Origin: CAVQYV01 sp963718295 [NCBI: uncultured Methylomirabilota bacterium]
GTDB lineage: Bacteria; Methylomirabilota; Methylomirabilia; CAVQYV01
Assembly: GCA_963718295.1 (NCBI GenBank)
Contig: CAVQYV010000006.1
Coordinates: 186,001-250,000, forward strand
Length of the DNA stretch: 64,000 nt
Direction of reading: 5' to 3'
The position numbers and the translations under genes were made by a program. This document shows positions 1 to 64,000 of this stretch, one piece after another (the stretch's first letter is position 1; each line of letters opens with the position of its first letter). A model generated the notes under the pieces. It made no database searches. It was not told where the DNA came from and saw only the letters and a list, made by a program, of their open reading frames with translations.

Positions 1-570
1 CCTACTCGGGCGGAAGCCACGGACGTAGCCAACGCCATCCTGGATGGCACAGACTGCGTCATGCTCTCTGCGGAGTCGGCCATGGGCAAATATCCGGTGG
101 AAGCTGTAGCCATGCTCGCCAAGATCGCCGCGACCATTGAGCCACGCCGTCCTGGCTATCCTGTCAGGGAGACGCTAAGAGAAGCCGGAAAGGGCAGTGA
201 GGTGAGGCTGACCGAGTGGATCGCCCTGAGCGTGGAATCGATCCTGGAGGGGATCTCCCCCGCAGCCGTATTCGTCCCCACCCGCAGTGGGGCCACGGCC
301 AGAAGCATCGCCCGGTTCAGGCTGCCGGTTTGGATCGTGGCAGTGAGTGCCCAGGAGGCAACATGCCAACGACTTCAATTCTCCTATGGGATTTGCCCCG
401 TCTTCGAAACCGACCACCCGGGAGATTGGAATCTATATGCGAGGGATTGGCTGCGTGCCCGCGAGGTGGAGGGAGACCTGGCTCTCCTGACAGAGGGCCC
501 ATCCTCGAAGTTCCCCGAGGCGAATCACCGGATGGAAATCCTCGATTTGAGGCGCTATGGCTATGGGTAA
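1..570 (+). CDS. pyk: Pyruvate kinase, C-terminal part (5' end outside window)
   Basis: The frame is open from the first base, so the 5' part lies outside the window. The first residues (TRAEATDVANAILDGTDCVM, then LSAESAMGKYP) are the classic pyruvate kinase segment at the end of the catalytic barrel. The rest is the C-terminal alpha/beta domain with the usual VFVPTRSGATARSIARFR stretch. The enzyme converts phosphoenolpyruvate and ADP to pyruvate and ATP in the cytosol. The tail after about residue 150 is short. It sits about 100 bp upstream of phosphoglycerate mutase, so the two may form a lower-glycolysis unit. The family call is certain; the N-terminal half cannot be assessed. Confidence 0.95.
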   Translation, partial: PTRAEATDVANAILDGTDCVMLSAESAMGKYPVEAVAMLAKIAATIEPRRPGYPVRETLREAGKGSEVRLTEWIALSVESILEGISPAAVFVPTRSGATARSIARFRLPVWIVAVSAQEATCQRLQFSYGICPVFETDHPGDWNLYARDWLRAREVEGDLALLTEGPSSKFPEANHRMEILDLRRYGYG

Positions 571-669
571 AGAATTGGAGAGACAAAGAGGCTCAGGTCG
601 CGCCCTTGCCATCATTCATAGTGGCGATTGCCGTGATAGACATCACGAATAGAGAGGAGATCTTTGGGA

Positions 670-1413
670 ATGAAAAAGCTCGTGTTGCTCCGCCATGGAG
701 AGAGTACCTGGAACAAAGAGAACCGCTTTACGGGATGGACCGATGTGGGACTCAGCGAGAAGGGAATCGAGGAGGCCATTCAAGCAGGACGCGTCCTCTC
801 CCGGGAGGGGTATGTCTTCGACGTCGCCTACACATCCGTGCTCAAACGGGCGATCAAGACCCTATGGATCTGCCTCGAAGAGATGGATTTGATGTGGATT
901 CCCGTACACAACCACTGGAGGCTCAACGAACGCCACTACGGAGCGCTTCAGGGACTCAACAAGGCAGAAACGGCGGAGCGTCACGGGATGGAGCAGGTAC
1001 ATATCTGGCGCCGCAGCTACGATATTCGGCCTCCGGCCCTCACACCCAATGACCCGCGCTACCCTGGCAGTGACCCACGCTACGCCCATCTTCGTCCGGA
1101 GGAGCTTCCCCTCACCGAGTGCCTCAAAGATACCGTGGAACGCTTCCTGCCCTACTGGCACGAGATCATCGCTCCCACGGTGAAAGAGGGAAGGCAGGTG
1201 CTCATCTCTGCCCATGGGAACAGCCTGCGGGCCCTGGTCAAATACCTCGATCACATCCCAGAGGACAAGATCCTGGATCTCAATATCCCCACGGGAATTC
1301 CCCTGGTCTACGAGCTGAATGACGACCTGACCGCGATCCGCAGCTACTATCTGGGAGACCCCGAGGCTGTGAAACGTGCCACCCAGGCGGTAGCCAACCA
1401 GCTGAAGAAATAG
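670..1413 (+). CDS. gpmA: 2,3-bisphosphoglycerate-dependent phosphoglycerate mutase
   Basis: This 247-residue protein matches the usual length of the cofactor-dependent mutase that interconverts 3- and 2-phosphoglycerate. The N-terminal [18 protein letters not shown] carries the phospho-acceptor His. The block [15 protein letters not shown] and the second catalytic His in [15 protein letters not shown] are intact. I chose the ATG at 670 because GAGAGGAGA lies just upstream; a TTG two codons earlier is also in frame. It follows the pyruvate kinase end on the same strand. No disruption is seen, in contrast to the sugar genes near 50 kb. Confidence 0.95.
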
Positions 1414-1526
1414 GCCCAACCCGAAAAAGCTATATGGCTGGAGATTGCAGGCCCCAAGGAACTAATCCTCGGCCACCAGGCTAAAACCGACGTCCTATTC
1501 CACCCGCATTTCCATGAAGGCGTCCA

Positions 1527-1685
1527 TCAGCCCGTTGGTAGAGCAGTCATGGGATTGAATCGGATCGAGAACTTTTTGAACCTGTCACGATCCTCCGTAA
1601 AAAACCCCTTCCTATGAATATCCCTGATCTTCAGGAATTGATCCTGAAGGCGCTGCCAGCTTTCCGTCTTCGTCAGGTCCATCAT
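1527..1685 (-). pseudogene. Phosphoglucose isomerase N-terminal remnant
   Basis: Read on the minus strand from the ATG at 1685, about 45 residues match the N-terminus of bacterial glucose-6-phosphate isomerase: SWQRLQDQF, KIRDIH, FFTEDRDRFKKFS. The same elements (WQ-L, KI--H, F-QD) open the isomerase at 50886-52586. The match stops after about 44 residues and the frame ends at a TGA, so this is a truncated relic. It points against its neighbours. The other ~220 bp of the 1414-1788 gap hold nothing I can assign, apart from a possible promoter for the following permease. Confidence 0.6.
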
Positions 1686-1703
1686 GTTCAGCTATATCAC
1701 GGT

Positions 1704-1732
1704 TGACAAGTACCATGGGGAGAGATAAAGAG
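1704..1732 (+). promoter_or_regulatory. Possible sigma-70 promoter for the AI-2E-type permease
   Basis: A perfect -35 TTGACA is followed after 17 bases by TAAAGA, a weak -10. This lies about 60 bp before the permease start, which has its own strong AAAGGAGGT ribosome site. It is plausible only because of the perfect -35 and the spacing. Confidence 0.25.
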
Positions 1733-1788
1733 AGGTGTAGGCTGGCGCAGGAACCCTACTTGGCCAGCCGTAAAGGAGGTAGTTACTC

Positions 1789-2841
1789 ATGGATATCGAA
1801 AACCGACTCACCCCGCCTCTCCGTTTCCTGATCGGTGGGGCGTGCATTGTGATTATCGTAGCAGGTATGAAAGCCGCTGCCGCGATCTTGAACATTGTAT
1901 TGCTCGCATTTCTCCTGGCTCAGAGCCTCAATGCACTTCCGAACTGGTTCATGAAGAAGCGCCTTTCTTCCGGACTGGCCGTGCTATTGACGCTCCTGAT
2001 CGTTATTCTCGGTGGTCTTGCTGTGCTTCTCTTGTTTGGAACGTCCATCGCCGGATTGATGGAAAAGCTACCGACGTATCAAGCCAAGCTCATCAGGTTG
2101 TGGGATGGCGTTGGAGCTTTCCTGTCCGCAAGAGGGGTTGGTATTTCGAAGTTGGCGTCTCTTGGAAGGGTGGAGCCCGGCCAGATCGTCCAAATCGCTG
2201 GAACGCTCTTGGGCGCATTGGCGCAGACCCTGGGCAACGGTCTTCTCCTGCTGATCATCATCGTTTTCATGCTTCTCGAGTTTGCTGCCATGCACCGGAA
2301 GGATTCATCGGGTGAGGTTCCCCAGGGGAGTCTGCTCCGTCGATTCGAGGAGATCAACAAAGACAGCAATAAATATGTGGCGATCACGGGCCTGGCAGGC
2401 CTTCTGCAGGCCATCGCTAACGTCCTTGTGCTCGGAATTCTGGGGGTTGATTTCGCCATCACCTGGGGGGTGTTGTTCTTTTTCTTCAATTTCGTTCCCA
2501 CCTTCGGTTTCTTCATGGCGCTCATCCCACCACTGCTGGTGGCCCTGCTGGATTATGGGTGGCGAAAGGCGCTGCTGGTTCTCGTCGGCTTGTGGGTAAT
2601 TAACTTCATCTTTGATAACATCGTCAAGCCCAAGTTCATGAAGAAGGGGCTTGATATATCCTTCCTTCTCATTATCCTGGGGCTCATCTTCTGGTCCTGG
2701 GTCCTCGGGCCTGTCGGTGCGATCCTGGCGGTACCCTTGACATTGATGGCAAGGAACCTGGTGCTGCAATACTCTTCTGGGGGCCACTCAAATGGGGTGG
2801 TCACGCCGGTGAGTGACGGGCAGGGATCAGGGCGAAAATAG
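1789..2841 (+). CDS. AI-2E family transporter (PerM/YdiK-like permease)
   Basis: A 350-residue integral membrane protein. Two N-terminal hydrophobic segments (about 14-45 and 60-85) are followed by a long amphipathic stretch and then four to five membrane segments after residue 160. The signature block near residues 215-265 (GVLFFFFNFVPTFGFFMALIPPLL, shown here only as landmarks NFVPTFG and IPPLL) and the end segment LGPVGAILAVPLTLM are typical of the AI-2E/PerM family, whose members include AI-2 exporters and Na+/H+ antiporters. A strong ribosome site (AAAGGAGGT) precedes the ATG. The substrate is unknown. Confidence 0.85.
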   Translation: MDIENRLTPPLRFLIGGACIVIIVAGMKAAAAILNIVLLAFLLAQSLNALPNWFMKKRLSSGLAVLLTLLIVILGGLAVLLLFGTSIAGLMEKLPTYQAKLIRLWDGVGAFLSARGVGISKLASLGRVEPGQIVQIAGTLLGALAQTLGNGLLLLIIIVFMLLEFAAMHRKDSSGEVPQGSLLRRFEEINKDSNKYVAITGLAGLLQAIANVLVLGILGVDFAITWGVLFFFFNFVPTFGFFMALIPPLLVALLDYGWRKALLVLVGLWVINFIFDNIVKPKFMKKGLDISFLLIILGLIFWSWVLGPVGAILAVPLTLMARNLVLQYSSGGHSNGVVTPVSDGQGSGRK

Positions 2842-3416
2842 GGCGAAGAGAATCCCCAAAAGAGATGTTAGGGGGCATGGGCAGAAGCATGATGGACCAA
2901 AGGGACCGGAGACTGTCAATATCAAAGAATTGACCCCCTTTCTGACCCGACCCCCTTTCTGACCCCCGCCCGCTCAAAAGGGCCTTGCCCCTCGTGAGGT
3001 TTCTGATATATTTGCCAGGGGGTTTTGGATTCTGGGGATAGGTCGGGTCCAGGTCCAGGCGGCTGACCCGACGAAGGGAGCACAGTGAGTTAAGTACAAA
3101 ATCAGCCTCTTCCTCGGCCTGATGGTCAGGGGCCGCTCTGCTAATCCGCTCGATTACCCAGTCGCACCCTGCCCTCGAGGGGACCGGATGGCAAAACGGT
3201 TACCTTCTGGGTGGAACCTGGGTGAAGAAGTGTCACGAGGTCAAGATAGGAGATGAATTCGGGAAATGCAAATACGCACGGCGCCGAGCGAAGTGAGGGA
3301 AACATCACAAAGATTACGACAGAAGGAAGACCGGAATCGCTCTTCGATCCTATGGAACCAGCAAGAGCAACTACGAACCTGGCGAGGCTCGAAGGAGCAC
3401 AAGAGGAGGAAGGAGA
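2842..3416 (+). repeat. Gene-free 575-bp stretch with a perfect 17-bp direct repeat
   Basis: No ORF here looks coding. A 17-bp unit (GACCCCCTTTCTGACCC) occurs twice head to tail at 2932-2948 and 2949-2965. The part from about 3140 to 3400 is unassigned; it ends in the AGGAGGAAGGAG ribosome site of the next gene. Pyrimidine-rich repeats like this often mark small mobile repeat sequences, but no element ends can be defined. Confidence 0.5.
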
Positions 3417-3977
3417 ATGAAAAAGCTGTTGGTAGCGCTCATGGGGTTGATGTTTTTGGCGGCGTCTGCCACCGCCGCACCGCCAAAGACAACGTTCCTC
3501 GGAGAGTATGAGAAGAATCTGGAACCCGGTCCGGAAGGCGGCGTCAAGTTGCGCTGGCTGAAGCCGGGAGTCGATTTCACCAAATACAACAAGTTCATGG
3601 TGGATTATGTGATCTTCGCCCTGGACCCCGATTCCCAATACAAAGGCATCAACGGGGACGAGATGAAACAGCTGGCTGACGACGCCAGCCTGGCCCTCGT
3701 GAATGCCATTCAAGCATATTACTCGGTCGTATCCGAGGCGGGCCCTGACGTCGCCCGAATTCGCTGGGCGATTACCGATCTGAAACCGAGGGGCGTGACA
3801 AAAGCAGGGATGATGCTGCTTGACTCTACGACCAACGAAGTGATCGCGGTTGCTTACGACGAGTATAGCCCTAAGTTTACGGAAAGGTTCACCAAGTGGG
3901 GTTCAGTCGAAGATGCTTTCAAACACTGGGGAGAGACAGGTGCTCGGGGCTTGATGAACTTCAGGGCAGGGAAATAG
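3417..3977 (+). CDS. Exported DUF3313-like protein
   Basis: The 186-residue product starts with a clear signal peptide (MKKLLVALMGLMFLAASATA, cleavage after ATA). The mature part has the DUF3313 pattern: FLGEYEKNLEPGPEGG, then LKPGVDFTKYNKFMVDYV and a C-terminal GSVEDAFKHWGETGARGL. Family members are periplasmic proteins or lipoproteins of unknown role; here there is no lipobox Cys. A very strong ribosome site (AAGAGGAGGAAGGAG) precedes the ATG. It is the only gene between the permease and the patatin, and the hairpin after it suggests it is transcribed alone. Confidence 0.7.
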   Translation: MKKLLVALMGLMFLAASATAAPPKTTFLGEYEKNLEPGPEGGVKLRWLKPGVDFTKYNKFMVDYVIFALDPDSQYKGINGDEMKQLADDASLALVNAIQAYYSVVSEAGPDVARIRWAITDLKPRGVTKAGMMLLDSTTNEVIAVAYDEYSPKFTERFTKWGSVEDAFKHWGETGARGLMNFRAGK

Positions 3978-4022
3978 CAGCATCTCCTGGGTGCGAAAAG
4001 CGAGTGTTTTAGCAGACAGGCA

Positions 4023-4053
4023 GGGAGGAGGAGAGTCTTGCTCTCCCCCTCCC
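4023..4053 (+). terminator. Strong hairpin after the DUF3313 gene
   Basis: A 13-bp stem with one A-C mismatch (arms GGGAGGAGGAGAG and CTCTCCCCCTCCC) closes a 5-base loop, 45 bp after the stop codon. No T-run follows, so it is either a Rho-assisted end or an mRNA-protecting stem. Confidence 0.4.
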
Positions 4054-4158
4054 CGTTGAAGAGGAGTAACGTATGAGACAATTCCGGTATGGCGGGATTC
4101 ACCGTTTTCAGTGCCTGCACCCCGCGCTAAGTTTGCTGCACTCTGCGAAAGGAAACCG

Positions 4159-5597
4159 ATGATGAAATGGATGTTGAGGGACACACCGACTGGAGTCGCT
4201 TTCCTGCGGGCGCGCCGCTTCTGGCCCTGGATTTGGGGCATCGTTCTCTTGCTTGCCGCAGCCGGCTGCGCCCACTACCCCATCAACCAGCCCTTGAAGC
4301 AATACGACCCCCAGGTGGGCTATCGGGGCAAGAACCTCAGAGATCCTGCCAAGGAGGAGCGTCTCCTGATCTTCCTCAGCTTTTCCGGCGGGGGGACCCG
4401 AGCGGCCGCCTTTTCCTACGGGGTGCTGGAGACGTTGCGAGATACGACGGTCTCCATTCACGGCCAGAAGAGGCGCCTCTTGGACGAAGTGGACGGGATC
4501 ACCGGCGTTTCCGGCGGGAGCTTCACGGCGGCCTACTACGGCCTCTTCCGGGACCGTATCTTCGAGGACTTCGAGACCCGATTCCTGAAGCAGAACATCC
4601 AGGGCAAACTGACGCGCGCCACCTTCTTCAACCCGATCAACTGGGTGGACTGGCCTCCCCTTATTTTGATCGCAGCGACCTGGCGGCGGAATATTACGAC
4701 AAGCATGTCTTCGATGGAGCCACCTTTAATGACCTGCTCGCTCGGAAAGAACCGATGATCTTCATCAATGCCACGGACATGGTCCACGGAACTCGGATAT
4801 CCTTCCACCAGGATGCATTCGATGCGTTGTGCTCGGATCTGTCCACCTTCCCCGTTTCCCGGGCCTGCGCCGCTTCGTCGGCGGTGCCCATGGTCTTGAG
4901 CCCCATTACCTTACGCAATTACGCCGGCCAGTGCGACTTCCAGATGCCCAAGGCGCTGGCAGAGGCCATGCAGCCCCCCAGGGACATCACGGCGCGCCGC
5001 TTCGACCTGGCCAATAACATGATGCCCTTCCTGGATTCGAAAAAGAAGCCCTACCTCCACCTGGTGGACGGGGGGGTGTCCGACAACCTGGGCCTTCGAG
5101 CGATCCTGGAACGGATCACCCTGTTTGGCGATGTCTGGACCAGTCTCAAATTTGGCCACCTGGAAAACGTAAACAAGATTGTCTTTGTGGTGGTGAATGC
5201 CGAAACCGAGATCGACGACAAATGGGATCGCTGGGAAAAGATCCCCCCCTTCGGGGCCATGCTCAGTTCCTATTCCTCCATCGGCATCTCCCGCTACAAC
5301 ACCGAGACGGTGGCGCTCCTGAGGGAAAGCTTCCCCCGCTGGGCCGACGAGATTCGCAAGGGCCGCTGCGGCTCGGGGGAGATCTCCACCGAACCGGGTT
5401 CCTGCGGCGATATCGATTTCTACTATGTGGGGGTCCGGTTCGAGGCGTTGGAGGATGAAGCCGAACGGACCGCCCTCAAGCGCCTTCCCACTGCCTTCGC
5501 TTTGGAACCGGAACAGGTGGATCAACTGCGGGATGCGGCCCATCGCATCCTGACCAAGGATAAGGAATTCCAGCGGCTGGTGCAAGACCTGCAGTGA
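4159..5597 (+). CDS. Patatin-like phospholipase lipoprotein, frameshifted
   Basis: The protein begins with a membrane segment and a lipobox (LLAAAGC), so it should be a lipid-anchored envelope enzyme. All patatin landmarks are visible: the oxyanion loop FSGGGTRAAAFSYG, the nucleophile elbow GVSGGSFTAAYY, and the dyad Asp in HLVDGGVSDNLGLR. This predicts serine acyl-hydrolase activity on lipids. The N-terminal part (to about 4655) and the C-terminal part lie in different frames, so one base was gained or lost near 4655-4680. Both halves are otherwise well conserved. I chose the ATG at 4159 because GAAAGGA precedes it. Confidence 0.85.
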
Positions 5598-5685
5598 GGT
5601 GGACTGGCGCAGGGGGGCTTTATGGGACTGGCGTTGGATGGAGGAATTGCAGGAGGGCATACTCCCATGACGGAAATATCACTGC

Positions 5686-8600
5686 ATGAGCATGAGCGAC
5701 AAAATCAGAATACTCGTGGTTGATCACGATCCGGACGTCCTCCTGGCTACCTCACGGCTCCTGAAAGAGGCTGGCCACGAAGTCGTGGAGGCCTCCTCCG
5801 GCAAGGAAACCCTCCAGGCTGTAAAAGAGGATCCTCCTGATCTGGTCCTGCTCGAGGTGGAGCTTCCCGACATGGATGGCACCGAGGTATACAAGCGGAT
5901 GAAAGCTGATCCGAGCCTGCGGGCACCTTTAGTGGTTCTCTTATCCGGCGTCAGGACCTCGTCCGAATCCCAGGCGGAAGGCCTGGAGGCGGGTGCTGAT
6001 GGGTACATCCCTCGGCCCATTCCTGACAGGGAGTTTCTGGCCCGGGTTCAGTCCCTGGTGCGCCTCAAGCAGGGGGAAGAGGCACTGCGAAGGGCACACG
6101 ATAAACTCGAAGAGCGAGCAAAAGAACGGACAGCAGGGCTGGCAAGAACAAGCGAACAGCTGGTTGCATCGAAGGAGAGCCTGGAGCAACGGCTGAGGTT
6201 CGAGAAGCTGCTGTTTGACCTTTCTGCACGGTTCATGATCATCCCTTTCGATCAGGTCGACAGGGAGATCGACAATGCCTTGAGGCAGATCATGGCGTTC
6301 TTCCAGGTCGATCGGTGCGCCCTGCTGGAAGTCCGGAAAGACAAGGCATTTGTCAGAGTCTCTCATATCGCGTATGGCGAAGGCGTTGAACAGGTATCAG
6401 GGGAGATAAACCTCGTCGGACTGTTTCCGTGGAGCTACGAGAGATTGATGCAGGGGACGTATCTCAACATCTGCGGGTTGGGGGATTTTCCTGAAGAAGC
6501 TCTCAGGGACAGGCAATCTTTTGCGGCCATGGGAATCAAATCCACATTGACCATCCCCCTGTCCTTCGATGGCCGGATCTCGAGAATAATCCTGATACAG
6601 CACACACGCCGGGAGCATACCTGGCCCGAAGAGTATATCCCGCGGCTGCGCCTGCTGGGCGAGATCTTTGCCAGTGCCCTGGAGCGCAGGGAGGGCAGGT
6701 TGAAATTGGAGGAACGGCTGAGGTTTGAGACGCTTCTGGCCGATCTTTCTGCGCGCTTCGTCAATCTGCCCACCGACCGGATAGACGGTGCAATTGAAGA
6801 CGCCCAGCGCCGCATCTGCGAACTCCTCGATCTTGATCGCTCCACACTTTGGCAAGCTTGTGAGGGAGATCCCGGGACGCTGCTGCTGACCCATTTGCAC
6901 CATCCTCCGGGAAGCCTGCCACCCCCTGAGCGGATGAATACGAGGGATTTTATCCCATGGACGGCGCAGAGGGTCCTGGCCGGGGAGACGGTCATTCTTT
7001 CGAACATGAACGACCTCCCGCCTGAAGCAGGCCGAGACCGAGAGACTATACGCGTATACGGCACCAAGTCGGATGTGGCAGTTCCGTTATCAGTTGGAGA
7101 AGGGCCGGTATTTGGCATGGTGACCTTCGCTGTCATGCGGGAAGAGAGAACCTGGCCGGAGACGCTCGTGATGGGATTCGAGCTGGTCGCGCAGGTGTTT
7201 GCGAATGCCCTCGCCCGCAAGCAGGCCGACCAGGCCTTGCGCGAAAGCGAGACGAGGCTCAGTGTGGCGACCAATGCCGCGGGAGCGGGCCTGTGGATCA
7301 TGGAGCCTGACACCGGCAGGGTCTGGGTGACACCAAAAACCCGGGAGTTATTTCATTTTGCCCCGGATGAAGAGCTGAACTATGAAAGTTTCTTCACGGT
7401 CATCCATCCGGAAGATCACGAGCGGGTCCACCAGGCTGTGCAGCGGGCCCTTCAGTCAGGAGAGGACCTCCATTGCGATTACCGGATCGCGCTCCCGGAC
7501 GGAAACATCCGATGGATCGTCGCTCGCGGGCAACGGCATCTTCGATCAGCCGGAGAAGCGGATCGTTTGATGGGCGTGTCGCTTGACATCACCGAGCGCA
7601 AGCAGGCGGAGGAGGCCCTGGGAGAGCGCCTGCGGTTCGAACTGTTGCTGTCGGATCTCTCCGCCAGGTTCATGAACATAACTCCTGCTCAGGTGGCCCC
7701 TGAGATTGAAGACGCACTGAGAAAGATTCTCGAATTCTTCCAGGTCGACCGCTGCGCGCTGATTCGGATATTGCCGGGTAAGACCTCATTTCAAATCACC
7801 CATGTTGCCTCCTCGAATGATCTTTCGCCCGTACCCGTAGGGGTCGAACTGCCCGGATCCCTTTACCCGTGGGCGTACGAAAAGCTGGCAGAAAAGCACG
7901 AGGTGATGTCTATTTCAAAGCTTGATGATCTGCCGGCCGAGGCGAGCGTAGACAGGCAGACCTGCATCGAGCGGGGTATTCGATCCTATGTGAACATCCC
8001 ACTCCTGATCGGTGAGTCCGTTGAGTTTATTCACGTCAGTTCAGTAAAGAGTGGGCGGGTCTGGCCGGAGGAACTCTTCCCGCGGCTGCGCCTGCTGGGT
8101 CAAATCTTCGTCAATGCCCTGGAGCGCAGGCGGGCGGAGGAGGCAACTCGAGAAAGCGAGAGGGCCCTGAGACAGAATGAAAGTGATCTCCGAAAGCTTG
8201 CGGGGAGACTGATTTACGCTCAGGAGGAGGAGCGGAGCCGCCTGGCTCGTGAGCTCCATGATGATTTAGCGCAACGTTTGGCGGTTTTTGCGATCGATGT
8301 GGGGCGACTCGGACAGCAGTTGATGGATCCGCCGGCCCCTGTTCGGGAAGAGCTTCGTGAGATGCAAAAGGGTATTATTAGAATTTCTCAAGATGTGCAT
8401 GGCCTCTCGCGCCAACTTCACCCATCCATCCTGGACGATCTGGGGTTAATCAAGGCAGTCGAAGCGGAATGCACGAACGTTTCGAGGAGGGAAGGGATTG
8501 AAATCGTCTTCAACCATGAGAATATTCCAAGGGACATCCCGAAGGATATTTCTCTGTCTCTATACCGAATTATCCAGGAGGGGCTGAGTAACATTTCCAA

Positions 8601-8841
8601 GCATGCCTGTGCGGAGCACATCTCTGTTTCATTGAAGGGCATTGGTCATGACGTCTTGTTATCTGTTCAGGATGATGGCATTGGATTCGATTCAGCAGAA
8701 GTAAAGAAACAACCAGGTCTGGGACTCTCGAGTATGCGCGAACGGGCAAGGCTTATCCAGGGTAAATTCTCCGTTAAATCCCAGCCGGAAAAAGGAACGG
8801 TGATCACCGTTAGGGCGCCTTTAACGAGGGAGGGAGAATGA
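5686..8841 (+). CDS. Hybrid sensor histidine kinase (REC-GAF-GAF-PAS-GAF-HisKA_3-HATPase)
   Basis: A 1051-residue cytosolic kinase with no membrane segments. The order is receiver (5-125), coiled coil (125-165), GAF (about 170-335), GAF (345-520), PAS/PAC (525-645), GAF (650-815), then a NarX/DegS-type core with H-box RELHDDLAQRL and ATPase boxes (GLSNISKHA, DDGIGF, GLGLSSMRERA). The receiver phospho-acceptor Asp is replaced by Glu57 (LLEVELPDMDG), and the usual KP is RP, so it is probably a non-phosphorylatable pseudo-receiver. The gene overlaps the next regulator by 4 bp (ATGA). The GAF blocks (RFE-LLADLSARF) closely resemble those of the activator at 30.7 kb. Confidence 0.93.
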   Translation: MSMSDKIRILVVDHDPDVLLATSRLLKEAGHEVVEASSGKETLQAVKEDPPDLVLLEVELPDMDGTEVYKRMKADPSLRAPLVVLLSGVRTSSESQAEGLEAGADGYIPRPIPDREFLARVQSLVRLKQGEEALRRAHDKLEERAKERTAGLARTSEQLVASKESLEQRLRFEKLLFDLSARFMIIPFDQVDREIDNALRQIMAFFQVDRCALLEVRKDKAFVRVSHIAYGEGVEQVSGEINLVGLFPWSYERLMQGTYLNICGLGDFPEEALRDRQSFAAMGIKSTLTIPLSFDGRISRIILIQHTRREHTWPEEYIPRLRLLGEIFASALERREGRLKLEERLRFETLLADLSARFVNLPTDRIDGAIEDAQRRICELLDLDRSTLWQACEGDPGTLLLTHLHHPPGSLPPPERMNTRDFIPWTAQRVLAGETVILSNMNDLPPEAGRDRETIRVYGTKSDVAVPLSVGEGPVFGMVTFAVMREERTWPETLVMGFELVAQVFANALARKQADQALRESETRLSVATNAAGAGLWIMEPDTGRVWVTPKTRELFHFAPDEELNYESFFTVIHPEDHERVHQAVQRALQSGEDLHCDYRIALPDGNIRWIVARGQRHLRSAGEADRLMGVSLDITERKQAEEALGERLRFELLLSDLSARFMNITPAQVAPEIEDALRKILEFFQVDRCALIRILPGKTSFQITHVASSNDLSPVPVGVELPGSLYPWAYEKLAEKHEVMSISKLDDLPAEASVDRQTCIERGIRSYVNIPLLIGESVEFIHVSSVKSGRVWPEELFPRLRLLGQIFVNALERRRAEEATRESERALRQNESDLRKLAGRLIYAQEEERSRLARELHDDLAQRLAVFAIDVGRLGQQLMDPPAPVREELREMQKGIIRISQDVHGLSRQLHPSILDDLGLIKAVEAECTNVSRREGIEIVFNHENIPRDIPKDISLSLYRIIQEGLSNISKHACAEHISVSLKGIGHDVLLSVQDDGIGFDSAEVKKQPGLGLSSMRERARLIQGKFSVKSQPEKGTVITVRAPLTREGE

Positions 8842-9479
8842 AGAAACCGCGTGTTCTATTGGCGGATGATCATAAGATCGTGCTCGAGGGATTGAAGAGC
8901 CTTCTGGGAGGTGAGTTTGAAGTTGTAGGAAGCGTGGAGGATGGACGAGCCCTCGTGGATCAAGTTGCCAGACTCCATCCGGATGTGATTGTGGCGGATA
9001 TCTCGATGCCCCAGCTCAACGGCATTGAAGCGGCCCGACAGATTAAAAGAACCGATAAAAATATTAAAATTGTGTTTCTAACCATGCATTTAGACGCCAC
9101 CTATGCAGCGAATGCCTTCGAGGCTGGCGCTTCAGGTTTCGTCTTGAAACACTCGGCCCCATCCGAATTGACCACGGCGATTCATGAAGCAATGAAGGGA
9201 CGAACGTACGTGACTCCCCTGATTGCCGGAGACCTTATCCGCACCTATCGGGAAGGGGATTCACCGGAAAAGGATTTATTTAAGGAAATCAGCCCCCGAC
9301 AGCGGGAGATTCTACAGCTCCTGGCTGAAGGGAAGTCTGGTAAAGAAATCGCATCCATTTTGAATATCTCAGCAAGGACCGTTGAATTCCACAAGTACCG
9401 GATGATGGAACAGCTCAACATTAAAACCAGTGTCGAATTGGTCCAGTACGCCGTGAAACACGGCATCATCTCCGTATAA
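8838..9479 (+). CDS. NarL/LuxR-type response regulator, partner of the upstream kinase
   Basis: A 213-residue two-domain regulator. The receiver has the acidic pair (LADDH), the acceptor Asp54 (VADISMP) and a Lys in LKH. The C-terminal LuxR helix-turn-helix (about 148-205) reads SPRQREILQLLAEG, then ISARTVEFHKYRMMEQL. The 4-bp overlap with the kinase gene makes it the evident phosphotransfer partner. Its targets are unknown. The last ~65 coding bases plus ~95 bases of trailer are duplicated at 11728-11884. Confidence 0.95.
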   Translation: MKKPRVLLADDHKIVLEGLKSLLGGEFEVVGSVEDGRALVDQVARLHPDVIVADISMPQLNGIEAARQIKRTDKNIKIVFLTMHLDATYAANAFEAGASGFVLKHSAPSELTTAIHEAMKGRTYVTPLIAGDLIRTYREGDSPEKDLFKEISPRQREILQLLAEGKSGKEIASILNISARTVEFHKYRMMEQLNIKTSVELVQYAVKHGIISV

Positions 9480-9840
9480 CGCTCGTAAAATTACTAGGTA
9501 TCAGACCAGTAAATTTTCTCCTCCAAACAGGTAATCTCCCCAGTTGTTTTATTACCCGCCTCCTCGCTACAATGGAAGAAGTTTCAAATGCAAAGGCGGG
9601 GATAAAGTCCGCTCTGCCTTTCTGCCCGCTACATATTAGGGTGCAGGTGGCTCTGCAAGAACTTGCGCTGCTATTTTTTTCCGGAAATTCAGTTGTCAAT
9701 CCTAATGGACGGACTCGGCGGAGGCGTCCGCGATCCCGGTATCCGCTTGGATGGTTCGCCCGAGTCGGGCGTGAATCGCCTGAACAAGGCCGGGAATTCC
9801 CCGGTTGTCAAACTAAACCAATCGAAGAAGGAGGCAAAAA
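9480..9840 (+). other. Intergenic 360 bp; trailer of the regulator, otherwise unassigned
   Basis: The first ~95 bases are the regulator trailer that recurs near 11.8 kb. They include an AT-rich imperfect inverted repeat (AAAATTACT / AGTAAATTTT), possibly a weak terminator. The remainder contains no convincing ORF. GAAGGAGGC at the end is the ribosome site of the TTG-started gene that follows. Confidence 0.4.
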
Positions 9841-10623
9841 TTGAACACATGGAAAAGACGGATCGCCGCGGCCTGGTTCGCCTTCGGGGTGTTGACCCTG
9901 TTGACGACCGTTCCTACGGACGCCCGGGCCCAGACGCCGGCGGTGGATCCGGCCGCTGTCCAGATATTGAAAGGGATGACCGATTTTATGGACGGACTGC
10001 AGCAGTTCAGCGTGACTGCGCAGATCGTCGTCGAGGAGATGCACGTTTCGGGGCACCGGGTTGATTACGACATGTCGGTGACTACAACCGTCAAGCGGCC
10101 GAACAAGATGCGCGCAGTGCGCACAGGCGAATTGACGAACCAGAGATTCTTCTATGACGGCAAGACCATGACGGCGTACGACCCGGATAAAAAGGTCTAT
10201 GCGACCGAGAAGGCGCCCGACACGGTTGAGAAGGTGATCACCTTCGCGCGCGAAACGGCCGGCGTTCTGCTCCCGGCCGCCGATCTGATCTACCGCAATG
10301 CCTTTCCGCTGATGATCCAGGATCTGACCCTGGCGACGGTGGTCGGCAAGGCGGTAGTAGGCGGCGTCAGGTGCGATCATCTGCTCTTCAGCCGCCCGGA
10401 CGTCGATTTCCAGGTCTGGGTTTCCGAAGGCAAGCAGCCATTCCCGCGCAAGTATGTCGTCACCGAAACGGCTACCCCCGAAAAGTTCGCCATCACCGCG
10501 TTCCTGAATAACTGGAACCTTGCCCCAGCCGTGGACGATGCCCAGTTCAAGTTCGTGCCACCCGGGGGGACTCAGGAGATCTCTTTCGCGCAATTCGAAA
10601 AAACCCGCGGAGACAGCCGCTGA
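9841..10623 (+). CDS. Exported DUF2092 protein, copy 1
   Basis: A 260-residue secreted protein that starts with TTG, chosen because GAAGGAGG sits at ideal distance and no better start exists. The signal peptide ends near DARA. The mature part matches the DUF2092 pattern: an early helix (QILKGMTDFMDGLQQFSV), then beta strands with KRPNKMRAV, FFYDGKTMTAYDPDKKVYAT and VDFQVWVSEGKQPFPRKYV. This fold resembles lipoprotein carriers of the LolA type, and a periplasmic lipid-handling role is only an inference. A paralogue lies at 58416-59252, also followed by a small glycine- or proline-rich protein, so the pair is a repeated cassette. Confidence 0.75.
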   Translation: MNTWKRRIAAAWFAFGVLTLLTTVPTDARAQTPAVDPAAVQILKGMTDFMDGLQQFSVTAQIVVEEMHVSGHRVDYDMSVTTTVKRPNKMRAVRTGELTNQRFFYDGKTMTAYDPDKKVYATEKAPDTVEKVITFARETAGVLLPAADLIYRNAFPLMIQDLTLATVVGKAVVGGVRCDHLLFSRPDVDFQVWVSEGKQPFPRKYVVTETATPEKFAITAFLNNWNLAPAVDDAQFKFVPPGGTQEISFAQFEKTRGDSR

Positions 10624-10642
10624 AACCAACAGGAGGGAAACC

Positions 10643-11076
10643 ATGAAACCGATATGCAAGATTGCAGGAGCATTAATTGTTCTCTTCTTGATGTCTATTG
10701 CTGACATACCATATCTGTCCGAGAAACTGGTGCCCGAAGCCCAAGCGCTCCGCGGCCGAGGGGCCGCCTTCGTCGTCGGGGCCGCGGTCGGCTCAGCAAG
10801 CTCGGCCCCAGCTCCGGCCCCAGCTCCAGTCATTGTCAACGTGCCACCCCCAGCTCCAGCTCCAGCCGCAGCGCCCCCGCCGCAGGCGGCGCCACCCAAG
10901 TAACGGGCAGCCGCCTCCGGAACCCGTTACCGCTGGGGACCGTCGTTTCCGCCCTTCCTGGAGGATGTACTTCCACCCCGGTGGACGGGGTGAATTACTA
11001 CTACTGTGGTGGAAACTTCTACGAGGCCAAGTATCAGGGAAGCACCCTGGTGTATGTAACGACGCAACCGAAATGA
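10643..11076 (+). pseudogene. Proline/alanine-rich exported protein with a frameshift in its repeat tract
   Basis: The ATG at 10643 follows AGGAGGG and opens a signal peptide and a PAPAPAP-rich linker that runs into a stop at 10903. From about 10865 another frame continues: GTVVSALPGGCTSTP, NYYYCGGNFYEAKYQG, ending at 11076. That end matches the C-terminus of the protein at 59249-59971 (LPCDGTAMIV, AYYQCGTTWYNRGYQG). The frame switch falls within a run of CCAGCT units, where slippage is easy. It is probably an exported surface protein, now or apparently broken. Confidence 0.6.
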
Positions 11077-11155
11077 AAACATCGCGAACCTATTGAGCCA
11101 GGGATGAACATTTGAACGAGTGGCCGCACCATCAACCATAGAAGGGAGAAAGAAC

Positions 11156-11500
11156 ATGAGCAACTATCGATCCAACTGGCTGGCTACTGCAGCGCTTTTC
11201 ATGCTGACTATTGTTGTTATCAGTGCGATGGTCGCCGCGCTGCCCGGTACGTCGAACGCGCGGGATCCAGGAATCAACCAACCCGGTGCAGCGGGCAACG
11301 TTGGAGCGGATCCCGGAATCAACCAACCCGGTGCAGCGGGCAACGTTGGAGCGGATCCCGGAATCAACCAACCCGGTGCAGCGGGCAACGTTGGAGCGGA
11401 TCCCGGAATCAACCAACCCGGTGCAGCGGGCAACGTTGGAGCGGATCCAGGAATCAACCAACCCGGTGCAGCGGGAAATAGGAGAGGTGGCCGCCGCTAA
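11156..11500 (+). CDS. Small exported protein of 15-residue tandem repeats
   Basis: The 114-residue product has a signal peptide or N-terminal membrane anchor (residues 12-35) and then five units of DPGINQPGAAGNVGA, ending in a basic tail (NRRGGRR). AGGGAGAAAG precedes the ATG. I know of no family match; glycine/proline/asparagine repeats suggest a disordered surface or matrix peptide. The repeats are almost identical at DNA level, so they expanded recently or are kept uniform by recombination. Confidence 0.55.
   Translation: MSNYRSNWLATAALFMLTIVVISAMVAALPGTSNARDPGINQPGAAGNVGADPGINQPGAAGNVGADPGINQPGAAGNVGADPGINQPGAAGNVGADPGINQPGAAGNRRGGRR
11264..11482 (+). repeat. 45-bp tandem repeat, 4.9 units
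   Basis: Units begin at 11264, 11309, 11354, 11399 and 11444; the last is incomplete. Outer units read GATCCAGG and inner ones GATCCCGG, otherwise they are identical by eye. The repeat is in frame and encodes the 15-residue protein repeat. Copy number probably varies between strains. Confidence 0.9.
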
Positions 11501-11589
11501 TGAGGATTAGGAAACCCGGGCGCCCTATAAATTCAGCGGCAAGCTCGAAAAGATCATTATTGGTGAAGTCGTAAGAAAGTCTCCAGAAC

Positions 11590-11727
11590 GATGGTTTCGT
11601 AAAAAGTTCCAGCTACAAGACGCGCAAACACTGAGGAGTGAGGCGCGCTTACAAGGTGCGCCGCAGAGACGAAGTTGAGGCGCAATCCCGCCCCCAGGGG
11701 GACAAATGGACTTTTTACGAGACCATC
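11590..11727. mobile_element. MITE-like 138-bp element with 21-bp inverted ends
   Basis: The left end (GATGGTTTCGTAAAAAGTTCCA) and the right end (TGGACTTTTTACGAGACCATC) are inverted copies with one substitution and one extra base; the arms are at 11590-11611 and 11707-11727. The interior has no gene. This is the form of a non-autonomous miniature transposable element. The right end abuts the duplicated regulator tail exactly. No target-site duplication is evident. Confidence 0.6.
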
Positions 11728-11884
11728 ATTATTAAAACCAGTGCCGAATTGGTCCAGTACGCCATGAAACACGGGATCCTCTCCGTATTACGCTCGTAAA
11801 ATTACTAGGAAACAGACCAGCAAATTTTCTCTCCCAAACAGGTAATTTCCCCAGTTGTCTTGTTACCCGCCTCCTCGCTACAGT
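11728..11884 (+). repeat. Duplicated 3' end of the NarL-type regulator plus trailer
   Basis: About 157 bp match 9419-9575 almost base for base, covering the last codons (KTSAELVQYAMKHG), the AT-rich trailer and the CCTCCTCGCTACA end. The upstream part of this second regulator gene is absent and replaced by the MITE-like element. It is the remnant of a duplicated gene. Confidence 0.8.
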
Positions 11885-12049
11885 AACCCAAAAGCTTCAG
11901 ATTGATCGTCTCGGTTTGCACCGATCGATTGAGATTTCGATGACCTTAGCTTCGAAGCCCGTCTTAGGATGGAGGCGGATTGTCACCCCCAAATAATTCC
12001 TGAAGTGCTTACGAACCCTCATCGAGGGAGCACCCAGAAGGGAATGACC

Positions 12050-12451
12050 ATGCGACAAGGACGTATAATTCTTGCTGATAAACATTCAAACATGCTGGGA
12101 GGGATTCGACGGCTTCTTGAAGACGAGGTCGAAACGGTTCTGATGGTAGCCGACGAGATTTCGCTCAACCATGCCTTGGAGAATTTCAACCCCGATGTGG
12201 TGGTGGCAGATCTCTCGCTCTCCACTTCAACGGAAACAAACATTGCCTGGGTGCTAAAGAAAAATTTTCCCACAATAAAAGTCATTATTCTGAGCGTCCA
12301 TGATGAAAAATCAGTGCTGGACGATGTGATGGCAGCTGGAGTTGAAGGCTTCGTTTTTAAGCCTAGAGCGGTGATCGATTTGATTCCAGCAATTCGCGGA
12401 GTACTGCAGGGCTGCAAATACATTTCGCCAGATATAAACGGGGCGTCGTGA
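12050..12451 (+). CDS. Stand-alone receiver-domain protein
   Basis: A 133-residue single receiver domain without an output domain. The acceptor Asp is in VVVADLSLS, the switch Lys in FKP, but the acidic pair reads ADK rather than DD, so metal binding may be weak. ATG 12050 is preferred over ATG 12044 because AGAAGGG is well spaced only for the former. It could be a phosphate sink or a truncated NarL-like regulator. The DNA before it carries the tail of a duplicated regulator, which shows that regulator genes have been shuffled here. Confidence 0.75.
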   Translation: MRQGRIILADKHSNMLGGIRRLLEDEVETVLMVADEISLNHALENFNPDVVVADLSLSTSTETNIAWVLKKNFPTIKVIILSVHDEKSVLDDVMAAGVEGFVFKPRAVIDLIPAIRGVLQGCKYISPDINGAS

Positions 12452-12574
12452 TCGAGGTTTAAATTTATTCGATTTGATCGCACCGCTCTTTCCGCAGTTT
12501 GCGTTCTTCGAAATGCGGTTGTCCATTACAAATAGTGACAGTAAGCAAGACTAACAAAATAAGGAGGGAAGGCA

Positions 12575-14272
12575 ATGAAAGTCATTATCGTTGGCGGAGT
12601 GGCAGGCGGGGCGTCCTGTGCGGCGCGCCTGCGCAGGCTGGATGAAAACGCCGAGATCCTCATGGTGGAACGGGGGCCCTATGTTTCGTACGCGAACTGC
12701 GGTCTGCCCTACCACATCGGCGGCGTGATCGAAAAAGAGTCAAGCCTCCTCGTCGCGAGTGAAGCGATGTTCCGCGGCTGGTTCAAGATCGATGTGCGCA
12801 CGAACTGCGAGGCCGTCAAGATCTCGCCGGACAAGAAGACCATCGACCTGCGCAATGTAGCGACCGGCGAGGTGAAGACCGAGTCCTACGACAAACTCGT
12901 GCTGTCGCCCGGCGCGGCCTCCGTTCATCCGCCCTTGCCCGGGATTGACCTCCCGGGGATATTCCACGTCAGGACCGTGCCCGAGGCGAAGGCGATCCGC
13001 GATTGGCTCGAGCGAGGCACCTCCTTCCTCGCCGGGATGCACAAGTACTCCGGCTTCCAGACGGTAAGGCCCAAGACCCGCGCGGTGGTCGTCGGGGGCG
13101 GATTCATCGGCCTCGAGACCGCCGAGAACCTCGTCCATCGCAAGTTCGACGTGACCCTCGTCGAGATGCTCGACCAGGTCCTGGCGCCGCTCGATCGGGA
13201 AATGGCGCGCGTTGTAGAGGGCTACGTGGAGCGGAACGGTATCCGCCTGGCGCTCAATGACGGGGTGTCCGGGTTCAAGCAGGCCGAGAACGGATCGCTT
13301 GAAGTTCTCACGAAATCCGGCAAGGTCTATCCGGCCGACATCGTGATCCTCGCACTCGGGGTGAGACCGGAGACCGCGCTGGCCAAGTCAGCAGGTCTGA
13401 AGATCGGCGAACGCGGCGGGATTCGGGTTGACGAGTACATGCGCACGAGCAACCCGGACATCTTCGCCGTCGGAGACGCCGTGGAGGTCAAGGACTTTCT
13501 GACCGGAGAGTGGAGCCTGATCCCGCTCGCCGGGCCGGCGAACCGGCAGGGCAGGATCGCGGCCGACGTGATCGCCGGACGCGACTCCCGCTACCGCGGC
13601 ACCCAGGGCACCTCGATCATCGGACTCTTCGGTGCGGCGGCCGCCTGGACCGGCGTAAGTGAAAAGACGCTCATTCGGATCGGCGACAAGGATTTCGAGA
13701 AGATCTATTTTTACCCCAACTCCCACGCGGGGTACTACCCGGGAGCCAGGCCGATCGCGATGAAGGTCCTTTTCCGGAGATCCGACGGACGCCTCCTCGG
13801 CGCGCAGGCGCTCGGCCTGGATGGCGTGGACAAGCGGATCAGCGCTCTGGCCATGGCGATCCAGATGAAGGCGACGATCTACGACCTCGAGGAAGCAGAG
13901 CTGTGCTATGCGCCCCAGTTCGGAAGCGCGAAGGACCCCGTCAACTTCGCGGGGATGATCGCGGCCGATGTCCTGCGCGGCGACATGCCGGTCAATCACT
14001 GGGATGCGGTAGCAAAGGAGTTCCTCCTCGACGTGCGCGAGCCCGTGGAACTCGCCGTGGAAAATGTGCTGGGCGCGGTCAACATCCCGATCGGTCAGCT
14101 CCGCGCGCGACTCGGCGAGCTGCCGCGCGACCGCGAGATCAACGTCATCTGCCGTTCCGGCGGACGCGCATACTATGCAACGCGCATCCTTCTGCAGAAC
14201 GGGTTCAAGGCCCGGGTCATCCCCGGAGGCATGCTGTCGCGGGTTCACGCTACGACCTTCTGGGAGAGTTGA
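12575..14272 (+). CDS. CoA-disulfide reductase/rhodanese fusion (CoADR-RHD), copy 1
   Basis: A 565-residue cytosolic flavoprotein. FAD-binding GGVAGGASCAARLRRL is at the N-terminus; the single redox Cys is Cys42 in SYANCGLPYH; NAD(P)H-binding VVVGGGFIGLETAENL lies near 175; the second FAD motif is IFAVGDAVEV near 297. After the dimer domain, residues 460-565 form a rhodanese with the active-site loop CRSGGRAYYA. Fusions of this type reduce CoA disulfide or CoA persulfide and polysulfide. AGGAGGGAAGG precedes the ATG. It opens the first sulfur/redox block. A close paralogue is at 34083-35772, and rhodanese tail fragments occur at 15005, 24222 and 46477. Confidence 0.9.
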   Translation: MKVIIVGGVAGGASCAARLRRLDENAEILMVERGPYVSYANCGLPYHIGGVIEKESSLLVASEAMFRGWFKIDVRTNCEAVKISPDKKTIDLRNVATGEVKTESYDKLVLSPGAASVHPPLPGIDLPGIFHVRTVPEAKAIRDWLERGTSFLAGMHKYSGFQTVRPKTRAVVVGGGFIGLETAENLVHRKFDVTLVEMLDQVLAPLDREMARVVEGYVERNGIRLALNDGVSGFKQAENGSLEVLTKSGKVYPADIVILALGVRPETALAKSAGLKIGERGGIRVDEYMRTSNPDIFAVGDAVEVKDFLTGEWSLIPLAGPANRQGRIAADVIAGRDSRYRGTQGTSIIGLFGAAAAWTGVSEKTLIRIGDKDFEKIYFYPNSHAGYYPGARPIAMKVLFRRSDGRLLGAQALGLDGVDKRISALAMAIQMKATIYDLEEAELCYAPQFGSAKDPVNFAGMIAADVLRGDMPVNHWDAVAKEFLLDVREPVELAVENVLGAVNIPIGQLRARLGELPRDREINVICRSGGRAYYATRILLQNGFKARVIPGGMLSRVHATTFWES

Positions 14273-14362
14273 AGCAAGGAAAGCTTCTCTCTGCTTACCG
14301 GTGCGGAGGCGCTGTCGGTCGCCGGGGCGGGGAAATGATGCGGGGAAGGAAAGGTGGAGATC

Positions 14363-14572
14363 ATGAGCAGCCCTGAAAAGAAAAGAAGGAACTGGAAGAA
14401 GATCCTCTTCGAGGAGTTTATCGAGTAGTGGTGCAATGTCGCATATCTTGCCGTGGTGTTCTCCGCTTTCACGCAGTACCGAAGATTGGTTCTGGCTGCC
14501 TATGATGATGCCGCTGGAAGAACTGTTGAAAAAGCTGTTTGGCATATTGTTTTAGGGAAGGGCATGGGGTGA
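14363..14572 (+). pseudogene. Small membrane-protein remnant with an in-frame stop
   Basis: From ATG 14363 the frame reads MSSPEKKRRNWKKILFEEFIE, a TAG, then NVAYLAVVFSAFTQYRRLVLAAYD before losing meaning. Together these resemble the start of a small inner-membrane protein with a cytosolic basic N-terminus and a membrane helix ending in a YRRL motif. The TAG replaces what looks like a Tyr codon (EYW). The end has decayed. I do not recognise a named family. The rest of the 14273-14605 gap holds nothing else. Confidence 0.4.
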
Positions 14573-14605
14573 TGGAGAGATTCGGAGAAAAACCGGAGGA
14601 AAATA

Positions 14606-15001
14606 ATGGGTGACACAGAACTCAAAACGAGCGACATCTTGGCGCTGGACCGCACCCGGATGGCTGCCGAGCGCACCCTCATGGGGTGGATCCGAACCGC
14701 TCTTTCCCTGATCGGTTTCGGGTTTACCATCTACAAGTTCCTGGAAGCCCTCCAGTCCAAGGAATTTGCGTCACAAGCGGTCAGGCCGCATTCCGCGCGT
14801 GTCGTGGGGGCTACGCTGATCAGCATCGGGCTTTTCTCGCTGGTCATCGCCTGTATTCAACATTGGAAATATGTAAAGAAATTGAGGCCGGATCAACCGT
14901 ATAGCCCCTGGGACCTGGGTTTGGTCGTCTGTGGTCTGATCGGACTTCTCGGCCTGGCCATGATCGTAAGCATCATTCTCAGGGCCGGTCCCTTAGGGTG
15001 A
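14606..15001 (+). CDS. DUF202 (YidH-like) membrane protein, copy 1
   Basis: The 131-residue protein has the DUF202 signature near the N-terminus (RTRMAAERTLMGWIRTALSLIGFGFTIYKF) and three membrane helices at about 25-50, 72-95 and 105-128. DUF202 proteins are small inner-membrane proteins of unknown function. A GGAGGAAA ribosome site precedes the ATG. A second DUF202 protein, in the same family but not a recent copy, lies at 63252-63680. Confidence 0.8.
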   Translation: MGDTELKTSDILALDRTRMAAERTLMGWIRTALSLIGFGFTIYKFLEALQSKEFASQAVRPHSARVVGATLISIGLFSLVIACIQHWKYVKKLRPDQPYSPWDLGLVVCGLIGLLGLAMIVSIILRAGPLG

Positions 15002-15004
15002 TCG

Positions 15005-15072
15005 TCGGAGCAACCAAATTCCAAAACATCTCCAGAGGCATGATGTCGCGTTCGATGCTCGTGGCCACGTGA
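15005..15072 (+). pseudogene. Rhodanese C-terminal fragment upstream of MarC, copy 1
   Basis: About 65 bases match the last 20 codons of the CoADR-rhodanese genes: KFQNISRGMMSRSMLVAT then TGA, against RNISGGMLSRSMLVAK at 35717-35772. The rest of that gene is missing. The same tail stands directly before the second marC gene at 46.5 kb, so the CoADR-to-marC junction predates the duplication. Confidence 0.7.
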
Positions 15073-15099
15073 AATGGAGGCAACTGACAGGAGGGGTAT

Positions 15100-15717
15100 A
15101 TGGAAAAGTTTTCATTGATCTTCACAATATTCTTTATGCTCCTTGGGCCGGTTAAGATTATCCCGCCCTTCGCCGGGTTGACGCGAGGCGCGGATGTCCG
15201 GTTCAAGCGGGACGTGGCGATCCGGGGAGGGGTGATCGCAACAGTGCTCTGCGTTTTCGTGGCGCTGGCCGGGGGGACTCTCTTGGGCAAGTATCGCATT
15301 TCCCTTGACGCGGTGCGGATCGCGGGAGGATTGGTCCTGCTGATCGCCGCGCTGCAGGTGATGTTCCGAAAAGCGCAGTCGTCAAGCCCCCGCTCCGGCA
15401 GCCCCAACGCGATCCAACTCGCCGTCTCGCCGGTTGCCGTTCCGATCATCGTGCCTCATGCCGGCGTCGCCGCCATTTTGATCTTCACGATGCTTGCGCC
15501 GGAGTACCCTGGAATGATGAAGGCCGTAGCCATCTGCCTGGCGATCATGATGGCGCTCGATTTCCTGGTGATGTACTTCATCGACCAGGTCATGGAGACG
15601 CCGGGCCTGATGATCGTTCTCACGGTGCTCGGTTCCGTACTGGTATTTGTGCAGGTGGGTCTGGCCATACAGATGATCCTGAACGCTCTCAAGAGTTTGG
15701 GAGTCATCCAGTCCTAA
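15100..15717 (+). CDS. MarC family integral membrane protein, copy 1
   Basis: A 205-residue inner-membrane protein with six predicted helices. The start FTIFFMLLGPVKIIPPFAGLT, the middle RISLDAVRIAGGLVLLIAAL and the end ILNALKSLGVI are typical MarC features. The family was once linked to antibiotic resistance but its function is unsettled. CAGGAGGGG precedes the ATG. The second copy (46588-47204) is highly similar and carries a frameshift. In both places a rhodanese tail lies upstream and DszB-like sequence lies downstream. Confidence 0.88.
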   Translation: MEKFSLIFTIFFMLLGPVKIIPPFAGLTRGADVRFKRDVAIRGGVIATVLCVFVALAGGTLLGKYRISLDAVRIAGGLVLLIAALQVMFRKAQSSSPRSGSPNAIQLAVSPVAVPIIVPHAGVAAILIFTMLAPEYPGMMKAVAICLAIMMALDFLVMYFIDQVMETPGLMIVLTVLGSVLVFVQVGLAIQMILNALKSLGVIQS

Positions 15718-15727
15718 TTCGAATAGA

Positions 15728-15880
15728 CTTGCCTCAGAAAGTAGGTGAGCCGAGGTTAAGAAATGACTTCGCTTCGATGTTGTCAAATTGAGCAGGCTGG
15801 GGAAAGAACTGCTCGAGGAACGCTGGAAGAAGGTGACTGGGGACAAGCCTCCCGGGAAGACTGCGCTTCGGCTCGGGTAG
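15728..15880 (+). pseudogene. C-terminal remnant of a third DszB-like gene
   Basis: Read from about 15803, the sequence gives KELLEERWKKVTGDKPPGK and LRLG then TAG. This matches the tail of the desulfinase at 18461-19627 (KELIEEQWKK, VRLG). Further upstream, patches such as AAGAA-GACTTCG and CGATGT align with the region coding for IKNDFDV in the full genes, with internal deletions. It is a decayed copy lying between marC and the reductase operon, in the place where the second locus has an almost complete copy. Confidence 0.65.
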
Positions 15881-15975
15881 CCGGAGGGATGCACCGCCGA
15901 GGAGAAGAGGACGTTCACGAGTGGCCGGGTCGTGGTCGCTCCATTGGGTCTTCATGAACTGAAAGGAAGAGAAAG

Positions 15976-17277
15976 ATGAACACAGACAACCTGATCACCC
16001 CGGAAGGCCTGGCGGCAAGCCTCAAGATGGCCGCCGAGGGCATGAAGAAGAAGCCCGGCGTGATGAAGTCCACCGCGGGCTACATGGAACTGCTCAACAC
16101 GTACGTCGAGCGGATCACCACGGCGAAGGACCAGGGCAAGTTCGTCGTCACCCACGGCACCCAGCAACCTCTCGAGATCTACGAGGCGATGGACGTGGTG
16201 GGCGTCTTCAACGAGTTCTGGGGTGTCATTTCCGACGTCGTGATGTTGGAGTCCGTCCCCGAGGCCCTGAGCATCTCGCTGTCCACCGGCACGCCGAACG
16301 AGGTCTGCTCGTTCTTCCGCAACATGGACGGCCTGCTGCACGTGGGCTTGTGGCCCAAAACGGATGCCTTTGTCTATGCCACCTCTTCGTGCGACAACGT
16401 CAAGGCATTCCACACGCTGGGTCGGCGCTACGGCATCCCCGACTTCGGCCTGGAGCGGCCCTACCACCCCTTCACGCCGCGGGCGATGGAACATTGGCGC
16501 GAAGAGCACAAGCGCCTGATCGCCTTCCTGGAAGAGAAGACCGGCAAGAAGATGGACTACGACCGCCTGAAGGAGACGGTGCGCCTGTCCTACCGCCTCA
16601 CAGAACTCGCGCTCGAGCTCGACGACCTCGTGGCGCATGTCCCGACGCCGATGTCCGGCGAGTGCTTCGGCGGCGTGCTGCTGGCGCTGCGACTGATGTG
16701 CGGCACCCAGGAGGCGGTGGACTTCCTGGAAATGCTCAAAGCGGAGCTCGAGGAACGCACCGCCAACGGTGTCGGCGCCGTGCCGAACGAGCGTTTCCGG
16801 GTCATCTGGAGCAGCTTCACCCCGTTCTTTGACCCCAGCCTGATGGGCTTCATGCAGCAGAAGTACGGCGCCGTCTCGGTGACTGAGGTGCTGCAGCGCT
16901 GGCGCGGGCAGGCGAACTGGGTGCTCGATCCGGACGACCCGATCGGCAACCTGGCCTACCGGACCCAGCTCGCGCCCGGCAACTGCCAGTACTCGCCTTC
17001 GCCCGACTGGGCCGGGCAGGTCGTCGAGCAGGCCCGCAAGTTCAAGGCGGACGGGGCCATCTTCAACAACAACTGGGGCTGCAAGCAGGCCGCGGGCCTG
17101 GGCCCGATGGTGCGCGACGAGCTGATGCGCCAGTGCAAGGTGCCGACCTTGACGCTCAACGTCGACGTGATCGACGCCACCTTCACCAGCCGGGCCGAGA
17201 TCGAGGCCCAGCTGGACAGCTTCTTCGAGATGATCGCGTCGAGCCAGGCTTACCAGGAAAGGAGGGCCACAGCATGA
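15976..17277 (+). CDS. 2-hydroxyacyl-CoA dehydratase / benzoyl-CoA reductase-type subunit (BcrB/HgdB-like)
   Basis: The 433-residue protein belongs to the family that includes HgdA/HgdB and the catalytic BcrB/BcrC subunits of ATP-dependent benzoyl-CoA reductase. Visible markers are the N-terminal helix, ISDVVMLESVPEALS, candidate cluster cysteines in ATSSCDNVK, SGECFGG, GNCQYSP and NNNWGCKQ, and the late TLNVDVIDATF. Length fits the larger catalytic subunit. AGGAAGAG precedes the ATG. It overlaps the next gene by 4 bp and starts a six-kb operon with a second subunit, a DszB-like enzyme and two ATPases. The substrate cannot be read from sequence. No frameshifts occur in this operon. Confidence 0.85.
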   Translation: MNTDNLITPEGLAASLKMAAEGMKKKPGVMKSTAGYMELLNTYVERITTAKDQGKFVVTHGTQQPLEIYEAMDVVGVFNEFWGVISDVVMLESVPEALSISLSTGTPNEVCSFFRNMDGLLHVGLWPKTDAFVYATSSCDNVKAFHTLGRRYGIPDFGLERPYHPFTPRAMEHWREEHKRLIAFLEEKTGKKMDYDRLKETVRLSYRLTELALELDDLVAHVPTPMSGECFGGVLLALRLMCGTQEAVDFLEMLKAELEERTANGVGAVPNERFRVIWSSFTPFFDPSLMGFMQQKYGAVSVTEVLQRWRGQANWVLDPDDPIGNLAYRTQLAPGNCQYSPSPDWAGQVVEQARKFKADGAIFNNNWGCKQAAGLGPMVRDELMRQCKVPTLTLNVDVIDATFTSRAEIEAQLDSFFEMIASSQAYQERRATA

Positions 17278-18422
17278 ACGCGCCACTGCAAGCTCTGAAC
17301 GAAATGCAGAGACTCACCTCCCCGTTCCCGGAGAGCGTCACGATCAAGGAGTGGAAGGCCGCCGGCAAGAAGGTGCTTGGCTGGGTCAACCCCTACGTGC
17401 CCGAGGAGATCATCTACGCCGCCGGCATGCTGCCCTTCCAGGTCAGCGGCAACAACGAGCCGGTGCAGATGCAGGGTGCCGAGGCCTACATCCTCTCCAA
17501 CTCCTGCTCCTACATCCGCACCTGCTGGCAGCTGCAGCTCGACAAGAAGTACGGCTTCCTCGACGGCCTCGTCTCCTCGAGCATGTGCGACCAGGACAAG
17601 CGGCTGTACAGCGTGTGGGAGTACTACCAGAAGCTGCCGTTCATGGAAATCCTCTACGCGCCGCGCAAGCGCGACGAGGCGGCGGTTCAGCTGTACCTGG
17701 CCGACATCGAGGACTTCCGGGACCATCTCTCGCTGTTCGGCTTCAGGCGGATCCCGCAACGCGACCTGGCCGACGCGATCCTCGTCTACAACCGCGGACG
17801 CGAGCTCATGCGAAAGCTCTACGAGCTGCGTAAGCGCGATCGACCGCCGGTGACCGGGGCCGAAGCCCTGGAGGTGAGCAAGGCGGCCGCCCGCCTGCCA
17901 CGCGACCAGTTCAACGCGCTGATGGAGCAATTGCTCGACGAGATCGAGCGCGGCGGTCGCGAGATCAAGAAGTCCCGGCGCCTGATGGTCATCGGCAACG
18001 ACCTGCACAACGCCACCCAGATCGAGGCGCTCGAGGGGCTGGACGCGGTGGTGGTCGTGGATGAGATGAACTGCGGCATCCGCTACGCCTGGGGGCAGGT
18101 CGACACGCAGTTGCCGCCGATGGAGGCGCTGGCGCGCTATTACGTGCTGGGCCGCCCGGTCGACATGCACACCTGGAATTCCGACGGTCGGCTCGAGTTC
18201 ATCGGGGAGATGGTCGAGCAGTACAAGGTCGACGGCATCGTCTCCGAGATCGTGCGCTTTTGCACCTACAACGGCTGGGACAAGTGGGATCTCAAGAAGC
18301 AGATGGAAGCGCGCGGCGTCCCGATCCTGGACATCGACCTGGAGTACGGTCACCCGGCGGGGGCGCAGGTGAAGATCCGCGCCGAGGCGTTCATGGAGAT
18401 GCTCGAAAGCCGGGCCGTTTAG
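17274..18422 (+). CDS. Second 2-hydroxyacyl-CoA dehydratase / benzoyl-CoA reductase-type subunit (BcrC-like)
   Basis: A 382-residue protein, the smaller catalytic-type partner of the previous subunit. It shows KKVLGWVNPYVPEEIIYAAG near the start, then SNSCSYIRTC, SSSMCDQDKR and VRFCTYNGWDK, which give the cysteines expected to hold a 4Fe-4S or double-cubane cluster. Its ATG overlaps the preceding stop (ATGA), implying translational coupling and a fixed 1:1 ratio. In the family, two such subunits form the site where a low-potential electron is passed to an acyl-CoA ring or 2-hydroxyacyl-CoA. Confidence 0.85.
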   Translation: MNAPLQALNEMQRLTSPFPESVTIKEWKAAGKKVLGWVNPYVPEEIIYAAGMLPFQVSGNNEPVQMQGAEAYILSNSCSYIRTCWQLQLDKKYGFLDGLVSSSMCDQDKRLYSVWEYYQKLPFMEILYAPRKRDEAAVQLYLADIEDFRDHLSLFGFRRIPQRDLADAILVYNRGRELMRKLYELRKRDRPPVTGAEALEVSKAAARLPRDQFNALMEQLLDEIERGGREIKKSRRLMVIGNDLHNATQIEALEGLDAVVVVDEMNCGIRYAWGQVDTQLPPMEALARYYVLGRPVDMHTWNSDGRLEFIGEMVEQYKVDGIVSEIVRFCTYNGWDKWDLKKQMEARGVPILDIDLEYGHPAGAQVKIRAEAFMEMLESRAV

Positions 18423-18460
18423 CCCGGCGCGATTACCGATTACTGATTGGAGAATTAACT

Positions 18461-19627
18461 ATGAGCAAAGCAACTACAGCCGAGCAAACCAGGACGCTCA
18501 GCACTGTGCCGCTGAACTGGAAGGAAGTCTTCTACACCAACTGCGGCATGGTGTCGGCGAGCAACGTCGACCAGGAACTGGGCTGGTGCAAGACCGACTT
18601 CAAGGCGATCGGCGTCGATTACTCCTACTTCCGGAGCCGCCGCGAGAACGACTGGTACCCGCACTACATCCATAACCTCGACAACCTGATCCGCTTCGGT
18701 GGGCTCTACCCGCCGATCCACGTCGAGGCGGACATACGCCGCACGCGCCTGCTGGGTGCGACGCCGACCTACGAGGGCGGCTGCATGCTGGTGCGGGCCA
18801 AAGACCCCATCTACAAGATGAGCCACCTGAAGGGTAAGCGCATCGGCCTGTCCAAGAGCCTGAACACGCTGAAGAACGACTGGTGGCGCATCACCGAGCA
18901 CTACGGAATCCTCAACATGCTGATGCTGAACGACATGAGCATCGAGGACGTGGAGGTCGTCGAGTTTCCGTATGCGGACGACTGGTACAGCGACCCGAAG
19001 ATGCTCGAGCCGCTGGTCAGCGCGACCGACCTCTACATGGGTGCCATGGACCACAAGCGCAACCAGGCCTTCCGCCCGCTGGAGGCGGCGCTGCTGGCAG
19101 GCAAGGTCGACGCGATCTACACACACAGCAAGACCTGGCAGCACCTGCAGGAAGACACCGGCAAGATCGCGGCCATCGAGGACCTGTCGCGCTACCCGGA
19201 CTGGCGGCTGCAGGCCAACAACGAGCCCGCGGTCATCACCTGCAGCGACGTGATGGCCGAGCAGCACCCCGAACTGGTCGTCACCTTCCTCAAGGCGATG
19301 ATCAAGGTCGGGCGCTGGTCCAACGAGCACAAGCATGCCGCGGCCGCGATCCTCGATCGCCAGACCTTCTACCGCGACGTAGAGGATACGTACGAGGGCA
19401 TCAAGCACATCGACATGGTGCCGAGCCTGTCGCTGAAGAACCTGGCGCAGATCGAGATCGGCAAGGACTTCATGCTGAAGCACGGCTATATCAAGCGCGA
19501 CTTCGACGTACAGCAGTGGGCCGCACCGGAGTTCCTGGAGCAGGCAGCCAAGGAACTGATCGAGGAACAGTGGAAGAAAGCGACCGCGGCAAAGCTCCCC
19601 GAACCCACCGCAGTTCGGCTCGGATAG
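18461..19627 (+). CDS. DszB-like sulfinate desulfinase, copy 1
   Basis: The 388-residue protein has the periplasmic-binding-protein-like fold of DszB but no signal peptide, so it should be cytosolic. Compared from memory with Rhodococcus DszB, its catalytic residues are conserved: Cys28 in FYTNC (DszB Cys27 in YSNC), His68 and Arg78 (DszB His60 and Arg70, same 10-residue spacing), followed by FGG, then PP, RTRLLG and, at the end, QWAAPEFL. DszB cleaves aryl sulfinate to sulfite and the arene or phenol. It lies 38 bp after the reductase subunits and 14 bp before the activating ATPases, so it belongs to the same operon. The alternative is a cytosolic NMT1-like binding protein. Confidence 0.75.
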   Translation: MSKATTAEQTRTLSTVPLNWKEVFYTNCGMVSASNVDQELGWCKTDFKAIGVDYSYFRSRRENDWYPHYIHNLDNLIRFGGLYPPIHVEADIRRTRLLGATPTYEGGCMLVRAKDPIYKMSHLKGKRIGLSKSLNTLKNDWWRITEHYGILNMLMLNDMSIEDVEVVEFPYADDWYSDPKMLEPLVSATDLYMGAMDHKRNQAFRPLEAALLAGKVDAIYTHSKTWQHLQEDTGKIAAIEDLSRYPDWRLQANNEPAVITCSDVMAEQHPELVVTFLKAMIKVGRWSNEHKHAAAAILDRQTFYRDVEDTYEGIKHIDMVPSLSLKNLAQIEIGKDFMLKHGYIKRDFDVQQWAAPEFLEQAAKELIEEQWKKATAAKLPEPTAVRLG

Positions 19628-19641
19628 ACGGGGGGAAAACC

Positions 19642-20454
19642 ATGGCTGTCGTTGGAATTGACTTGGGATCGCAGTCCACCAAGGTCGTGATCCTGGAAGG
19701 CGACGTGATTGTCGGTGGCGCCTCGCTGCAGACCGGGGAATCGGCGGAGACCGAGGCCCGGATGGCGGTGCAGGAAGCGCTGCGGCAGACGGGCCTCAAG
19801 CGCGAGGACCTGAAGGCCGCGGTGGCGACCGGCACCCTCGCTGTGCCCGTCACCGCGGCTGTGAACATCGCGGCCCTGAAGCAACGCTCGGCGGCGAGTT
19901 GCATCGCCACGGGAGCCTACTTCCGCTTTCCCCAGGCGCGGACGGTCCTGTATGTCGGCGCCGACAGCTCGATGGCCGTCCGGCTGTCGGCCGATGGCCA
20001 GGTCGAGGACTCGGTGAGGAACGAGCGCTGCGCAGTGTCTTCGGGGGCGCTGCTGGACATCGTGAGCCGCATGCTGGAAATCCCGGTGGAGGAGATGGGC
20101 CCGATGTCGCTGCAGGCCACCGCCCCGGAGATCGTGTCCAGCCGGTGCGTGGTCTTCGCCGAGGGCGAGATCCTGTCCTTCATCCACAAGGACCCGCCGG
20201 TCTCCGTTCCAGATGTGCTCGCCGGCGTGAACCAGTGCATCGCCGACGGCCTGTGGGGAATGGTGCAGAAGGTGGGCGTGCCGTCCGAGCTGCTGCTGTG
20301 CGGCGGGGTCGCCAGAAATGTGGGCATCGTCAAGGCCATCGAAGCCCACCTCGGCAAAGCGGCACTGGTGCCTCCACAGCCGCAGTACGTGCGGGCACTG
20401 GGCGCGGCCCTGTTCGCCCGCCAGCTTCAGCACGAAGGCGGTGCGCCATGCTGA
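19642..20454 (+). CDS. BadF/BcrA-type activating ATPase, subunit 1
   Basis: A 270-residue ASKHA-fold ATPase. The phosphate-1 motif GIDLGSQSTKVVI and the adenosine motif LLLCGGVARNVG are present. Candidate ligands of the shared 4Fe-4S cluster are Cys in RNERCAVSSG and SSRCVVFAEGE. The loop after the first Cys is VSSGALL rather than the usual GGTGRF, so this is the more divergent of the pair, resembling the heteromeric BcrA/BcrD or BzdP/BzdQ situation. Such proteins spend two ATP per electron to drive electrons into the catalytic subunits. Confidence 0.87.
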   Translation: MAVVGIDLGSQSTKVVILEGDVIVGGASLQTGESAETEARMAVQEALRQTGLKREDLKAAVATGTLAVPVTAAVNIAALKQRSAASCIATGAYFRFPQARTVLYVGADSSMAVRLSADGQVEDSVRNERCAVSSGALLDIVSRMLEIPVEEMGPMSLQATAPEIVSSRCVVFAEGEILSFIHKDPPVSVPDVLAGVNQCIADGLWGMVQKVGVPSELLLCGGVARNVGIVKAIEAHLGKAALVPPQPQYVRALGAALFARQLQHEGGAPC

Positions 20455-21284
20455 CGATGGGAATCGATATCGGTTCGCGCAGTTCCAAGTGCGTCATCCT
20501 CGACGACGGGCAGTTGCTGACCTACGGCAGCATCGAGACCGGCCCCAATATCCTCAAGACAGCTCATGCGGTGGTGGAGGCAGCCGTCCACCGCCGCACT
20601 GGCTTATGGGGCGAGTACCGGATGCCGTTGCCCGACGTGAAAGTCGACCATCTGAAGATCCAGGACATGGCCTGCATCGTGTCGACGGGCTACGGGCGCG
20701 CCGTCGTGCCCTTCGCGCACCGCGCCATCACCGAGATCACCTGCCACTGCCGCGGCGCGCAGTGGTTTGTACCCGGGGTCTCCACCGTCCTCGACGTCGG
20801 CGGGCAGGACAGCAAGGGCATCCGGGTCGGCCCGAAGGGTGAGGTCGCCGACTTCGTGATGAACGACAAGTGCGCCGGCGGCACCGGTCGCTTCATGGAA
20901 ATCGTCGCGGAGGCCCTGCACGTCCCCCTGGACGAGATCGGTCCGCTGGCGCTGCAGAGCACGAAAGTCCTGCCGTTCAGCTCGACCTGCGCGGCCTTCG
21001 GCCGGGGGTCGGCGGTCACGATGCTCAAGGAAGGCGAGCGCAAGGAGGACATCCTGGCCGGGCTGCACGAGTCGATCGCCACGCGGGTCATGGCCCTGGT
21101 CAGGAAGGTCGGCATCGCGGACAAGTTCGTGATCTCCGGCGGCATCGGCAGGAATGTCGGGCTGGTGAGCAAGATCGAACAGAGGCTCGACGGGTTGAAG
21201 GTCACCCTGCCGCAGGAACCGATGATCGTCGGGGCCGTAGGGGCGGCCCTGTTCGCCCTCGACCGGGCCAAGAAACAAACCTAA
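20448..21284 (+). CDS. BadF/BcrD-type activating ATPase, subunit 2
   Basis: The 278-residue partner ATPase has canonical features: GIDIGSRSSKCVILD, the second motif VLDVGGQDSKGI, cluster cysteines in NDKCAGGTGRFMEI and SSTCAAFGRGS, and VISGGIGRNVGL. It overlaps the first ATPase by 7 bp. Two ATPases plus two catalytic-type subunits match the architecture of class I benzoyl-CoA reductase rather than the homodimeric activator of the dehydratases. The operon seems to end here. Confidence 0.9.
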   Translation: MLTMGIDIGSRSSKCVILDDGQLLTYGSIETGPNILKTAHAVVEAAVHRRTGLWGEYRMPLPDVKVDHLKIQDMACIVSTGYGRAVVPFAHRAITEITCHCRGAQWFVPGVSTVLDVGGQDSKGIRVGPKGEVADFVMNDKCAGGTGRFMEIVAEALHVPLDEIGPLALQSTKVLPFSSTCAAFGRGSAVTMLKEGERKEDILAGLHESIATRVMALVRKVGIADKFVISGGIGRNVGLVSKIEQRLDGLKVTLPQEPMIVGAVGAALFALDRAKKQT

Positions 21285-21440
21285 TGAAGGAATCAATAAA
21301 CTTCGGCTGGGGCAACCGGGAGGAACCTCGGGTGAAAAGGAGGAGATATTCAGGGGTAACGAATTAATAGGTGGCGAAGGAAGAATCTAAAATGAGAAAG
21401 GAGGGGATTTGCGACCATCCGATTCAATTTTCGTAAAGTG

Positions 21441-21535
21441 CATAACCAGGTTTGTCCAGGCGACCGGGTCTGGCTTTGAACAAATCGCCATCACCGCCGG
21501 TCCGGTGAGGCACGAAAACAAAAAGGAGAAAACAC
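21441..21535 (+). promoter_or_regulatory. Two-hairpin, kissing-loop leader element A (before cupin 1)
   Basis: Hairpin 1 (21456-21473) has arms CCAGGC/GTCTGG and loop GACCGG. Hairpin 2 (about 21487-21511) has arms GCC-A-TCACCG/CGGTGA-GGC and loop CCGGTC. The loops are perfect reverse complements, so they can kiss. It is preceded by the conserved CCAGGTTTGT and followed 20 bases later by the AAGGAGA ribosome site of cupin 1. The same arrangement occurs before the glycyl-radical enzyme and the second DszB-like gene. It does not match any riboswitch consensus I remember. Confidence 0.65.
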
Positions 21536-21934
21536 ATGCACAAGAAACTGACAGATATGCACCCAGTAGACGACTTCGTCACCCAAAACACCCCGGGCCT
21601 CAAGATCTGGGATGAGCGATGGGGCGGCATGCAGTGTGCCTACCACGTCTTTGCCCCGGGCACTGACTTCACAGACATTCTGAAGGGAAAGGGACTGGAG
21701 CACGATCTGTGCGGGGTTGAACACTGGGCTTACGTTTTGAAGGGCTCGGTGGAGGTCATTTACCTTGACGGGACCATTGAGATTTGCCGCGCTGGGGAAG
21801 TGTGCTTCTGGCCGGCTCCGCACAACTTCAAGTCGAAGGAAGGGGCCGAGATCATCCAGTTCAGCACCGATGGAGGGTTGGCTGCGCAAGGCAAGAGAAT
21901 CCAGGAGTTTGTCGCGAAACAGATGAAGAAGTAA
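21536..21934 (+). CDS. Small cupin-domain protein, copy 1
   Basis: A 132-residue single cupin. Motif 1 is partial (VEHWAYVLKG) and motif 2 is RAGEVCFWPAPHNF, so only some of the usual metal-binding His/Glu residues are kept. Some cupins of this size are sulfur dioxygenases or sensors, but this sequence does not decide a function. Its leader carries the kissing-loop element. A second cupin of the same family (41844-42230) sits in the other redox block. Confidence 0.7.
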   Translation: MHKKLTDMHPVDDFVTQNTPGLKIWDERWGGMQCAYHVFAPGTDFTDILKGKGLEHDLCGVEHWAYVLKGSVEVIYLDGTIEICRAGEVCFWPAPHNFKSKEGAEIIQFSTDGGLAAQGKRIQEFVAKQMKK

Positions 21935-22003
21935 TTGTTAATGCGCCCCGAACATTATGGCGCGGTGCTCCCGCGCCCTAATTCCCTAAAAGGAGGAAAC
22001 AAA

Positions 22004-22687
22004 ATGAAATTGAAAACAGGTGTGGATCCCACGAGCAGGATTAGCTTCAAGAACACCCGCGGCCTTCCCTTCCACGGGATGGGGGCCTTTGTCGGCATCG
22101 GCAAGACCCAGCGGGCACACGTCTACACGGCGGCATCGATCCCCGTCGACCCCGAGGCCTACAAGAAGATCGATCCCAAGAAACTGGCGGTCGAACTCGG
22201 CGTGGACATGTGCGCTGTCAACAGCGGACGCTTCTGGATGATGGACGAAATCGAGTTCGTCGTCGGCGACGTCCAGAACTTCCACGGTGTCGAGTTGCGC
22301 TGGGGCGGGGACATGACCGGGGCCGAGATGGTCTCCCAGATGCAGAACGCCTACGTGCCCTCGCTGATCCGGCGCAACTCGGTCTGGACGTTCAAGGCGG
22401 GCAAACCGGTGTTCCTGCTGCGCGAGCCGGGCGGCCCGGTCTGGGTCCTGCAGGAATATACCAAGGCGGTGGATCCGGGCCTGACCCCTGACAACCTCAA
22501 CGAGTTGGGCGGCAAGCTGAAGAACCTGCCGCAAGGCTGGAAGTTCGAAACCAAGCTGCTGACCGAGGACCTGGTGCTGGACACGGGTCGCGCCGGAAGC
22601 TGGGCAGCCATCATCCGCGACGATCTGCACTGCACCTACCAGGGCTGCGGCTACGGCAAGGACACCAGCGCCAACTATGTGCCGTAA
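22004..22687 (+). CDS. Conserved protein of unknown function
   Basis: A 228-residue soluble protein with no signal peptide and no membrane segment. Landmarks are FKNTRGLPFHGMGAFVGIG, KKLAVELGVDMCAVNSGRFW, FHGVELRWGGDM and a C-terminal block PQGWKFETKLLTEDLVLDTG that I have seen as a recurring motif in uncharacterised proteins of similar size. AAAAGGAGGAAAC gives a strong ribosome site. It is 69 bp after cupin 1 and is probably co-transcribed with it. I do not assign a reaction. Confidence 0.6.
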   Translation: MKLKTGVDPTSRISFKNTRGLPFHGMGAFVGIGKTQRAHVYTAASIPVDPEAYKKIDPKKLAVELGVDMCAVNSGRFWMMDEIEFVVGDVQNFHGVELRWGGDMTGAEMVSQMQNAYVPSLIRRNSVWTFKAGKPVFLLREPGGPVWVLQEYTKAVDPGLTPDNLNELGGKLKNLPQGWKFETKLLTEDLVLDTGRAGSWAAIIRDDLHCTYQGCGYGKDTSANYVP

Positions 22688-22722
22688 CCCGCAGTAGGTG
22701 CTGCGAACCGGCAGGAAGACCC

Positions 22723-22751
22723 GACCGGGCGGTCGCTGCGACCGCCCGGTC
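22723..22751 (+). terminator. Perfect 13-bp GC hairpin
   Basis: Arms GACCGGGCGGTCG and CGACCGCCCGGTC close a CTG loop, 36 bp after the preceding stop codon. No T-run follows, so this is not a textbook intrinsic terminator, but a stem of this strength should pause polymerase or protect the 3' end. Confidence 0.5.
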
Positions 22752-22842
22752 AGACGCCGGTGCACCTAATCGAAGTGGCAGATCCCGGGTTCGCAAGCCA
22801 CTGGAAGAAGTCAGCATCGAGCGACAGAAAGAGGAGTTACTC

Positions 22843-23484
22843 ATGATCATACGTTTGCTGCGAAACGTCCTTTGGCCCGCGGGTGTTGCCTTGCTCTTTC
22901 GCGGGCGGCCTCTTCACGGCCGCTCCGACCCTGCCGGGGCACAAACCGCGAAGCCCGCGGCCGCGGGTAGCCAGCTTCCCAAGGCGAAACAGACGACCCT
23001 CGGTCTCTATGTGACCGCCGCGCAGGCCTACGAAATGTGGAAAGCCTCACCAGACAAGGTCAAGGTCATCGACGTGCGGACTCCCGAGGAGTTCGCTTTC
23101 GTCGGCCACCCGGAGATGGCCTGGAACATACCGTTGGCCTTCGTGAGCTACCAGAGAAAGGGCGGCAAGTTCACGTACGCACCGCAAATGAACAAGGCTT
23201 TCGTCGCCCAGGTCAAGGAGATCGCCCAGCCGACCGACATCCTGCTGGTCACGTGCAGGTCCGGCGGCCGCGGCGCAATGGCCGTCAACCAGCTTGCCGC
23301 GGCCTGCTTCACGAAGGCGTACAACATCGTCGATGGAATCGAAGGAGACACGGTGGACGATCCCGAGAGTGTCTTTCACGGAAAGAGGATGAAGAACGGC
23401 TGGAAGAACTCGGCGCCCTATGTGTACAACGTCGATCCCGAGAAGATCATCATCGAAGAAGGCGCTTCCCAACAGATGAGGTGA
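22843..23484 (+). CDS. Exported rhodanese-domain protein
   Basis: The 213-residue product has an N-terminal hydrophobic start and a rhodanese domain with VIDVRTPEEFAFVGHPE and the active-site loop TCRSGGRGAMA. The Cys makes it a likely sulfur carrier or sulfurtransferase. The signal-peptide core is odd: between about 22893 and 22945 the +1 frame reads SFAGGLFTAAPTLPG, a much better hydrophobic core, so two compensating indels probably interrupt it. GAGGAG precedes the ATG. It follows the unknown protein and precedes the AhpD-like gene. Confidence 0.8.
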   Translation: MIIRLLRNVLWPAGVALLFRGRPLHGRSDPAGAQTAKPAAAGSQLPKAKQTTLGLYVTAAQAYEMWKASPDKVKVIDVRTPEEFAFVGHPEMAWNIPLAFVSYQRKGGKFTYAPQMNKAFVAQVKEIAQPTDILLVTCRSGGRGAMAVNQLAAACFTKAYNIVDGIEGDTVDDPESVFHGKRMKNGWKNSAPYVYNVDPEKIIIEEGASQQMR

Positions 23485-23583
23485 CGAACCTCGGCGCCAA
23501 GAGGAATGTCGCGACGATGCCAACGGCATCCCCGCGACTCCCTGAGAGTGGCGCAAGCGCGCCGCCGAAAAAACCTCAGGAAG

Positions 23584-24225
23584 ATGAAGCGCACGCTGAC
23601 TCCAGACAACTTGTTCAGGACGGTCGCCAACTTCGTGACCTCGATCCCCGTTCTTGTCAGGGCGTTACGCAGCCCGAAGACCTCTGCTGCGCTGCGTGAG
23701 AAGGTGGTGCTCGGCGTGACCTCGATCAACGACTGCCGCTATTGCGAGTGGGGTCATACCCACTGGGCGATGGCCCACGGGGTGCCGCTGGAGGAGGTCA
23801 ACCAGATCCTCGGCCTTCAGATCGAGTCGCTGGAGGCAAAGAACCCGGCCGAAGCCGCGGCGATCCTGTTCGCTCAACACTACGCGGAGCAACTCGACCA
23901 GTTCGATCCGGAATCGATAGAGAACCTGCGCAAGTACTACAGCGACGTCCAGGTGACCGAAATCCTCGCCTACGTGCGCGCAATCACGCTCACCAACCTG
24001 AGCGGCAACACCGTGGACGCGTTTCTTGACCGCTTCCGCAGCCATGGCCAGCCCATCAGCTTCTTCCAAGGTGTGGTGGGTGCGGCCCTCTCTCCGGTGT
24101 TACTGACGGTGATCCTGCTGGCAAAGATCGAACGCAAGTTGGGTATAGCTGAGATGCGGTCCCGCTGGCACCGACCTCGCCAGGATGGCCCGCCGAACCC
24201 GGACCTTAGAGGAGACTCATCATGA
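23584..24225 (+). CDS. Carboxymuconolactone decarboxylase/AhpD-like protein
   Basis: A 213-residue helical protein with the AhpD motif in INDCRYCEWGHTHWA (CxxC followed by His), which in AhpD is the peroxidase-reducing thiol pair. A C-terminal hydrophobic segment (about 160-190) suggests membrane association. Family members reduce peroxides or act as small lyases; neither can be chosen here. The next frame starts at its stop codon (ATGA). Confidence 0.8.
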   Translation: MKRTLTPDNLFRTVANFVTSIPVLVRALRSPKTSAALREKVVLGVTSINDCRYCEWGHTHWAMAHGVPLEEVNQILGLQIESLEAKNPAEAAAILFAQHYAEQLDQFDPESIENLRKYYSDVQVTEILAYVRAITLTNLSGNTVDAFLDRFRSHGQPISFFQGVVGAALSPVLLTVILLAKIERKLGIAEMRSRWHRPRQDGPPNPDLRGDSS

Positions 24226-24428
24226 ATGCACCGCTGCCGGAGCTTTGCGCACGCCTGGGTGAACTCTCCCGCGACCTAGAGATCCATGTCATTTGCCGTT
24301 CCGGCCAGCGCGCTTGTTATGCGACGAGGATACTTTTTCAGAACGGATTCAAAGCCAAGAACGTATCGGCAGGGATGCTTTCCCTGGCGCACAATTACCT
24401 GCTTGATGCCAACAGGGAAGGGGATTGA
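24222..24428 (+). pseudogene. Isolated C-terminal half of a rhodanese domain
   Basis: The 68-residue frame matches the last part of the CoADR-rhodanese genes (PELCARLGELSRDLEIHVICRSGQRACYATRIL, cited here only as landmarks VICRSGQRACYA and LFQNGFKAKN). The active-site Cys is present but the first half of the fold is absent, so it is unlikely to be an enzyme. It overlaps the AhpD-like stop by 4 bp, as if trimmed to fit. The last residues diverge from the other copies. Confidence 0.65.
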
Positions 24429-24431
24429 TAC

Positions 24432-24587
24432 ATGATGGCAATCCACCATATCGCTGTCTTGCTCATCCTGATTTCCGGGATATGGCTTGTGGTATTCCAT
24501 TTCAAAATTCCGGATCGTTCAGGAATTCTCACTCTAGGAGGGTCTCACCATATTGAACTGACACGCTATACAGGAAATATGAAATAA
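24432..24587 (+). CDS. Small single-span membrane peptide
   Basis: A 51-residue frame begins just after the rhodanese fragment, with AGGGGATT upstream. It has one strong helix (IAVLLILISGIWLVVFHF) and a polar tail. No family is recognised. Coding is plausible from the hydrophobic pattern but not proven. Confidence 0.3.
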   Translation: MMAIHHIAVLLILISGIWLVVFHFKIPDRSGILTLGGSHHIELTRYTGNMK

Positions 24588-24614
24588 ATCAGGGAGTTAA
24601 AGGAGGAAATGCAG

Positions 24615-25280
24615 ATGAGAACCCATTCTTTTAAAGTTCTAATTGCTGTTTCAGTGATGTTGGTTCTAACTGTTTTCCCCCCCTTGCCGGCACTTGCAGA
24701 GGGAAGTAATTTCTATACGAGCTTAAAGGCGGGGGCTTTCTTTCCTCAAACAGATGACTTTGAAAATGCTGACACTGGATTCAATGGGGAAGTTGCATTC
24801 GGTTATCAATTTATCAAATATTTAGCATTAGAGATGGGCGCGGGATATTTGCACACTGGAGGGGATAGAAGCTCGACCGGAAACGAATCAGGGATTGACT
24901 ATTCCATTGAAGCCTCGGCTGATGTAGATGTCCTCCCGGTTACGCTAAGCCTAAAGGGAATATTACCCGTCGGAAAATGGGAATTCTACGGCATAGGAGG
25001 ACTTGGGGCCTATTTTCTTTGGGCCGAAGTAAAGGGTACTGCCGTTGCCGATGGAAGGACTGGGAGTAAGACCGTGAAAGACAATGCAATGAAATTTGGC
25101 GCTCATCTGGGGTTAGGGGTTGATTACAACATCACGCCTAAAATATTCATTGGGGCAGAGGGCAAGTACATCTGGATGAGTGAAACGAAGCTTGAGGGTA
25201 CAGTTGTGGGGGTACCTGTAGAGACTTCGTTCAAAATGGATGGGATTATTGCCACCGCGGTTCTTGGGTTTAGGTTTTAG
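24615..25280 (+). CDS. Outer-membrane beta-barrel protein (opacity/OmpW-like)
   Basis: A 221-residue precursor with a clear signal peptide (cleavage after ALA) and alternating aromatic/polar strands ending in FRF, the C-terminal Phe typical of barrels inserted by BamA. ATG 24615 is preferred over 24609, which lies only 2-3 bases from the AGGAGG site. An eight-strand surface barrel is likely. The DNA is clearly more AT-rich than the neighbouring redox operon, which may point to separate acquisition. Confidence 0.75.
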   Translation: MRTHSFKVLIAVSVMLVLTVFPPLPALAEGSNFYTSLKAGAFFPQTDDFENADTGFNGEVAFGYQFIKYLALEMGAGYLHTGGDRSSTGNESGIDYSIEASADVDVLPVTLSLKGILPVGKWEFYGIGGLGAYFLWAEVKGTAVADGRTGSKTVKDNAMKFGAHLGLGVDYNITPKIFIGAEGKYIWMSETKLEGTVVGVPVETSFKMDGIIATAVLGFRF

Positions 25281-25368
25281 AATTTCACAAAGTTGCATGC
25301 CGCTCATCGGATAAAGCGATATCCCCAATTATAAGTAGTACTGAAATTTAGACAAACGGAGCCCATCG

Positions 25369-25545
25369 ATGAATATCGAGCAATCCCGTCTCGAAGAAGC
25401 CCGAGCGACGAAAGCTCCCTGGAAGAAATGGGGACCTTACCTGAGCGAACGTCAGTGGGGGGAACCGTCCGTGAGGACTACAGCGAAAGCGGAGATGCCT
25501 GGAATTACTTCACCCACGACCAGGCCCGTTCGCGGGCCTACCGTA
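25369..25545 (+). pseudogene. GH63 glucosidase N-terminal fragment
   Basis: The first 60 codons match the start of the glucosidase at 52927: [25 protein letters not shown] against [24 protein letters not shown]. After a one-base insertion in the GGGGGG run it continues [27 protein letters not shown] and stops aligning. The break runs straight into the fourth copy of the two-hairpin element. Confidence 0.85.
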
Positions 25546-25546
25546 A

Positions 25547-25615
25547 AACAGGCTCATCGAGGCGGCCGGGACTGGCTGTTAAGAAACCGCGATCATCGCC
25601 GGTCTGGTGATGCGT
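25547..25615 (+). promoter_or_regulatory. Degenerate two-hairpin leader element D
   Basis: It keeps the order of the other three copies: ACAGGCTCATCGAGGC, loop GGCCGG, then hairpin 2 with loop CCGGTC (25599-25604). Stem 2 (ATCATCG/TGGTGAT) has G-U pairs where the other copies have G-C. Stem 1 is poorly paired. It stands before the small membrane protein at 25647. It is likely a decayed or diverged member. Confidence 0.5.
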
Positions 25616-25646
25616 GAGGTTACTAGCCTGAAGAAGGAGATTATCC

Positions 25647-25952
25647 ATGGGTACAGAGGAACCCCAGGCTCTGCCCCGCCCGCGCTTCTCCAGGAGAAGG
25701 CTGGCCTTGGCCTTCACCATCGCCGCGCTGGCCGACGGGCTCTCGGTCTTTTTGACGCTCACGCCGCCGGTGCAGTGGGCTGTCGATCTGATGACAGCAA
25801 TCTTGCTGTTCACGGTTCTCGGCCGGCAATGGATCTTGCTGCCCGGTCTGATCATGGAGGCGATCCCCGGTCTCTACATCTTCCCCTTCTGGGTTCTCGT
25901 GGTGGGGGCAGTGGCCATGTGGGGAACAGCGCGGCCAAAACTGAAAGGATAA
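25647..25952 (+). CDS. Small two- to three-span membrane protein, copy 1
   Basis: A 101-residue protein with basic start RPRFSRRRLALAF, three hydrophobic stretches (about 17-40, 44-65 and 72-92) and the end AMWGTARPKLKG. A near-copy lies at 49629-49919. The strongly conserved IMEAIPGL-FPFWVLVV block argues that both are genuine. Function unknown. GAAGGAG precedes the ATG. Confidence 0.65.
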   Translation: MGTEEPQALPRPRFSRRRLALAFTIAALADGLSVFLTLTPPVQWAVDLMTAILLFTVLGRQWILLPGLIMEAIPGLYIFPFWVLVVGAVAMWGTARPKLKG

Positions 25953-26049
25953 AATCCCCAGCGATGAAACCTTTTCACCAACTCCCGTAACCCCAATAAG
26001 CCCGAAGGCCTGAAAGGGGACGAGTGATGAATAGAGAGAGCAAAGAGAA

Positions 26050-26952
26050 ATGAAAAAGAAGTTCATGTTGGGTGCGCTTTGCCTGGCGGTGATCCTGTTC
26101 GCAACATCCCTGTGGGCAGCGGATGCTCCTGTGACCACTGCGTCCTCGGAGGGCGAGCCAGGGCCAGACTTGACCGAGATCAACAAGAAAATCACGAATC
26201 CGGTGAGCGACCTCTGGTCCATCGCTTTTCAGCAGAATAATTTCATGTTGGACATGGGTGCGGGCCAACCGGACCACTGGAATTCGAACCTCAATTTTCA
26301 GCCCGTATTGCCTGTAGCGCTGACCAGTAATTGGAATCTGATCACGAGGCCGGTCATAACACTCTTCAACTCCGTGCCGCACCCGGACCCGAACAATCCT
26401 GCTGACATCGAGCGCACGACGGGGTTCGGGGACACCGTTTTAATGGAGTTGCTCTCGCCAAGCCCGAAGCTCGCCGGGAAATGGCTCCTCGGGCTTGGTC
26501 CCACGTTTATCTTTCCCACAGCCTCCTCTGACTACACCGGCCAGGGAAAGTGGCAGGCGGGGCCTGCAGCCATCGTGGGCTACCTCTCGGAGAAGTGGAT
26601 CCTTGGCGCCCTTGTTCAGAACTGGACATCTTTTGATGGTTCTGGAAATCGTCAGGACGTGAACCAGATGAATCTTCAGCCCATTGCAGCCTATTTTCTG
26701 CCTGGTGGCTGGAGTATCGGATATTCCGGCAACGTACTGGCCAACTGGAAGGCCGACAAAGCGGGCGACGTCTGGACCGTCCCCCTCGGCCTGATCGTCG
26801 GCAAAGTTTTGAAAATCGGCAAACTTCCAGTCAGGATAGGTCTTGGAGGACAGTACATGGTTCATCACCCGGACACCTTCGGGCAGAAATGGAACATCCA
26901 GTTAATGGTGGTCCCTGTCTTACCGAAGCTCATCAAGGGGACTCTTTTTTAA
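26050..26952 (+). CDS. Outer-membrane transporter-like protein ('neuromedin U' family)
   Basis: A 300-residue precursor with a signal peptide (cleavage near LWA). The mature chain has ITNPVSDLWSIAFQQNN, LNFQPVLPV, TGFGDT and many alternating beta strands, the pattern of the family often mislabelled neuromedin U. It is expected to be an outer-membrane barrel, perhaps a channel. It ends in a Phe. It appears monocistronic. Confidence 0.7.
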   Translation: MKKKFMLGALCLAVILFATSLWAADAPVTTASSEGEPGPDLTEINKKITNPVSDLWSIAFQQNNFMLDMGAGQPDHWNSNLNFQPVLPVALTSNWNLITRPVITLFNSVPHPDPNNPADIERTTGFGDTVLMELLSPSPKLAGKWLLGLGPTFIFPTASSDYTGQGKWQAGPAAIVGYLSEKWILGALVQNWTSFDGSGNRQDVNQMNLQPIAAYFLPGGWSIGYSGNVLANWKADKAGDVWTVPLGLIVGKVLKIGKLPVRIGLGGQYMVHHPDTFGQKWNIQLMVVPVLPKLIKGTLF

Positions 26953-27063
26953 CTGAACAGGGAGGGTGGCAAGTGTCGAGTGACGAGGGAAATAATAGAG
27001 CGACCAGTTATTGGTAATCAGAAAAGAGACAGACGTCTCTATGTGAGAAGGAGCGATCTTGAT

Positions 27064-27354
27064 TCAACGATACTTACCGCTTTTTAGTAATGCTTTGATT
27101 TCGTCGTGGGTACCCAGAAAAGAGACAAAAAGATCGGTGCGCCGGTCTTGGAAGATAAAACGCGACGTCAAGCTACCGCGACATTCAAAGAGCCTGTTCC
27201 CCAATTTGCGGATGGCGAGCCCGCTGTGGATGTGGGGTTGGCCGAAGATTTCGGTTAGCTCACACAACGCCAGCAGGCACTCTACCTTTTCGGTCTTAGG
27301 CAACTCCCGTAGGCGTCGAATCACGACTGGGTCGATCGTGAGAGCCTTAGCCAA
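27064..27354 (-). CDS. RelE/ParE-superfamily toxin
   Basis: The 96-residue product has the RelE/HigB outline: helical start, GLAIRKLGNRLFECRG, a central strand SRFIFQDRRTDLFVSF and the basic end HDEIKALLKSGKYR. Such toxins cleave mRNA on the ribosome or act on gyrase. Its start lies inside the end of the antitoxin gene (8-bp overlap), so translation is coupled and the antitoxin is made first. Confidence 0.8.
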   Translation of the reverse strand: MAKALTIDPVVIRRLRELPKTEKVECLLALCELTEIFGQPHIHSGLAIRKLGNRLFECRGSLTSRFIFQDRRTDLFVSFLGTHDEIKALLKSGKYR

Positions 27355-27625
27355 TCATCTTCCTCAGTTGTTCTGCCGTGACGGTAACCAGTTCTCCGGA
27401 GCGCTTGAGCTTTCGGTAGCGTCTGTCTGTGGCCTTTTCCAGGGCTGCGACCTGTTCGGGCGTCGCACCGTATTCGTGCTGCGCGTAGTCCGCGGACTCT
27501 ACCGTGACTTTGCGCAGGGCGATGATGTCCGCCCCGCAGATAATCCCGATGTCTTCGCCATTGGAGGCGGCGGTCAACCAGCGGCCGAGATTTTTCTTGG
27601 CGTCAGTGATTGTTAGAGTCTTCAT
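27347..27625 (-). CDS. Phd/YefM-like antitoxin
   Basis: The 92-residue protein begins MKTLTITDAKKNLGRWL, the DNA-binding start typical of Phd/YefM antitoxins, and ends in a charged toxin-binding helix (LKRSGELVTVTAEQLRKM). It precedes the toxin on the minus strand. The promoter lies so close that little or no 5' untranslated RNA is possible, and there is no ribosome site. Autoregulation through the promoter is expected for the family. Confidence 0.8.
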   Translation of the reverse strand: MKTLTITDAKKNLGRWLTAASNGEDIGIICGADIIALRKVTVESADYAQHEYGATPEQVAALEKATDRRYRKLKRSGELVTVTAEQLRKMIG

Positions 27626-27631
27626 ATGAAC

Positions 27632-27660
27632 TTTATAAAAGCTCTATTCAGTCTTGTCAA
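27632..27660 (-). promoter_or_regulatory. Strong sigma-70 promoter of the toxin-antitoxin operon
   Basis: On the minus strand TTGACA (27660-27655) and TATAAA (27637-27632) are separated by exactly 17 bases. The -10 ends 6 bases before the antitoxin ATG, so transcription should begin at or next to the A of the start codon, giving a leaderless mRNA. A short palindrome (CTTTTATAAAG) covers the -10 and could be an operator. Confidence 0.75.
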
Positions 27661-27854
27661 GAAAATAATTTCGCTCAATGGCGACTGATTACTATTCAAA
27701 TCAGGTGATCATTTTATGGCACAAGAGGGTATGAGTCAGATTGATTCGAAGGACACGATAACCCGCAGGGCTAACTTTTTTGTAGCTCTCTGGGCAGGAG
27801 GGATTTTGCTCCTTTATGCCATGGATGTTTCAAAAATTGCGTGAAGGATTATCA

Positions 27855-28454
27855 ATGACCATAAAAGGACGGACCCGGTCACCCTATTTCGAAGCGCGCT
27901 GGCCCCCCGTACTGGCGGTACTGGCGGTGCTTTTACTGGCGGCGATACTGCCTGGGCGGATCAGCCTGTTCCCGGCTTGGGTTCCTTACGTCCTCGGAGT
28001 CGCAGTGCTCCTTGCGAGGCTCTTCGGCCTTGATCAGCCGGTAAGATACGGTCTGGTCCTATTGGCAATGGTGGCAGGAGCAGAGTCTATCCCACTACTA
28101 ACGATGAATGCGAAAGGGAACGTAGGGCTTGCAGTTGGCCTGTTGGTGACGTCTATGGTCATCAATATCTTCTATCTACCCTTCATGCTCTCCATATTCC
28201 TGAAGGACGTCCACATAGACAAGATTCCTCTTCTTGTGAGACTCGGTCTTACTGTTGCCTTGCCGGTCCTCATCGGCCTGGTTGTGAAGGCGGTTAATGA
28301 CAAGGCTACCACTTTTCTGGCCAAGTATGTGCGCAGAATTGCCAATCTGGCCATGATTGGGTCCGCCCCATCCAGAGAGTCCTGTGCAGGGTGGACCAAG
28401 AACGGGGCGGAATCGGGAGCGGCGCGGGAGATATGGAATGACAAAGAGCTTTAA
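27855..28454 (+). pseudogene. Chimeric membrane ORF (unknown membrane protein joined to a BASS-like segment)
   Basis: The first ~85 residues have three helices and a WPP start, as in small uncharacterised membrane proteins. From about residue 95 (MNAKGNVGLAVGLLVTSMV, then PFMLSIFL) the sequence resembles a mid-part of the bile acid:sodium symporter (BASS/SBF) family. The last 30 residues are not membrane-like. I read it as a fusion of truncated genes that happens to stay open; it runs into the Fic start. Confidence 0.45.
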
Positions 28455-29488
28455 ACCCATCTTCACGATCACCAACCGGATCACCGCCGGGGCTGACCCG
28501 CATCGAACGGGCCCGGGGGTTCCTGGAGGCCGCGACATTGTCGGAGGCCTGGGTGCGCGAGATGGGCCGTCGTGCCTTGATCCTGGAAGCGCACCACACC
28601 ACGCACATCGAGGGGACGCGCCTGACCTTGGAGCAGGCCGAGTGGCTGCTTGCGGGGAATCCGGTTCCCGAGGCCGATCCGGATGACGTGCGGGAACTGC
28701 TGAACTACAAGAAGGCGTTTGAATTCGTCTCCGAGTACCTCGAAGACGGAGGGCCGATCACCGAGGGGCTGATCTGGGAAATCCACAGATGCCTCGTCGA
28801 AGGTGTCCGAGGCGGGGCCGCGGCTCCCGGCCGGTATCGGAGAGTCCAGAACTACGTGGTCAACTCCGTTACCGGCGAGACGACCTATACACCGCCTCCG
28901 GCGCATGATGTCCCGATCATGATGGCGGAGTTGGTGGACTGGCTCAATCAGGAACGGGATGTCCATCCGGTGCTGGTAAGTGGCATCTCCCAGTTCCAGT
29001 TCGTGCATATCCACCCGTTCCTCGACGGCAACGGCCGGACGTCCCGGCTGCTCTCCACCCTGTGCCTCTACCGGTCTGGATACGACTTCAAGCGACTGTT
29101 CACCATCAGTGAGTACTACGACCGGGACCGGTCCGCCTTCTACCGGGCCATCCAGAGCGTTCGCGAGAGGGGCATGGACATGACCGGCTGGCTCGAATAC
29201 TTCGTCGAGGGGTTGACCACCCAGCTTGCCGAGGTCAGGGCGCGCGGGGAGCAGGCCATCCGCCGGGATGTGCTCGTCAAAGAGCATCAACTTACGGACC
29301 GCCAGGCTAAGGCCCTCGGCCACATCCTGGAGCATGGTAGCCTGACCATCCAGGACTTCGAGCGCCTGTGCCCCGAGGTCAACCGCCGCTCTCTGCAGCG
29401 CGACCTAAAGGTTATGGTCGATATAGGGCTGTTGGTTTCCGAAGGAGCGACCAACAAGCTCGTTTACCGGATGAAGGGGGCCGGCTGA
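28438..29488 (+). CDS. Fic family protein (AMP transferase-like), frameshifted near the N-terminus
   Basis: The main frame (from 28538) has the Fic core [14 protein letters not shown], with the catalytic His, and an N-terminal inhibitory helix TTHIEG that fits [S/T]xxxE[G/N], so it is a self-inhibited class II Fic protein. A winged-helix segment follows (about 255-310). The true start is at ATG 28438 ([18 protein letters not shown]); one extra G in GCCGGGG near 28490 shifts the frame, after which [20 protein letters not shown] is restored. Fic enzymes transfer AMP to target proteins. Confidence 0.88.
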
Positions 29489-29667
29489 ACTTGCGACAAA
29501 CTCACGACTCGACTTGCGACAGCTCCTTTGGGTAGAGTAGCTGGGAAAGCGAGATCGATTGGGCTTCTGGTCCGCCGGGAACGGGCCTTCTCTTGCATAA
29601 CTCGTTAAATTACGGCGGCCTTCTAGAAGTCCGATAGGGCGAACAATAGCTGCCGGAGACACATGAA

Positions 29668-29817
29668 ATGTCGACCGAGGGGGATGTGGGGAACAAGGAG
29701 AAATACGATCCCCGTTCCTATATGAAGCTCGGGGAAGCTGCCCTGGCGGAACGGGTGAAGCAAGCGGTCATTGATCTGAGAGGTGTTGGAACCACCCTTT
29801 TTGGGAGCGGTCGTTGA
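29668..29817 (+). pseudogene. Class II fructose-bisphosphate aldolase C-terminal fragment
   Basis: The 49-residue frame (VGNKEKYDPRSYMKLGEAA, then ERVKQAVIDLRGVGTTLF) matches the end of class II aldolase, where NKK-YDPR and the final helix are conserved. The catalytic part is absent. It stands next to a broken GAPDH start, in the usual order of a glycolytic cluster. The 29489-29667 stretch before it has no gene. Confidence 0.6.
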
Positions 29818-29866
29818 AAGGCACAGGAAGAGATTCGGAAAAAAATGACTCTACAAGGAGGCCGGT

Positions 29867-30133
29867 GTGGCTACCAAGGTTGCAATTAACGGATTCGGAA
29901 GGCTCGCCTTTTAGGCGATGGTCGAACAGGGGCTCGTGGGAAAAGAGTTCGACGTGGCCGCGGTCGTGGATATAAGCACCGACGCGAAGTATTTTGCCTA
30001 TCAATTGAAGTATGACTCCATCCACGGCCGATGTACGAAACCTCTTTTGACGGAGAAGAGCAGTCCTTCGTTAGAGGACATGGTGGGAGATCTTCCCGAG
30101 CATCAGGTTCTGGGAACGATATTGAAAATCTAA
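29867..30133 (+). pseudogene. Glyceraldehyde-3-phosphate dehydrogenase N-terminal remnant
   Basis: From GTG 29867, after ACAAGGAGG, the frame gives VATKVAINGFGR and, after a lost IGR and a TAG at 29912, AMVEQGLVGKEFDVAAVVD, STDAKYFAYQLKYDSIHGR. This is the NAD-binding start of GAPDH. The active-site and C-terminal domains are missing and the frame decays after about 85 residues. It follows the aldolase fragment. Confidence 0.75.
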
Positions 30134-30167
30134 GGCTGCGTAGTAACTCCTAACCAATTAAGCGAAT

Positions 30168-30201
30168 AAGCCAGGGCTCATAACCCTGGCTTTTCTTTTT
30201 T
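30168..30201 (+). terminator. Rho-independent terminator
   Basis: Stem AAGCCAGGG / CCCTGGCTT with a 7-base loop, followed by TTCTTTTTT. It lies 35 bp after the GAPDH remnant and is the clearest intrinsic terminator in the window. Confidence 0.9.
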
Positions 30202-30692
30202 GGATTTTTATAACCCCTTGAAAAACGTCTGGTTTCCCGCTAAACGTTGATAGACAAGGGCCAGAAGGCTTTCGACCTATTCTATCTATTCCACCTGATC
30301 CACCCATTTTCCATGCGTTCCGGGCACAAATCGGACACACCCCATGGGGGGAACCAGCCGTCAAGTACTCCTCGGATATATTTACCCAGGCGCGTTCAAA
30401 GGTTTCTCTCACACACAGACAGAACCCTCGACCTTTTACAACCCCCCTTTTTTGATATTCACCCCGGATGGGCTATCCTGGTTCTGTCGATATCATGATA
30501 TTGATACGTTCGACGGCGCCAAACTCCGATTATTAAACCGGGGTAAAAGCGCCGCTCAGTATCAACCCTGAGCATACCCCGGGCTTGAGACCGGGGAGTC
30601 GAATGGGTTGATTTTTTCAATATTTTGTATAGAATCAGCTGTATCGGAGATGAAACGTTTAGGGTCCAAAACAATTCTGAGAAGGCGGCGTA
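30202..30692. other. Unassigned 490-bp intergenic stretch
   Basis: No ORF here shows a known domain. A minus-strand frame (30158-30412) stays open but overlaps the terminator and has no family features. The last part is the likely promoter zone of the sigma-54 activator; I see no clear -35/-10 pair or -24/-12 element in it. Confidence 0.4.
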
Positions 30693-33408
30693 ATGAATAA
30701 GAGCAGTAAAACAAGGCAGCAACTTCTCCTCGAGGCAGAAGAGCTTCGAACGCGGCTCGATGTCGCGCAGCAGCGCCTCCAAGAGGCCGACGAACGGATG
30801 CAGGCGGAAATGACCGAGCCCAAGCGGGCAGAGGAGGCCCTCGGACAGGTCCGTGATGGACTGGAAGAACGCCTTGAGACGCGACCGGCAGACCTGGCAA
30901 GAGCAAACGAACATATAGCGACATCTGAGGAAAGTCTGGAGGAACGGCTGAGGTTTGAGACGTTGCTGGCCGAAATTTCGTCTCGTTTTGTCAATGTGCC
31001 TGCCGGCGAGGTGGACCGAGAGATCGAGGATGCCCAGCGCCGCATCTGCGAGTCACTCGACCTCGACCTTTTGGCGGTTTGGCAGTTGTCGAACGAGGCC
31101 CCGGTTGTCCTCACGGCCACCCACTATTATACCGTCCAGCAAGGGCCTCAGCCGCCCGGGCTGCTGAGGCAAGAGGAGTTTCCTTGGTTCGTCAAGCAAC
31201 TAATGGCTGGCCGCTTCGTTGCCATTTCTTCGCTGGAGGAGATGCCTGCAGAGGCTGCCCAAGACCGGGAAGTCTGCCGCCAATTGGGCATCAAATCGAA
31301 TTTGAGCCTCCCGCTCTTGGTGGGGGGCGAGCCCCTCATTGGCGTGTTGGGCTTGAATACCACGCGGGCGGAACGCGACTGGCCGGACGCGCTGGTGAAG
31401 CAGCTGCAACTGATCGCGCAAATCTTTGCCAATGCGCTCGCCCGGAAACGCTTCGAACTGGCCTTGCGCGAAAGCGGGGAGCGACTAAGTGTGGCCGCTG
31501 ACTCCGCCGACGTGGGGCTCTGGGTGCTGGATGGCCGCACACGCGTCTTCTGGGCCAGCGAGAAGGCTCGGGTGATCTTCGGGTATTCAGCGGACCAAGT
31601 CATCGGCATGGAGCGTTTCGAAGTGTCGGTTCATCCTGACGATTGGCAACTTGTTCGGGGAAGCATCGAGGGGGCCCTGCAGGCGGGTGAACTCCTGAAC
31701 GTGGAATACCGCATTCGGCTTGGCGGTAGCCACACGCGATGGATCGCGTCCCGCGGACGGCCGTATTTCACTTCCACCGGCCAGCCGGATCGCGTGATGG
31801 GCGTCTCCATTGACATCACCGAGCGCAAGGAAACGGAGCAAGCCCTGGAAGAGCGGCTGAAGTTTGAGATTTTTTTAGCCGAAATTTCTGCGCGCTTTAT
31901 CAACCTACCCTCCGACCAGATAGGTCGCGGCATTGAAGACGCACAGCGCTGCATCTGCGAACTCTTCGATCTTGGCCGCTCCACACTTTGGCAGATCTGT
32001 GAGGGAGAGCCCGGGTCGCGGCTGTTGCTGACATATGGGTATTTTCCGTCGGAACGCCCCGCACTCTCTGAGCGGATGAACGCTAACGATTTCTTCCCAT
32101 GGGTGTCGCAGAAGGTCCTGGACGGGGAGACCGTCACTATTTCGAAATTGACCGATCTCCCGCCGGAAGCCGGCCGCGACCTGGAGAGCTTTCGCGCCTT
32201 TAACACCAAGTCCACCGTGGTAGTTCCGTTATCGGTCGGAGAAGGGCCCGTCTTTGGCATGTTGGCCTTCGGAGTCACGCGCGAGGAGAGAGTCTGGCCG
32301 GAGACGGCCCTGATGGGTATCAAGCTTGTGGCCCAGGTGTTTGCCAACGCGCTCGCCCGCAAGCAGATGGAGGAGCATCTCAAAGAACACCTCCATGAGA
32401 TCGAGGTGCTCAAGGAGCGACTCGAAAGGGAGAATATCTATCTGCGGGAGGAGGTCAGACTCCTGGTTGAGCATACGGACATCGTGGGGCAAAGCGCTGC
32501 GATGAAGAAGGTCCTGAGCCAGGCGGAGCAGGTTGCCCGAACAGACTCTACGGTTCTTCTCCTGGGGGAAACCGGAACAGGAAAAGAACTGCTGGCCCGG
32601 GCCATCCACAGCATGAGTTTGCGGAAAGACCGGCCGCTGGTAACGGTCAACTGCGCTGCGCTTCCGCCCACGCTGATCGAAAGCGAGCTGTTCGGCCGCG
32701 AGAAAGGCGCTTACACGGGTGCCATGACCAAGATGATCGGTCGATTCGAAATTGCCGACGGTTCGACGCTCTTTCTCGATGAGATCGGCGAACTTCCCCT
32801 CGAGCTTCAGAGCAAGTTGCTCCGGGTTCTTGAGGAAGGCAGCTTCGAGCGGTTAGGTTCGACAAAGCCCCTGCACGTCAATGTCCGCACCATTGCCGCC
32901 ACCAACCGGGACATTGAGCAGGAAGTGAAGGACGGCAAATTCAGGCGGGACCTCTTCTACCGGCTGAATGTGTTTCCCATTGTGATTCCACCCCTTCGTG
33001 AGCGCCCTGAAGATATTCCTCTCCTGGTTCGGGCGGCTGTCAAGGAATTTCAGAAAAGGATGGGAAAAGAGATCGAAAGCATTCCGAAAAAGACCATGCA
33101 AGCCCTGCAATCCTATTCCTGGCCGGGCAACGTAAGGGAGCTAAGGAATCTGATCGAGCACGCCATGATCTTGAGCAAGGGTAAAACCCTGGACGTTCAT
33201 GTGCCTAAGCCTGCATCTTCAGAAACAGACGCTCTGGTAACCTCGAAGATATGGAGCGAATGCATATAGTGGCCGTGCTGGAGAAGACCGGCTGGCGCCT
33301 CGCTGGACAGGGCGGCGCCGCCGAGGTTCTTGGTCTAAAAAGAACAACCCTCCAGGCGAAAATGAAGAAATTAGGCATCAAGCGTTCCCCCAAGGCAATG
33401 CCGAATTA
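30693..33408 (+). CDS. Sigma-54-dependent activator with GAF-PAS-GAF sensor part, C-terminal frameshift
   Basis: Coiled coil (1-85), GAF (about 90-245), PAS/PAC (255-375), GAF (385-560), then an AAA+ domain (about 590-825) with Walker [15 protein letters not shown] in place of GAFTGA, Walker B FLDEIGE and LRERPEDIP. The main frame stops at 33269, but from about 33245 another frame continues [19 protein letters not shown] and [17 protein letters not shown], the Fis-type DNA-binding helices, to 33408. One base was lost or gained near 33240. The GAF modules are close relatives of those in the kinase at 5686, so the two may sense the same kind of signal. Confidence 0.9.
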
Positions 33409-33530
33409 ACATCTTCTGCCAATATATTGGCACATAATCCCGCCCCTTCCGTTTTGACCGTCCCGCCTCTTTTTCATCAAACTCCTTTTAATAACAGCGG
33501 CTTGGCAATATAACCGTTCTCCGGTTTTTC

Positions 33531-33549
33531 CTTGGCACGTAATCGGCAA
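33531..33549 (+). promoter_or_regulatory. Possible sigma-54 (-24/-12) promoter
   Basis: TTGGCACGTAATCGGCAAT has the invariant GG at -24 and GC at -12 with 10 bases between them, and TGGCACG is consensus. It lies just downstream of a sigma-54 activator gene and upstream of the monooxygenase-like gene and the second CoADR-rhodanese. Upstream activator sites were not identified. Confidence 0.4.
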
Positions 33550-33666
33550 TCTCTTTACGTGATGTTGAAAACAGCCGTCAATTATTCTCGACAAGAGCAT
33601 GGCGGATTTTTGTACCCAGAAGTAGCACTGGCGATCCTTCAGCAGAGTCAAGAAATGGAGAAGCAC

Positions 33667-33997
33667 ATGATTCTCGCGACCATAAGGATGACGATACCAC
33701 CCCCAAAGCATGGTGAGGCATTGAAAATCCTCAGATGGATGGCTGAGCTATGCAGGGACGATCCTGGCTGTCTCAGTTGCCACATCTACGGGGACCAACA
33801 GGAAAACAACGTCCTTATGCTCGAAGAAGTTTGGAGGACCCGAGGAAGATCTGGACGTTCATATGCGCTCAGACGAATACCGCAACCTACTCCTGGTCTT
33901 GGAGATGGCACCCAAACAGCCCGAGATCAGGTTCGACACCATCTCGAGTTCGACGGGTATCGAGACCATCGAAAAGGCAAGAAGCCACGCGAGATGA
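33667..33997 (+). CDS. ABM/YgiN-type monooxygenase-like protein, frameshifted
   Basis: The start MILATIRMTIPPPKHGEALKI and GCLSCHIYGDQQENNVLMLEEVW are typical of the dimeric alpha+beta barrel ABM family (quinol monooxygenases and relatives). The frame breaks near 33840; the next frame continues EEDLDVHMRSDEYRNLLLVLE and ends at 33997. Total length (about 109 residues) fits the family. It precedes the second CoADR-rhodanese and may share its promoter. Confidence 0.65.
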
Positions 33998-34082
33998 ATA
34001 TACTGCTAATCTGCAAGGCCATAAGAAATGGGCGTGATTGGGAAAACAACACAACAATTAAAAGGAACAAGGAGGGACTATC

Positions 34083-35772
34083 ATGAAAGTCATCATCGTT
34101 GGCGGAGTGGCCGGCGGCGCGTCGTGTGCGGCGCGCCTGCGCAGGTTGGATGAAAAGGCGGAAATCCTCATGGTGGAACGCGGGCCGTATGTTTCGTACG
34201 CGAACTGCGGGCTTCCCTACCATGTTGGCGGCGTGATTGAAAAAGAGTCGAGCCTCCTGGTGGCGACGGAACAGACGTTTCGCGCGCAGTTCGCGATCGA
34301 TTGCCGGACGCGCTGCGAGGTGGTCGGGATCTCGCCGAAGAAGAAAACCGTGGAGCTCAAGAACCACGCTACCGGCGAGGTGACCACCGAGAAATACGAC
34401 AAGCTCGTGCTCTCGCCCGGGGCGGCTCCGATCCGTCCGCCCCTGCCCGGAATCGATCTCCCGGGGATCTTTTCGGTGAGGACCGTGCCGGATGCGAGGG
34501 AGATCCGGGAGTGGATCGAACGGGGTTCAAGTGATTCGACCGGGGAGCACTCGTCCTCGGGATTCCAGCCGCTGGACAAAGCGAAGCGCGCGGTGGTGGT
34601 CGGCGGCGGATACATCGGCCTCGAGATGGCGGAAAACCTGGTCCATCGCGGGCTCGAAGTGACGCTGGTCGAGATGCTCGATCAGGTCATGGCCCCGCTC
34701 GATCCGGAATGCGCCCGCCTCGTCGAGCGCCACCTGGAAAAGCACGGTGTCCGCCTCGCGCTCAATGACGCGGTGGCCGGCTTCAAGCAGACGGCCAACG
34801 GCTCGCTCGAGGTTCTCACGAAATCCGGCAAGGCGCATCCGGCGGACATCGTGATCCTCGCCATCGGCGTGCGTCCGGAGACCGCGCTGGCGAAGATGGC
34901 CGGGCTCGAGATCGGCCAGCGCGGAGGGATCCGCGTCGACGAACAGATGCGCACGAGCGACCCGGATATTTTCGCCGTCGGCGACGCGGTCGAAGTCAAG
35001 GATTTCGTCACCGGCGAATGGTCCCTGATCCCGCTCGCCGGGCCGGCGAACCGGCAGGGCCGGATCGCGGCCGATGTGATCGCCGGGCGCGACTCCCGTT
35101 TCCGCGGCACCCAGGGCACCTCGGTCATCGGGGTCTTCGGGGCCACGGTCGCCACGACCGGCGCCAACGAAAAGCTCCTCACCCGGCTGGGCCAGAAGGA
35201 TTTCGAAAAGGTCTATCTCTTCCCGAATTCGCACGCGGGGTATTACCCGGGCGCCAAGACGATCGTGCTGAAAGTCATTTTCCGGAAATCCGACGGACGT
35301 CTCCTCGGGGCGCAGGCGCTGGGCCAGGATGGCGTTGAGAAGCGGATCGATGCCCTTGCCATGGCGATCCAGATGGGCGCGACGGTGTACGACCTGGAAG
35401 AGGCCGAGCTCTGCTACGCGCCCCCGTTCGGAAGCGCGAAGGATCCCGTCAACTTCGCGGGGATGGTCGCCGCCGATGTCCTCCGGGGCGACATGCCGCT
35501 CTGTCACTGGGACTTCTGTGGACGGCGGGTTCCTCCTCGATGTGCGCAATCCGCCGGAACTCGCCGTGGAGCATGTGCCGGGCGCGGTCAACATCCCGCT
35601 GCCGGAGCTCCGCGCACGCCTGGGCGAACTCCCCCGCGACCGCGAGATCCTCGTCATCTGCCGCTCCGCCCAGCGCGCCTACTACGCGACGCGCATCCTT
35701 CTGCAGAACGGGTTCAAAGCCCGGAACATCTCCGGAGGCATGCTGTCGCGTTCGATGCTCGTGGCAAAGTGA
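34083..35772 (+). CDS. CoA-disulfide reductase/rhodanese fusion, copy 2, frameshifted in rhodanese
   Basis: The protein is nearly the same as copy 1 along the flavoprotein part: GGVAGGASCAARLRRL, redox Cys42 in SYANCGLPYH, VVVGGGYIGLEMAENL, IFAVGDAVEV. At about 35514 the frame shifts; the adjacent frame continues GGFLLDVRNPPELAVEHVPG and the rhodanese loop CRSAQRAYYA to a TGA at 35772. One indel therefore separates intact halves. CoA-persulfide or polysulfide reduction is inferred from the family. It precedes leader element B and the glycyl-radical gene. Confidence 0.88.
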
Positions 35773-35827
35773 AAGAATGAAATGCAATCTAGAAAGGGAA
35801 ATACCGATACATAAGCCGCATACGAAG

Positions 35828-35921
35828 TCAGGTCATCCAGGCGGCCGGGCCTGTCTTTAAGGAATCGCCATCACCGCCGGTCCGGTGATGCCAAACAACA
35901 AAGATAAAAGGAGAAAACAAA
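35828..35921 (+). promoter_or_regulatory. Two-hairpin, kissing-loop leader element B (before glycyl-radical gene)
   Basis: Hairpin 1 (35838-35853): arms CAGGC/GCCTG, loop GGCCGG. Hairpin 2 (35869-35890): arms CATCACCG/CGGTGATG, loop CCGGTC. The loops pair over six bases with one G-U. The G-U pair in stem 1 of element A is G-C here, a compensating change. TCAGGTCATC precedes hairpin 1; the AAAAGGAGA ribosome site follows hairpin 2. Confidence 0.65.
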
Positions 35922-38348
35922 ATGGAAAAGACAAAGGAAGCAAAGAAGAGTTCCACAGGGCGGGTCAAGGCCGATAAAGCACGGATCGACCGGCTGAAAG
36001 AACAACTCAGGAGCACGCCTGCAGAGGTTGATTTTGAGCGGGTCAGGATCATGGAAGAGGTGTACGAGGACACCGCCGGCTACCAGCAGATCATCCGTAG
36101 AGCCAAGTTCATGGCAACCCTGCTGGAGAGGAAAAAGCTGTACATTGACGACAACCTCTTCGTGGGCAGCATGGCGAGCACCGTCAACGGCATCTACACC
36201 TATCCGGAATGGAACGTGGATTGGATGAAAGAAGAGAAGACCGTTGAGAAGTCGAAGACCCCGGAAGACCGGAAGGCGAACCAGTGGGCGCTCGATTACT
36301 GGGAAAAGCGTTCGCTGAAGCCCCGCACGCTTGAGATATTCGAAAAGAGGTATGGTTTTGATCCGAACCCTTCCTATGATTCCGGCTTCGTCATTAGTTT
36401 CTTTGACTGGCCCGGTGGCGGAGGCAACCTGAACTATCCCAGGGTTTACAACAATGGGCTTGCCAGCATGATCAAAGAGGTCGAGGAGCGCCAGATGGCC
36501 CTCGACATGCGGTTGCCGAATGCCAACAAGTTCTACTTCTATGAAGCCAGTCTCATTGTCATGAGGGCCATTGTTCGCCTGGCTCATCGCTATGCCGAAC
36601 TGGCCAGGGAAATGGCGGCAAAGGAAAAGAACGAAACCCGTAAGGCGGAGTTGATCGCTATTGCCGAGACCTGCGAATGGGTTCCCGAGCATCCGGCCCG
36701 TAACCTGAGAGAGGCCATCCAGTGCCACTTCTTCTGTCACATCTGTCGCGGAAATCGAGCAGGTGGGTTGTGGCTATTCAGAGGCCTATCTGGGCCAGAA
36801 CCTTGAGCCGTTCTATCAGCGCGACAAAGCGGCCGGGCTTGATCGGTCCGGAAGAAGCGACTTTCATGCTCGAGAACCTCTTCATCAAGCTGAACGAAAT
36901 CGGCTATTACTATGGAGAGAAGGTCGCCTTGCAGAACTCTGCCGACCTGGGTCAGAGCATCTCGCTCGGAGGCTTTACCGAGGATGGGGAAGATGCCACC
37001 GCAGAAATGGACTATGTGATCCTCGATGCATGCTGACTACCTTCATTTGCCGCAGCCTCCGCTGTCGTGCATCTACACGGAGAGGATGAGTGGCAAATTC
37101 CTGGAAAAGGTCCTGGATGTCATCGGCACCGGTGTCGGCATGCCTCAGTTCGTGAATGGCGATGTGATGATGAAACGGGCCCTTCAATCTGTTCGCCGAC
37201 TCCAAGAAGGGCATCACCCTGGAAAAAGCCAGGCGCACCTGTATCGGCGCCTGCGTGGGTTCATACATTCCCTACGAAACAGGTCACCCGGTGGAAGGGC
37301 AACCCAACCTGGGGAAGGTCATCGAGTTGACGATGAACAATGGCTTCGATCCCCGCACCAAGCAGCAGGTCGGACCCAAGACCGGGGATCCCGAGACCTT
37401 CAAGAACTTCGAAGAACTGTACGCGGCATTTCGAGAAGCAGCTGCAATTCAATGAGGAATCCTCCGCCGGGGTGCATGGATTGCCAGCATGTTGTGCGCT
37501 GACTTCCTCCCGGTTACCTGGCGCTCGCTCCTGACCGGGGGTTGCATTGAAACCGGCACCGAGGTCTGGAATGGCGGAGCCAATTACTACACAACTGCCC
37601 AGATTGTTGTCGGTGGCGTTGACGCGGCCAACTGGCTGATGGCGGTGAAAAAACTGGTCTTTGACGAGAAGAAGCTGACCATGGCCGAACTGAAAAAGGC
37701 GCTGGCCGCCAACTTCGAGGGGGAATACGAGAAAGTCAGGAAGATGTGCTATGAAGCTCCCAAGCATGGCAACGACATTCCTGAAGTGAACAGGCTGACG
37801 CACAGGGTGTACGAAAGTATCTTGTCAGGCTTTCAACAATGTAGATGGCGGTGGCAACTACATCAGCAAGGACATCAAATCAGCGCCGGATGCCTATACC
37901 AAGAGCATCCACAACCTGATGGGGCTGGTGACGGGGGCGCTGCCGAACGGTAAAAAAGCCGGGGTGGCACTCACCGATGGAAGTCTGTCGGCCATGCCGG
38001 GCACCGATGTCAACGGACCTACCGCGTTGGTGATGTCTGCGGCTAAAGGTCAGGATGCCATCAAGTACACCGCAACGCACATGAACATGAAACTCCCGCC
38101 TGATCAGCTGAAAACACGCAAGGGCCGGGATAACGTGTTGAATCTTGTCAAGACCTATTTTGACAATGATGGCTATCACATTCAGTTCAATGTCCTGGAC
38201 ACCGCACATCCTCAGGGACGCGCAGAAGCACCCTGAAAACTACCGTGACCTCGTGGTTCGGGTAGCCGGTTTCAGCGCTTTCTTCACCAAACTGCACCCG
38301 GGCGTGCAGGAGGAGGTCATCGCACGGACCTTGCAGAGTTTCAAATAG
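35922..38348 (+). CDS. Glycyl-radical enzyme related to arylacetate decarboxylases, with about eight frameshifts
   Basis: Joining frames gives about 805 residues. The C-terminal glycyl loop [10 protein letters not shown] and the stretches [29 protein letters not shown] and [12 protein letters not shown] resemble HpdB (4-hydroxyphenylacetate decarboxylase) and its kin. The probable thiyl Cys is in [15 protein letters not shown]; the Glu two residues later in GCLE or GCVE enzymes is Gly here, so the reaction is uncertain. Frame changes occur near 36745, 36842, 37031, 37185, 37428, 37470, 37830 and 38207; seven look like single extra bases and one like a lost A. No HpdC-like small subunit is visible. 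The activase lies downstream. Confidence 0.8.
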
Positions 38349-38428
38349 TGCTGAGATTCAACGGAACCGGTACGGCGTGGCGCTCCGTCACGCCGTACCG
38401 GAAGTTCGATTAACAAGGGAGGTACATT

Positions 38429-39616
38429 ATGAGCATAGACATAGGTCATGCCGGTTTTCTCAGATCGCATTGCGATCAATGTGGGTGCCGGCTTCGTTCC
38501 GGGGATGAATGCCGTGATCATGGGGGCGGCCCTGGCGGCGGGCAAACTGGGATGGGAGATGATCGGCATCCGGGACGGGTTTGACGGGTTGCTGCACCCG
38601 GAACGCTACCCCGATGGCGGACTGGTGCCCCTCAGCCCCCAATTGGTTGAGAACCTGGATCCGGCCGCCGGGGGCATCCTGGGCCAATCGGTCCGGGTCG
38701 ATCCGTTTCACGTCCGCACGGTCAATGAAGACAAGATGGTCGAGGAAGTGGACATGTCCGATGAGCTTTTAAAAAGGCTGAAGGCGGAAAATATCGATGC
38801 CTTGATCTCAGTCGTCGGCGGCCGGGGGCTGAGCATTTTCCATAAGCTCCATCGCAAAGGGCTCAATACGGTGTGCATCCCCCGGTCGATCGAGAACGAC
38901 ATTGCCGCCACCGCGGTGTCCTTTGGGTTCAACAGCGCCCTCAGCTTCACCATCGAAATGCTCGACCGGGCCCGTCAGGCGGCCCAGATCTGCCCGCAAA
39001 ATTGCCGTGGTGGAGGTGCTGGGAGAGCAGGCCGGATGGCTGGCGCTGCAGGCCGGCATTGCGGTTTGTGCCGATGCGGTGCTGATCCCTGAGATCCCCT
39101 GCGATCTGAAGATGTTGGCCGCGAGGTTGAAGGACAAGATATCACCCAGGCGGCCTTACGGGCTGGTGGTGGTGGCCGAAGGGGCGAGAATCGTCGATCA
39201 GCCCGCAAGCCCAGGCGGATAAGCCAGCCGTCGATCCCCTCAAAGCTACGCTGTCGCCGCTGGCCACGGGTGATGCCAGTGACCACGTCATTCAGCGGTC
39301 GGGTCAGGCCGCCGAGGCCGTGGCGACCGGGCTGCAGCTGCTGATCGCCGAGGAAACCTTTCCCCTCGTCCTGGGTCCCTGGGCCAGGGGCGGCGCCCCC
39401 ACGGCCGTCGACCGCCAACTCGGGATGGCTTACGGGGCCGGGGCGTTACGGGCCATAAGCGCCGGCAAGTATGGGGTGATGATCGCTTTTGTTCCTCCGG
39501 ACATGAAGTTCGTGCCGCTGGCGGAAGCGATCAACAAAGTCAGAACGGTGCCTGCGGACAGCGAATTCATGCAGATCGCCCGGTCCCTCGGCATCTATCT
39601 CGGGAGGGAACTGTGA
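38429..39616 (+). CDS. Phosphofructokinase-like protein with altered catalytic residues, frameshifted
   Basis: About 395 residues when frames are joined (shifts near 38442, 38990 and 39205). The PFK fold is clear: [77 protein letters not shown]. But GGDG is GGRG and TIDND is SIEND, so the residues matching E. coli PfkA Asp103 and Asp127 are Arg and Glu. Either substrate or phosphoryl donor has changed, or it is not a kinase. The AAGGGAGG ribosome site precedes ATG 38429. It lies between the glycyl-radical enzyme and its activase and overlaps the latter (GTGA). Confidence 0.75.
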
Positions 39617-40622
39617 AAGATCAAACCAACAACCCATCCGACATCCAACCGGAACAGTCCTGAATATCCAGCGTTATTGCAGCCATGACGGCCCGGGCAT
39701 ACGCACAACCGTTTTCCTGAAGGGCTGCTCGCTCCGCTGCAAATGGTGCGGCAATCCCGAGAGCATCCGATGAAGCCGGAGCTGTCCTACGACCCCAAAA
39801 AGTGCACCGGCAAGAAGTGCGGCCTGTGTCTGAAGGCGCCCTTCCCTGAAGGCGCCTTCTATTTCGTGGAGGGCGACGATGAACACGTAAAAGTCAACTG
39901 GGATCTGGCCATGGACTGCGACCAGGCACTTGGCTTCGCTCTGCCCGACAGGCGCGCTCGAAATGTTCGGCAAGCTGATGACTGTCAATGAGGTGCTGGA
40001 CGAGGTGGAGAAGGACGCCTCCTTCTACCGGAATACCGGTGGCGGCATGACGATCAGCGGCGGTGAGGTGATGCTTCAACCCGACTTCGCCGCAGCCTTG
40101 CTGAAAGGGGCCCACGAGCGCGGCTTCAATACGGCCATAGAAACAGCGTGCAATGTGCCCTGGTCTTTCATTGAAAAAGTTCTTCCCCACGTTGATACGA
40201 TGCTGCACGACCACAAGCTGACGATCCCGGAGCGGCACAAGAAGTGGACCGGCGTGGACAACAAGCGGATCCTGGAGAACTTCAAGAAAGCCTACGAAAC
40301 GTTTCCCGAATACGACTTCATCGCCCGCACGCCGCTGATCCCCGGCGTGAATGCCGACGAGGAGCATATCCGGGCGGTCCTGGCATTCATTCGCCCGCAC
40401 AAGAACGTGATCGACTATGAGCTGCTGCCGTATCACCGCTTTGGCCTGGGCAAGTACGAGCTCCTGGGCGAGGTGTATGAACTGGACGATTACAAAACGC
40501 CGTCCGACGACCTGGTCGCGCACCTCCAGGCCATCATCGACGAAGCCTTCGGCCGCAGCGGCCACGAAAGAGAAAGGCGGCAAATAGCCTCGGTTCAGGG
40601 GCACAGCGAGGAGAGTCTATGA
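39613..40622 (+). CDS. Glycyl-radical enzyme activating enzyme (radical SAM), frameshifted
   Basis: The joined product (about 335 residues, GTG start overlapping the previous stop) has [18 protein letters not shown], the radical-SAM triad in [14 protein letters not shown] (CxxxCxxC), an inserted ferredoxin-like part with [10 protein letters not shown] and SLCPTGAL, and the glycine-rich [11 protein letters not shown]. It should reduce SAM to form the glycyl radical on the enzyme at 35922. Frame breaks lie near 39660, 39770 and 39935. The order is enzyme, PFK-like protein, activase. Confidence 0.87.
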
Positions 40623-41818
40623 ATAATACTGACAGAAAGGTTGACATTTATGAGCGGCTGGCGAAGCACTGGAGGCGCTTCCCGGCGGTTTTCCCCGAAC
40701 GCCGTCCGGCGTGGAGATGGAGCTGATCAAGATGGCATTCTCGCCCGAGGAGGCCTTGCTGGCGGGCCAGATGAGCCGCACCCCCGAGACCCCGGCGGAG
40801 ATCGCCAAGCGGGTCGGCCTGCCGGTGGACGAGGTAACCGCGTTGCTCAAGCCATGATACCCAGACGGATGGTGAGAGTGCGGCCTCAAAGGCGCATGGT
40901 GGCGTTACCTGCGGAACTCGAAGGAGACGATGTGAAATACCGGCTGGGACACTTCCTGGTCGGCTGGTACGAAGGCAATGAGCGGATCCTCGGCAAGCGA
41001 GTACGACAGCTCTTCGAGCGATACGTGGTCGAAGGCGGGGGGGACAGGATCTTCTCTCCCCGGCCGGGCTACCAGGGTGTTGTTCCTTACCGGGGCTCGC
41101 TCAAGCCCGAGTGGCTCGAGCGGGAGCCCCACCTTGATATCGACGCTCACTGGGAACGGCATGAGCGTTTTCTGGTCGTGAATTGCATGTGCATGGAGTT
41201 GAAAGAAAGAGTGCACGGAAGCCATTGCGATGTCCCCGTCAAGCGCTGCGGCTTTGTCGGCCTGCCGCCAACGACCCCGCTATCGGAAAATGTGCTCACC
41301 CGGGAAGAAGCGAAAAAGCTATTTATTGAAATCGAGTCATACGGGACGATGGTTCACACGGCGTTCTATGGATTCACCATGAGTGCGGAAGCCCCCAGTT
41401 TGTAGGCACGTGTAGCTGCTGCAACTGTTGCTGCGGCATAATCAACTCGCAGATGCGAGCAGGTCTGAAAGAGAGTGCCCAGCGATCGAACTACCGCGCT
41501 GTCAAGGACTACGAGAAATGCAAGGCCTGCGGGGAGTGCGTCAGGCGTTGCCAGTTCTTCGCCCACACCTGGGAAAAAACCAAAAACGGCAGGAGGGCGG
41601 TTTACAACAGGGAGAAGTGCGTCGGATGTGGTTCCTGTTGCATGGGATGCCCGCCAGGAGCGCTTCACCTGGAGCCCGTCTCCGAAGAGGAGTGGGTCCG
41701 CGTTCCCACCAGCCTCGAGGAGTGGGAGGAGATGCGGCTGGAGTTCCTGGCCGCGGAGAAGCAGCGCGGCGGGAAGACAACTGCAGTTAAGAAAAACAAG
41801 CAAGACAGAGAAGAATGA
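40619..41818 (+). CDS. HTH/4Fe-4S dicluster protein with a CSCCNCCC motif, frameshifted
   Basis: Joined frames give about 400 residues: an N-terminal part (DIYERLAKH, PRTPSGVEMELIKMAFSPEEALLA, IAKRVGLPVDEVTALLK) resembling a winged-helix module; a middle part (LGHFLVGWYEGNERIL, LVVNCMCMELKE); a striking cysteine run GTCSCCNCCCG; then two ferredoxin motifs CKACGECVRRC and CVGCGSCCMGC. ATG 40619 overlaps the activase stop. Frame breaks are near 40668, 40855 and 41397. I read it as an electron-transfer or redox-sensing protein serving the glycyl-radical locus. Confidence 0.7.
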
Positions 41819-41843
41819 ACAATCTAAACCAAAAGGAGATGAT

Positions 41844-42230
41844 ATGCGAACGCCGATGAAGGACCTGCCAGCCCACAAGAGCCCCTTCAGCGACAAAGTG
41901 GAGGGAGTTGAGGTTTTCTCCGAGGATTGGGGTGACATGACCTGTGGCCGCTACCTTTACCCTAAAGGAGTGGATTTCACGCCGTATTTCGTTGGACTGC
42001 CGGACGATTTGTGCCCGATTCCTCACTATGGGTACTGTCTAAAAGGCGCTTTTCATGTCCGCTACAAGGACGGAACGGAGGAAGTCGTGAGAGCTGGGGA
42101 CCTGTTCTACTTGCCCCCACCCCATACGTTTTGGATAGATGAAGATACCGAGATGATCATGTTCAGCCCGCTTAAACTGATGAGTGAGAGCGTGAAACTC
42201 GCACAGAGCAATCTGGGTTCCGAGAAGTGA
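41844..42230 (+). CDS. Small cupin-domain protein, copy 2
   Basis: A 128-residue cupin of the same family as that at 21536: FSEDWGDMTCGRYLYPKGVDF against WDERWGGMQCAYHVFAPGTDF, then PHYGYCLKGAFHVRYKDG and LFYLPPPHTFWI. Few of the standard metal ligands remain. AAAAGGAGATG precedes the ATG. It directly follows the iron-sulfur protein. Confidence 0.68.
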   Translation: MRTPMKDLPAHKSPFSDKVEGVEVFSEDWGDMTCGRYLYPKGVDFTPYFVGLPDDLCPIPHYGYCLKGAFHVRYKDGTEEVVRAGDLFYLPPPHTFWIDEDTEMIMFSPLKLMSESVKLAQSNLGSEK

Positions 42231-42249
42231 AAGCCTAGCCGGCACGAGC

Positions 42250-42303
42250 CGGTACCCAAGGCGTCATTCCCATGCGGGGCTCGCTCAAGCCCGAGTGGCT
42301 TGG
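42250..42303 (+). repeat. Displaced fragment of the iron-sulfur protein gene
   Basis: About 54 bases match 41066-41119 (the stretch coding for YRGSLKPEWL), with GGGGCTCGCTCAAGCCCGAG identical. The fragment stands between cupin 2 and metK, ending just before the metK ribosome site. It records a duplication of the iron-sulfur gene followed by loss. Confidence 0.65.
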
Positions 42304-42322
42304 AGGAGGAGGTTAAAAGGCC

Positions 42323-43504
42323 ATGTCCATGTATCCGAAGAACATGTTTTTCACCTCGGAATCGGTGACCGAGGGGCATCCGGACAAGTTCTGCGACAAG
42401 ATCTCGGATGCGGTGCTGGACGAATGTCTGCGGCACGATCCCATGTCACGCGTCGCGTGCGAGACATACGTCACGATGGGGCTGGTGAACGTCGGCGGCG
42501 AGATCACCACGAAGGCGCTCTTTGATGTCGCCAAGGTGGCGCGGGAGATCGGGAACGAGATCGGCTACATCTCGCCGAAGTATGGCTTCGACGTGAACAC
42601 GGCCGCCATCATCAGGACCATCCATGCGCAGTCGCCGGACATCAGCATGGGCGTATCAAAAAAGGGCCGGGAGATCGGCGCCGGTGACCAGGGCATCATG
42701 TTCGGCTACGCCTGCAGCCAGACGAAAGAGCTGATGCCCCTGCCCATCATGCTGGCGCACAAGCTGGCCATGAAGCTGACCGAGGTCCGCAAGAAGAAGG
42801 TGTTGCCGTACCTCGGTCCCGATGGGAAGACGCAGGTGACGGTCGAGTATCGCGACGGCAAGCCTTTGCGCGTCGATTACGTGGTCATCGCCGCCTCGCA
42901 CACCGCGGCGGCGGTGACTCCGGACGGCAAGTTCACGACCGACGAAGCCAAGCAGGAGATCATCGCCAGGGTGGTACGTCCCGTAGTCGGCGACCTGCTG
43001 GACAAGAAGACCAAGATCACGGTCAACGGCACGGGCAAGTTCCTGGTCAGCGGGCCCCAGGCGGACACCGGGCTGACGGGCCGCAAGATCATCGTGGACA
43101 CCTACGGCGGCTGGGCCGTGCACGGGGGCGGCGCGTTCAGCGGCAAGGACCCCACCAAGGTGGATCGCTCGGCCGGGTACATGGCAAGGTATGTGGCGAA
43201 GAACATCGTCGCGGCCCGACTTGCAGAGGAATGCCTCGTCCAACTCGGATACTGCATTGGGCTGGTGGATCCGGTGTCCGTGATGGTGAACACCTACGAA
43301 ATTGGGAAACTCCTCGACGAGGCCCTCGCGAAGCTCGTGCGCCAGGTCTTCCCGCTGTCGCCGCACGGGATCATCGACCACCTGAAGTTGAGGCGGCCCG
43401 TGTATTGCCCGACGGCTGCGTACGGGCACTTCGGCCGCAAGGAGTTCGCGTGGGAACGCGTGGACGCGGTCGAGGAACTGCGGGCCAAGGCGAAGAAACC
43501 ATAG
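42323..43504 (+). CDS. metK: S-adenosylmethionine synthetase
   Basis: A 393-residue enzyme of normal length. Signatures: [32 protein letters not shown], the P-loop-like [16 protein letters not shown] and the C-terminal [13 protein letters not shown]. It makes SAM from ATP and methionine. Position within a radical-SAM/glycyl-radical locus suggests a dedicated or linked SAM supply. AGGAGGAGG precedes the ATG. No frameshift. Confidence 0.97.
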
Positions 43505-43506
43505 CA

Positions 43507-43545
43507 CTCAACATCATCGACGAAGCCTTTGGCCGCAGCGGCCAA
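43507..43545 (+). repeat. Displaced 3' fragment of the activase gene
   Basis: About 36 bases match 40533-40568 (AAGCCTT-GGCCGCAGCGGCC shared), the region coding for the activase C-terminus ([10 protein letters not shown]). It lies directly after metK. Like the fragment before metK, it comes from the glycyl-radical cluster, so metK appears to have been inserted into a duplicated copy of that cluster, or the copy was deleted around it. Confidence 0.7.
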
Positions 43546-43656
43546 ACAGCCCCGGTTGTGATAGGTAACAGGCTGGGCCAGCCAACCTATCGGCAGCCAA
43601 GACAACAGAAGACACGGAAGGCTGTGAAAGGTAGAAAAGAATGGAGGAGTAATGGT

Positions 43657-44481
43657 ATGGACAAAACAATACTGAACGCAGTAGTCACCCTGCGTAACGA
43701 GGTCTCCCCCTGGTTAATGATCCTGCAGGTTGTACCGGATGGCTGGAATTTTCCTGACTACTTACCCGGCCAGATTACTTCGTTGGGGTTATTCGGTTCG
43801 GCGTCCCGCTGCGCCCTTGCCGAGCCCGAGAAACTCCCTGCGGACCCGGACAAGCTGATTAAACGCGCCTACTCCATTGCCTCGTCGCCGGTGAACCGCG
43901 AGTTTTTGGAATTCTACGTGGCTCTGGTGCCGGGCGGCGTTCTCACGCCCCGGCTGTTCAACCTGAAGATCGGCGGCCGCATCTGGCTTTCCCAGAAGGC
44001 GGTTGGCAAATTTACCTACGACGATTCGCGAGTACCCAAGGGCGCCAACCTGGTCCTGATCGCCACCAGTTCAGGCCTGGCGCCTTTTGTAAGCATGCTG
44101 AGCACGCATCTAAGGTTCCCCGCCGAGCGCCGGGTGGCGCTCATCCACGGCGTGCGACATTCGTGGGACCTGGGTTACCGGTCGATCCTGATGGCCATGG
44201 AGCACCTTCGTACCAACTTAACCTATATTCCAGTAGTCAGCCGGCCAAATGAAGAGCCTGTTCCCTGGAGAGGTGCGACGGGTCATGTCCAGGACGTGTG
44301 GAAGAGTGGAGCCATCGAAAAGGCATGGGGCTCCCGCCCGGGGCCGGAAAATACACATGTTTTCATGTGCGGTAGCCCATATATGAGTGAATCCATGATC
44401 GCGATACTCGTTCAAGAGGGATTCAAAGAGGACACGAAGAAGGAACCGGGACAGGTTCATGTGGAGAAATATTGGCAGTAA
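43657..44481 (+). CDS. Ferredoxin-NADP+ reductase-like flavoprotein
   Basis: The 274-residue protein has the FAD-binding barrel with RAYSIASSP, the nucleotide domain with LVLIATSSGLAPFVSML, and the end EKYWQ typical of ferredoxin/flavodoxin reductases. It should pass electrons between NAD(P)H and ferredoxin or flavodoxin, the kind of donor needed by radical-SAM enzymes. ATG 43657 follows GGAGGAGTAATGGT. No frameshift. Confidence 0.85.
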   Translation: MDKTILNAVVTLRNEVSPWLMILQVVPDGWNFPDYLPGQITSLGLFGSASRCALAEPEKLPADPDKLIKRAYSIASSPVNREFLEFYVALVPGGVLTPRLFNLKIGGRIWLSQKAVGKFTYDDSRVPKGANLVLIATSSGLAPFVSMLSTHLRFPAERRVALIHGVRHSWDLGYRSILMAMEHLRTNLTYIPVVSRPNEEPVPWRGATGHVQDVWKSGAIEKAWGSRPGPENTHVFMCGSPYMSESMIAILVQEGFKEDTKKEPGQVHVEKYWQ

Positions 44482-44512
44482 GAAGCAGTAAGAAAATGAC
44501 GGAGGTTAGCCC

Positions 44513-45559
44513 ATGAGAGCGATTACCGTAGAACCCAAAAAGCCCGGGACAGTCCGGTTCGAAGATATTCCGGAGCCCGATGTACGTGAGGGCTCGGTCC
44601 TGGTTGAAGCGGTAGCCGCCGCTGTCTGTGGAACGGACGTCGAGATCGCCGAGGGGAAATACGGCTGGGCGCCTCCGGGAAAGACGCGTCTGGTACTGGG
44701 GCATGAATCCCTGGGCCGGGTCATAGATCCAGGTCCAAGGAGTTCACTCAAAAAGGGAGACCTGGTGGCCGGGATTGTCCGCCGTCCGGACCCGGTTCCC
44801 TGTCCCAATTGTGCGGTGGGTGAATCCGACATGTGCCGCAACGGCCGGTACACCGAGCGGGGGATCAAAGAAATCGACGGGTTTATGTCGGAACGCTGGC
44901 GCATCGAACCCGAATACGCCATCAAGGTGGACCCTTCCCTGGGAATCCTCGGCGTGCTTCTCGAGCCGACGACGGTGATCGTGAAGGCGCTGGAGCAGGT
45001 CCTCGCGGTGGGACAACGCGCCTTCTGGGAACCGAAGACCGTGCTGGTGACCGGAGCGGGTCCGATCGGTCTTTTGGCGGCTGCTGTAGCGAGTCTGGGA
45101 GGATTCGAGGTCCATGTCCTCGATCGTAACCAAACCGGACCGAAGCCGGACCTCGTGCGCGCCCTCGGCGCGACGTATCATACCGGGAGCGTTTTGGATC
45201 TCGGATTCGAGCCGGACGTCATCGTCGAGTGTACGGGGGTTGGATCGGTGATTGCGGACTCGATCCAGAAGATCGGAGCGGGCGGGGTCGTCTGCCTCAC
45301 GGGAGTCGGAGCCGGCGGGATCGCCACCCGGGCCGTGGGCGACATCGCGGCGGCAGCGGTCCTGAAGAACAATGTGGTGGTCGGCAGCGTGAATGCGAAC
45401 AAGCGGCACTGGTACAAAGCGAGTTTGAGGCTGGCGCAAATGGACCGGAAGTGGCTGAGCCGCCTGATTACCCGCTATGAAAAGCCGGAGAATTTCAAGC
45501 AGGCTCTGGAGAGAAAACCCGACGACATCAAAGTCGTCATTCAGTTTTCGGAGATTTAA
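44513..45559 (+). CDS. Glucose 1-dehydrogenase-like zinc MDR enzyme, copy 1
   Basis: A 348-residue medium-chain dehydrogenase. Zinc-site residues are in AAVCGTDVEI, LGHESLGRV and the structural-type loop PCPNCAVGESDMC; the Rossmann motif is VTGAGPIGLLAA. NANKRHWYKA and the overall layout match archaeal-type glucose dehydrogenases, which oxidise aldoses to lactones with NAD(P)+. A nearly identical gene lies at 57168-58214. GGAGG precedes the ATG. Confidence 0.87.
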   Translation: MRAITVEPKKPGTVRFEDIPEPDVREGSVLVEAVAAAVCGTDVEIAEGKYGWAPPGKTRLVLGHESLGRVIDPGPRSSLKKGDLVAGIVRRPDPVPCPNCAVGESDMCRNGRYTERGIKEIDGFMSERWRIEPEYAIKVDPSLGILGVLLEPTTVIVKALEQVLAVGQRAFWEPKTVLVTGAGPIGLLAAAVASLGGFEVHVLDRNQTGPKPDLVRALGATYHTGSVLDLGFEPDVIVECTGVGSVIADSIQKIGAGGVVCLTGVGAGGIATRAVGDIAAAAVLKNNVVVGSVNANKRHWYKASLRLAQMDRKWLSRLITRYEKPENFKQALERKPDDIKVVIQFSEI

Positions 45560-45572
45560 AGGAGATAGTAAA

Positions 45573-45653
45573 ATGGCCAAACCAAAAACGAAAAGGACCC
45601 TCGACGGACAACCTGGCGAAGGATGATCTGAGAATCTTCGGGGAATTGAGGTG
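45573..45653 (+). CDS. Very short basic peptide, frameshifted
   Basis: After an AAGGAGATAG site, ATG 45573 opens MAKPKTKRTLDG and a stop; one extra G in GACGGAC moves the frame from DDNLAKDDLRIFGELR. Joined, it would be a 26-residue peptide ending next to the following gene. It may be a truncated gene start. Function unknown. Confidence 0.25.
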
Positions 45654-46433
45654 AGTATGCCTGCACACGATCCATCTATGCTGACGACACTGAGCGTAGC
45701 GCTGCTGTTCGCCGCCATCTTTCTGTTCGGCGGCCGGGCGGCTTACCGGCCCGGCCAAAAGGGCCGGCGGCGGTTCCTCTCCTTCGCTGTTGGCATCTCG
45801 GTGGCCTACACTTTCGTGCACGTGCTGCCTGCTCTGGGCAAGATGCGGGACTTCACGACACAAACCCCGACCGGCTTCCAGAGGTTGTTCCCGGAGTACA
45901 GCGTCTACCTGTGGACCATGGCCGGGTTCCTGGTCTTCTACAGCCTCGAGGCCATGGTGGCCAGACGGGGACGAGGCCCGGAGAACGGCGCGGGCGACCC
46001 CGGTGGTGCGGCCCCATGGCAGACGTGGGTGCACATGGGCGGCTTTGCCCTGTATGCCTGGATGCTGACGTACGTGATGGTGTGGAAGGGGCACGACACA
46101 CTTGCCTTGTGCCTCTACGGGGTGGCCATGGGCATGCACATCTTCCCGATTGCCTGCAACCTGAGCACCCATTACCAGGCGGTGTACGACCGTCGTGGCG
46201 CCTTCCTGCTGGCGCTGGCCTCCCTGGCGGGCTGGGCATCCGCCCTGACTCTGAACATCCCCATGCCTATCCTGGTGAACCTGGTGGCCTTTGTGGCCGG
46301 CGGCGTGGTCGTCAACGCCTCGATCGCCGAGCTTCCAAAGGAGAGGGAGGGCCGGTATGGGTCGTTCCTGACGGGCGCGACGGTCTATACTGCTCTGCTG
46401 TTGATCCTGTCCCACTTCGAGAAAGGCGGGTGA
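45651..46433 (+). CDS. Integral membrane protein, ZIP-like topology
   Basis: A 260-residue protein with about seven helices. The second helix block FAVGISVAYTFVHVLPAL recalls the ZIP metal-transporter pattern (FVH-LP), but the histidine-rich loop and second metal helix of ZIP proteins are not clear. GTG 45651 and ATG 45657 are both in frame; the ATG is better spaced from GGAATTGAGG. Function unknown. Confidence 0.6.
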   Translation: MSMPAHDPSMLTTLSVALLFAAIFLFGGRAAYRPGQKGRRRFLSFAVGISVAYTFVHVLPALGKMRDFTTQTPTGFQRLFPEYSVYLWTMAGFLVFYSLEAMVARRGRGPENGAGDPGGAAPWQTWVHMGGFALYAWMLTYVMVWKGHDTLALCLYGVAMGMHIFPIACNLSTHYQAVYDRRGAFLLALASLAGWASALTLNIPMPILVNLVAFVAGGVVVNASIAELPKEREGRYGSFLTGATVYTALLLILSHFEKGG

Positions 46434-46476
46434 TCTATGACCCTGTTGAATCCCATCCAAAACCCGACCTGGCGCG

Positions 46477-46559
46477 CCGCGCGTCCTTTTGCAGAACGGG
46501 TTCAAAACCCGGAACATCTCCGGAGGCACGCTGTCACGTTCGATGCTCGCGGCAAAGTG
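46477..46559 (+). pseudogene. Rhodanese C-terminal fragment upstream of MarC, copy 2
   Basis: The stretch codes for LLQNGFKTRNISGGTLSRSMLAAK and stops, matching 35692-35772 of the second CoADR-rhodanese at nearly every base. The body of the gene is gone. As at 15.0 kb it abuts marC. Confidence 0.8.
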
Positions 46560-46587
46560 AAATAGTGGCAATTGACAGGGGGAGCCC

Positions 46588-47204
46588 ATGGAACATTTTT
46601 CATTTATCTTTACGATATTCTTCATGCTGCTTGGGCCGATCAAGCTTATACCCGCCTTCGCCGGGTTGACGCGAGGCGCAGAGTCCGATTCAAGCGGGAG
46701 GTGGCGATCCGGGGTGTTGTGATCGCCTCGGCGCTCTGTGCGTTTATGGCACTGGCCGGCGGGATTATCCTGAGTAAGTATCGCATCTCCATCGACGCGG
46801 TGCGAATCTCAGGAGGATTGGTCCTGCTGATCGCCGCGCTGCTGGTCATCTTCCAAAAAGCGCAGTCATCAAGCCCGAGATCGGGCACCCCCACCGCGCT
46901 CCAGCTCGCCGCCTCGCCCTTCGCCGTTCCGAGCATCGTGCCGCCGGCCGGCGTTGCCGCCATCTTGATCTTCATGATGCTTGCGCCTCAGTACCCCGGG
47001 ATGAGGCAAGCCGTAGCCATCGGCCTGACGATCATCATGGCGCTGGATTTCCTGGTGATGTACTTCATCGACCGGGTCATGAAGACGCCGGGGCTGGGGC
47101 TCGTTCTCACTGTGCTCGGCTCCGTGCTGGTGTTTGTGCAGGTAGGTCTGGCCATACAGATGATCCTGAACGCTCTCAAGAGTTTGGGAGTCATCAACGT
47201 CTAA
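46588..47204 (+). CDS. MarC family membrane protein, copy 2, frameshifted
   Basis: From ATG 46588 (EHFSFIFTIFFMLLGPIK, LIPAFAGLTRG) the frame is lost near 46683, where one base is missing relative to copy 1. The adjacent frame continues VRFKREVAIRGVVIAS and DAVRISGGLVLLIAALLV to the end ILNALKSLGVINV. Apart from this indel the gene matches the MarC copy at 15100 over its full length. Confidence 0.85.
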
Positions 47205-47272
47205 TACTATCTGAACTGAAATGAATTTAACTCACAAAGGGGGTAAGATGAGGTAAGATATAGAGTGATATC

Positions 47273-47363
47273 AGGTTTATCCAGGCGGCCGGCCTGGCTT
47301 TCAAAAACGTGCCATCACCGCCGGTCCGGTGATGAGCAAACGAATAAGAGGAGGAACATAATT
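47273..47363 (+). promoter_or_regulatory. Two-hairpin, kissing-loop leader element C (before desulfinase 2)
   Basis: Hairpin 1 (47281-47297): arms CCAGGC/GCCTGG around a short loop GGCCG. Hairpin 2 (47313-47334): arms CATCACCG/CGGTGATG, loop CCGGTC. Loop 1 can pair with loop 2 over five bases. The preceding TCAGGTTTAT matches elements A and B. The AGAGGAGGAAC ribosome site follows at the same distance. Confidence 0.65.
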
Positions 47364-48610
47364 ATGGCTAACAAAGCAAACAAAAGTGGTGATGCGACAG
47401 CGTGTTCTCCGGGGGATCTCTCAAAGACACAGATTAAAGAGACAACGTTCAAAAATACGAAATTAAACACCGTACCGTTGAATTGGAAAGAGGTGTACTA
47501 CACCAATTGTCCACTCGTGTCCGCCAGCAACGTGGACCAGGAACTGGGCTGGACCCGGGAGGAGTACAAGAAGATCGGCGTGAAGTACGGTTTTCTCCGC
47601 TCCGTCCGTGAGAACGACTGGTACCCGCACTACATCCACAACCTCGACAACCTGATCCGCTTTGGCGGTTTATTCCCGCCCATCCACGTTCAAGCCGACA
47701 TCCGCCGGACCCGGCTCCTGGGGGTGACGCACGCACCACACGAAGGCGGCTGCATGATGGTGCGCTCCAGGGACGACATCTACCGGATGACCGACCTGAA
47801 AGGCAAGAAGATCGGCCTCTCGAAGAGCCTGAACACGATCAAGAACGACTGGTGGCGCATCCAGGAGGAACAGGGCATCGAGCTGATGCTCCGAATGAAC
47901 GGCATGACCCGTAAAGATGTCCAGATCGTGGAATTCCCCTACGCGGATGACTGGTACAACAATCCCAAGATGCTGGATCCCATGGATAATGCGTCTGAAT
48001 TGTGGCTTAAGCGCAACCACAAGTACGACCTGGCCTTCCGTCCGCTGGAGACTGCGCTGGAAAAGGGCGTCGTCGATGCGATCTATACCCAAAGCAAGCC
48101 CTTCCAGCACCTCCAGGAGGCGACCGGCAAGTTCAAGGCGATCGAGGACCTGTCCAGGTATCCGGACTGGACCCTGCAGGTGGCCAACATCCCCGCCGCC
48201 ATCACCTGCACCGATGTCATGGCCGAGAAGCACCCCGAGCTCGTCGTCACGTTCATGAAAGGCATGATCAAGGTGGGACGCTGGGCCAACGAGCACAAGC
48301 ACGCCGCCGCGGCGATCCTCGACAAGCAGACGTTCTACCTGGACGTCGAGGATACGTACGAGGGCATCAAGCACATCGACATGGTGCCCAACCTGTCGCC
48401 CCAGAACCTGGTCTCCGTCGAGATCGGCAAGGACTTCATGCTGAGCCACGGCTACATCAAGAACGACTTCGATGTGCAGAAGTGGGCGGCGCCGGAGTTC
48501 CTGGAGAAGGCCGCGAAAGAACTGCTCGAGGAACAGCTGGAAGAAAGGAGACCTCGGCAAAGCTTCCCGATACGACGAAGCTGCTTGAAGAGACCAAGCG
48601 GATCGGGTAG
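47364..48610 (+). CDS. DszB-like sulfinate desulfinase, copy 2, frameshifted at the C-terminus
   Basis: Strongly similar to copy 1, with a longer polar N-terminus (about 20 extra residues). The predicted catalytic set is intact: Cys in YYTNCPLVSAS, His in WYPHYIHN and Arg in LIRFGGLFPP at the same 10-residue spacing; RTRLLG and QKWAAPEFLEKA follow. The annotated frame would run to 48659, but near 48545 a one-base shift restores SAKLPDTTKLLEETKRIG and a stop at 48610, matching the copy 1 end. It has the kissing-loop leader and precedes a ferredoxin-nitroreductase. Confidence 0.75.
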
Positions 48611-48672
48611 CCGGGAGGAAGCTCGGCACAAGGTGGTCTCGGCAAGTAAGAGCAGCTGAAACCGCGTTGAGA

Positions 48673-49578
48673 ATGGGCGCCAGACGGCAAGAACCCTGCC
48701 GTTTGGTGCCCGACGGCGCAGCCGGAACGGAGGATGTAGTAAACGGCTCCTATAAATTGGACACGATCATCGAGGTTGATGAGAGTCTATGTATCGGTTG
48801 CGGAGGTTGCATCCGGGCCTGTCCCGGGGGGCTGATCACCAAGGACGAATTCCCCGTTCCCATCGAAGACTCGTGGAACCTCTGCATCGACTGCGGCCAC
48901 TGCGTGGCCATCTGTCCCACCGGGGCCATGCACCAGCGCTCGATGGGGCCTGAGGATTGCGAGGAGATCGATATTCACCTTATCCCCAAGTGGGATCGGG
49001 TCAAGCAGTACCTCGATCTCGAGGCGTTCCGATTCGCGGCTACATCAACAAAGCCCGTCGAAAAGGAAAAGATCCTGCAGCTGTTGGATGTGGCCCGCTT
49101 TGCTCCCAACGGAGCGAACCGCCAGGTAATACGCTGGATCGTGATCAACGATCCGGCCGAGGTTCACCGGATCGCCGGGATGACGATCGATTGGATGAAG
49201 GCCGTCAAGGAAAAGAACCCTGCACTCTACCAGGAAGCCAAACTGGAACTGTTCGTCGAGCCGTGGGAAGCCGGCGAAGATCGCATTTCCAGGGGAGCTC
49301 CGTGCATTATCATGGCCTATGCGCCGAAAGATGAGCGGACGGCGCCTCCGGCTGCCATGATTGCAATTCACCAAATTCAACTGGCGGCGCCCGCACTCGG
49401 CCTGGGAACTACTTTTACCGGTAGTATCAACACGGCCGGCCAAGCCTACCCGCCTCTGATTGACGTGCTCGGGCTGCCGGAAGGACAGGTTCCGTACGGA
49501 ACATTCGTGATCGGATATCCGGCTGAAAAGTACCAACGGATTCCTGTGCGAAAGCCCGTCAACGTGACCTGGCGCTGA
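48673..49578 (+). CDS. Nitroreductase-family flavoprotein with N-terminal ferredoxin domain
   Basis: Two 4Fe-4S motifs (CIGCGGCIRACPGGL and CIDCGHCVAICPTGA) are followed by an FMN nitroreductase domain with RFAPNGANRQ, SRGAPCIIMAYA and LGLGTTFTG. Such fusions pass ferredoxin electrons to FMN. The start is uncertain: ATG 48673 keeps an odd basic leader, while the conserved part begins near TTG 48757 (DTIIEVDESLC). It lies 62 bp after the desulfinase. Confidence 0.82.
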   Translation: MGARRQEPCRLVPDGAAGTEDVVNGSYKLDTIIEVDESLCIGCGGCIRACPGGLITKDEFPVPIEDSWNLCIDCGHCVAICPTGAMHQRSMGPEDCEEIDIHLIPKWDRVKQYLDLEAFRFAATSTKPVEKEKILQLLDVARFAPNGANRQVIRWIVINDPAEVHRIAGMTIDWMKAVKEKNPALYQEAKLELFVEPWEAGEDRISRGAPCIIMAYAPKDERTAPPAAMIAIHQIQLAAPALGLGTTFTGSINTAGQAYPPLIDVLGLPEGQVPYGTFVIGYPAEKYQRIPVRKPVNVTWR

Positions 49579-49628
49579 GAGCCCAGGAACAGGTTGCGCG
49601 GCTGCGGCCCCGGGGAAGGAGACCGACC

Positions 49629-49919
49629 ATGAGCGAGCCTCTCCCCCACCCCCGCTTCTCCAGGAGAAGGCTGGCCCTGGCCTTCGCCGTGGCCGCGGTG
49701 GCCGATGTGCTCTCGGGCTTATTGGCATTCGCGCCGCCCGTTCAGTGGGCGGTCGATTTGTTGACGGCGATCGTGCTGTTCGTTGTTCTGGGCTGGCAAT
49801 GGATTCTGCTGCCCGGCCTGATCATGGAGGCGATCCCCGGCCTCGATGTCTTCCCGTTCTGGGTGCTCGTGGTGGGGGCCGTGGCCATGTGGGGGACGGC
49901 GCGGCCGAAACTGAATTGA
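49629..49919 (+). CDS. Small membrane protein, copy 2
   Basis: The 96-residue protein matches the one at 25647 nearly throughout: PRFSRRRLALAF, PPVQWAVDLLTAIVLF, WILLPGLIMEAIPGL, AMWGTARPKLN. Three hydrophobic stretches. GGAAGGAG precedes the ATG. In both places GH63 sequence is nearby (a fragment upstream at 25.4 kb, the gene downstream here). Confidence 0.65.
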   Translation: MSEPLPHPRFSRRRLALAFAVAAVADVLSGLLAFAPPVQWAVDLLTAIVLFVVLGWQWILLPGLIMEAIPGLDVFPFWVLVVGAVAMWGTARPKLN

Positions 49920-49983
49920 GAGGAGACGCGCGATGAATGACGGGCATCACGAAGAAAAAGAGGAAACAAAAGAGGAATTGTAG

Positions 49984-50868
49984 AAGGTCAAGGAGGGCAA
50001 ATCGGGCGAAGCGCTGTTCTTTGAACTCGCCATCGAGGATTTGACCCGCGCGCCCGATCTGTTCAAGCCCATCCACGAGCGCACCAATGGCGTGGACGGC
50101 TGGGTGTCGTTGGAAGTTTCGCCCAAACTGGCGTATGACACCCAGAGCACGCTGAAGGCGGCAAAGGAGTTGTACGCCCAGGCGGGCCGTCCGAATCTCT
50201 TCATCAAGATTCCCGGAACGCGGCAGGGCTTGCCCGCGATTGAAGAGGCGATCTTTGCCGGCGTGCCGGTGAATATGACGCTGCTCTTTTCGCGCGAGCA
50301 TTATCTGGCCGCGGCGGCAGCGTATCTGCGTGGCATTCAACGGCGCATCGAAGCCGGCCTGAATCCGCGCGGTCGAGTCCGTCGCTTCGGTCTTTGTCAG
50401 CCGCTGGGACGGCGCCGGGCGGGCAAGACGCCCGAGGAATTCCATAACCGGCTGGGCATCGCCATGGCGGAGCGGACGTACAAAGCCTATCGCGATTTGC
50501 TCAACTCCGATCGGTGGATGAGGCTCGCCAATTCCGGCGTGCACCCGCAGCGCCTGTTGTGGGCCAGCACCGGCACCAAAGATCCGCAAGCCCCCGACTA
50601 TCTCTATGTCAAAGCGCTGGCCGCACCGAACACGGTGAATACCATGCCGGAGACGACGTTGTTGAAGTTTGGCGAGCATGGTGAGCTGGGGCGGATCCTC
50701 TCATCCGGCGGCGGTGAGTCCGATGAGGTCGTTTACACATTGCAGCGCCTGGGAATCGACATGGATGCGCTGGCGGCGCAGCTGCAAAAGGAAGGCGCCG
50801 AATCGTTCGTCAAGTCGTGGGATGAAATGATGGATGTGGTCGCCAAGAAGGCGCAGGCGCTCAAGTGA
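49984..50868 (+). pseudogene. Transaldolase lacking its N-terminus, with a shifted internal stretch
   Basis: The frame gives GKSGEALFFELAIEDLTRA, GVDGWVSLEVSPKLAYDT, the Schiff-base Lys in NLFIKIPGT, PVNMTLLFS and a C-terminal GVHPQRLLWASTGTKDP. The first ~60 residues of transaldolase are absent; a TAG at 49981 separates this frame from a short in-frame start at 49933 (MNDGHHEEKEETKEEL). Between about 50374 and 50416 another frame reads VESVASVFVSRWDGA, so two compensating indels occur. As it stands the protein should not be active. Confidence 0.8.
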
Positions 50869-50885
50869 GCGAGGAGGAAATCATC

Positions 50886-52586
<1,701 letters not shown>

Positions 52587-52645
52587 CCCATGAATCTCGG
52601 ATACCCTTCGAACATCCATGTTTTTAAAGAAGCGGAAGGGCGGAA

Positions 52646-52840
52646 ATGAACGACGCGCTGTTGGTACTGGATCCTTCCGCGCGCACGCTGCGGAGCAACC
52701 GTCTGCGGGCGGTGTTTCTGCCTGGACGGGGGATGCTCGGCGCGTCGCTGCAGCATCGCGGTGAGGAGCTGTTGGGACGCGTCGAGGAGAAGAAAGATGA
52801 ATCGGTGGGCGGGACCCCTCAACCGGTGAGGAAGAGATGA
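52646..52840 (+). pseudogene. Aldose 1-epimerase-like N-terminal fragment
   Basis: A 64-residue frame with LRSNRLRAVFLPGRGMLGAS and LQHRGEELLGR matches the opening strands of aldose 1-epimerases. The catalytic His/Glu region is absent. It starts at the stop of a tiny upstream frame (52590-52649) and overlaps the next fragment. Confidence 0.55.
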
Positions 52841-52920
52841 CACAAGTACTTCATCCATCGCTCTATCAAGTCAACACGCGGGTATGGAAGCGATTACCGT
52901 AGAACCTGAAAAGGAGGAGA
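52837..52920 (+). pseudogene. GH13 start joined to glucose-dehydrogenase start
   Basis: The first 16 codons (MTQVLHPSLYQVNTRVW) match the start of the GH13 gene at 55687 ([15 protein letters not shown]). At GTATGG the sequence switches to ATGGAAGCGATTACCGTAGAACC, the start of the glucose dehydrogenase genes, and then to the GGAGGAGAGG ribosome site of the GH63 gene. It is a deletion scar in which the two gene starts are fused in order. Confidence 0.8.
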
Positions 52921-52926
52921 GGAACC

Positions 52927-55620
52927 ATGGCGGAGCAGAAAATCATCGACGTCACGGAACAGAAGCGGTTGAATGACGCGCGCGAGGCGGGAATCCCGTG
53001 GAAGAAATGGGGACCCTACCTCAGCGAGAGGCAGTGGGGCACGGTCCGCGAGGACTACAGCGAGGACGGCAACGCCTGGGACTATTTCACCCATGACCAG
53101 TCGCGCTCACGGGCCTACCGGTGGGGCGAGGACGGGCTGGGGGGAATCTGCGATGACAAGCAACGGCTGTGCTTTGCCCTCGCGCTGTGGAACGAGCGCG
53201 ACCCCATCCTGAAGGAGCGCCTGTACGGGCTCACCAACAGCGAGGCGAACCATGGGGAGGACGTGAAGGAGTACTACTTCTACATCGACAGCACTCCCAC
53301 CCACTCCTACATGAAGTATCTGTACAAGTACCCGCAGCGGGAGTTTCCCTACCGCGACCTGATCGAGACGAACCGGGGACGGTCGCGGGAGGAGTTCGAG
53401 TACGAACTGCTCGATACGGGCGTCTTTGACGACGACCGGTACTTTGACGTGTTCGTGGAATACGCCAAGGAAGGCCCGGAAGACGTCCTCATCCGCATCA
53501 CCGTTCACAATCGCGGGCCGGAAGCGGCCCGGCTTCGGCTGTTGCCGACGCTGTGGTTCCGGAACACGTGGTCGTGGGGAGAGGACGATCGAAAGCCTTC
53601 GCTGCGGGAGGCGGGGCCGGGCGTCATTCAAGCCTCCCACCATGAACTGGGCGAGTACTGGCTGTATTGCGATGGAGGCCCGGAGCTGCTCTTCACGGAG
53701 AATGAGAGCAATGCGCAGCGTCTCTGGGGCCAGCCCAGCGCTTCTCCCTACGTCAAGGATGCGTTCCACGCCTACATCATCTCGGGACAGGGCGAGGCGG
53801 TGAATCCCGCCAAGGTGGGGACCAAGGCCGCGGCCCACTACGTGCTGGACGTGCCCGGCGGCGGCAGCCAGACGGTCCGCCTGCGGCTCGCAGCCGCCCC
53901 GGCGAACGACGCCTTCGGCGACTTCGAGGGGATATTCAAGAGCCGGATCGGAGACGCGGACGAATTCTACCAGCGGATCACGCCGCAATCGCTGAGCGAA
54001 GATCGAGCGCCGGGTGCACCGCCAGGCGCTGGCGGGAATGCTGTGGAGCAAGCAGTACTACTACTTCGACCTGGAGAAATGGCTGAGCGAGCACAAGAGT
54101 CATCCGCTGCTCGAATCCGCCCGCCAGGACGTGCGGAACACGGAATGGTTCCACATGCTCAACGCCGACGTGATCTCCATGCCGGACAAGTGGGAGTATC
54201 CGTGGTATGCGGCCTGGGACCTGGCCTTCCACACGATCTCCCTGTCGCTGGTGGATTTCGATTTCGCCAAGGAGCAGCTTCTGCTGATGCTGCGCAATCT
54301 CTATTTCCACCCCAACGGGCAGATTCCCGCCTACGAGTGGAACTTCAGCGACGTGAATCCCCCGGTGCACGCCTGGGCCACGCTCTGGCTGTACAAATAC
54401 GAGCAGACAGCTGGGCCGGGCGGACCTTCGTTTCCTGGAACGGTCCTTTCAGGGGTTGATGCTGAACTTCAACTGGTGGGTGAACCGGAAGGACCCCGCC
54501 GGGCGCAACGTCTTCGCCGGGGGCTTTCTGGGACTGGACAACATCGGCGTATTCGACCGGAGCGCGCAGCTTCCGACGGGCGGATCGCTGGAGCAGGCGG
54601 ACGGGACGGCCTGGATGGCGTTCTACTGCCAGTGCATGCTGGAGATCGCCCTGATTCTGTCCGAATACGACCCGATGTACGAGGAGGTCGCCTTCAAGTT
54701 CGTCCAGCATTTCATGTGGATTTCCTATGCCATGGACCGCATCGGCGAGCATCACGACGAGATGTGGGACGAGCAGGACGGGTTCTTCTATGATCTGCTG
54801 CGGCTGCCGGACGGCCAGGCCATGCGTTTGAAGGTGCGGTCGCTGGTGGGACTGCTGCCGCTGTGCGCCTCCACGGTGTTCGAGGGGGATGCCGTGACGC
54901 GATATCCGAAACTGATGGAAATGATCGCCCTGTTCCGGAAACGCCATCCCGAGTTGGTTTCTCACGTGGCCCCGACCGACGAGGGTTTCATCGGATACAA
55001 AGGACGGCGGCTGTTGTCGATCCTCAACAAGAAGAAGCTGGAGCGGGTGCTCGGTTACATGCTCGACGAGAATGAGTTTCTGGGGCCGCACGGAATCCGT
55101 TCTCTCTCGCGGTATCACCTGGATCATCCGTTCACGTTCTGGGTGGGTCATCGAGGAGTACAAGGTGCAGTACCTGCCGGCCGAATCGAATACGGGGATG
55201 TTCGGCGGGAACTCCAACTGGCGGGGTCCGGTGTGGATGCCGGTCAATGCGCTGATCGTCCGGGCGCTGTTGAACCTGTACAGCTTTTACGGCGACGAAT
55301 TCAAGGTTCAGTGTCCGACCGGTTCCGGCCGGTACATGACGCTGTTCGAAGTGGCGCAGGAGATTCTCGCGCCGGCTGGCGGGCACGTTCCTGCGCGACG
55401 CCAACGGACGACGGCCGGTCTACGGAGGGATGGCCAAGTTCCAGGAAGATCCGCATTGGCGCGACCTGATCCTGTTTTATGAGTACTTCCACGGTGACAA
55501 CGGAGCGGGGCTCGGGGCCAGCCACCAGACGGGGTGGACCGGTCTGGTCGCCCCCCTGCTGGACATGTTCGGGCGTGTCGACGCCAAAACCCTGCTGGAG
55601 ACCGAACGCGGAGCGCCTGA
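52927..55620 (+). CDS. GH63-family glucosidase, frameshifted
   Basis: Joined frames give about 895 residues. Landmarks: [85 protein letters not shown] and [14 protein letters not shown], the (alpha/alpha)6 barrel blocks of prokaryotic GH63 glucosidases, which act on alpha-glucosides. Shifts lie near 53997, 54412, 55147 and 55372, and the end is approximate because of another near 55610. It heads a set with GH13 and glucose dehydrogenase, suggesting use or turnover of a glucoside such as a compatible solute or glycogen-like polymer. Confidence 0.8.
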
Positions 55621-55686
55621 TGGCGCCCAGGGTCGTGAGGGAGCAGGTGGGCGGAGAACCGAACGGGCGGGAATTAAGGAGGGAAT

Positions 55687-57171
55687 ATGTCCGATCTTCG
55701 CTATCCTTCGCTGTACCAAATCAACACCCGCGTCTGGCTGACGGAACTGTCCCGGAAGTTGGGCCGGGCAGCGACTCTGGATGACATTCCCGATGCCGAA
55801 TTGGATCGCCTGGCAGAACTGGGTTTTGACTGGGTCTGGTTCCTGAGCGTTTGGCAGACCGGCCCTGCGGCGCAGGCGATCTCGCGAGCGAATCCCGAAT
55901 GGCGTCGCGAGTTCGAGGAAACGCTGCCGGACTTCAAGGACGAAGACATCGCCGGTTCCGGGTTCGCCATCCAGAGCTACACCGTACATCGCGATCTGGG
56001 CGGCGATGCGGCGCTGGCTCGTTTGCGCCAACGGCTGCAAAAACGCGGACTGAAGCTGATGCTCGACTTTGTCCCGAACCACATGGCCCCGGATCACCCG
56101 TGGGTCGAGGAGCACCCGGAGTATTTTGTCACGGGGACGGAGGACGCTGTTGGCGCGGGCGCCGCAGAACTATATCCGGGTCAAACGGAAAAAGGGGGAC
56201 TTGATCTTGGCTTATGGCCGGGATCCGTATTTTTCCGGCTGGCCCGACACGCTGCAGCTCAACTACGGCAATCCCGGAATTGCAGGAAGCGATGATCGGC
56301 GAGCTGGAGAGAATCGCCGGGCAATGCGACGGGGTGCGCTGCGACATGGCCATGCTGGTCTTGCCCGAGGTGTTCGAACGCACCTGGGGCATCCGGGCCG
56401 ATCTCTTCTGGCCGAAGGCAACCGAGTCCGTGCGGCGGAAACATCCGGACTTCCGTTTCATGGCCGAGGTCTACTGGGACCTGGAATGGACCCTCCAGCA
56501 GCAGGGGTTTGACTACACCTATGACAAGCGCCTCTATGACCGCCTGCGCGAGGGTCACGCCCGGCCGGTGCGCGAGCACCTCCACGCGGCGCTTGATTAT
56601 CAGACGAAGCTGCGCGCGTTTTCTGGAGAATCACGACGAGCCCCGCGCTTCCGCCTCCTTTGATCCCCGCGTTCACCGGGCCGCCGCGGTGATCACGTAT
56701 TTCATACCCGGCCTGCGTTTCTTCCATCAGGGGCAGTTCGAAGGCCGGAAGAAACGCATTTCACCGCATCTCGTTCGGGCACCTGAAGAATCTCCGGACA
56801 AGGAGATGGAGGAGTTCTATGACCATTTGCTCGCCATCCTCCGGAAGCCCATCGTGAAAAGCGGGGAATGGCAGTGGCTTGCTTGTCAGCCGGCCTGGGA
56901 CGGGAACGGATCCTGGGATTCATTCGTCGCCCATTCCTGGCGAGGATCCGGCGGTGAACGGATGCTGATCGCTGTGAATTACGCGCCCCATCCCAGCCAG
57001 TGCTATCTCAACCTGCCTTTTCCCGAAATCAAAAACCGTTCGGTCCGGCTCAAGGACTCGCTCAGCTCCGCCTGCTATATCCGCGAAGGGAATGAATTGC
57101 TCGAGCGCGGACTCTACCTCGATTTGCAACCCTGGTCTTATCATGTTTTTGACTTGGAGGTTAACCCATGA
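55687..57171 (+). CDS. GH13 alpha-amylase-family protein, frameshifted
   Basis: About 495 residues after joining frames (shifts near 56155, 56275 and 56625). Conserved regions: [34 protein letters not shown] (nucleophile Asp), [11 protein letters not shown] (acid/base Glu) and FLENHDEPR. All three catalytic acids are present, so it was an alpha-glucan or oligoglucoside hydrolase or transferase. A GGAGGGAAT site precedes the ATG. Its stop overlaps the glucose dehydrogenase start (ATGA). Confidence 0.85.
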
Positions 57172-58214
57172 AAGCGATTACGGTAGAACCTAAAAAGCCC
57201 GGGACAGTCCGGTACGAAGATATTCCGGAGCCCGATGTGCGCGAGGGCTCGGTCCTGGTTGAAGCGATGGCCGCCGCTGTCTGTGGAACGGACGTCGAGA
57301 TCGCCGAAGGCAAATACGGCTGGGCGCCTCCGGGAAAGACGCGCCTGGTGCTGGGACATGAATCCCTCGGCCGGGTCATTGATCCAGGTCCAAGCAGTTC
57401 ATTCAAAAAGGGAGACCTGGTGGCCGGGATTGTCCGCCGTCCGGACCCGGTTCCCTGCCCCAATTGTGCGGTGGGTGAATCCGACATGTGCCGCAACGGC
57501 CAGTACACCGAGCGAGGGATCAAAGAGATCCACGGATTTATGTCGGAACGCTGGCGCATCGAACCCGAATACGCCATCAAGGTGGACCCTTCCCTGGGAA
57601 TCCTCGGCGTGCTGCTCGAGCCGACGACGGTGATCATAAAAGCGCTGGAGCAGGTCCTCGCGGTGGGCCAACGCGCCTTCTGGGAACCGAAGACCGTGCT
57701 GGTGACCGGCGCGGGCCCGATCGGTCTTTTGGCGGCTGGTGTAGCGAGCCTGGGAGGATACGAGGTCCATGTCCTCGATCGTGTCGAAACCGGACTGAAG
57801 CCCGAACTCGTGCGCGCCCTCGGCGCGACGTATCACTCCGGGAGCGTCTTGGATCTCGGATTCGAGCCGGACGTCATCGTCGAGTGTACGGGTGTCGGAT
57901 CGGTGATTGCAGACTCGGTCCAGAAGGTCGGAGCGGGCGGGGTCGTCTGCCTGACGGGCGTCGGAGCGGGCGGTATCGCCAGCCGGGCCGTGGCCGACAT
58001 CGCGGCGGCAGCGGTCCTGAAGAACAATGTGATTGTCGGCAGCGTGAATGCGAACAAGCGTCACTGGTACAAAGCGAATGAACGGTTGGCTCGCCTGGAC
58101 CGGAAGTGGCTGAGCCGCCTGATCACCCGCTATGAAAAGCCGGAGAATTTCAAGCAGGCTCTGGAGAGAAAACCCGACGACATCAAAGTCGTCATCCAGT
58201 TTTCGGAGATCTGA
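57168..58214 (+). CDS. Glucose 1-dehydrogenase-like zinc MDR enzyme, copy 2
   Basis: Nearly the same sequence as the gene at 44513, with scattered changes only (for example VLDRVETGLKPELV for VLDRNQTGPKPDLV). All zinc and NAD motifs are intact. It is translationally coupled to the GH13 gene, so release of glucose by GH63/GH13 and oxidation by this enzyme may be one process. It is free of the frameshifts found just upstream. Confidence 0.88.
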   Translation: MKAITVEPKKPGTVRYEDIPEPDVREGSVLVEAMAAAVCGTDVEIAEGKYGWAPPGKTRLVLGHESLGRVIDPGPSSSFKKGDLVAGIVRRPDPVPCPNCAVGESDMCRNGQYTERGIKEIHGFMSERWRIEPEYAIKVDPSLGILGVLLEPTTVIIKALEQVLAVGQRAFWEPKTVLVTGAGPIGLLAAGVASLGGYEVHVLDRVETGLKPELVRALGATYHSGSVLDLGFEPDVIVECTGVGSVIADSVQKVGAGGVVCLTGVGAGGIASRAVADIAAAAVLKNNVIVGSVNANKRHWYKANERLARLDRKWLSRLITRYEKPENFKQALERKPDDIKVVIQFSEI

Positions 58215-58273
58215 TGGAAGATGCAAACGACCGGCCTATCCCCGGGGCGCTTTTCGCCTCTGAGCTGATCGGA

Positions 58274-58309
58274 AGGAATTCGGGAAGGAATTCGGGGGAC
58301 ACAATACTT
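58274..58309 (+). repeat. Left inverted repeat of the DUF2092 cassette
   Basis: AGGAATTCGGGAAGGAATTC followed by GGGGGACACAATACTT. It is an inverted copy of 60073-60107. Sequences with GGGACAC-ATACTT next to GAATTC runs resemble REP-type repeats linked to TnpA_REP (RAYT) transposases; no such gene is in the window. Confidence 0.65.
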
Positions 58310-58415
58310 GATTATTGACAGATCAGACTGATTTTGTGAATATCCAGCCATGAAAATCCATCTAATGAATTTATGGATGCTGAAATTAACTATCATAAAC
58401 TGAAGGAGGACAAAG

Positions 58416-59252
58416 ATGAAAAAAATGGCACGACTCGGGCTGATTCGGCCCCTGTGGGCCGCATTTGCGGCGCTGGCGGCGCTTCTGGCACTCAGCGCCG
58501 TCCCGGTGCTGGCTGCCGATAAGACGCCGGCGGCACCCTCTACCAAACAGGATCCGGAAGCCAAGGCGATCCTGTTGAAAATGGCCCACTTCCTCGCCCA
58601 GGCGCCGGCTTTCAGCGTGACCATCCGCAGCGGCTACGATGCGATCCAGTCAAACGGCCAGCCGATCGAGTTCGGCGCGAAGCGCCGGATCCTTCTCCAA
58701 CGTCCCGACCGGTTGCGCGTCGATGTCGAACGCAGCGACGGCGATCAAGGACTGGTCTTGTTCGACGGCAAGGAAATCACCGCCTTCAAGGCCGACGACA
58801 ATGCCTACGCCCGCGTGGAAAAATCCGGCACGGTGGATAACGCACTGGTCTACATGGTCAGGGATCTGCAGATGACCCTACCCTTGGCGCGGATGTTCCA
58901 TACCGGCCTCCCAAAATATCTGGAGAAGCAGATCACATCGATCATTTACGTGGAGGAAGACTACCTCTTCGACGTCCCCACCGACCACCTGGCTGCCCGT
59001 TCCGCGGATGTCGATTATCAATTATGGATCGCGCAAGGCGAGCAGCCGCTGCCGCGCAGGATCATCCTCACCTACAAGAATGCGCCGGGGCACCCCCAGT
59101 TCCGGGCCAATCTGTCCGATTGGGACCTATCGCCCCAGGTGGCCGCCGACAGTTTCTCCTTCATTCCGCCGGCGGGCGCGGAGCAGATCCCGTTCCTTGC
59201 CCCCCAGCGCCAGAAGGGTTCCGTACCCGTGAAGAAAGGAGGCAAAAAATGA
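58416..59252 (+). CDS. Exported DUF2092 protein, copy 2
   Basis: A 278-residue precursor with a long signal peptide (cleavage near VLA). It has the same outline as the gene at 9841: AKAILLKMAHFLAQAPAFSV, RRILLQRPDRLRVDV, LVLFDGKEITAFKADDNAYA, VDYQLWIAQGEQPLPRRI. The C-terminus adds a basic KKGGKK tail. Function unknown; a periplasmic lipoprotein-carrier-like fold is inferred. It overlaps the next gene by 4 bp. Confidence 0.75.
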   Translation: MKKMARLGLIRPLWAAFAALAALLALSAVPVLAADKTPAAPSTKQDPEAKAILLKMAHFLAQAPAFSVTIRSGYDAIQSNGQPIEFGAKRRILLQRPDRLRVDVERSDGDQGLVLFDGKEITAFKADDNAYARVEKSGTVDNALVYMVRDLQMTLPLARMFHTGLPKYLEKQITSIIYVEEDYLFDVPTDHLAARSADVDYQLWIAQGEQPLPRRIILTYKNAPGHPQFRANLSDWDLSPQVAADSFSFIPPAGAEQIPFLAPQRQKGSVPVKKGGKK

Positions 59253-59971
59253 CTCTCAAGTCTCAAGCGTCTGCACTTTTTATCGGAGCCATATTCCTGT
59301 CGGTGACCACCCTCGCCGGGATGGCGGAGGCTCGGGGAGGCGGCAGGGGTGGTGGCGGCGGTCGTGGCGGCGGCGGTGTCTCGCGCAGCAGTGCCGCCAG
59401 TAGCGGCAGCTTCTCGTCCCGCTCCGCGTCACAGCGTCCGGCGCAGCCGTCGACCCGTCAGTCGGGAGCCGCCCAGCGCCCGGCAAAGCCCTCGACCAGC
59501 GAGGCCAAGACAGCCCAACGATCCAAACCACAAGCGAGCCAGCAGGAAAGTGCCTCCCAACGCAAGGGGCAGCGCCAGGACACCGCCGGCGAACGACAGA
59601 AGGACCGGGAGGCCAATCGCGAGGAGGCCCGCGAGGACTGGCAGGACCACGCTGAGGACATGCAGGAAGACCGGCAGGACTTCGTCGAGGATGAGTACCA
59701 TGGAGGCCATTGGGACGACCACTACTACCATGACGACGTCGCCGTGGGGTTTGTCGTCGGGGCCACCGTGGGCGTGGCGGCTGGGGCGGCCGTGGCATCT
59801 TCACAAACGACCGTTGTGAATGTGACGACCGTAACGACGCTCCCCTGTGACGGCACAGCGATGATCGTCAACGGCGTCGCCTACTACCAGTGCGGGACCA
59901 CCTGGTACAATCGCGGCTACCAGGGTGATACCGTCATCTACATCGTCAGTAACGCGCCACCGGGATATTGA
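59249..59971 (+). CDS. Exported low-complexity protein with C-terminal Cys-Tyr module
   Basis: A 240-residue precursor: signal peptide, a Gly/Arg-rich stretch, a Ser/Gln/Lys/Pro-rich linker, a highly charged helix (DREANREEAREDWQDHAEDM), HGGHWDDHYYHDD, one hydrophobic glycine-zipper segment (VGFVVGATVGVAAGAAVA) and the end module LPCDGTAMIV, AYYQCGTTWYNRGYQG. That module is shared with the broken protein at 10643. It is likely a cell-envelope or matrix protein. Confidence 0.7.
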   Translation: MTLKSQASALFIGAIFLSVTTLAGMAEARGGGRGGGGGRGGGGVSRSSAASSGSFSSRSASQRPAQPSTRQSGAAQRPAKPSTSEAKTAQRSKPQASQQESASQRKGQRQDTAGERQKDREANREEAREDWQDHAEDMQEDRQDFVEDEYHGGHWDDHYYHDDVAVGFVVGATVGVAAGAAVASSQTTVVNVTTVTTLPCDGTAMIVNGVAYYQCGTTWYNRGYQGDTVIYIVSNAPPGY

Positions 59972-60072
59972 GGGGACGGTGGATTTCGATCCATGCCATG
60001 ACCTTTCCTGACTGGGCGGATGTTGAGAAACCTGAAGCCTGGTCCAAAGGGAGGGAGTAAAAGATAAAAAAT

Positions 60073-60107
60073 AAGTATTGTGTCCCCGAAATTCCCGGAA
60101 TTCCCCG
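60073..60107 (-). repeat. Right inverted repeat of the DUF2092 cassette
   Basis: AAGTATTGTGTCCCCGAAAT and then TCCCGGAATTCCCC form the inverted counterpart of 58274-58309. The pair encloses about 1.8 kb with two coupled genes. Confidence 0.65.
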
Positions 60108-60220
60108 GGTGGGACGGAAAAAGTATACCAGGTGGAGGGAGGTGAGAACAGTTTCATTGGTCAGCCCATCAGAGTGGTTTGGTTCGGAGGCTTCCATTAC
60201 GACATGAAAAGGGGAAACCT

Positions 60221-60697
60221 ATGAAGTGGATGCGATTGGTTTGGGTGCTGCTCATTTGCTCATTTGCTTTGACTGCCTTAACTGCCTTTGCCCAGGAGCC
60301 CTCCAAGGGCACCATGGATGCGGTGCGCGACTCGCTGAAGGCCCAAAGGAAAGCGTTTATCGGCGTAAATATGCAATTGACCGACGCAGAGGATGCCAAA
60401 TTCTGGCCCGTGTATGAGAGCTACCAGAAGGATTTGGGAAAGATCAACGAAAAGATAGCCGGTATGATCGTGGACTATGCGAAAAACTATGACGCGCTCA
60501 CGAACGAGAAGGCAGGCGAGCTCTTGAGAACGAATCTGGCCCTGGAAGGGGAATTGCTCAAACTGAAAGAGTCCTATCTGCCCAAGTTCAGCGCGGCCCT
60601 TCCGCCCAAAAAGGTAACCCGCTATTACCAGATAGAAAATAAAATCCAAGCGGTAATCCGGTATGACTTGGCCGAGAAGATTCCCCTGGTGAAGTAA
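60221..60697 (+). CDS. Small exported helical protein
   Basis: A 158-residue precursor with a signal peptide (cleavage after AFA). The mature helix-rich chain includes MQLTDAEDAKFWPVYESYQ, a motif common in short periplasmic proteins of unknown function that resemble the Spy/CpxP outline. A GGGGAAACC site precedes the ATG. It is followed by a strong hairpin and is probably monocistronic. Confidence 0.6.
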   Translation: MKWMRLVWVLLICSFALTALTAFAQEPSKGTMDAVRDSLKAQRKAFIGVNMQLTDAEDAKFWPVYESYQKDLGKINEKIAGMIVDYAKNYDALTNEKAGELLRTNLALEGELLKLKESYLPKFSAALPPKKVTRYYQIENKIQAVIRYDLAEKIPLVK

Positions 60698-60720
60698 ACG
60701 GAAGTCTGTCGTACCGTACA

Positions 60721-60751
60721 GAGTACCCCGCAGCCTGCCTGCGGGGTACTC
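60721..60751 (+). terminator. Perfect 13-bp hairpin after the small exported protein
   Basis: Arms GAGTACCCCGCAG and CTGCGGGGTACTC around CCTGC, 24 bp after the stop. Only TT follows, so it is a moderate intrinsic terminator at best. Confidence 0.6.
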
Positions 60752-60767
60752 TTGCTAAGGAAGAACA

Positions 60768-62148
60768 ATGGAGGAGGAACGACCGGTCCCGGCAGAGGGC
60801 CAAAACTCGATCACACCCAGGGGCAACGTGAAGCAACTTCCCATGTCTCCCTCGACGAATTCTCCCAAGGCTTTTCACATCATGGCCAAGCCTGCTGGTT
60901 CAGCCTGCAATCTTCATTGTGACTACTGCTTCTTCCTGAAGAAGGAGAAGCTTTATCCGGGAAGCAATTTCCGTATGTCCGATGAGGTTCATGAGGCTTA
61001 TATCCAGCAGCTTTTTGAAGCTCATCAGGTTCCTCAAGTGACTGTGGCGTGGCAGGGAGGCGAGCCGACCTTGATGGGACTCGATTTCTTCCGGCGCTCC
61101 GTGGAGCTTCAAAAAAAGTATCAGAAGTCCGGCACCCGGGTCGAGAACACCTTCCAATCCAACGGCATCCTTCTTGACGACGAGTGGTGCCGATTTTTTC
61201 ATGACAATAGCTTCCTCGTCGGCCTCAGCATGGATGGCCCCAAAGAGCTTCACGACACCTACCGGAAGGATAAGGGAGGCCACGGAACATTCGACCGGGT
61301 CATTAAGGCCGCCAGGCTGCTCCAGAAGCACGAAGTGGAGTTCAACGTCCTCTGCACGGTCAATCAGAAAGAATGCCGGCCATCCCTTGAAGGTCTACGG
61401 GTTCTTCCGGGATGAGCTCGGGGCGAATTACCTCCAGTTCATCCCCATCGTGGAGCGGGAGAACGAGAGCGGGTTCCAGGAAGGCAACAAGGTCACGGAC
61501 CGGTCCGTGCGGCCGGAACAGTGGGGGCGCTTCCTGATGGATATCTTCGATGAGTGGGTGAAGAGGGATGTGGGGAAGACCTTCGTCCTCAACTTTGACG
61601 GGGCGCTGGCTGGCTGGCTGGGAATGGCCGGCACGGTCTGCATCTTCGGGCCCGCGTGCGGCCTGGGGATGGCCTTGGAGCACAACGGTGATCTTTATTC
61701 GTGCGATCACTTTGTCGAACCGAGCTACTATTTGGGAAACATCCTCACCACACCCATGATCGAGCTCATGGCTTCGGAGAAGCAAAGAAAGTTTGGCCAA
61801 GACAAAAGGGGCGCCCTGCCGCGATACTGCCGGGAATGCGATTTGCTCTCCGTGTGCAACGGGGAATGTCCCAAGAACCGGTTCATCGAAACGCCCGATG
61901 GGCAGGCGGGACTGAACTACCTGTGCGCCGGGTATAAGGCTTTCTTCAGACACGCGGACACACCCATGCGCATCATGGCCGACCTGATCCGGCGAGGCCG
62001 GCTGGCCGAGGAAGTGATGGCCATATCGGCAAGGGAGGAGGGTAATCTTAAAGCGAAGTTCGCAAATGCAGGCAGAAACGACCCTTGCCCCTGCGGGAGC
62101 GGCAAGAAATTCAAGCGCTGTCACGGCGGGCAAGACATCAAGACCTGA
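60768..62148 (+). CDS. Anaerobic sulfatase-maturase-like radical SAM enzyme with SEC-C tail, frameshifted
   Basis: Joined frames give about 455 residues. The radical-SAM triad CNLHCDYCFF, AWQGGEPTLMG, GLSMDGPKELHD and the SPASM cysteines (FGPACGLG, YSCDHFVEP, YCRECDLLSVCNGECPKNR, YLCAG) identify the anSME family, which turns a Cys or Ser of sulfatases into formylglycine. The frame changes near 61378. The extra C-terminus RNDPCPCGSGKKFKRCHG is a SEC-C zinc motif. ATG 60768 has AATGGAGG near it; ATG 60843 is an alternative. No sulfatase gene is in the window. Confidence 0.85.
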
Positions 62149-62279
62149 CAGAGGAAGTGCGTATCGATTCGTCGGGGAGGCGTGCCCTCCTGAAGGGCGC
62201 GACTCCGAAGACAGGTCCTGTCAACATGAACGGAAGCCCCGTGAAACGGGAAAAGAAGATCCTGAAAGGAGAGTCGGCA

Positions 62280-63003
62280 ATGATACGAATCGGAAAAAGA
62301 CCATGGAGAGGTGGGTTATCCGCTGCGATAGCCGTCCTCGCGATTGCTGTGCCTTGTGGTCTTCGGCACCTCGGCCGTCGCGGCCCAAAAAGCAAACAAG
62401 GAGAAGACTGAGGCTCAGGGGATCGTGGACACGGCGAAGGCCACCTTCAACTCCTTCATGGCTGACGAGAACTTCGGCTGGTTGCACGAGAATCTCAAGA
62501 ATGCCAAAGGCCTGTTGATCTATCCCCAGGTCCTGAAGGCAGGTTTCATCTTCGGTGGCTCGGGTGGGACGGGCGTCCTCGTGGTAAGAGACGAGAAAAC
62601 CAATGATTGGAGCCAGCCTGCTTTCTACACTCTTGGCGCCGTGACTTTCGGCCTGCAGATCGGCGGAGAGGCGGCACAGGTCGTCGTGATGGCCATGAGT
62701 CAGAAGGCCGTGGATTCGCTGCTCACTTCGTCCTTGAAGCTCGGCGGCGATATGTCCATTGCAACCGGGCCCGTAGGGGTAGGCGCCAAAGGCAACGTAA
62801 CCGCCGACTTCATTTCCTTTGCCAAATCCAAGGGCCTGTATGCAGGGGTAAATCTTGAAGGCTCTTCGGTCAATGTGAGGGACAAGCTGAACGAAGCCTA
62901 CTACGGCAAAGCGGTCACCCCCGTCGACATCCTGGTAAAGAAAGAGGTCAGCAGCAAACGCTCGGCCGAGCTTCTGGCGGCACTGAAGAAGGCAACACAG
63001 TAG
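62280..63003 (+). CDS. SYLF-domain lipid-binding protein, frameshift in signal peptide
   Basis: From ATG 62280 the signal peptide runs MIRIGKRPWRGG, SAAIAVLAIAV and then shifts frame near 62347 to LVVFGTSAVAAQ. The mature part (about 205 residues) shows the SYLF/Ysc84 pattern: LLIYPQVLKAGFIFGGSGG, GVLVVRDEKT, QPAFYTLGAVTFGLQIG, VGVGAKG. SYLF proteins bind phosphoinositides in eukaryotes; bacterial members are periplasmic and uncharacterised. GAAAGGAGA precedes the ATG. Confidence 0.82.
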
Positions 63004-63055
63004 AGGGGACCGCTCGGGCGTCCGACCCGAAGGAGCCCACATGAATAAAGTCATA

Positions 63056-63078
63056 AGCCCCGCCTTGTAGGCGGGGAA
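63056..63078 (+). repeat. GC hairpin of a possible small mobile repeat
   Basis: GCCCCGCC-TTGTA-GGCGGGGA forms a 7-8 bp stem 55 bp after the SYLF stop. Hairpins of this form occur at ends of IS200/IS605-type sequences and as terminators; no T-run follows. The rest of 63004-63251 is otherwise unassigned. Confidence 0.35.
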
Positions 63079-63251
63079 CCATATGCTGGGGGGTCAAGGG
63101 GGCGCAGCATCACCCTTGCCAAGGGGGGTCAGCCGCCTGGAGGGGAGCCTAAGTCTGAAGGCCTTGCGGTCCGACGAAAACGAATGAAACGAGTAAGGGT
63201 ATGGGATGTAATGTGTCGTTGCTGCGAAGGAGAAAGAAAGGAAAATAACCG

Positions 63252-63680
63252 ATGAGCCCCCCTGAAGATACCCCCCCAGCCAAGGATCGCGGGACGGCTC
63301 TCGCGGAGCAGCGGACGGAATACGCCGTGGAGCGGACCCGGGCGGCTGCCGAACGGACCCTGATGGCCTGGATCCGGACGACCCTGTCCATGATCGGCTT
63401 TGGCTTTTCGATCTTCAAGTTTTTCGAGTATTTGAAGGAGTCAGAAAAGTTCATCCTCCGGCGTCCGAGGGCACCAGAACACCTGGGGCTTTTTCTGGTG
63501 ATCCTGGGGGTTATCATGTTGATCCTGGCGATGTGGCAGCACTGGGTCTTCATCAAACGGCTGAGGGAGAGATCGGGGCAAAAGATGCCTCTCTCGCTCG
63601 CCATGATTGCGGCCCTGTTCATTACCCTCGTCGGTCTGTTTGCCCTCTTGAACCTTCTTTTTAGGATCGGTGGCGTTTAG
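63252..63680 (+). CDS. DUF202 (YidH-like) membrane protein, copy 2
   Basis: A 142-residue protein with the signature RTRAAAERTLMAWIRTTLSM, IGFGFSIFKF and three membrane helices. It differs from the 14606 protein by a longer N-terminus and middle loop. Function unknown. GGAAAATAACCG precedes the ATG, a weak ribosome site. Confidence 0.8.
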   Translation: MSPPEDTPPAKDRGTALAEQRTEYAVERTRAAAERTLMAWIRTTLSMIGFGFSIFKFFEYLKESEKFILRRPRAPEHLGLFLVILGVIMLILAMWQHWVFIKRLRERSGQKMPLSLAMIAALFITLVGLFALLNLLFRIGGV

Positions 63681-63742
63681 GAGGAGTGACCAGTGGCGAG
63701 TGAGAAGTGGCGAGGCAAATGATCGGGGTACGACGATTGGAG

Positions 63743-63966
63743 TTAACCTAAGGAATCTCGGGACGCCTCCGAACTGAATTTTCCGACAGCATTCAAGGCC
63801 CTCCTGCGCCGGTCCTCCGCACCGGCTGCCAAACCCGCACCCGATCTGACGACATGGTCCACCGCCTCCCGGATGCTCTCGGCAACGGACATATGGCGTG
63901 TGCTGGCGATTCGCTCAACCTCTTCTGCCTGCTCCTCGGTGAGCTGTATCTGTGTTCTGACCAGGC
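63743..63966 (-). CDS. Ribbon-helix-helix (CopG-like) antitoxin, apparent CTG start
   Basis: On the minus strand the frame reads VRTQIQLTEEQAEEVERIA, MSVAESIREAVDHVV and a short C-terminus. This is the RHH fold of VapB/CopG-type antitoxins that pair with PIN toxins. No ATG, GTG or TTG opens the frame; a CTG just before VRTQ has GTGGAGG at good distance, so either CTG is used or ATG was misread. The C-terminal half is short for an antitoxin, and no toxin gene follows on this strand. Confidence 0.6.
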
Positions 63967-64000
63967 TGCCTCCACTGATACCATCTGTTACATCATCATA

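What the first reader, a model, noticed from the sequence alone, without database searches (positions are those of the whole stretch)
15976..21284. A sulfinate desulfinase-like gene inside an ATP-dependent radical reductase operon
Two HgdB/BcrB-like catalytic subunits, then a DszB-like protein, then two BadF-type ATPases lie in one operon with overlaps or gaps of 14-38 bp. The four reductase genes match the class I benzoyl-CoA reductase plan. The inserted protein keeps the DszB Cys, His and Arg with exact His-Arg spacing and FGG-PP. I know of no described pathway joining these two activities. An attractive reading is anaerobic, ATP-driven reduction of an aryl or acyl-CoA substrate carrying a sulfur group, with release of sulfite.
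Basis: partly seen in the sequence, partly recalled or inferred. Interest (0 to 1): 0.92.

Follow-up and report, generated by a model that had tools for sequence, protein, structure and literature searches.

The report
Desulfinase-like gene within radical-enzyme operon
Five intact neighbouring genes pair an ATP-driven iron-sulfur radical enzyme with a protein resembling a sulfur-removing desulfinase; the same five-gene set sits on a plasmid of a legume-nodule bacterium, so the pairing looks like a real, travelling unit whose chemistry is not yet known.

Summary
Window 15976-21284 (+) is five open, tightly packed genes: two HGD-D subunits (BzdO/HadB-like, BzdN/HadC-like), a 388-aa DszB-like protein, and two BcrA/D-type activases. 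The DszB-like protein matches DszB best by sequence (3e-16) and fold (Z 28.6; next SsuA 23.7). DszB's C27/H60/R70/G73 are kept in 67, 68, 68 and 68 of 68 open relatives. All five genes recur in order on a Rhizobium leguminosarum plasmid, the first three in a Desulfobacteraceae MAG; dN/dS is 0.105-0.365. "Reductase" is only partly right: HGD_N has 3 of 6 double-cubane cysteines and HGD_O lacks the benzoyl-CoA-reductase His, so the core leans to 2-hydroxyacyl-CoA dehydratases, yet with two activases. The linkage is rare, and most relatives of the DszB-like gene stand apart from it, in a widely transferred sulfur-rich gene set (0 of 74 loci beside the reductase). I read it as ATP-driven radical chemistry coupled to DszB-type C-S cleavage; substrate and activity are inferred. 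A two-hairpin leader without Rfam match precedes several genes of the set.

The parts
15976..17277 (+). HGD_O: HGD-D subunit, 433 aa, BzdO/HadB-like (catalytic [4Fe-4S] subunit); C111, C139, C369 kept
   Evidence: Pfam PF06050 3.8e-57; phmmer BzdO 9.9e-18, HadB 1.3e-7; model pLDDT 86.1, VIA Z 37.6 HadB, 36.6 BzdO
17274..18422 (+). HGD_N: HGD-D subunit, 382 aa, BzdN/HadC-like; C78, C105, C330 kept, the other three double-cubane cysteines absent
   Evidence: Pfam PF06050 1.6e-75; phmmer BzdN 1.2e-40, HadC 5.1e-27; residues
18461..19627 (+). DSZ: DszB-like protein, 388 aa, no export signal seen; C28/H68/R78/G81 = DszB C27/H60/R70/G73
   Evidence: phmmer 2de2 3.3e-16; alignment; fold
19642..20454 (+). 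ACT1: activase, 270 aa; cluster cysteines C130/C169 kept, second phosphate motif departs (VGADSS)
   Evidence: Pfam PF01869 1.6e-39; phmmer MbdQ 7.5e-45, HadI 2.9e-44
20448..21284 (+). ACT2: activase, 278 aa, canonical motifs; cysteines C142/C181
   Evidence: Pfam PF01869 1.1e-56; phmmer MbdQ 2.5e-66, HadI 1e-55
15773..15888 (+). relic: tail (last ~40 codons and trailer) of another DSZ-like gene, upstream of HGD_O
   Evidence: tblastn aa 348-388, 49%, E 6e-5; 99 nt at 80.8% to the operon DSZ tail of L089
15100..15717 (+). MarC-family membrane protein next to the relic; a second MarC (46572-47204) precedes DSZ copy 2
   Evidence: PF01914 1e-16; 3.9e-13
12575..14272 (+). CoA-disulfide reductase with rhodanese domain (CDR); second copy 34083-35780, 79%
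   Evidence: TIGR03385 2.5e-131, below its cut-off; relative in 27 of 74 DSZ loci
21449..21512 (+). two-hairpin leader in front of the cupin gene just downstream of the operon
21536..21934 (+). cupin
   Evidence: PF07883 1.9e-4, below its cut-off
22004..22687 (+). 227-aa protein without family match; relative near DSZ in L056 only (1 of 74 loci)
22843..23484 (+). rhodanese-like protein; counterpart downstream of the Rhizobium operon (55%)
   Evidence: PF00581 3.2e-9
47364..48659 (+). DSZ copy 2: stand-alone DszB-like gene, 431 aa, with two-hairpin leader 47272-47337
   Evidence: 72.7% over aa 3-364; trees; leader

Best explanation
A horizontally carried five-gene operon for one linked process. 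Shown: gene content, order, openness, recurrence, constraint and kept residues. Inferred from the families: ACT1/ACT2, an activase pair with a shared iron-sulfur cluster, use ATP to push single electrons at very low potential into the HGD_N/HGD_O pair, whose [4Fe-4S] site carries out radical chemistry of the 2-hydroxyacyl-CoA dehydratase / benzoyl-CoA reductase kind. Inferred: the DszB-like protein is a cytoplasmic enzyme that cuts the C-S bond of a sulfinate at its Cys/His/Arg site and releases sulfite, acting just before or after the radical step. Released sulfite or persulfide would be handled by the rhodaneses and CoA-disulfide reductase of the same gene set. The substrate is unknown.
For: Same five-gene order in Rhizobium, first three in a Desulfobacteraceae MAG; NG86 dN/dS window against Rhizobium 0.365, 0.19, 0.243, 0.143, 0.105. 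DszB is the top sequence and fold match; C27/H60/R70/G73 kept in 67, 68, 68, 68 of 68 and in the Rhizobium copy; these are DszB's active-site residues (PMC12168087, passages). Not a usual ABC binding protein: hydrophobic N-terminus in 1 of 59, ABC ATPase motif within 6 kb in 0 of 64 loci. HGD_O keeps the three cluster cysteines and HAD-type Glu80. Sulfur-handling neighbours of DSZ relatives in 74 loci: CDR 27, rhodanese 21, sulfate-permease family 26 (one representative named by Pfam). Operon DSZ copies have long end branches, 0.65, 0.65, 0.50 against a median of 0.15, and Gln145, kept in 66 of 66 other rows, is changed in all three, which would fit a changed substrate.
Against: No activity or substrate is known. 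0 of 74 DSZ loci show the reductase, so DSZ as a family does not need it. In the MAG no activase is seen in the 291 nt left of the contig after DSZ, and its best ACT2 relative elsewhere is 42%. The three operon DSZ copies are not one clade in the best tree (one clade not rejected, p-AU 0.31), and DSZ is the least alike of the three shared genes between Rhizobium and the MAG (245/382, against 338/433 and 326/382), so DSZ may have been swapped in more than once. Long branches are not unique to operon copies: L061 0.92, L033 0.51. DszB's Q65 is L in 46 of 68 rows. DSZ and DszB share only about 25% identity.
Confidence: 0.45

Rival explanations
1. CoA-ester pathway: HGD/ACT is a dehydratase or reductase of a CoA thioester (2-hydroxyacyl-CoA or aryl-CoA), and DSZ removes sulfite from a sulfinated intermediate of that pathway.
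For: The heterodimeric relatives named in PMC11971306 (BzdNO, HAD) act on CoA esters (passages and section 8); HGD_O resembles HadB and BzdO most (Z 37.6, 36.6); an enoyl-CoA hydratase family cluster occurs in 6 of 74 DSZ loci (representative).
Against: No CoA ligase, CoA transferase or enoyl-CoA hydratase among the 40 window ORFs scanned with Pfam; CoA-binding residues were not tested.
Confidence: 0.3
2. DSZ is a cytoplasmic binding or sensing protein (non-enzymatic relative of SsuA/DszB) that presents a sulfonate to the radical enzyme.
For: Same fold as SsuA (Z 23.7); SsuA-family NCBIfam match (56.6 bits, below the 163.5 cut-off); faster change in the operon copies.
Against: The four DszB active-site residues are kept in the operon copies too, no transporter partner seen, DszB clearly nearest.
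Confidence: 0.15
3. The linkage is a chance product of shuffling in a gene-rich mobile island, carried together without shared function.
For: The region is full of duplicated and broken pieces; DSZ relatives sit beside many different genes; DSZ inside the operon may have been replaced; only three copies of the linkage are known here.
Against: Order HGD-HGD-DSZ kept in 3 of 3 copies whose shared proteins are 64-85% identical, and dN/dS below 0.4; DSZ lies between HGD_N and ACT1, not at an edge.
Confidence: 0.1

Closest known systems
DszB, 2'-hydroxybiphenyl-2-sulfinate desulfinase (4S pathway, PDB 2de2-2de4)
   Same: Fold (Z 28.6), Cys/His/Arg/Gly active site, no export signal seen
   Different: About 25% identity; no DszA/DszC-type monooxygenase among the 40 window ORFs scanned; lies in an ATP-dependent radical-enzyme operon; Q65 not kept
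Class I benzoyl-CoA reductase BzdNOPQ / MbdONPQ
   Same: Four-subunit logic: two HGD-D plus two different activases
   Different: 3 of 6 double-cubane cysteines in HGD_N, no His131 counterpart in HGD_O, equivalog cut-offs missed; extra DSZ gene
(R)-2-hydroxyisocaproyl-CoA dehydratase HadBC with activator HadI
   Same: Three cluster cysteines in each subunit, Thr62/Glu80 at HadB Ser37/Glu55 (roles recalled), top model match Z 37.6
   Different: Two activases instead of one; far below HadB/HadC cut-offs; extra DSZ gene
Double-cubane cluster protein DCCP / YjiM
   Same: HGD_N scores 183.6 bits with NF040772, its best NCBIfam match
   Different: Cut-off 350; two unlike subunits; double-cubane cysteines incomplete
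SsuA/TauA sulfonate-binding proteins
   Same: Fold; TIGR01728 56.6 bits
   Different: No export signal seen, no ABC ATPase motif beside 64 of 64 placed loci

Membership tests
DszB | Active-site Cys27, His60, Arg70, Gly73 | tested here: met
   C28/H68/R78/G81; 67, 68, 68, 68 of 68 open rows; active-site list from PMC12168087, passages
DszB | Best fold match is DszB | tested here: met
   Z 28.6, rmsd 3.4, 322 aligned; next SsuA 23.7
DszB | Sulfite release from an aryl sulfinate | not testable with these tools
   needs an assay
DszB | DszA/DszC monooxygenase neighbours (recalled) | tested here: not met
   none among the 40 window ORFs scanned with Pfam
SsuA-type ABC binding protein | Export signal | tested here: not met
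   by a hydrophobicity rule: not in the window protein; 1 of 59 rows (L041)
SsuA-type ABC binding protein | ABC ATPase nearby | tested here: not met
   0 of 64 loci within 6 kb by motif; none in the window operon; the 63% plasmid relative in L098 does lie near ABC genes
SsuA-type ABC binding protein | NCBIfam TIGR01728 cut-off | tested here: not met
   56.6 against 163.5 bits
Class I benzoyl-CoA reductase | Six cysteines of the [8Fe-9S] cluster in the N subunit (BzdN 36/73/100/263/293/327) | tested here: not met
   only 73/100/327 counterparts (C78, C105, C330) in 3 of 3 copies; N39, N/D266, V296 elsewhere
Class I benzoyl-CoA reductase | Catalytic His131 of the O subunit | tested here: not met
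   no His at 139-143 in 3 of 3 copies; alignment of that loop is loose
Class I benzoyl-CoA reductase | NCBIfam equivalog cut-offs | tested here: not met
   BzdO 69.1/448.6, BzdN 144.9/453.8, BzdQ 202.1/380.2 bits
Class I benzoyl-CoA reductase | Two different activase subunits | tested here: met
   ACT1 and ACT2, 34% identical to each other
2-hydroxyacyl-CoA dehydratase (HAD) | Three cluster cysteines per subunit | tested here: met
   C111/C139/C369 invariant in 16 rows of A2; C78/C105/C330
2-hydroxyacyl-CoA dehydratase (HAD) | HadB Ser37/Glu55 (role recalled) | tested here: met
   align to T62/E80, kept in 3 of 3 copies; Ser is Thr here
2-hydroxyacyl-CoA dehydratase (HAD) | One activator gene (recalled) | tested here: not met
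   two activase genes
2-hydroxyacyl-CoA dehydratase (HAD) | NCBIfam HadB/HadC cut-offs | tested here: not met
   58/750 and 136.8/700 bits
Double-cubane cluster protein | NF040772 cut-off | tested here: not met
   183.6 against 350 bits
HGD-D / BcrAD_BadFG superfamilies | Pfam gathering scores | tested here: met
   194.8 and 255.3 against 28.4; 136.5 and 192.8 against 31.5

The most novel reading that the evidence does not exclude
An ATP-driven, oxygen-independent desulfonation: the HGD/ACT radical enzyme reduces a sulfonate (R-SO3-) to a sulfinate at its water-bound [4Fe-4S] site, a sulfur counterpart of taking the hydroxyl off a 2-hydroxyacyl-CoA, and the DszB-like enzyme in the same operon then releases sulfite from the sulfinate. 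It travels on plasmids into soil and nodule bacteria. A family of stand-alone DszB-like genes, several behind a two-hairpin RNA leader that matches no Rfam family, is the parent pool.
Probability: 0.15. Interest if true: 0.92.

Novelty: new variant of a known kind. Interest (0 to 1): 0.66.

Why it matters
Members of this radical superfamily named in PMC11971306 (passages) work on CoA esters, a few small molecules, or thiouridine monophosphate. An operon that welds such an enzyme to a DszB-type C-S lyase would add organosulfur chemistry and a new substrate class. Known DszB belongs to the 4S pathway, which needs oxygen (recalled). The DszB-like family, annotated on the best-matching plasmids only as 'ABC transporter substrate-binding protein', occurs at 63-75% identity in 72 of 74 fetched loci from archaea and many bacterial phyla, so a wrong label may hide a common sulfur enzyme. 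The Rhizobium plasmid copy makes the question directly testable in a culturable, harmless host.

Tried and rejected
Rejected readings: (1) ordinary SsuA/TauA import: no signal, no ABC partner. (2) Plain benzoyl-CoA reductase operon: residue and cut-off tests fail. (3) Sigma-54 promoter before DSZ genes: 0 of 69 upstream stretches by motif. (4) Broken operon: all five frames open, dN/dS below 0.4.

Led nowhere: viral contigs with HGD_N, no relative. Rfam on the whole window at gathering scores, 0 matches, and on 47200-47370 at E<=5, 0. Sigma-70/terminator scan of 15700-22100, no more than shuffles. Whole-genome searches in three further groups: 0 of 347, 0 of 148, 0 of 321; these had no positive control of their own, though G002 rang. 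Plasmids with HGD_N: 25 of 72,556 records, one at 60-80%. The window's host was not identified. CoA-binding residues were not tested. Kissing-loop pairing between the two leader hairpins: 87.8% of cells pair, but covariation is not clearly above shuffles (46 of 500 as high). Papers: nine searches showed nothing on this gene combination in their titles and abstract starts; the two papers holding both 'desulfinase' and 'benzoyl-CoA reductase' were not opened. Only PMC11971306 (abstract, outline, passages, section 8) and PMC12168087 (passages) were opened.

Rows dropped: 17 short or broken DSZ stretches in 10 loci, some cut by contig ends, were kept out of alignments and trees; of the 69 remaining rows, L057 (open end) was out; L031 and eight further rows, mostly near-duplicates, were out of the tree; alignment A1 took 57 sequences. 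Of the 74 loci, 70 were given to the whole-genome searches with HGD_O; L009, L071, L072 and L074 were not (L009 bears the same isolate name as L008, L071 the same MAG name as L069).
Full report
What is there. The window (64,000 nt, 58.4% GC) holds at 15976-21284 (+) five open genes with gaps of -4, 38, 14 and -7 nt: HGD_O (433 aa), HGD_N (382 aa), DSZ (388 aa), ACT1 (270 aa) and ACT2 (278 aa). Pfam assigns HGD-D, HGD-D, NMT1 (weak), BcrAD_BadFG and BcrAD_BadFG.

The DszB-like gene. Phmmer against PDB sequences gives DszB (2de2, 3.3e-16) and nothing else credible. A model built from 57 open sequences (mean pLDDT 87.7) matches DszB first in Foldseek (5e-19; SsuA 1.8e-13, Thi5 1.6e-11) and in VIA (Z 28.6, rmsd 3.4 A, 322 aligned; SsuA 23.7). 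DszB's active-site residues Cys27, His60, Arg70, Gly73 (PMC12168087, passages) fall on C28, H68, R78, G81 and are kept in 67, 68, 68 and 68 of 68 open sequences; the one exception, L031, has an odd N-terminus. Q65 is not kept (L 46, Q 12, M 10 of 68). Hydrophobic N-termini: 1 of 59; ABC ATPase motif within 6 kb: 0 of 64 loci. A 63% plasmid relative, L098, does lie near ABC transporter genes.

Distribution of the DszB-like family. One scan of genome contigs gave 74 loci, 72 of them at 63-75% identity in the best segment (L070 53%, L074 49%), in archaea, Pseudomonadota, Bacteroidota, Actinomycetota, Chloroflexota, Verrucomicrobiota, a cyanobacterium and others. The tree needs 25 changes of phylum label where 12 is the least possible, and copies lie on plasmids (86 of 72,556 records, 4 of them at 60-80%), so transfer is very likely; MAG binning errors may add to it. 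Relatives of window genes in the 74 loci: CDR 27, rhodanese 21, sigma-54 regulator 16, DUF202 8, MarC 7, Fer4-nitroreductase 7, glycyl radical enzyme 6, ABM 5. Further recurring clusters, each named from one representative: sulfate-permease family 26 loci, sodium/bile-acid symporter family 11, sulfatase 6, enoyl-CoA hydratase 6. HGD or ACT: 0 of 74. That last figure understates the linkage a little: the scan did not return the operon copy of G002, found later.

The operon elsewhere. A Desulfobacteraceae MAG (G002; L089) has HGD_O, HGD_N and DSZ in order (297/433, 300/382 and 254/382 identical to the window). Its contig ends 291 nt after DSZ without a visible activase, and its best ACT2 relative elsewhere is 42%. 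Rhizobium leguminosarum ATCC 14479 plasmid NZ_CP030763.1 (predicted conjugative) has all five in order, annotated as two 2-hydroxyacyl-CoA dehydratase family proteins, an ABC substrate-binding protein and two activases: 294/433, 298/382, 269/382, 237/270, 249/278. It is followed by a symporter, two rhodaneses, a sulfate permease, DUF4239, DUF2092 and a glucosidase; relatives of one rhodanese, DUF2092 and the glucosidase are in the window too. The activase pair is 86.0% identical in DNA over 1,635 nt, the HGD-HGD-DSZ part 76.5% over 3,594 nt, a mosaic. NG86 dN/dS window against Rhizobium: 0.365, 0.19, 0.243, 0.143, 0.105. Close HGD is rare: 1 of 70 genomes that carry DSZ, 1 of 297 and 1 of 291 (all three G002; at the looser HGD_O limit, 4 of 297 have a match, three of them at 30-31%), and 0 of 347, 0 of 148 and 0 of 321. 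A more distant HGD operon in the same phylum, L090, runs HGD-HGD-ACT-ACT without DSZ.

Age and wear. The operon is intact in the window. Upstream of HGD_O lies the tail of another DSZ-like gene (15773-15888; 99 nt at 80.8% to the L089 operon's DSZ tail). Rhizobium has the tail of an HGD_N at the same place (57 nt, 91%). In four Sinorhizobium medicae plasmids only the front part of HGD_O was found (aa 9-96), in two pieces in different frames in the one inspected, next to DUF2092 and without DSZ in its 20 kb. Such self-derived tails would fit tandem copies and deletions (inference).

What kind of radical enzyme. In BzdNO the N subunit holds a double-cubane cluster on Cys36/73/100/263/293/327 and the O subunit a [4Fe-4S]-water cluster on Cys95/128/380 with Glu65 and His131 (PMC11971306, passages and section 8). 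HGD_N has counterparts of 73, 100 and 327 only (C78, C105, C330), with N39, N/D266 and V296 at the others, in 3 of 3 copies. HGD_O keeps C111, C139, C369 (invariant in 16 rows), has no His at 139-143, and aligns T62 and E80 with HadB Ser37 and Glu55 (role of these HadB residues recalled). The HGD_O model (pLDDT 86.1) matches HadB Z 37.6, BzdO 36.6, MbdO 34.3, DCCP 31.7; the first two are close to a tie. By sequence alone HGD_O and HGD_N score BzdO and BzdN above HadB and HadC, which speaks the other way. Both activases keep the two cluster cysteines; ACT1 departs in the second phosphate motif. So by residues the core leans towards the dehydratases, while the two-activase arrangement is that of benzoyl-CoA reductases. 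It is not a member of either by the cut-offs tested.

Change in the operon copies. Their end branches are 0.65, 0.65 and 0.50 against a median of 0.15; two stand-alone copies are as long or longer (L061 0.92, L033 0.51). Gln145, kept in 66 of 66 other rows, is T, T and G in window, Rhizobium and MAG; Gln222, also 66 of 66, is H, Q and G. The three do not form one clade in the best tree, and one clade is not rejected (p-AU 0.31). Both the window and G002 also carry a stand-alone DSZ; these two are 89% identical and group in the first tree at 87/86 support with L012, but not in the second.

Mechanism. Shown: content, order, constraint, residues. Inferred: ATP-driven low-potential electrons from ACT1/ACT2 reach HGD_O through HGD_N; radical chemistry on an unknown substrate; DSZ cuts a sulfinate C-S bond. 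Whether the substrate is a CoA ester, and whether the radical step makes the sulfinate (for instance from a sulfonate) or acts after its removal, is open. The sulfonate-to-sulfinate idea is a chemical inference without direct evidence.

Leader. A two-hairpin element of about 67 nt lies before the cupin (21449-21512), an ORF at 25647 (25554-25613), the glycyl-radical-enzyme pieces (35829-35894) and DSZ copy 2 (47272-47337), and before DSZ in many loci. A 23-nt seed with up to 5 mismatches: 24 matches in 1.15 Mb against a mean of 0.33 in three shuffled sets (the 24 include four minus-strand matches with 5 mismatches that I take as chance). Stems: 10 of 14 pairs have changes on both sides, 0 of 500 shuffles as high; relatedness of the rows is not removed by that control. 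RNAalifold alone predicts only the second hairpin. The model built from the 26 rows finds 30 matches at E<=0.5 in 79 sources: its own 26 rows and four others (3e-7, 0.0012, 0.15, 0.41), none in L089, L097 or before the window's HGD_O. In 19 genomes chosen because they carry DSZ, most of them the leader too, 17 have 1-4 copies (150 candidates scored per genome). Weak look-alikes before HGD_O and DSZ of Rhizobium were seen by eye only. No Rfam match.

Verdict. It is a new variant of a known superfamily arrangement; the functional link is likely but unproved.

Noticed in passing
21449-21512, 25554-25613, 35829-35894, 47272-47337; L003, L005, L007, L009, L010, L011, L013, L015, L021, L029, L042, L048, L050, L059 and others: Two-hairpin leader of about 67 nt a few dozen nt before start codons of DSZ and other island genes in many phyla; stems covary (10 of 14 pairs, 0 of 500 shuffles), no Rfam match. 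Candidate structured RNA or shared binding site.
   Followed up: partly
35922-38342: Glycyl radical enzyme gene in seven matched stretches over three frames (71-93% to the open 811-aa relative in L015); open relatives with the glycine-radical domain exist.
   Followed up: partly
52957-55657 and 25378-25544: Glucosidase relative of the Rhizobium island, in five pieces over three frames, plus a second small fragment.
   Followed up: no
24222-24392 and 46474-46539: Two relics of the CoA-disulfide reductase 3' end (67% and 73% protein; 81% and 92% DNA to the copy at 34083-35780), besides two open copies.
   Followed up: partly
38448-58214: Stretch rich in central-carbon genes (PFK, MetK, two glucose-dehydrogenase-like genes, transaldolase, PGI), resembling a mobile stress or low-oxygen gene set; that comparison is recalled.
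   Followed up: no
11264-11479: Tandem protein repeat (15-aa units beginning DPGINQPGAAGN) in an ORF at 11120-11500.
   Followed up: no
L099 10001-10262 (Sinorhizobium medicae pSymA): Front part of HGD_O only, in two pieces in different frames, beside DUF2092; the front part is seen in 4 of 72,556 plasmid records.
   Followed up: partly
L034: Tateyamaria pelophila carries three DSZ copies within one 16-kb locus, with a Fer4-nitroreductase among them.
   Followed up: no
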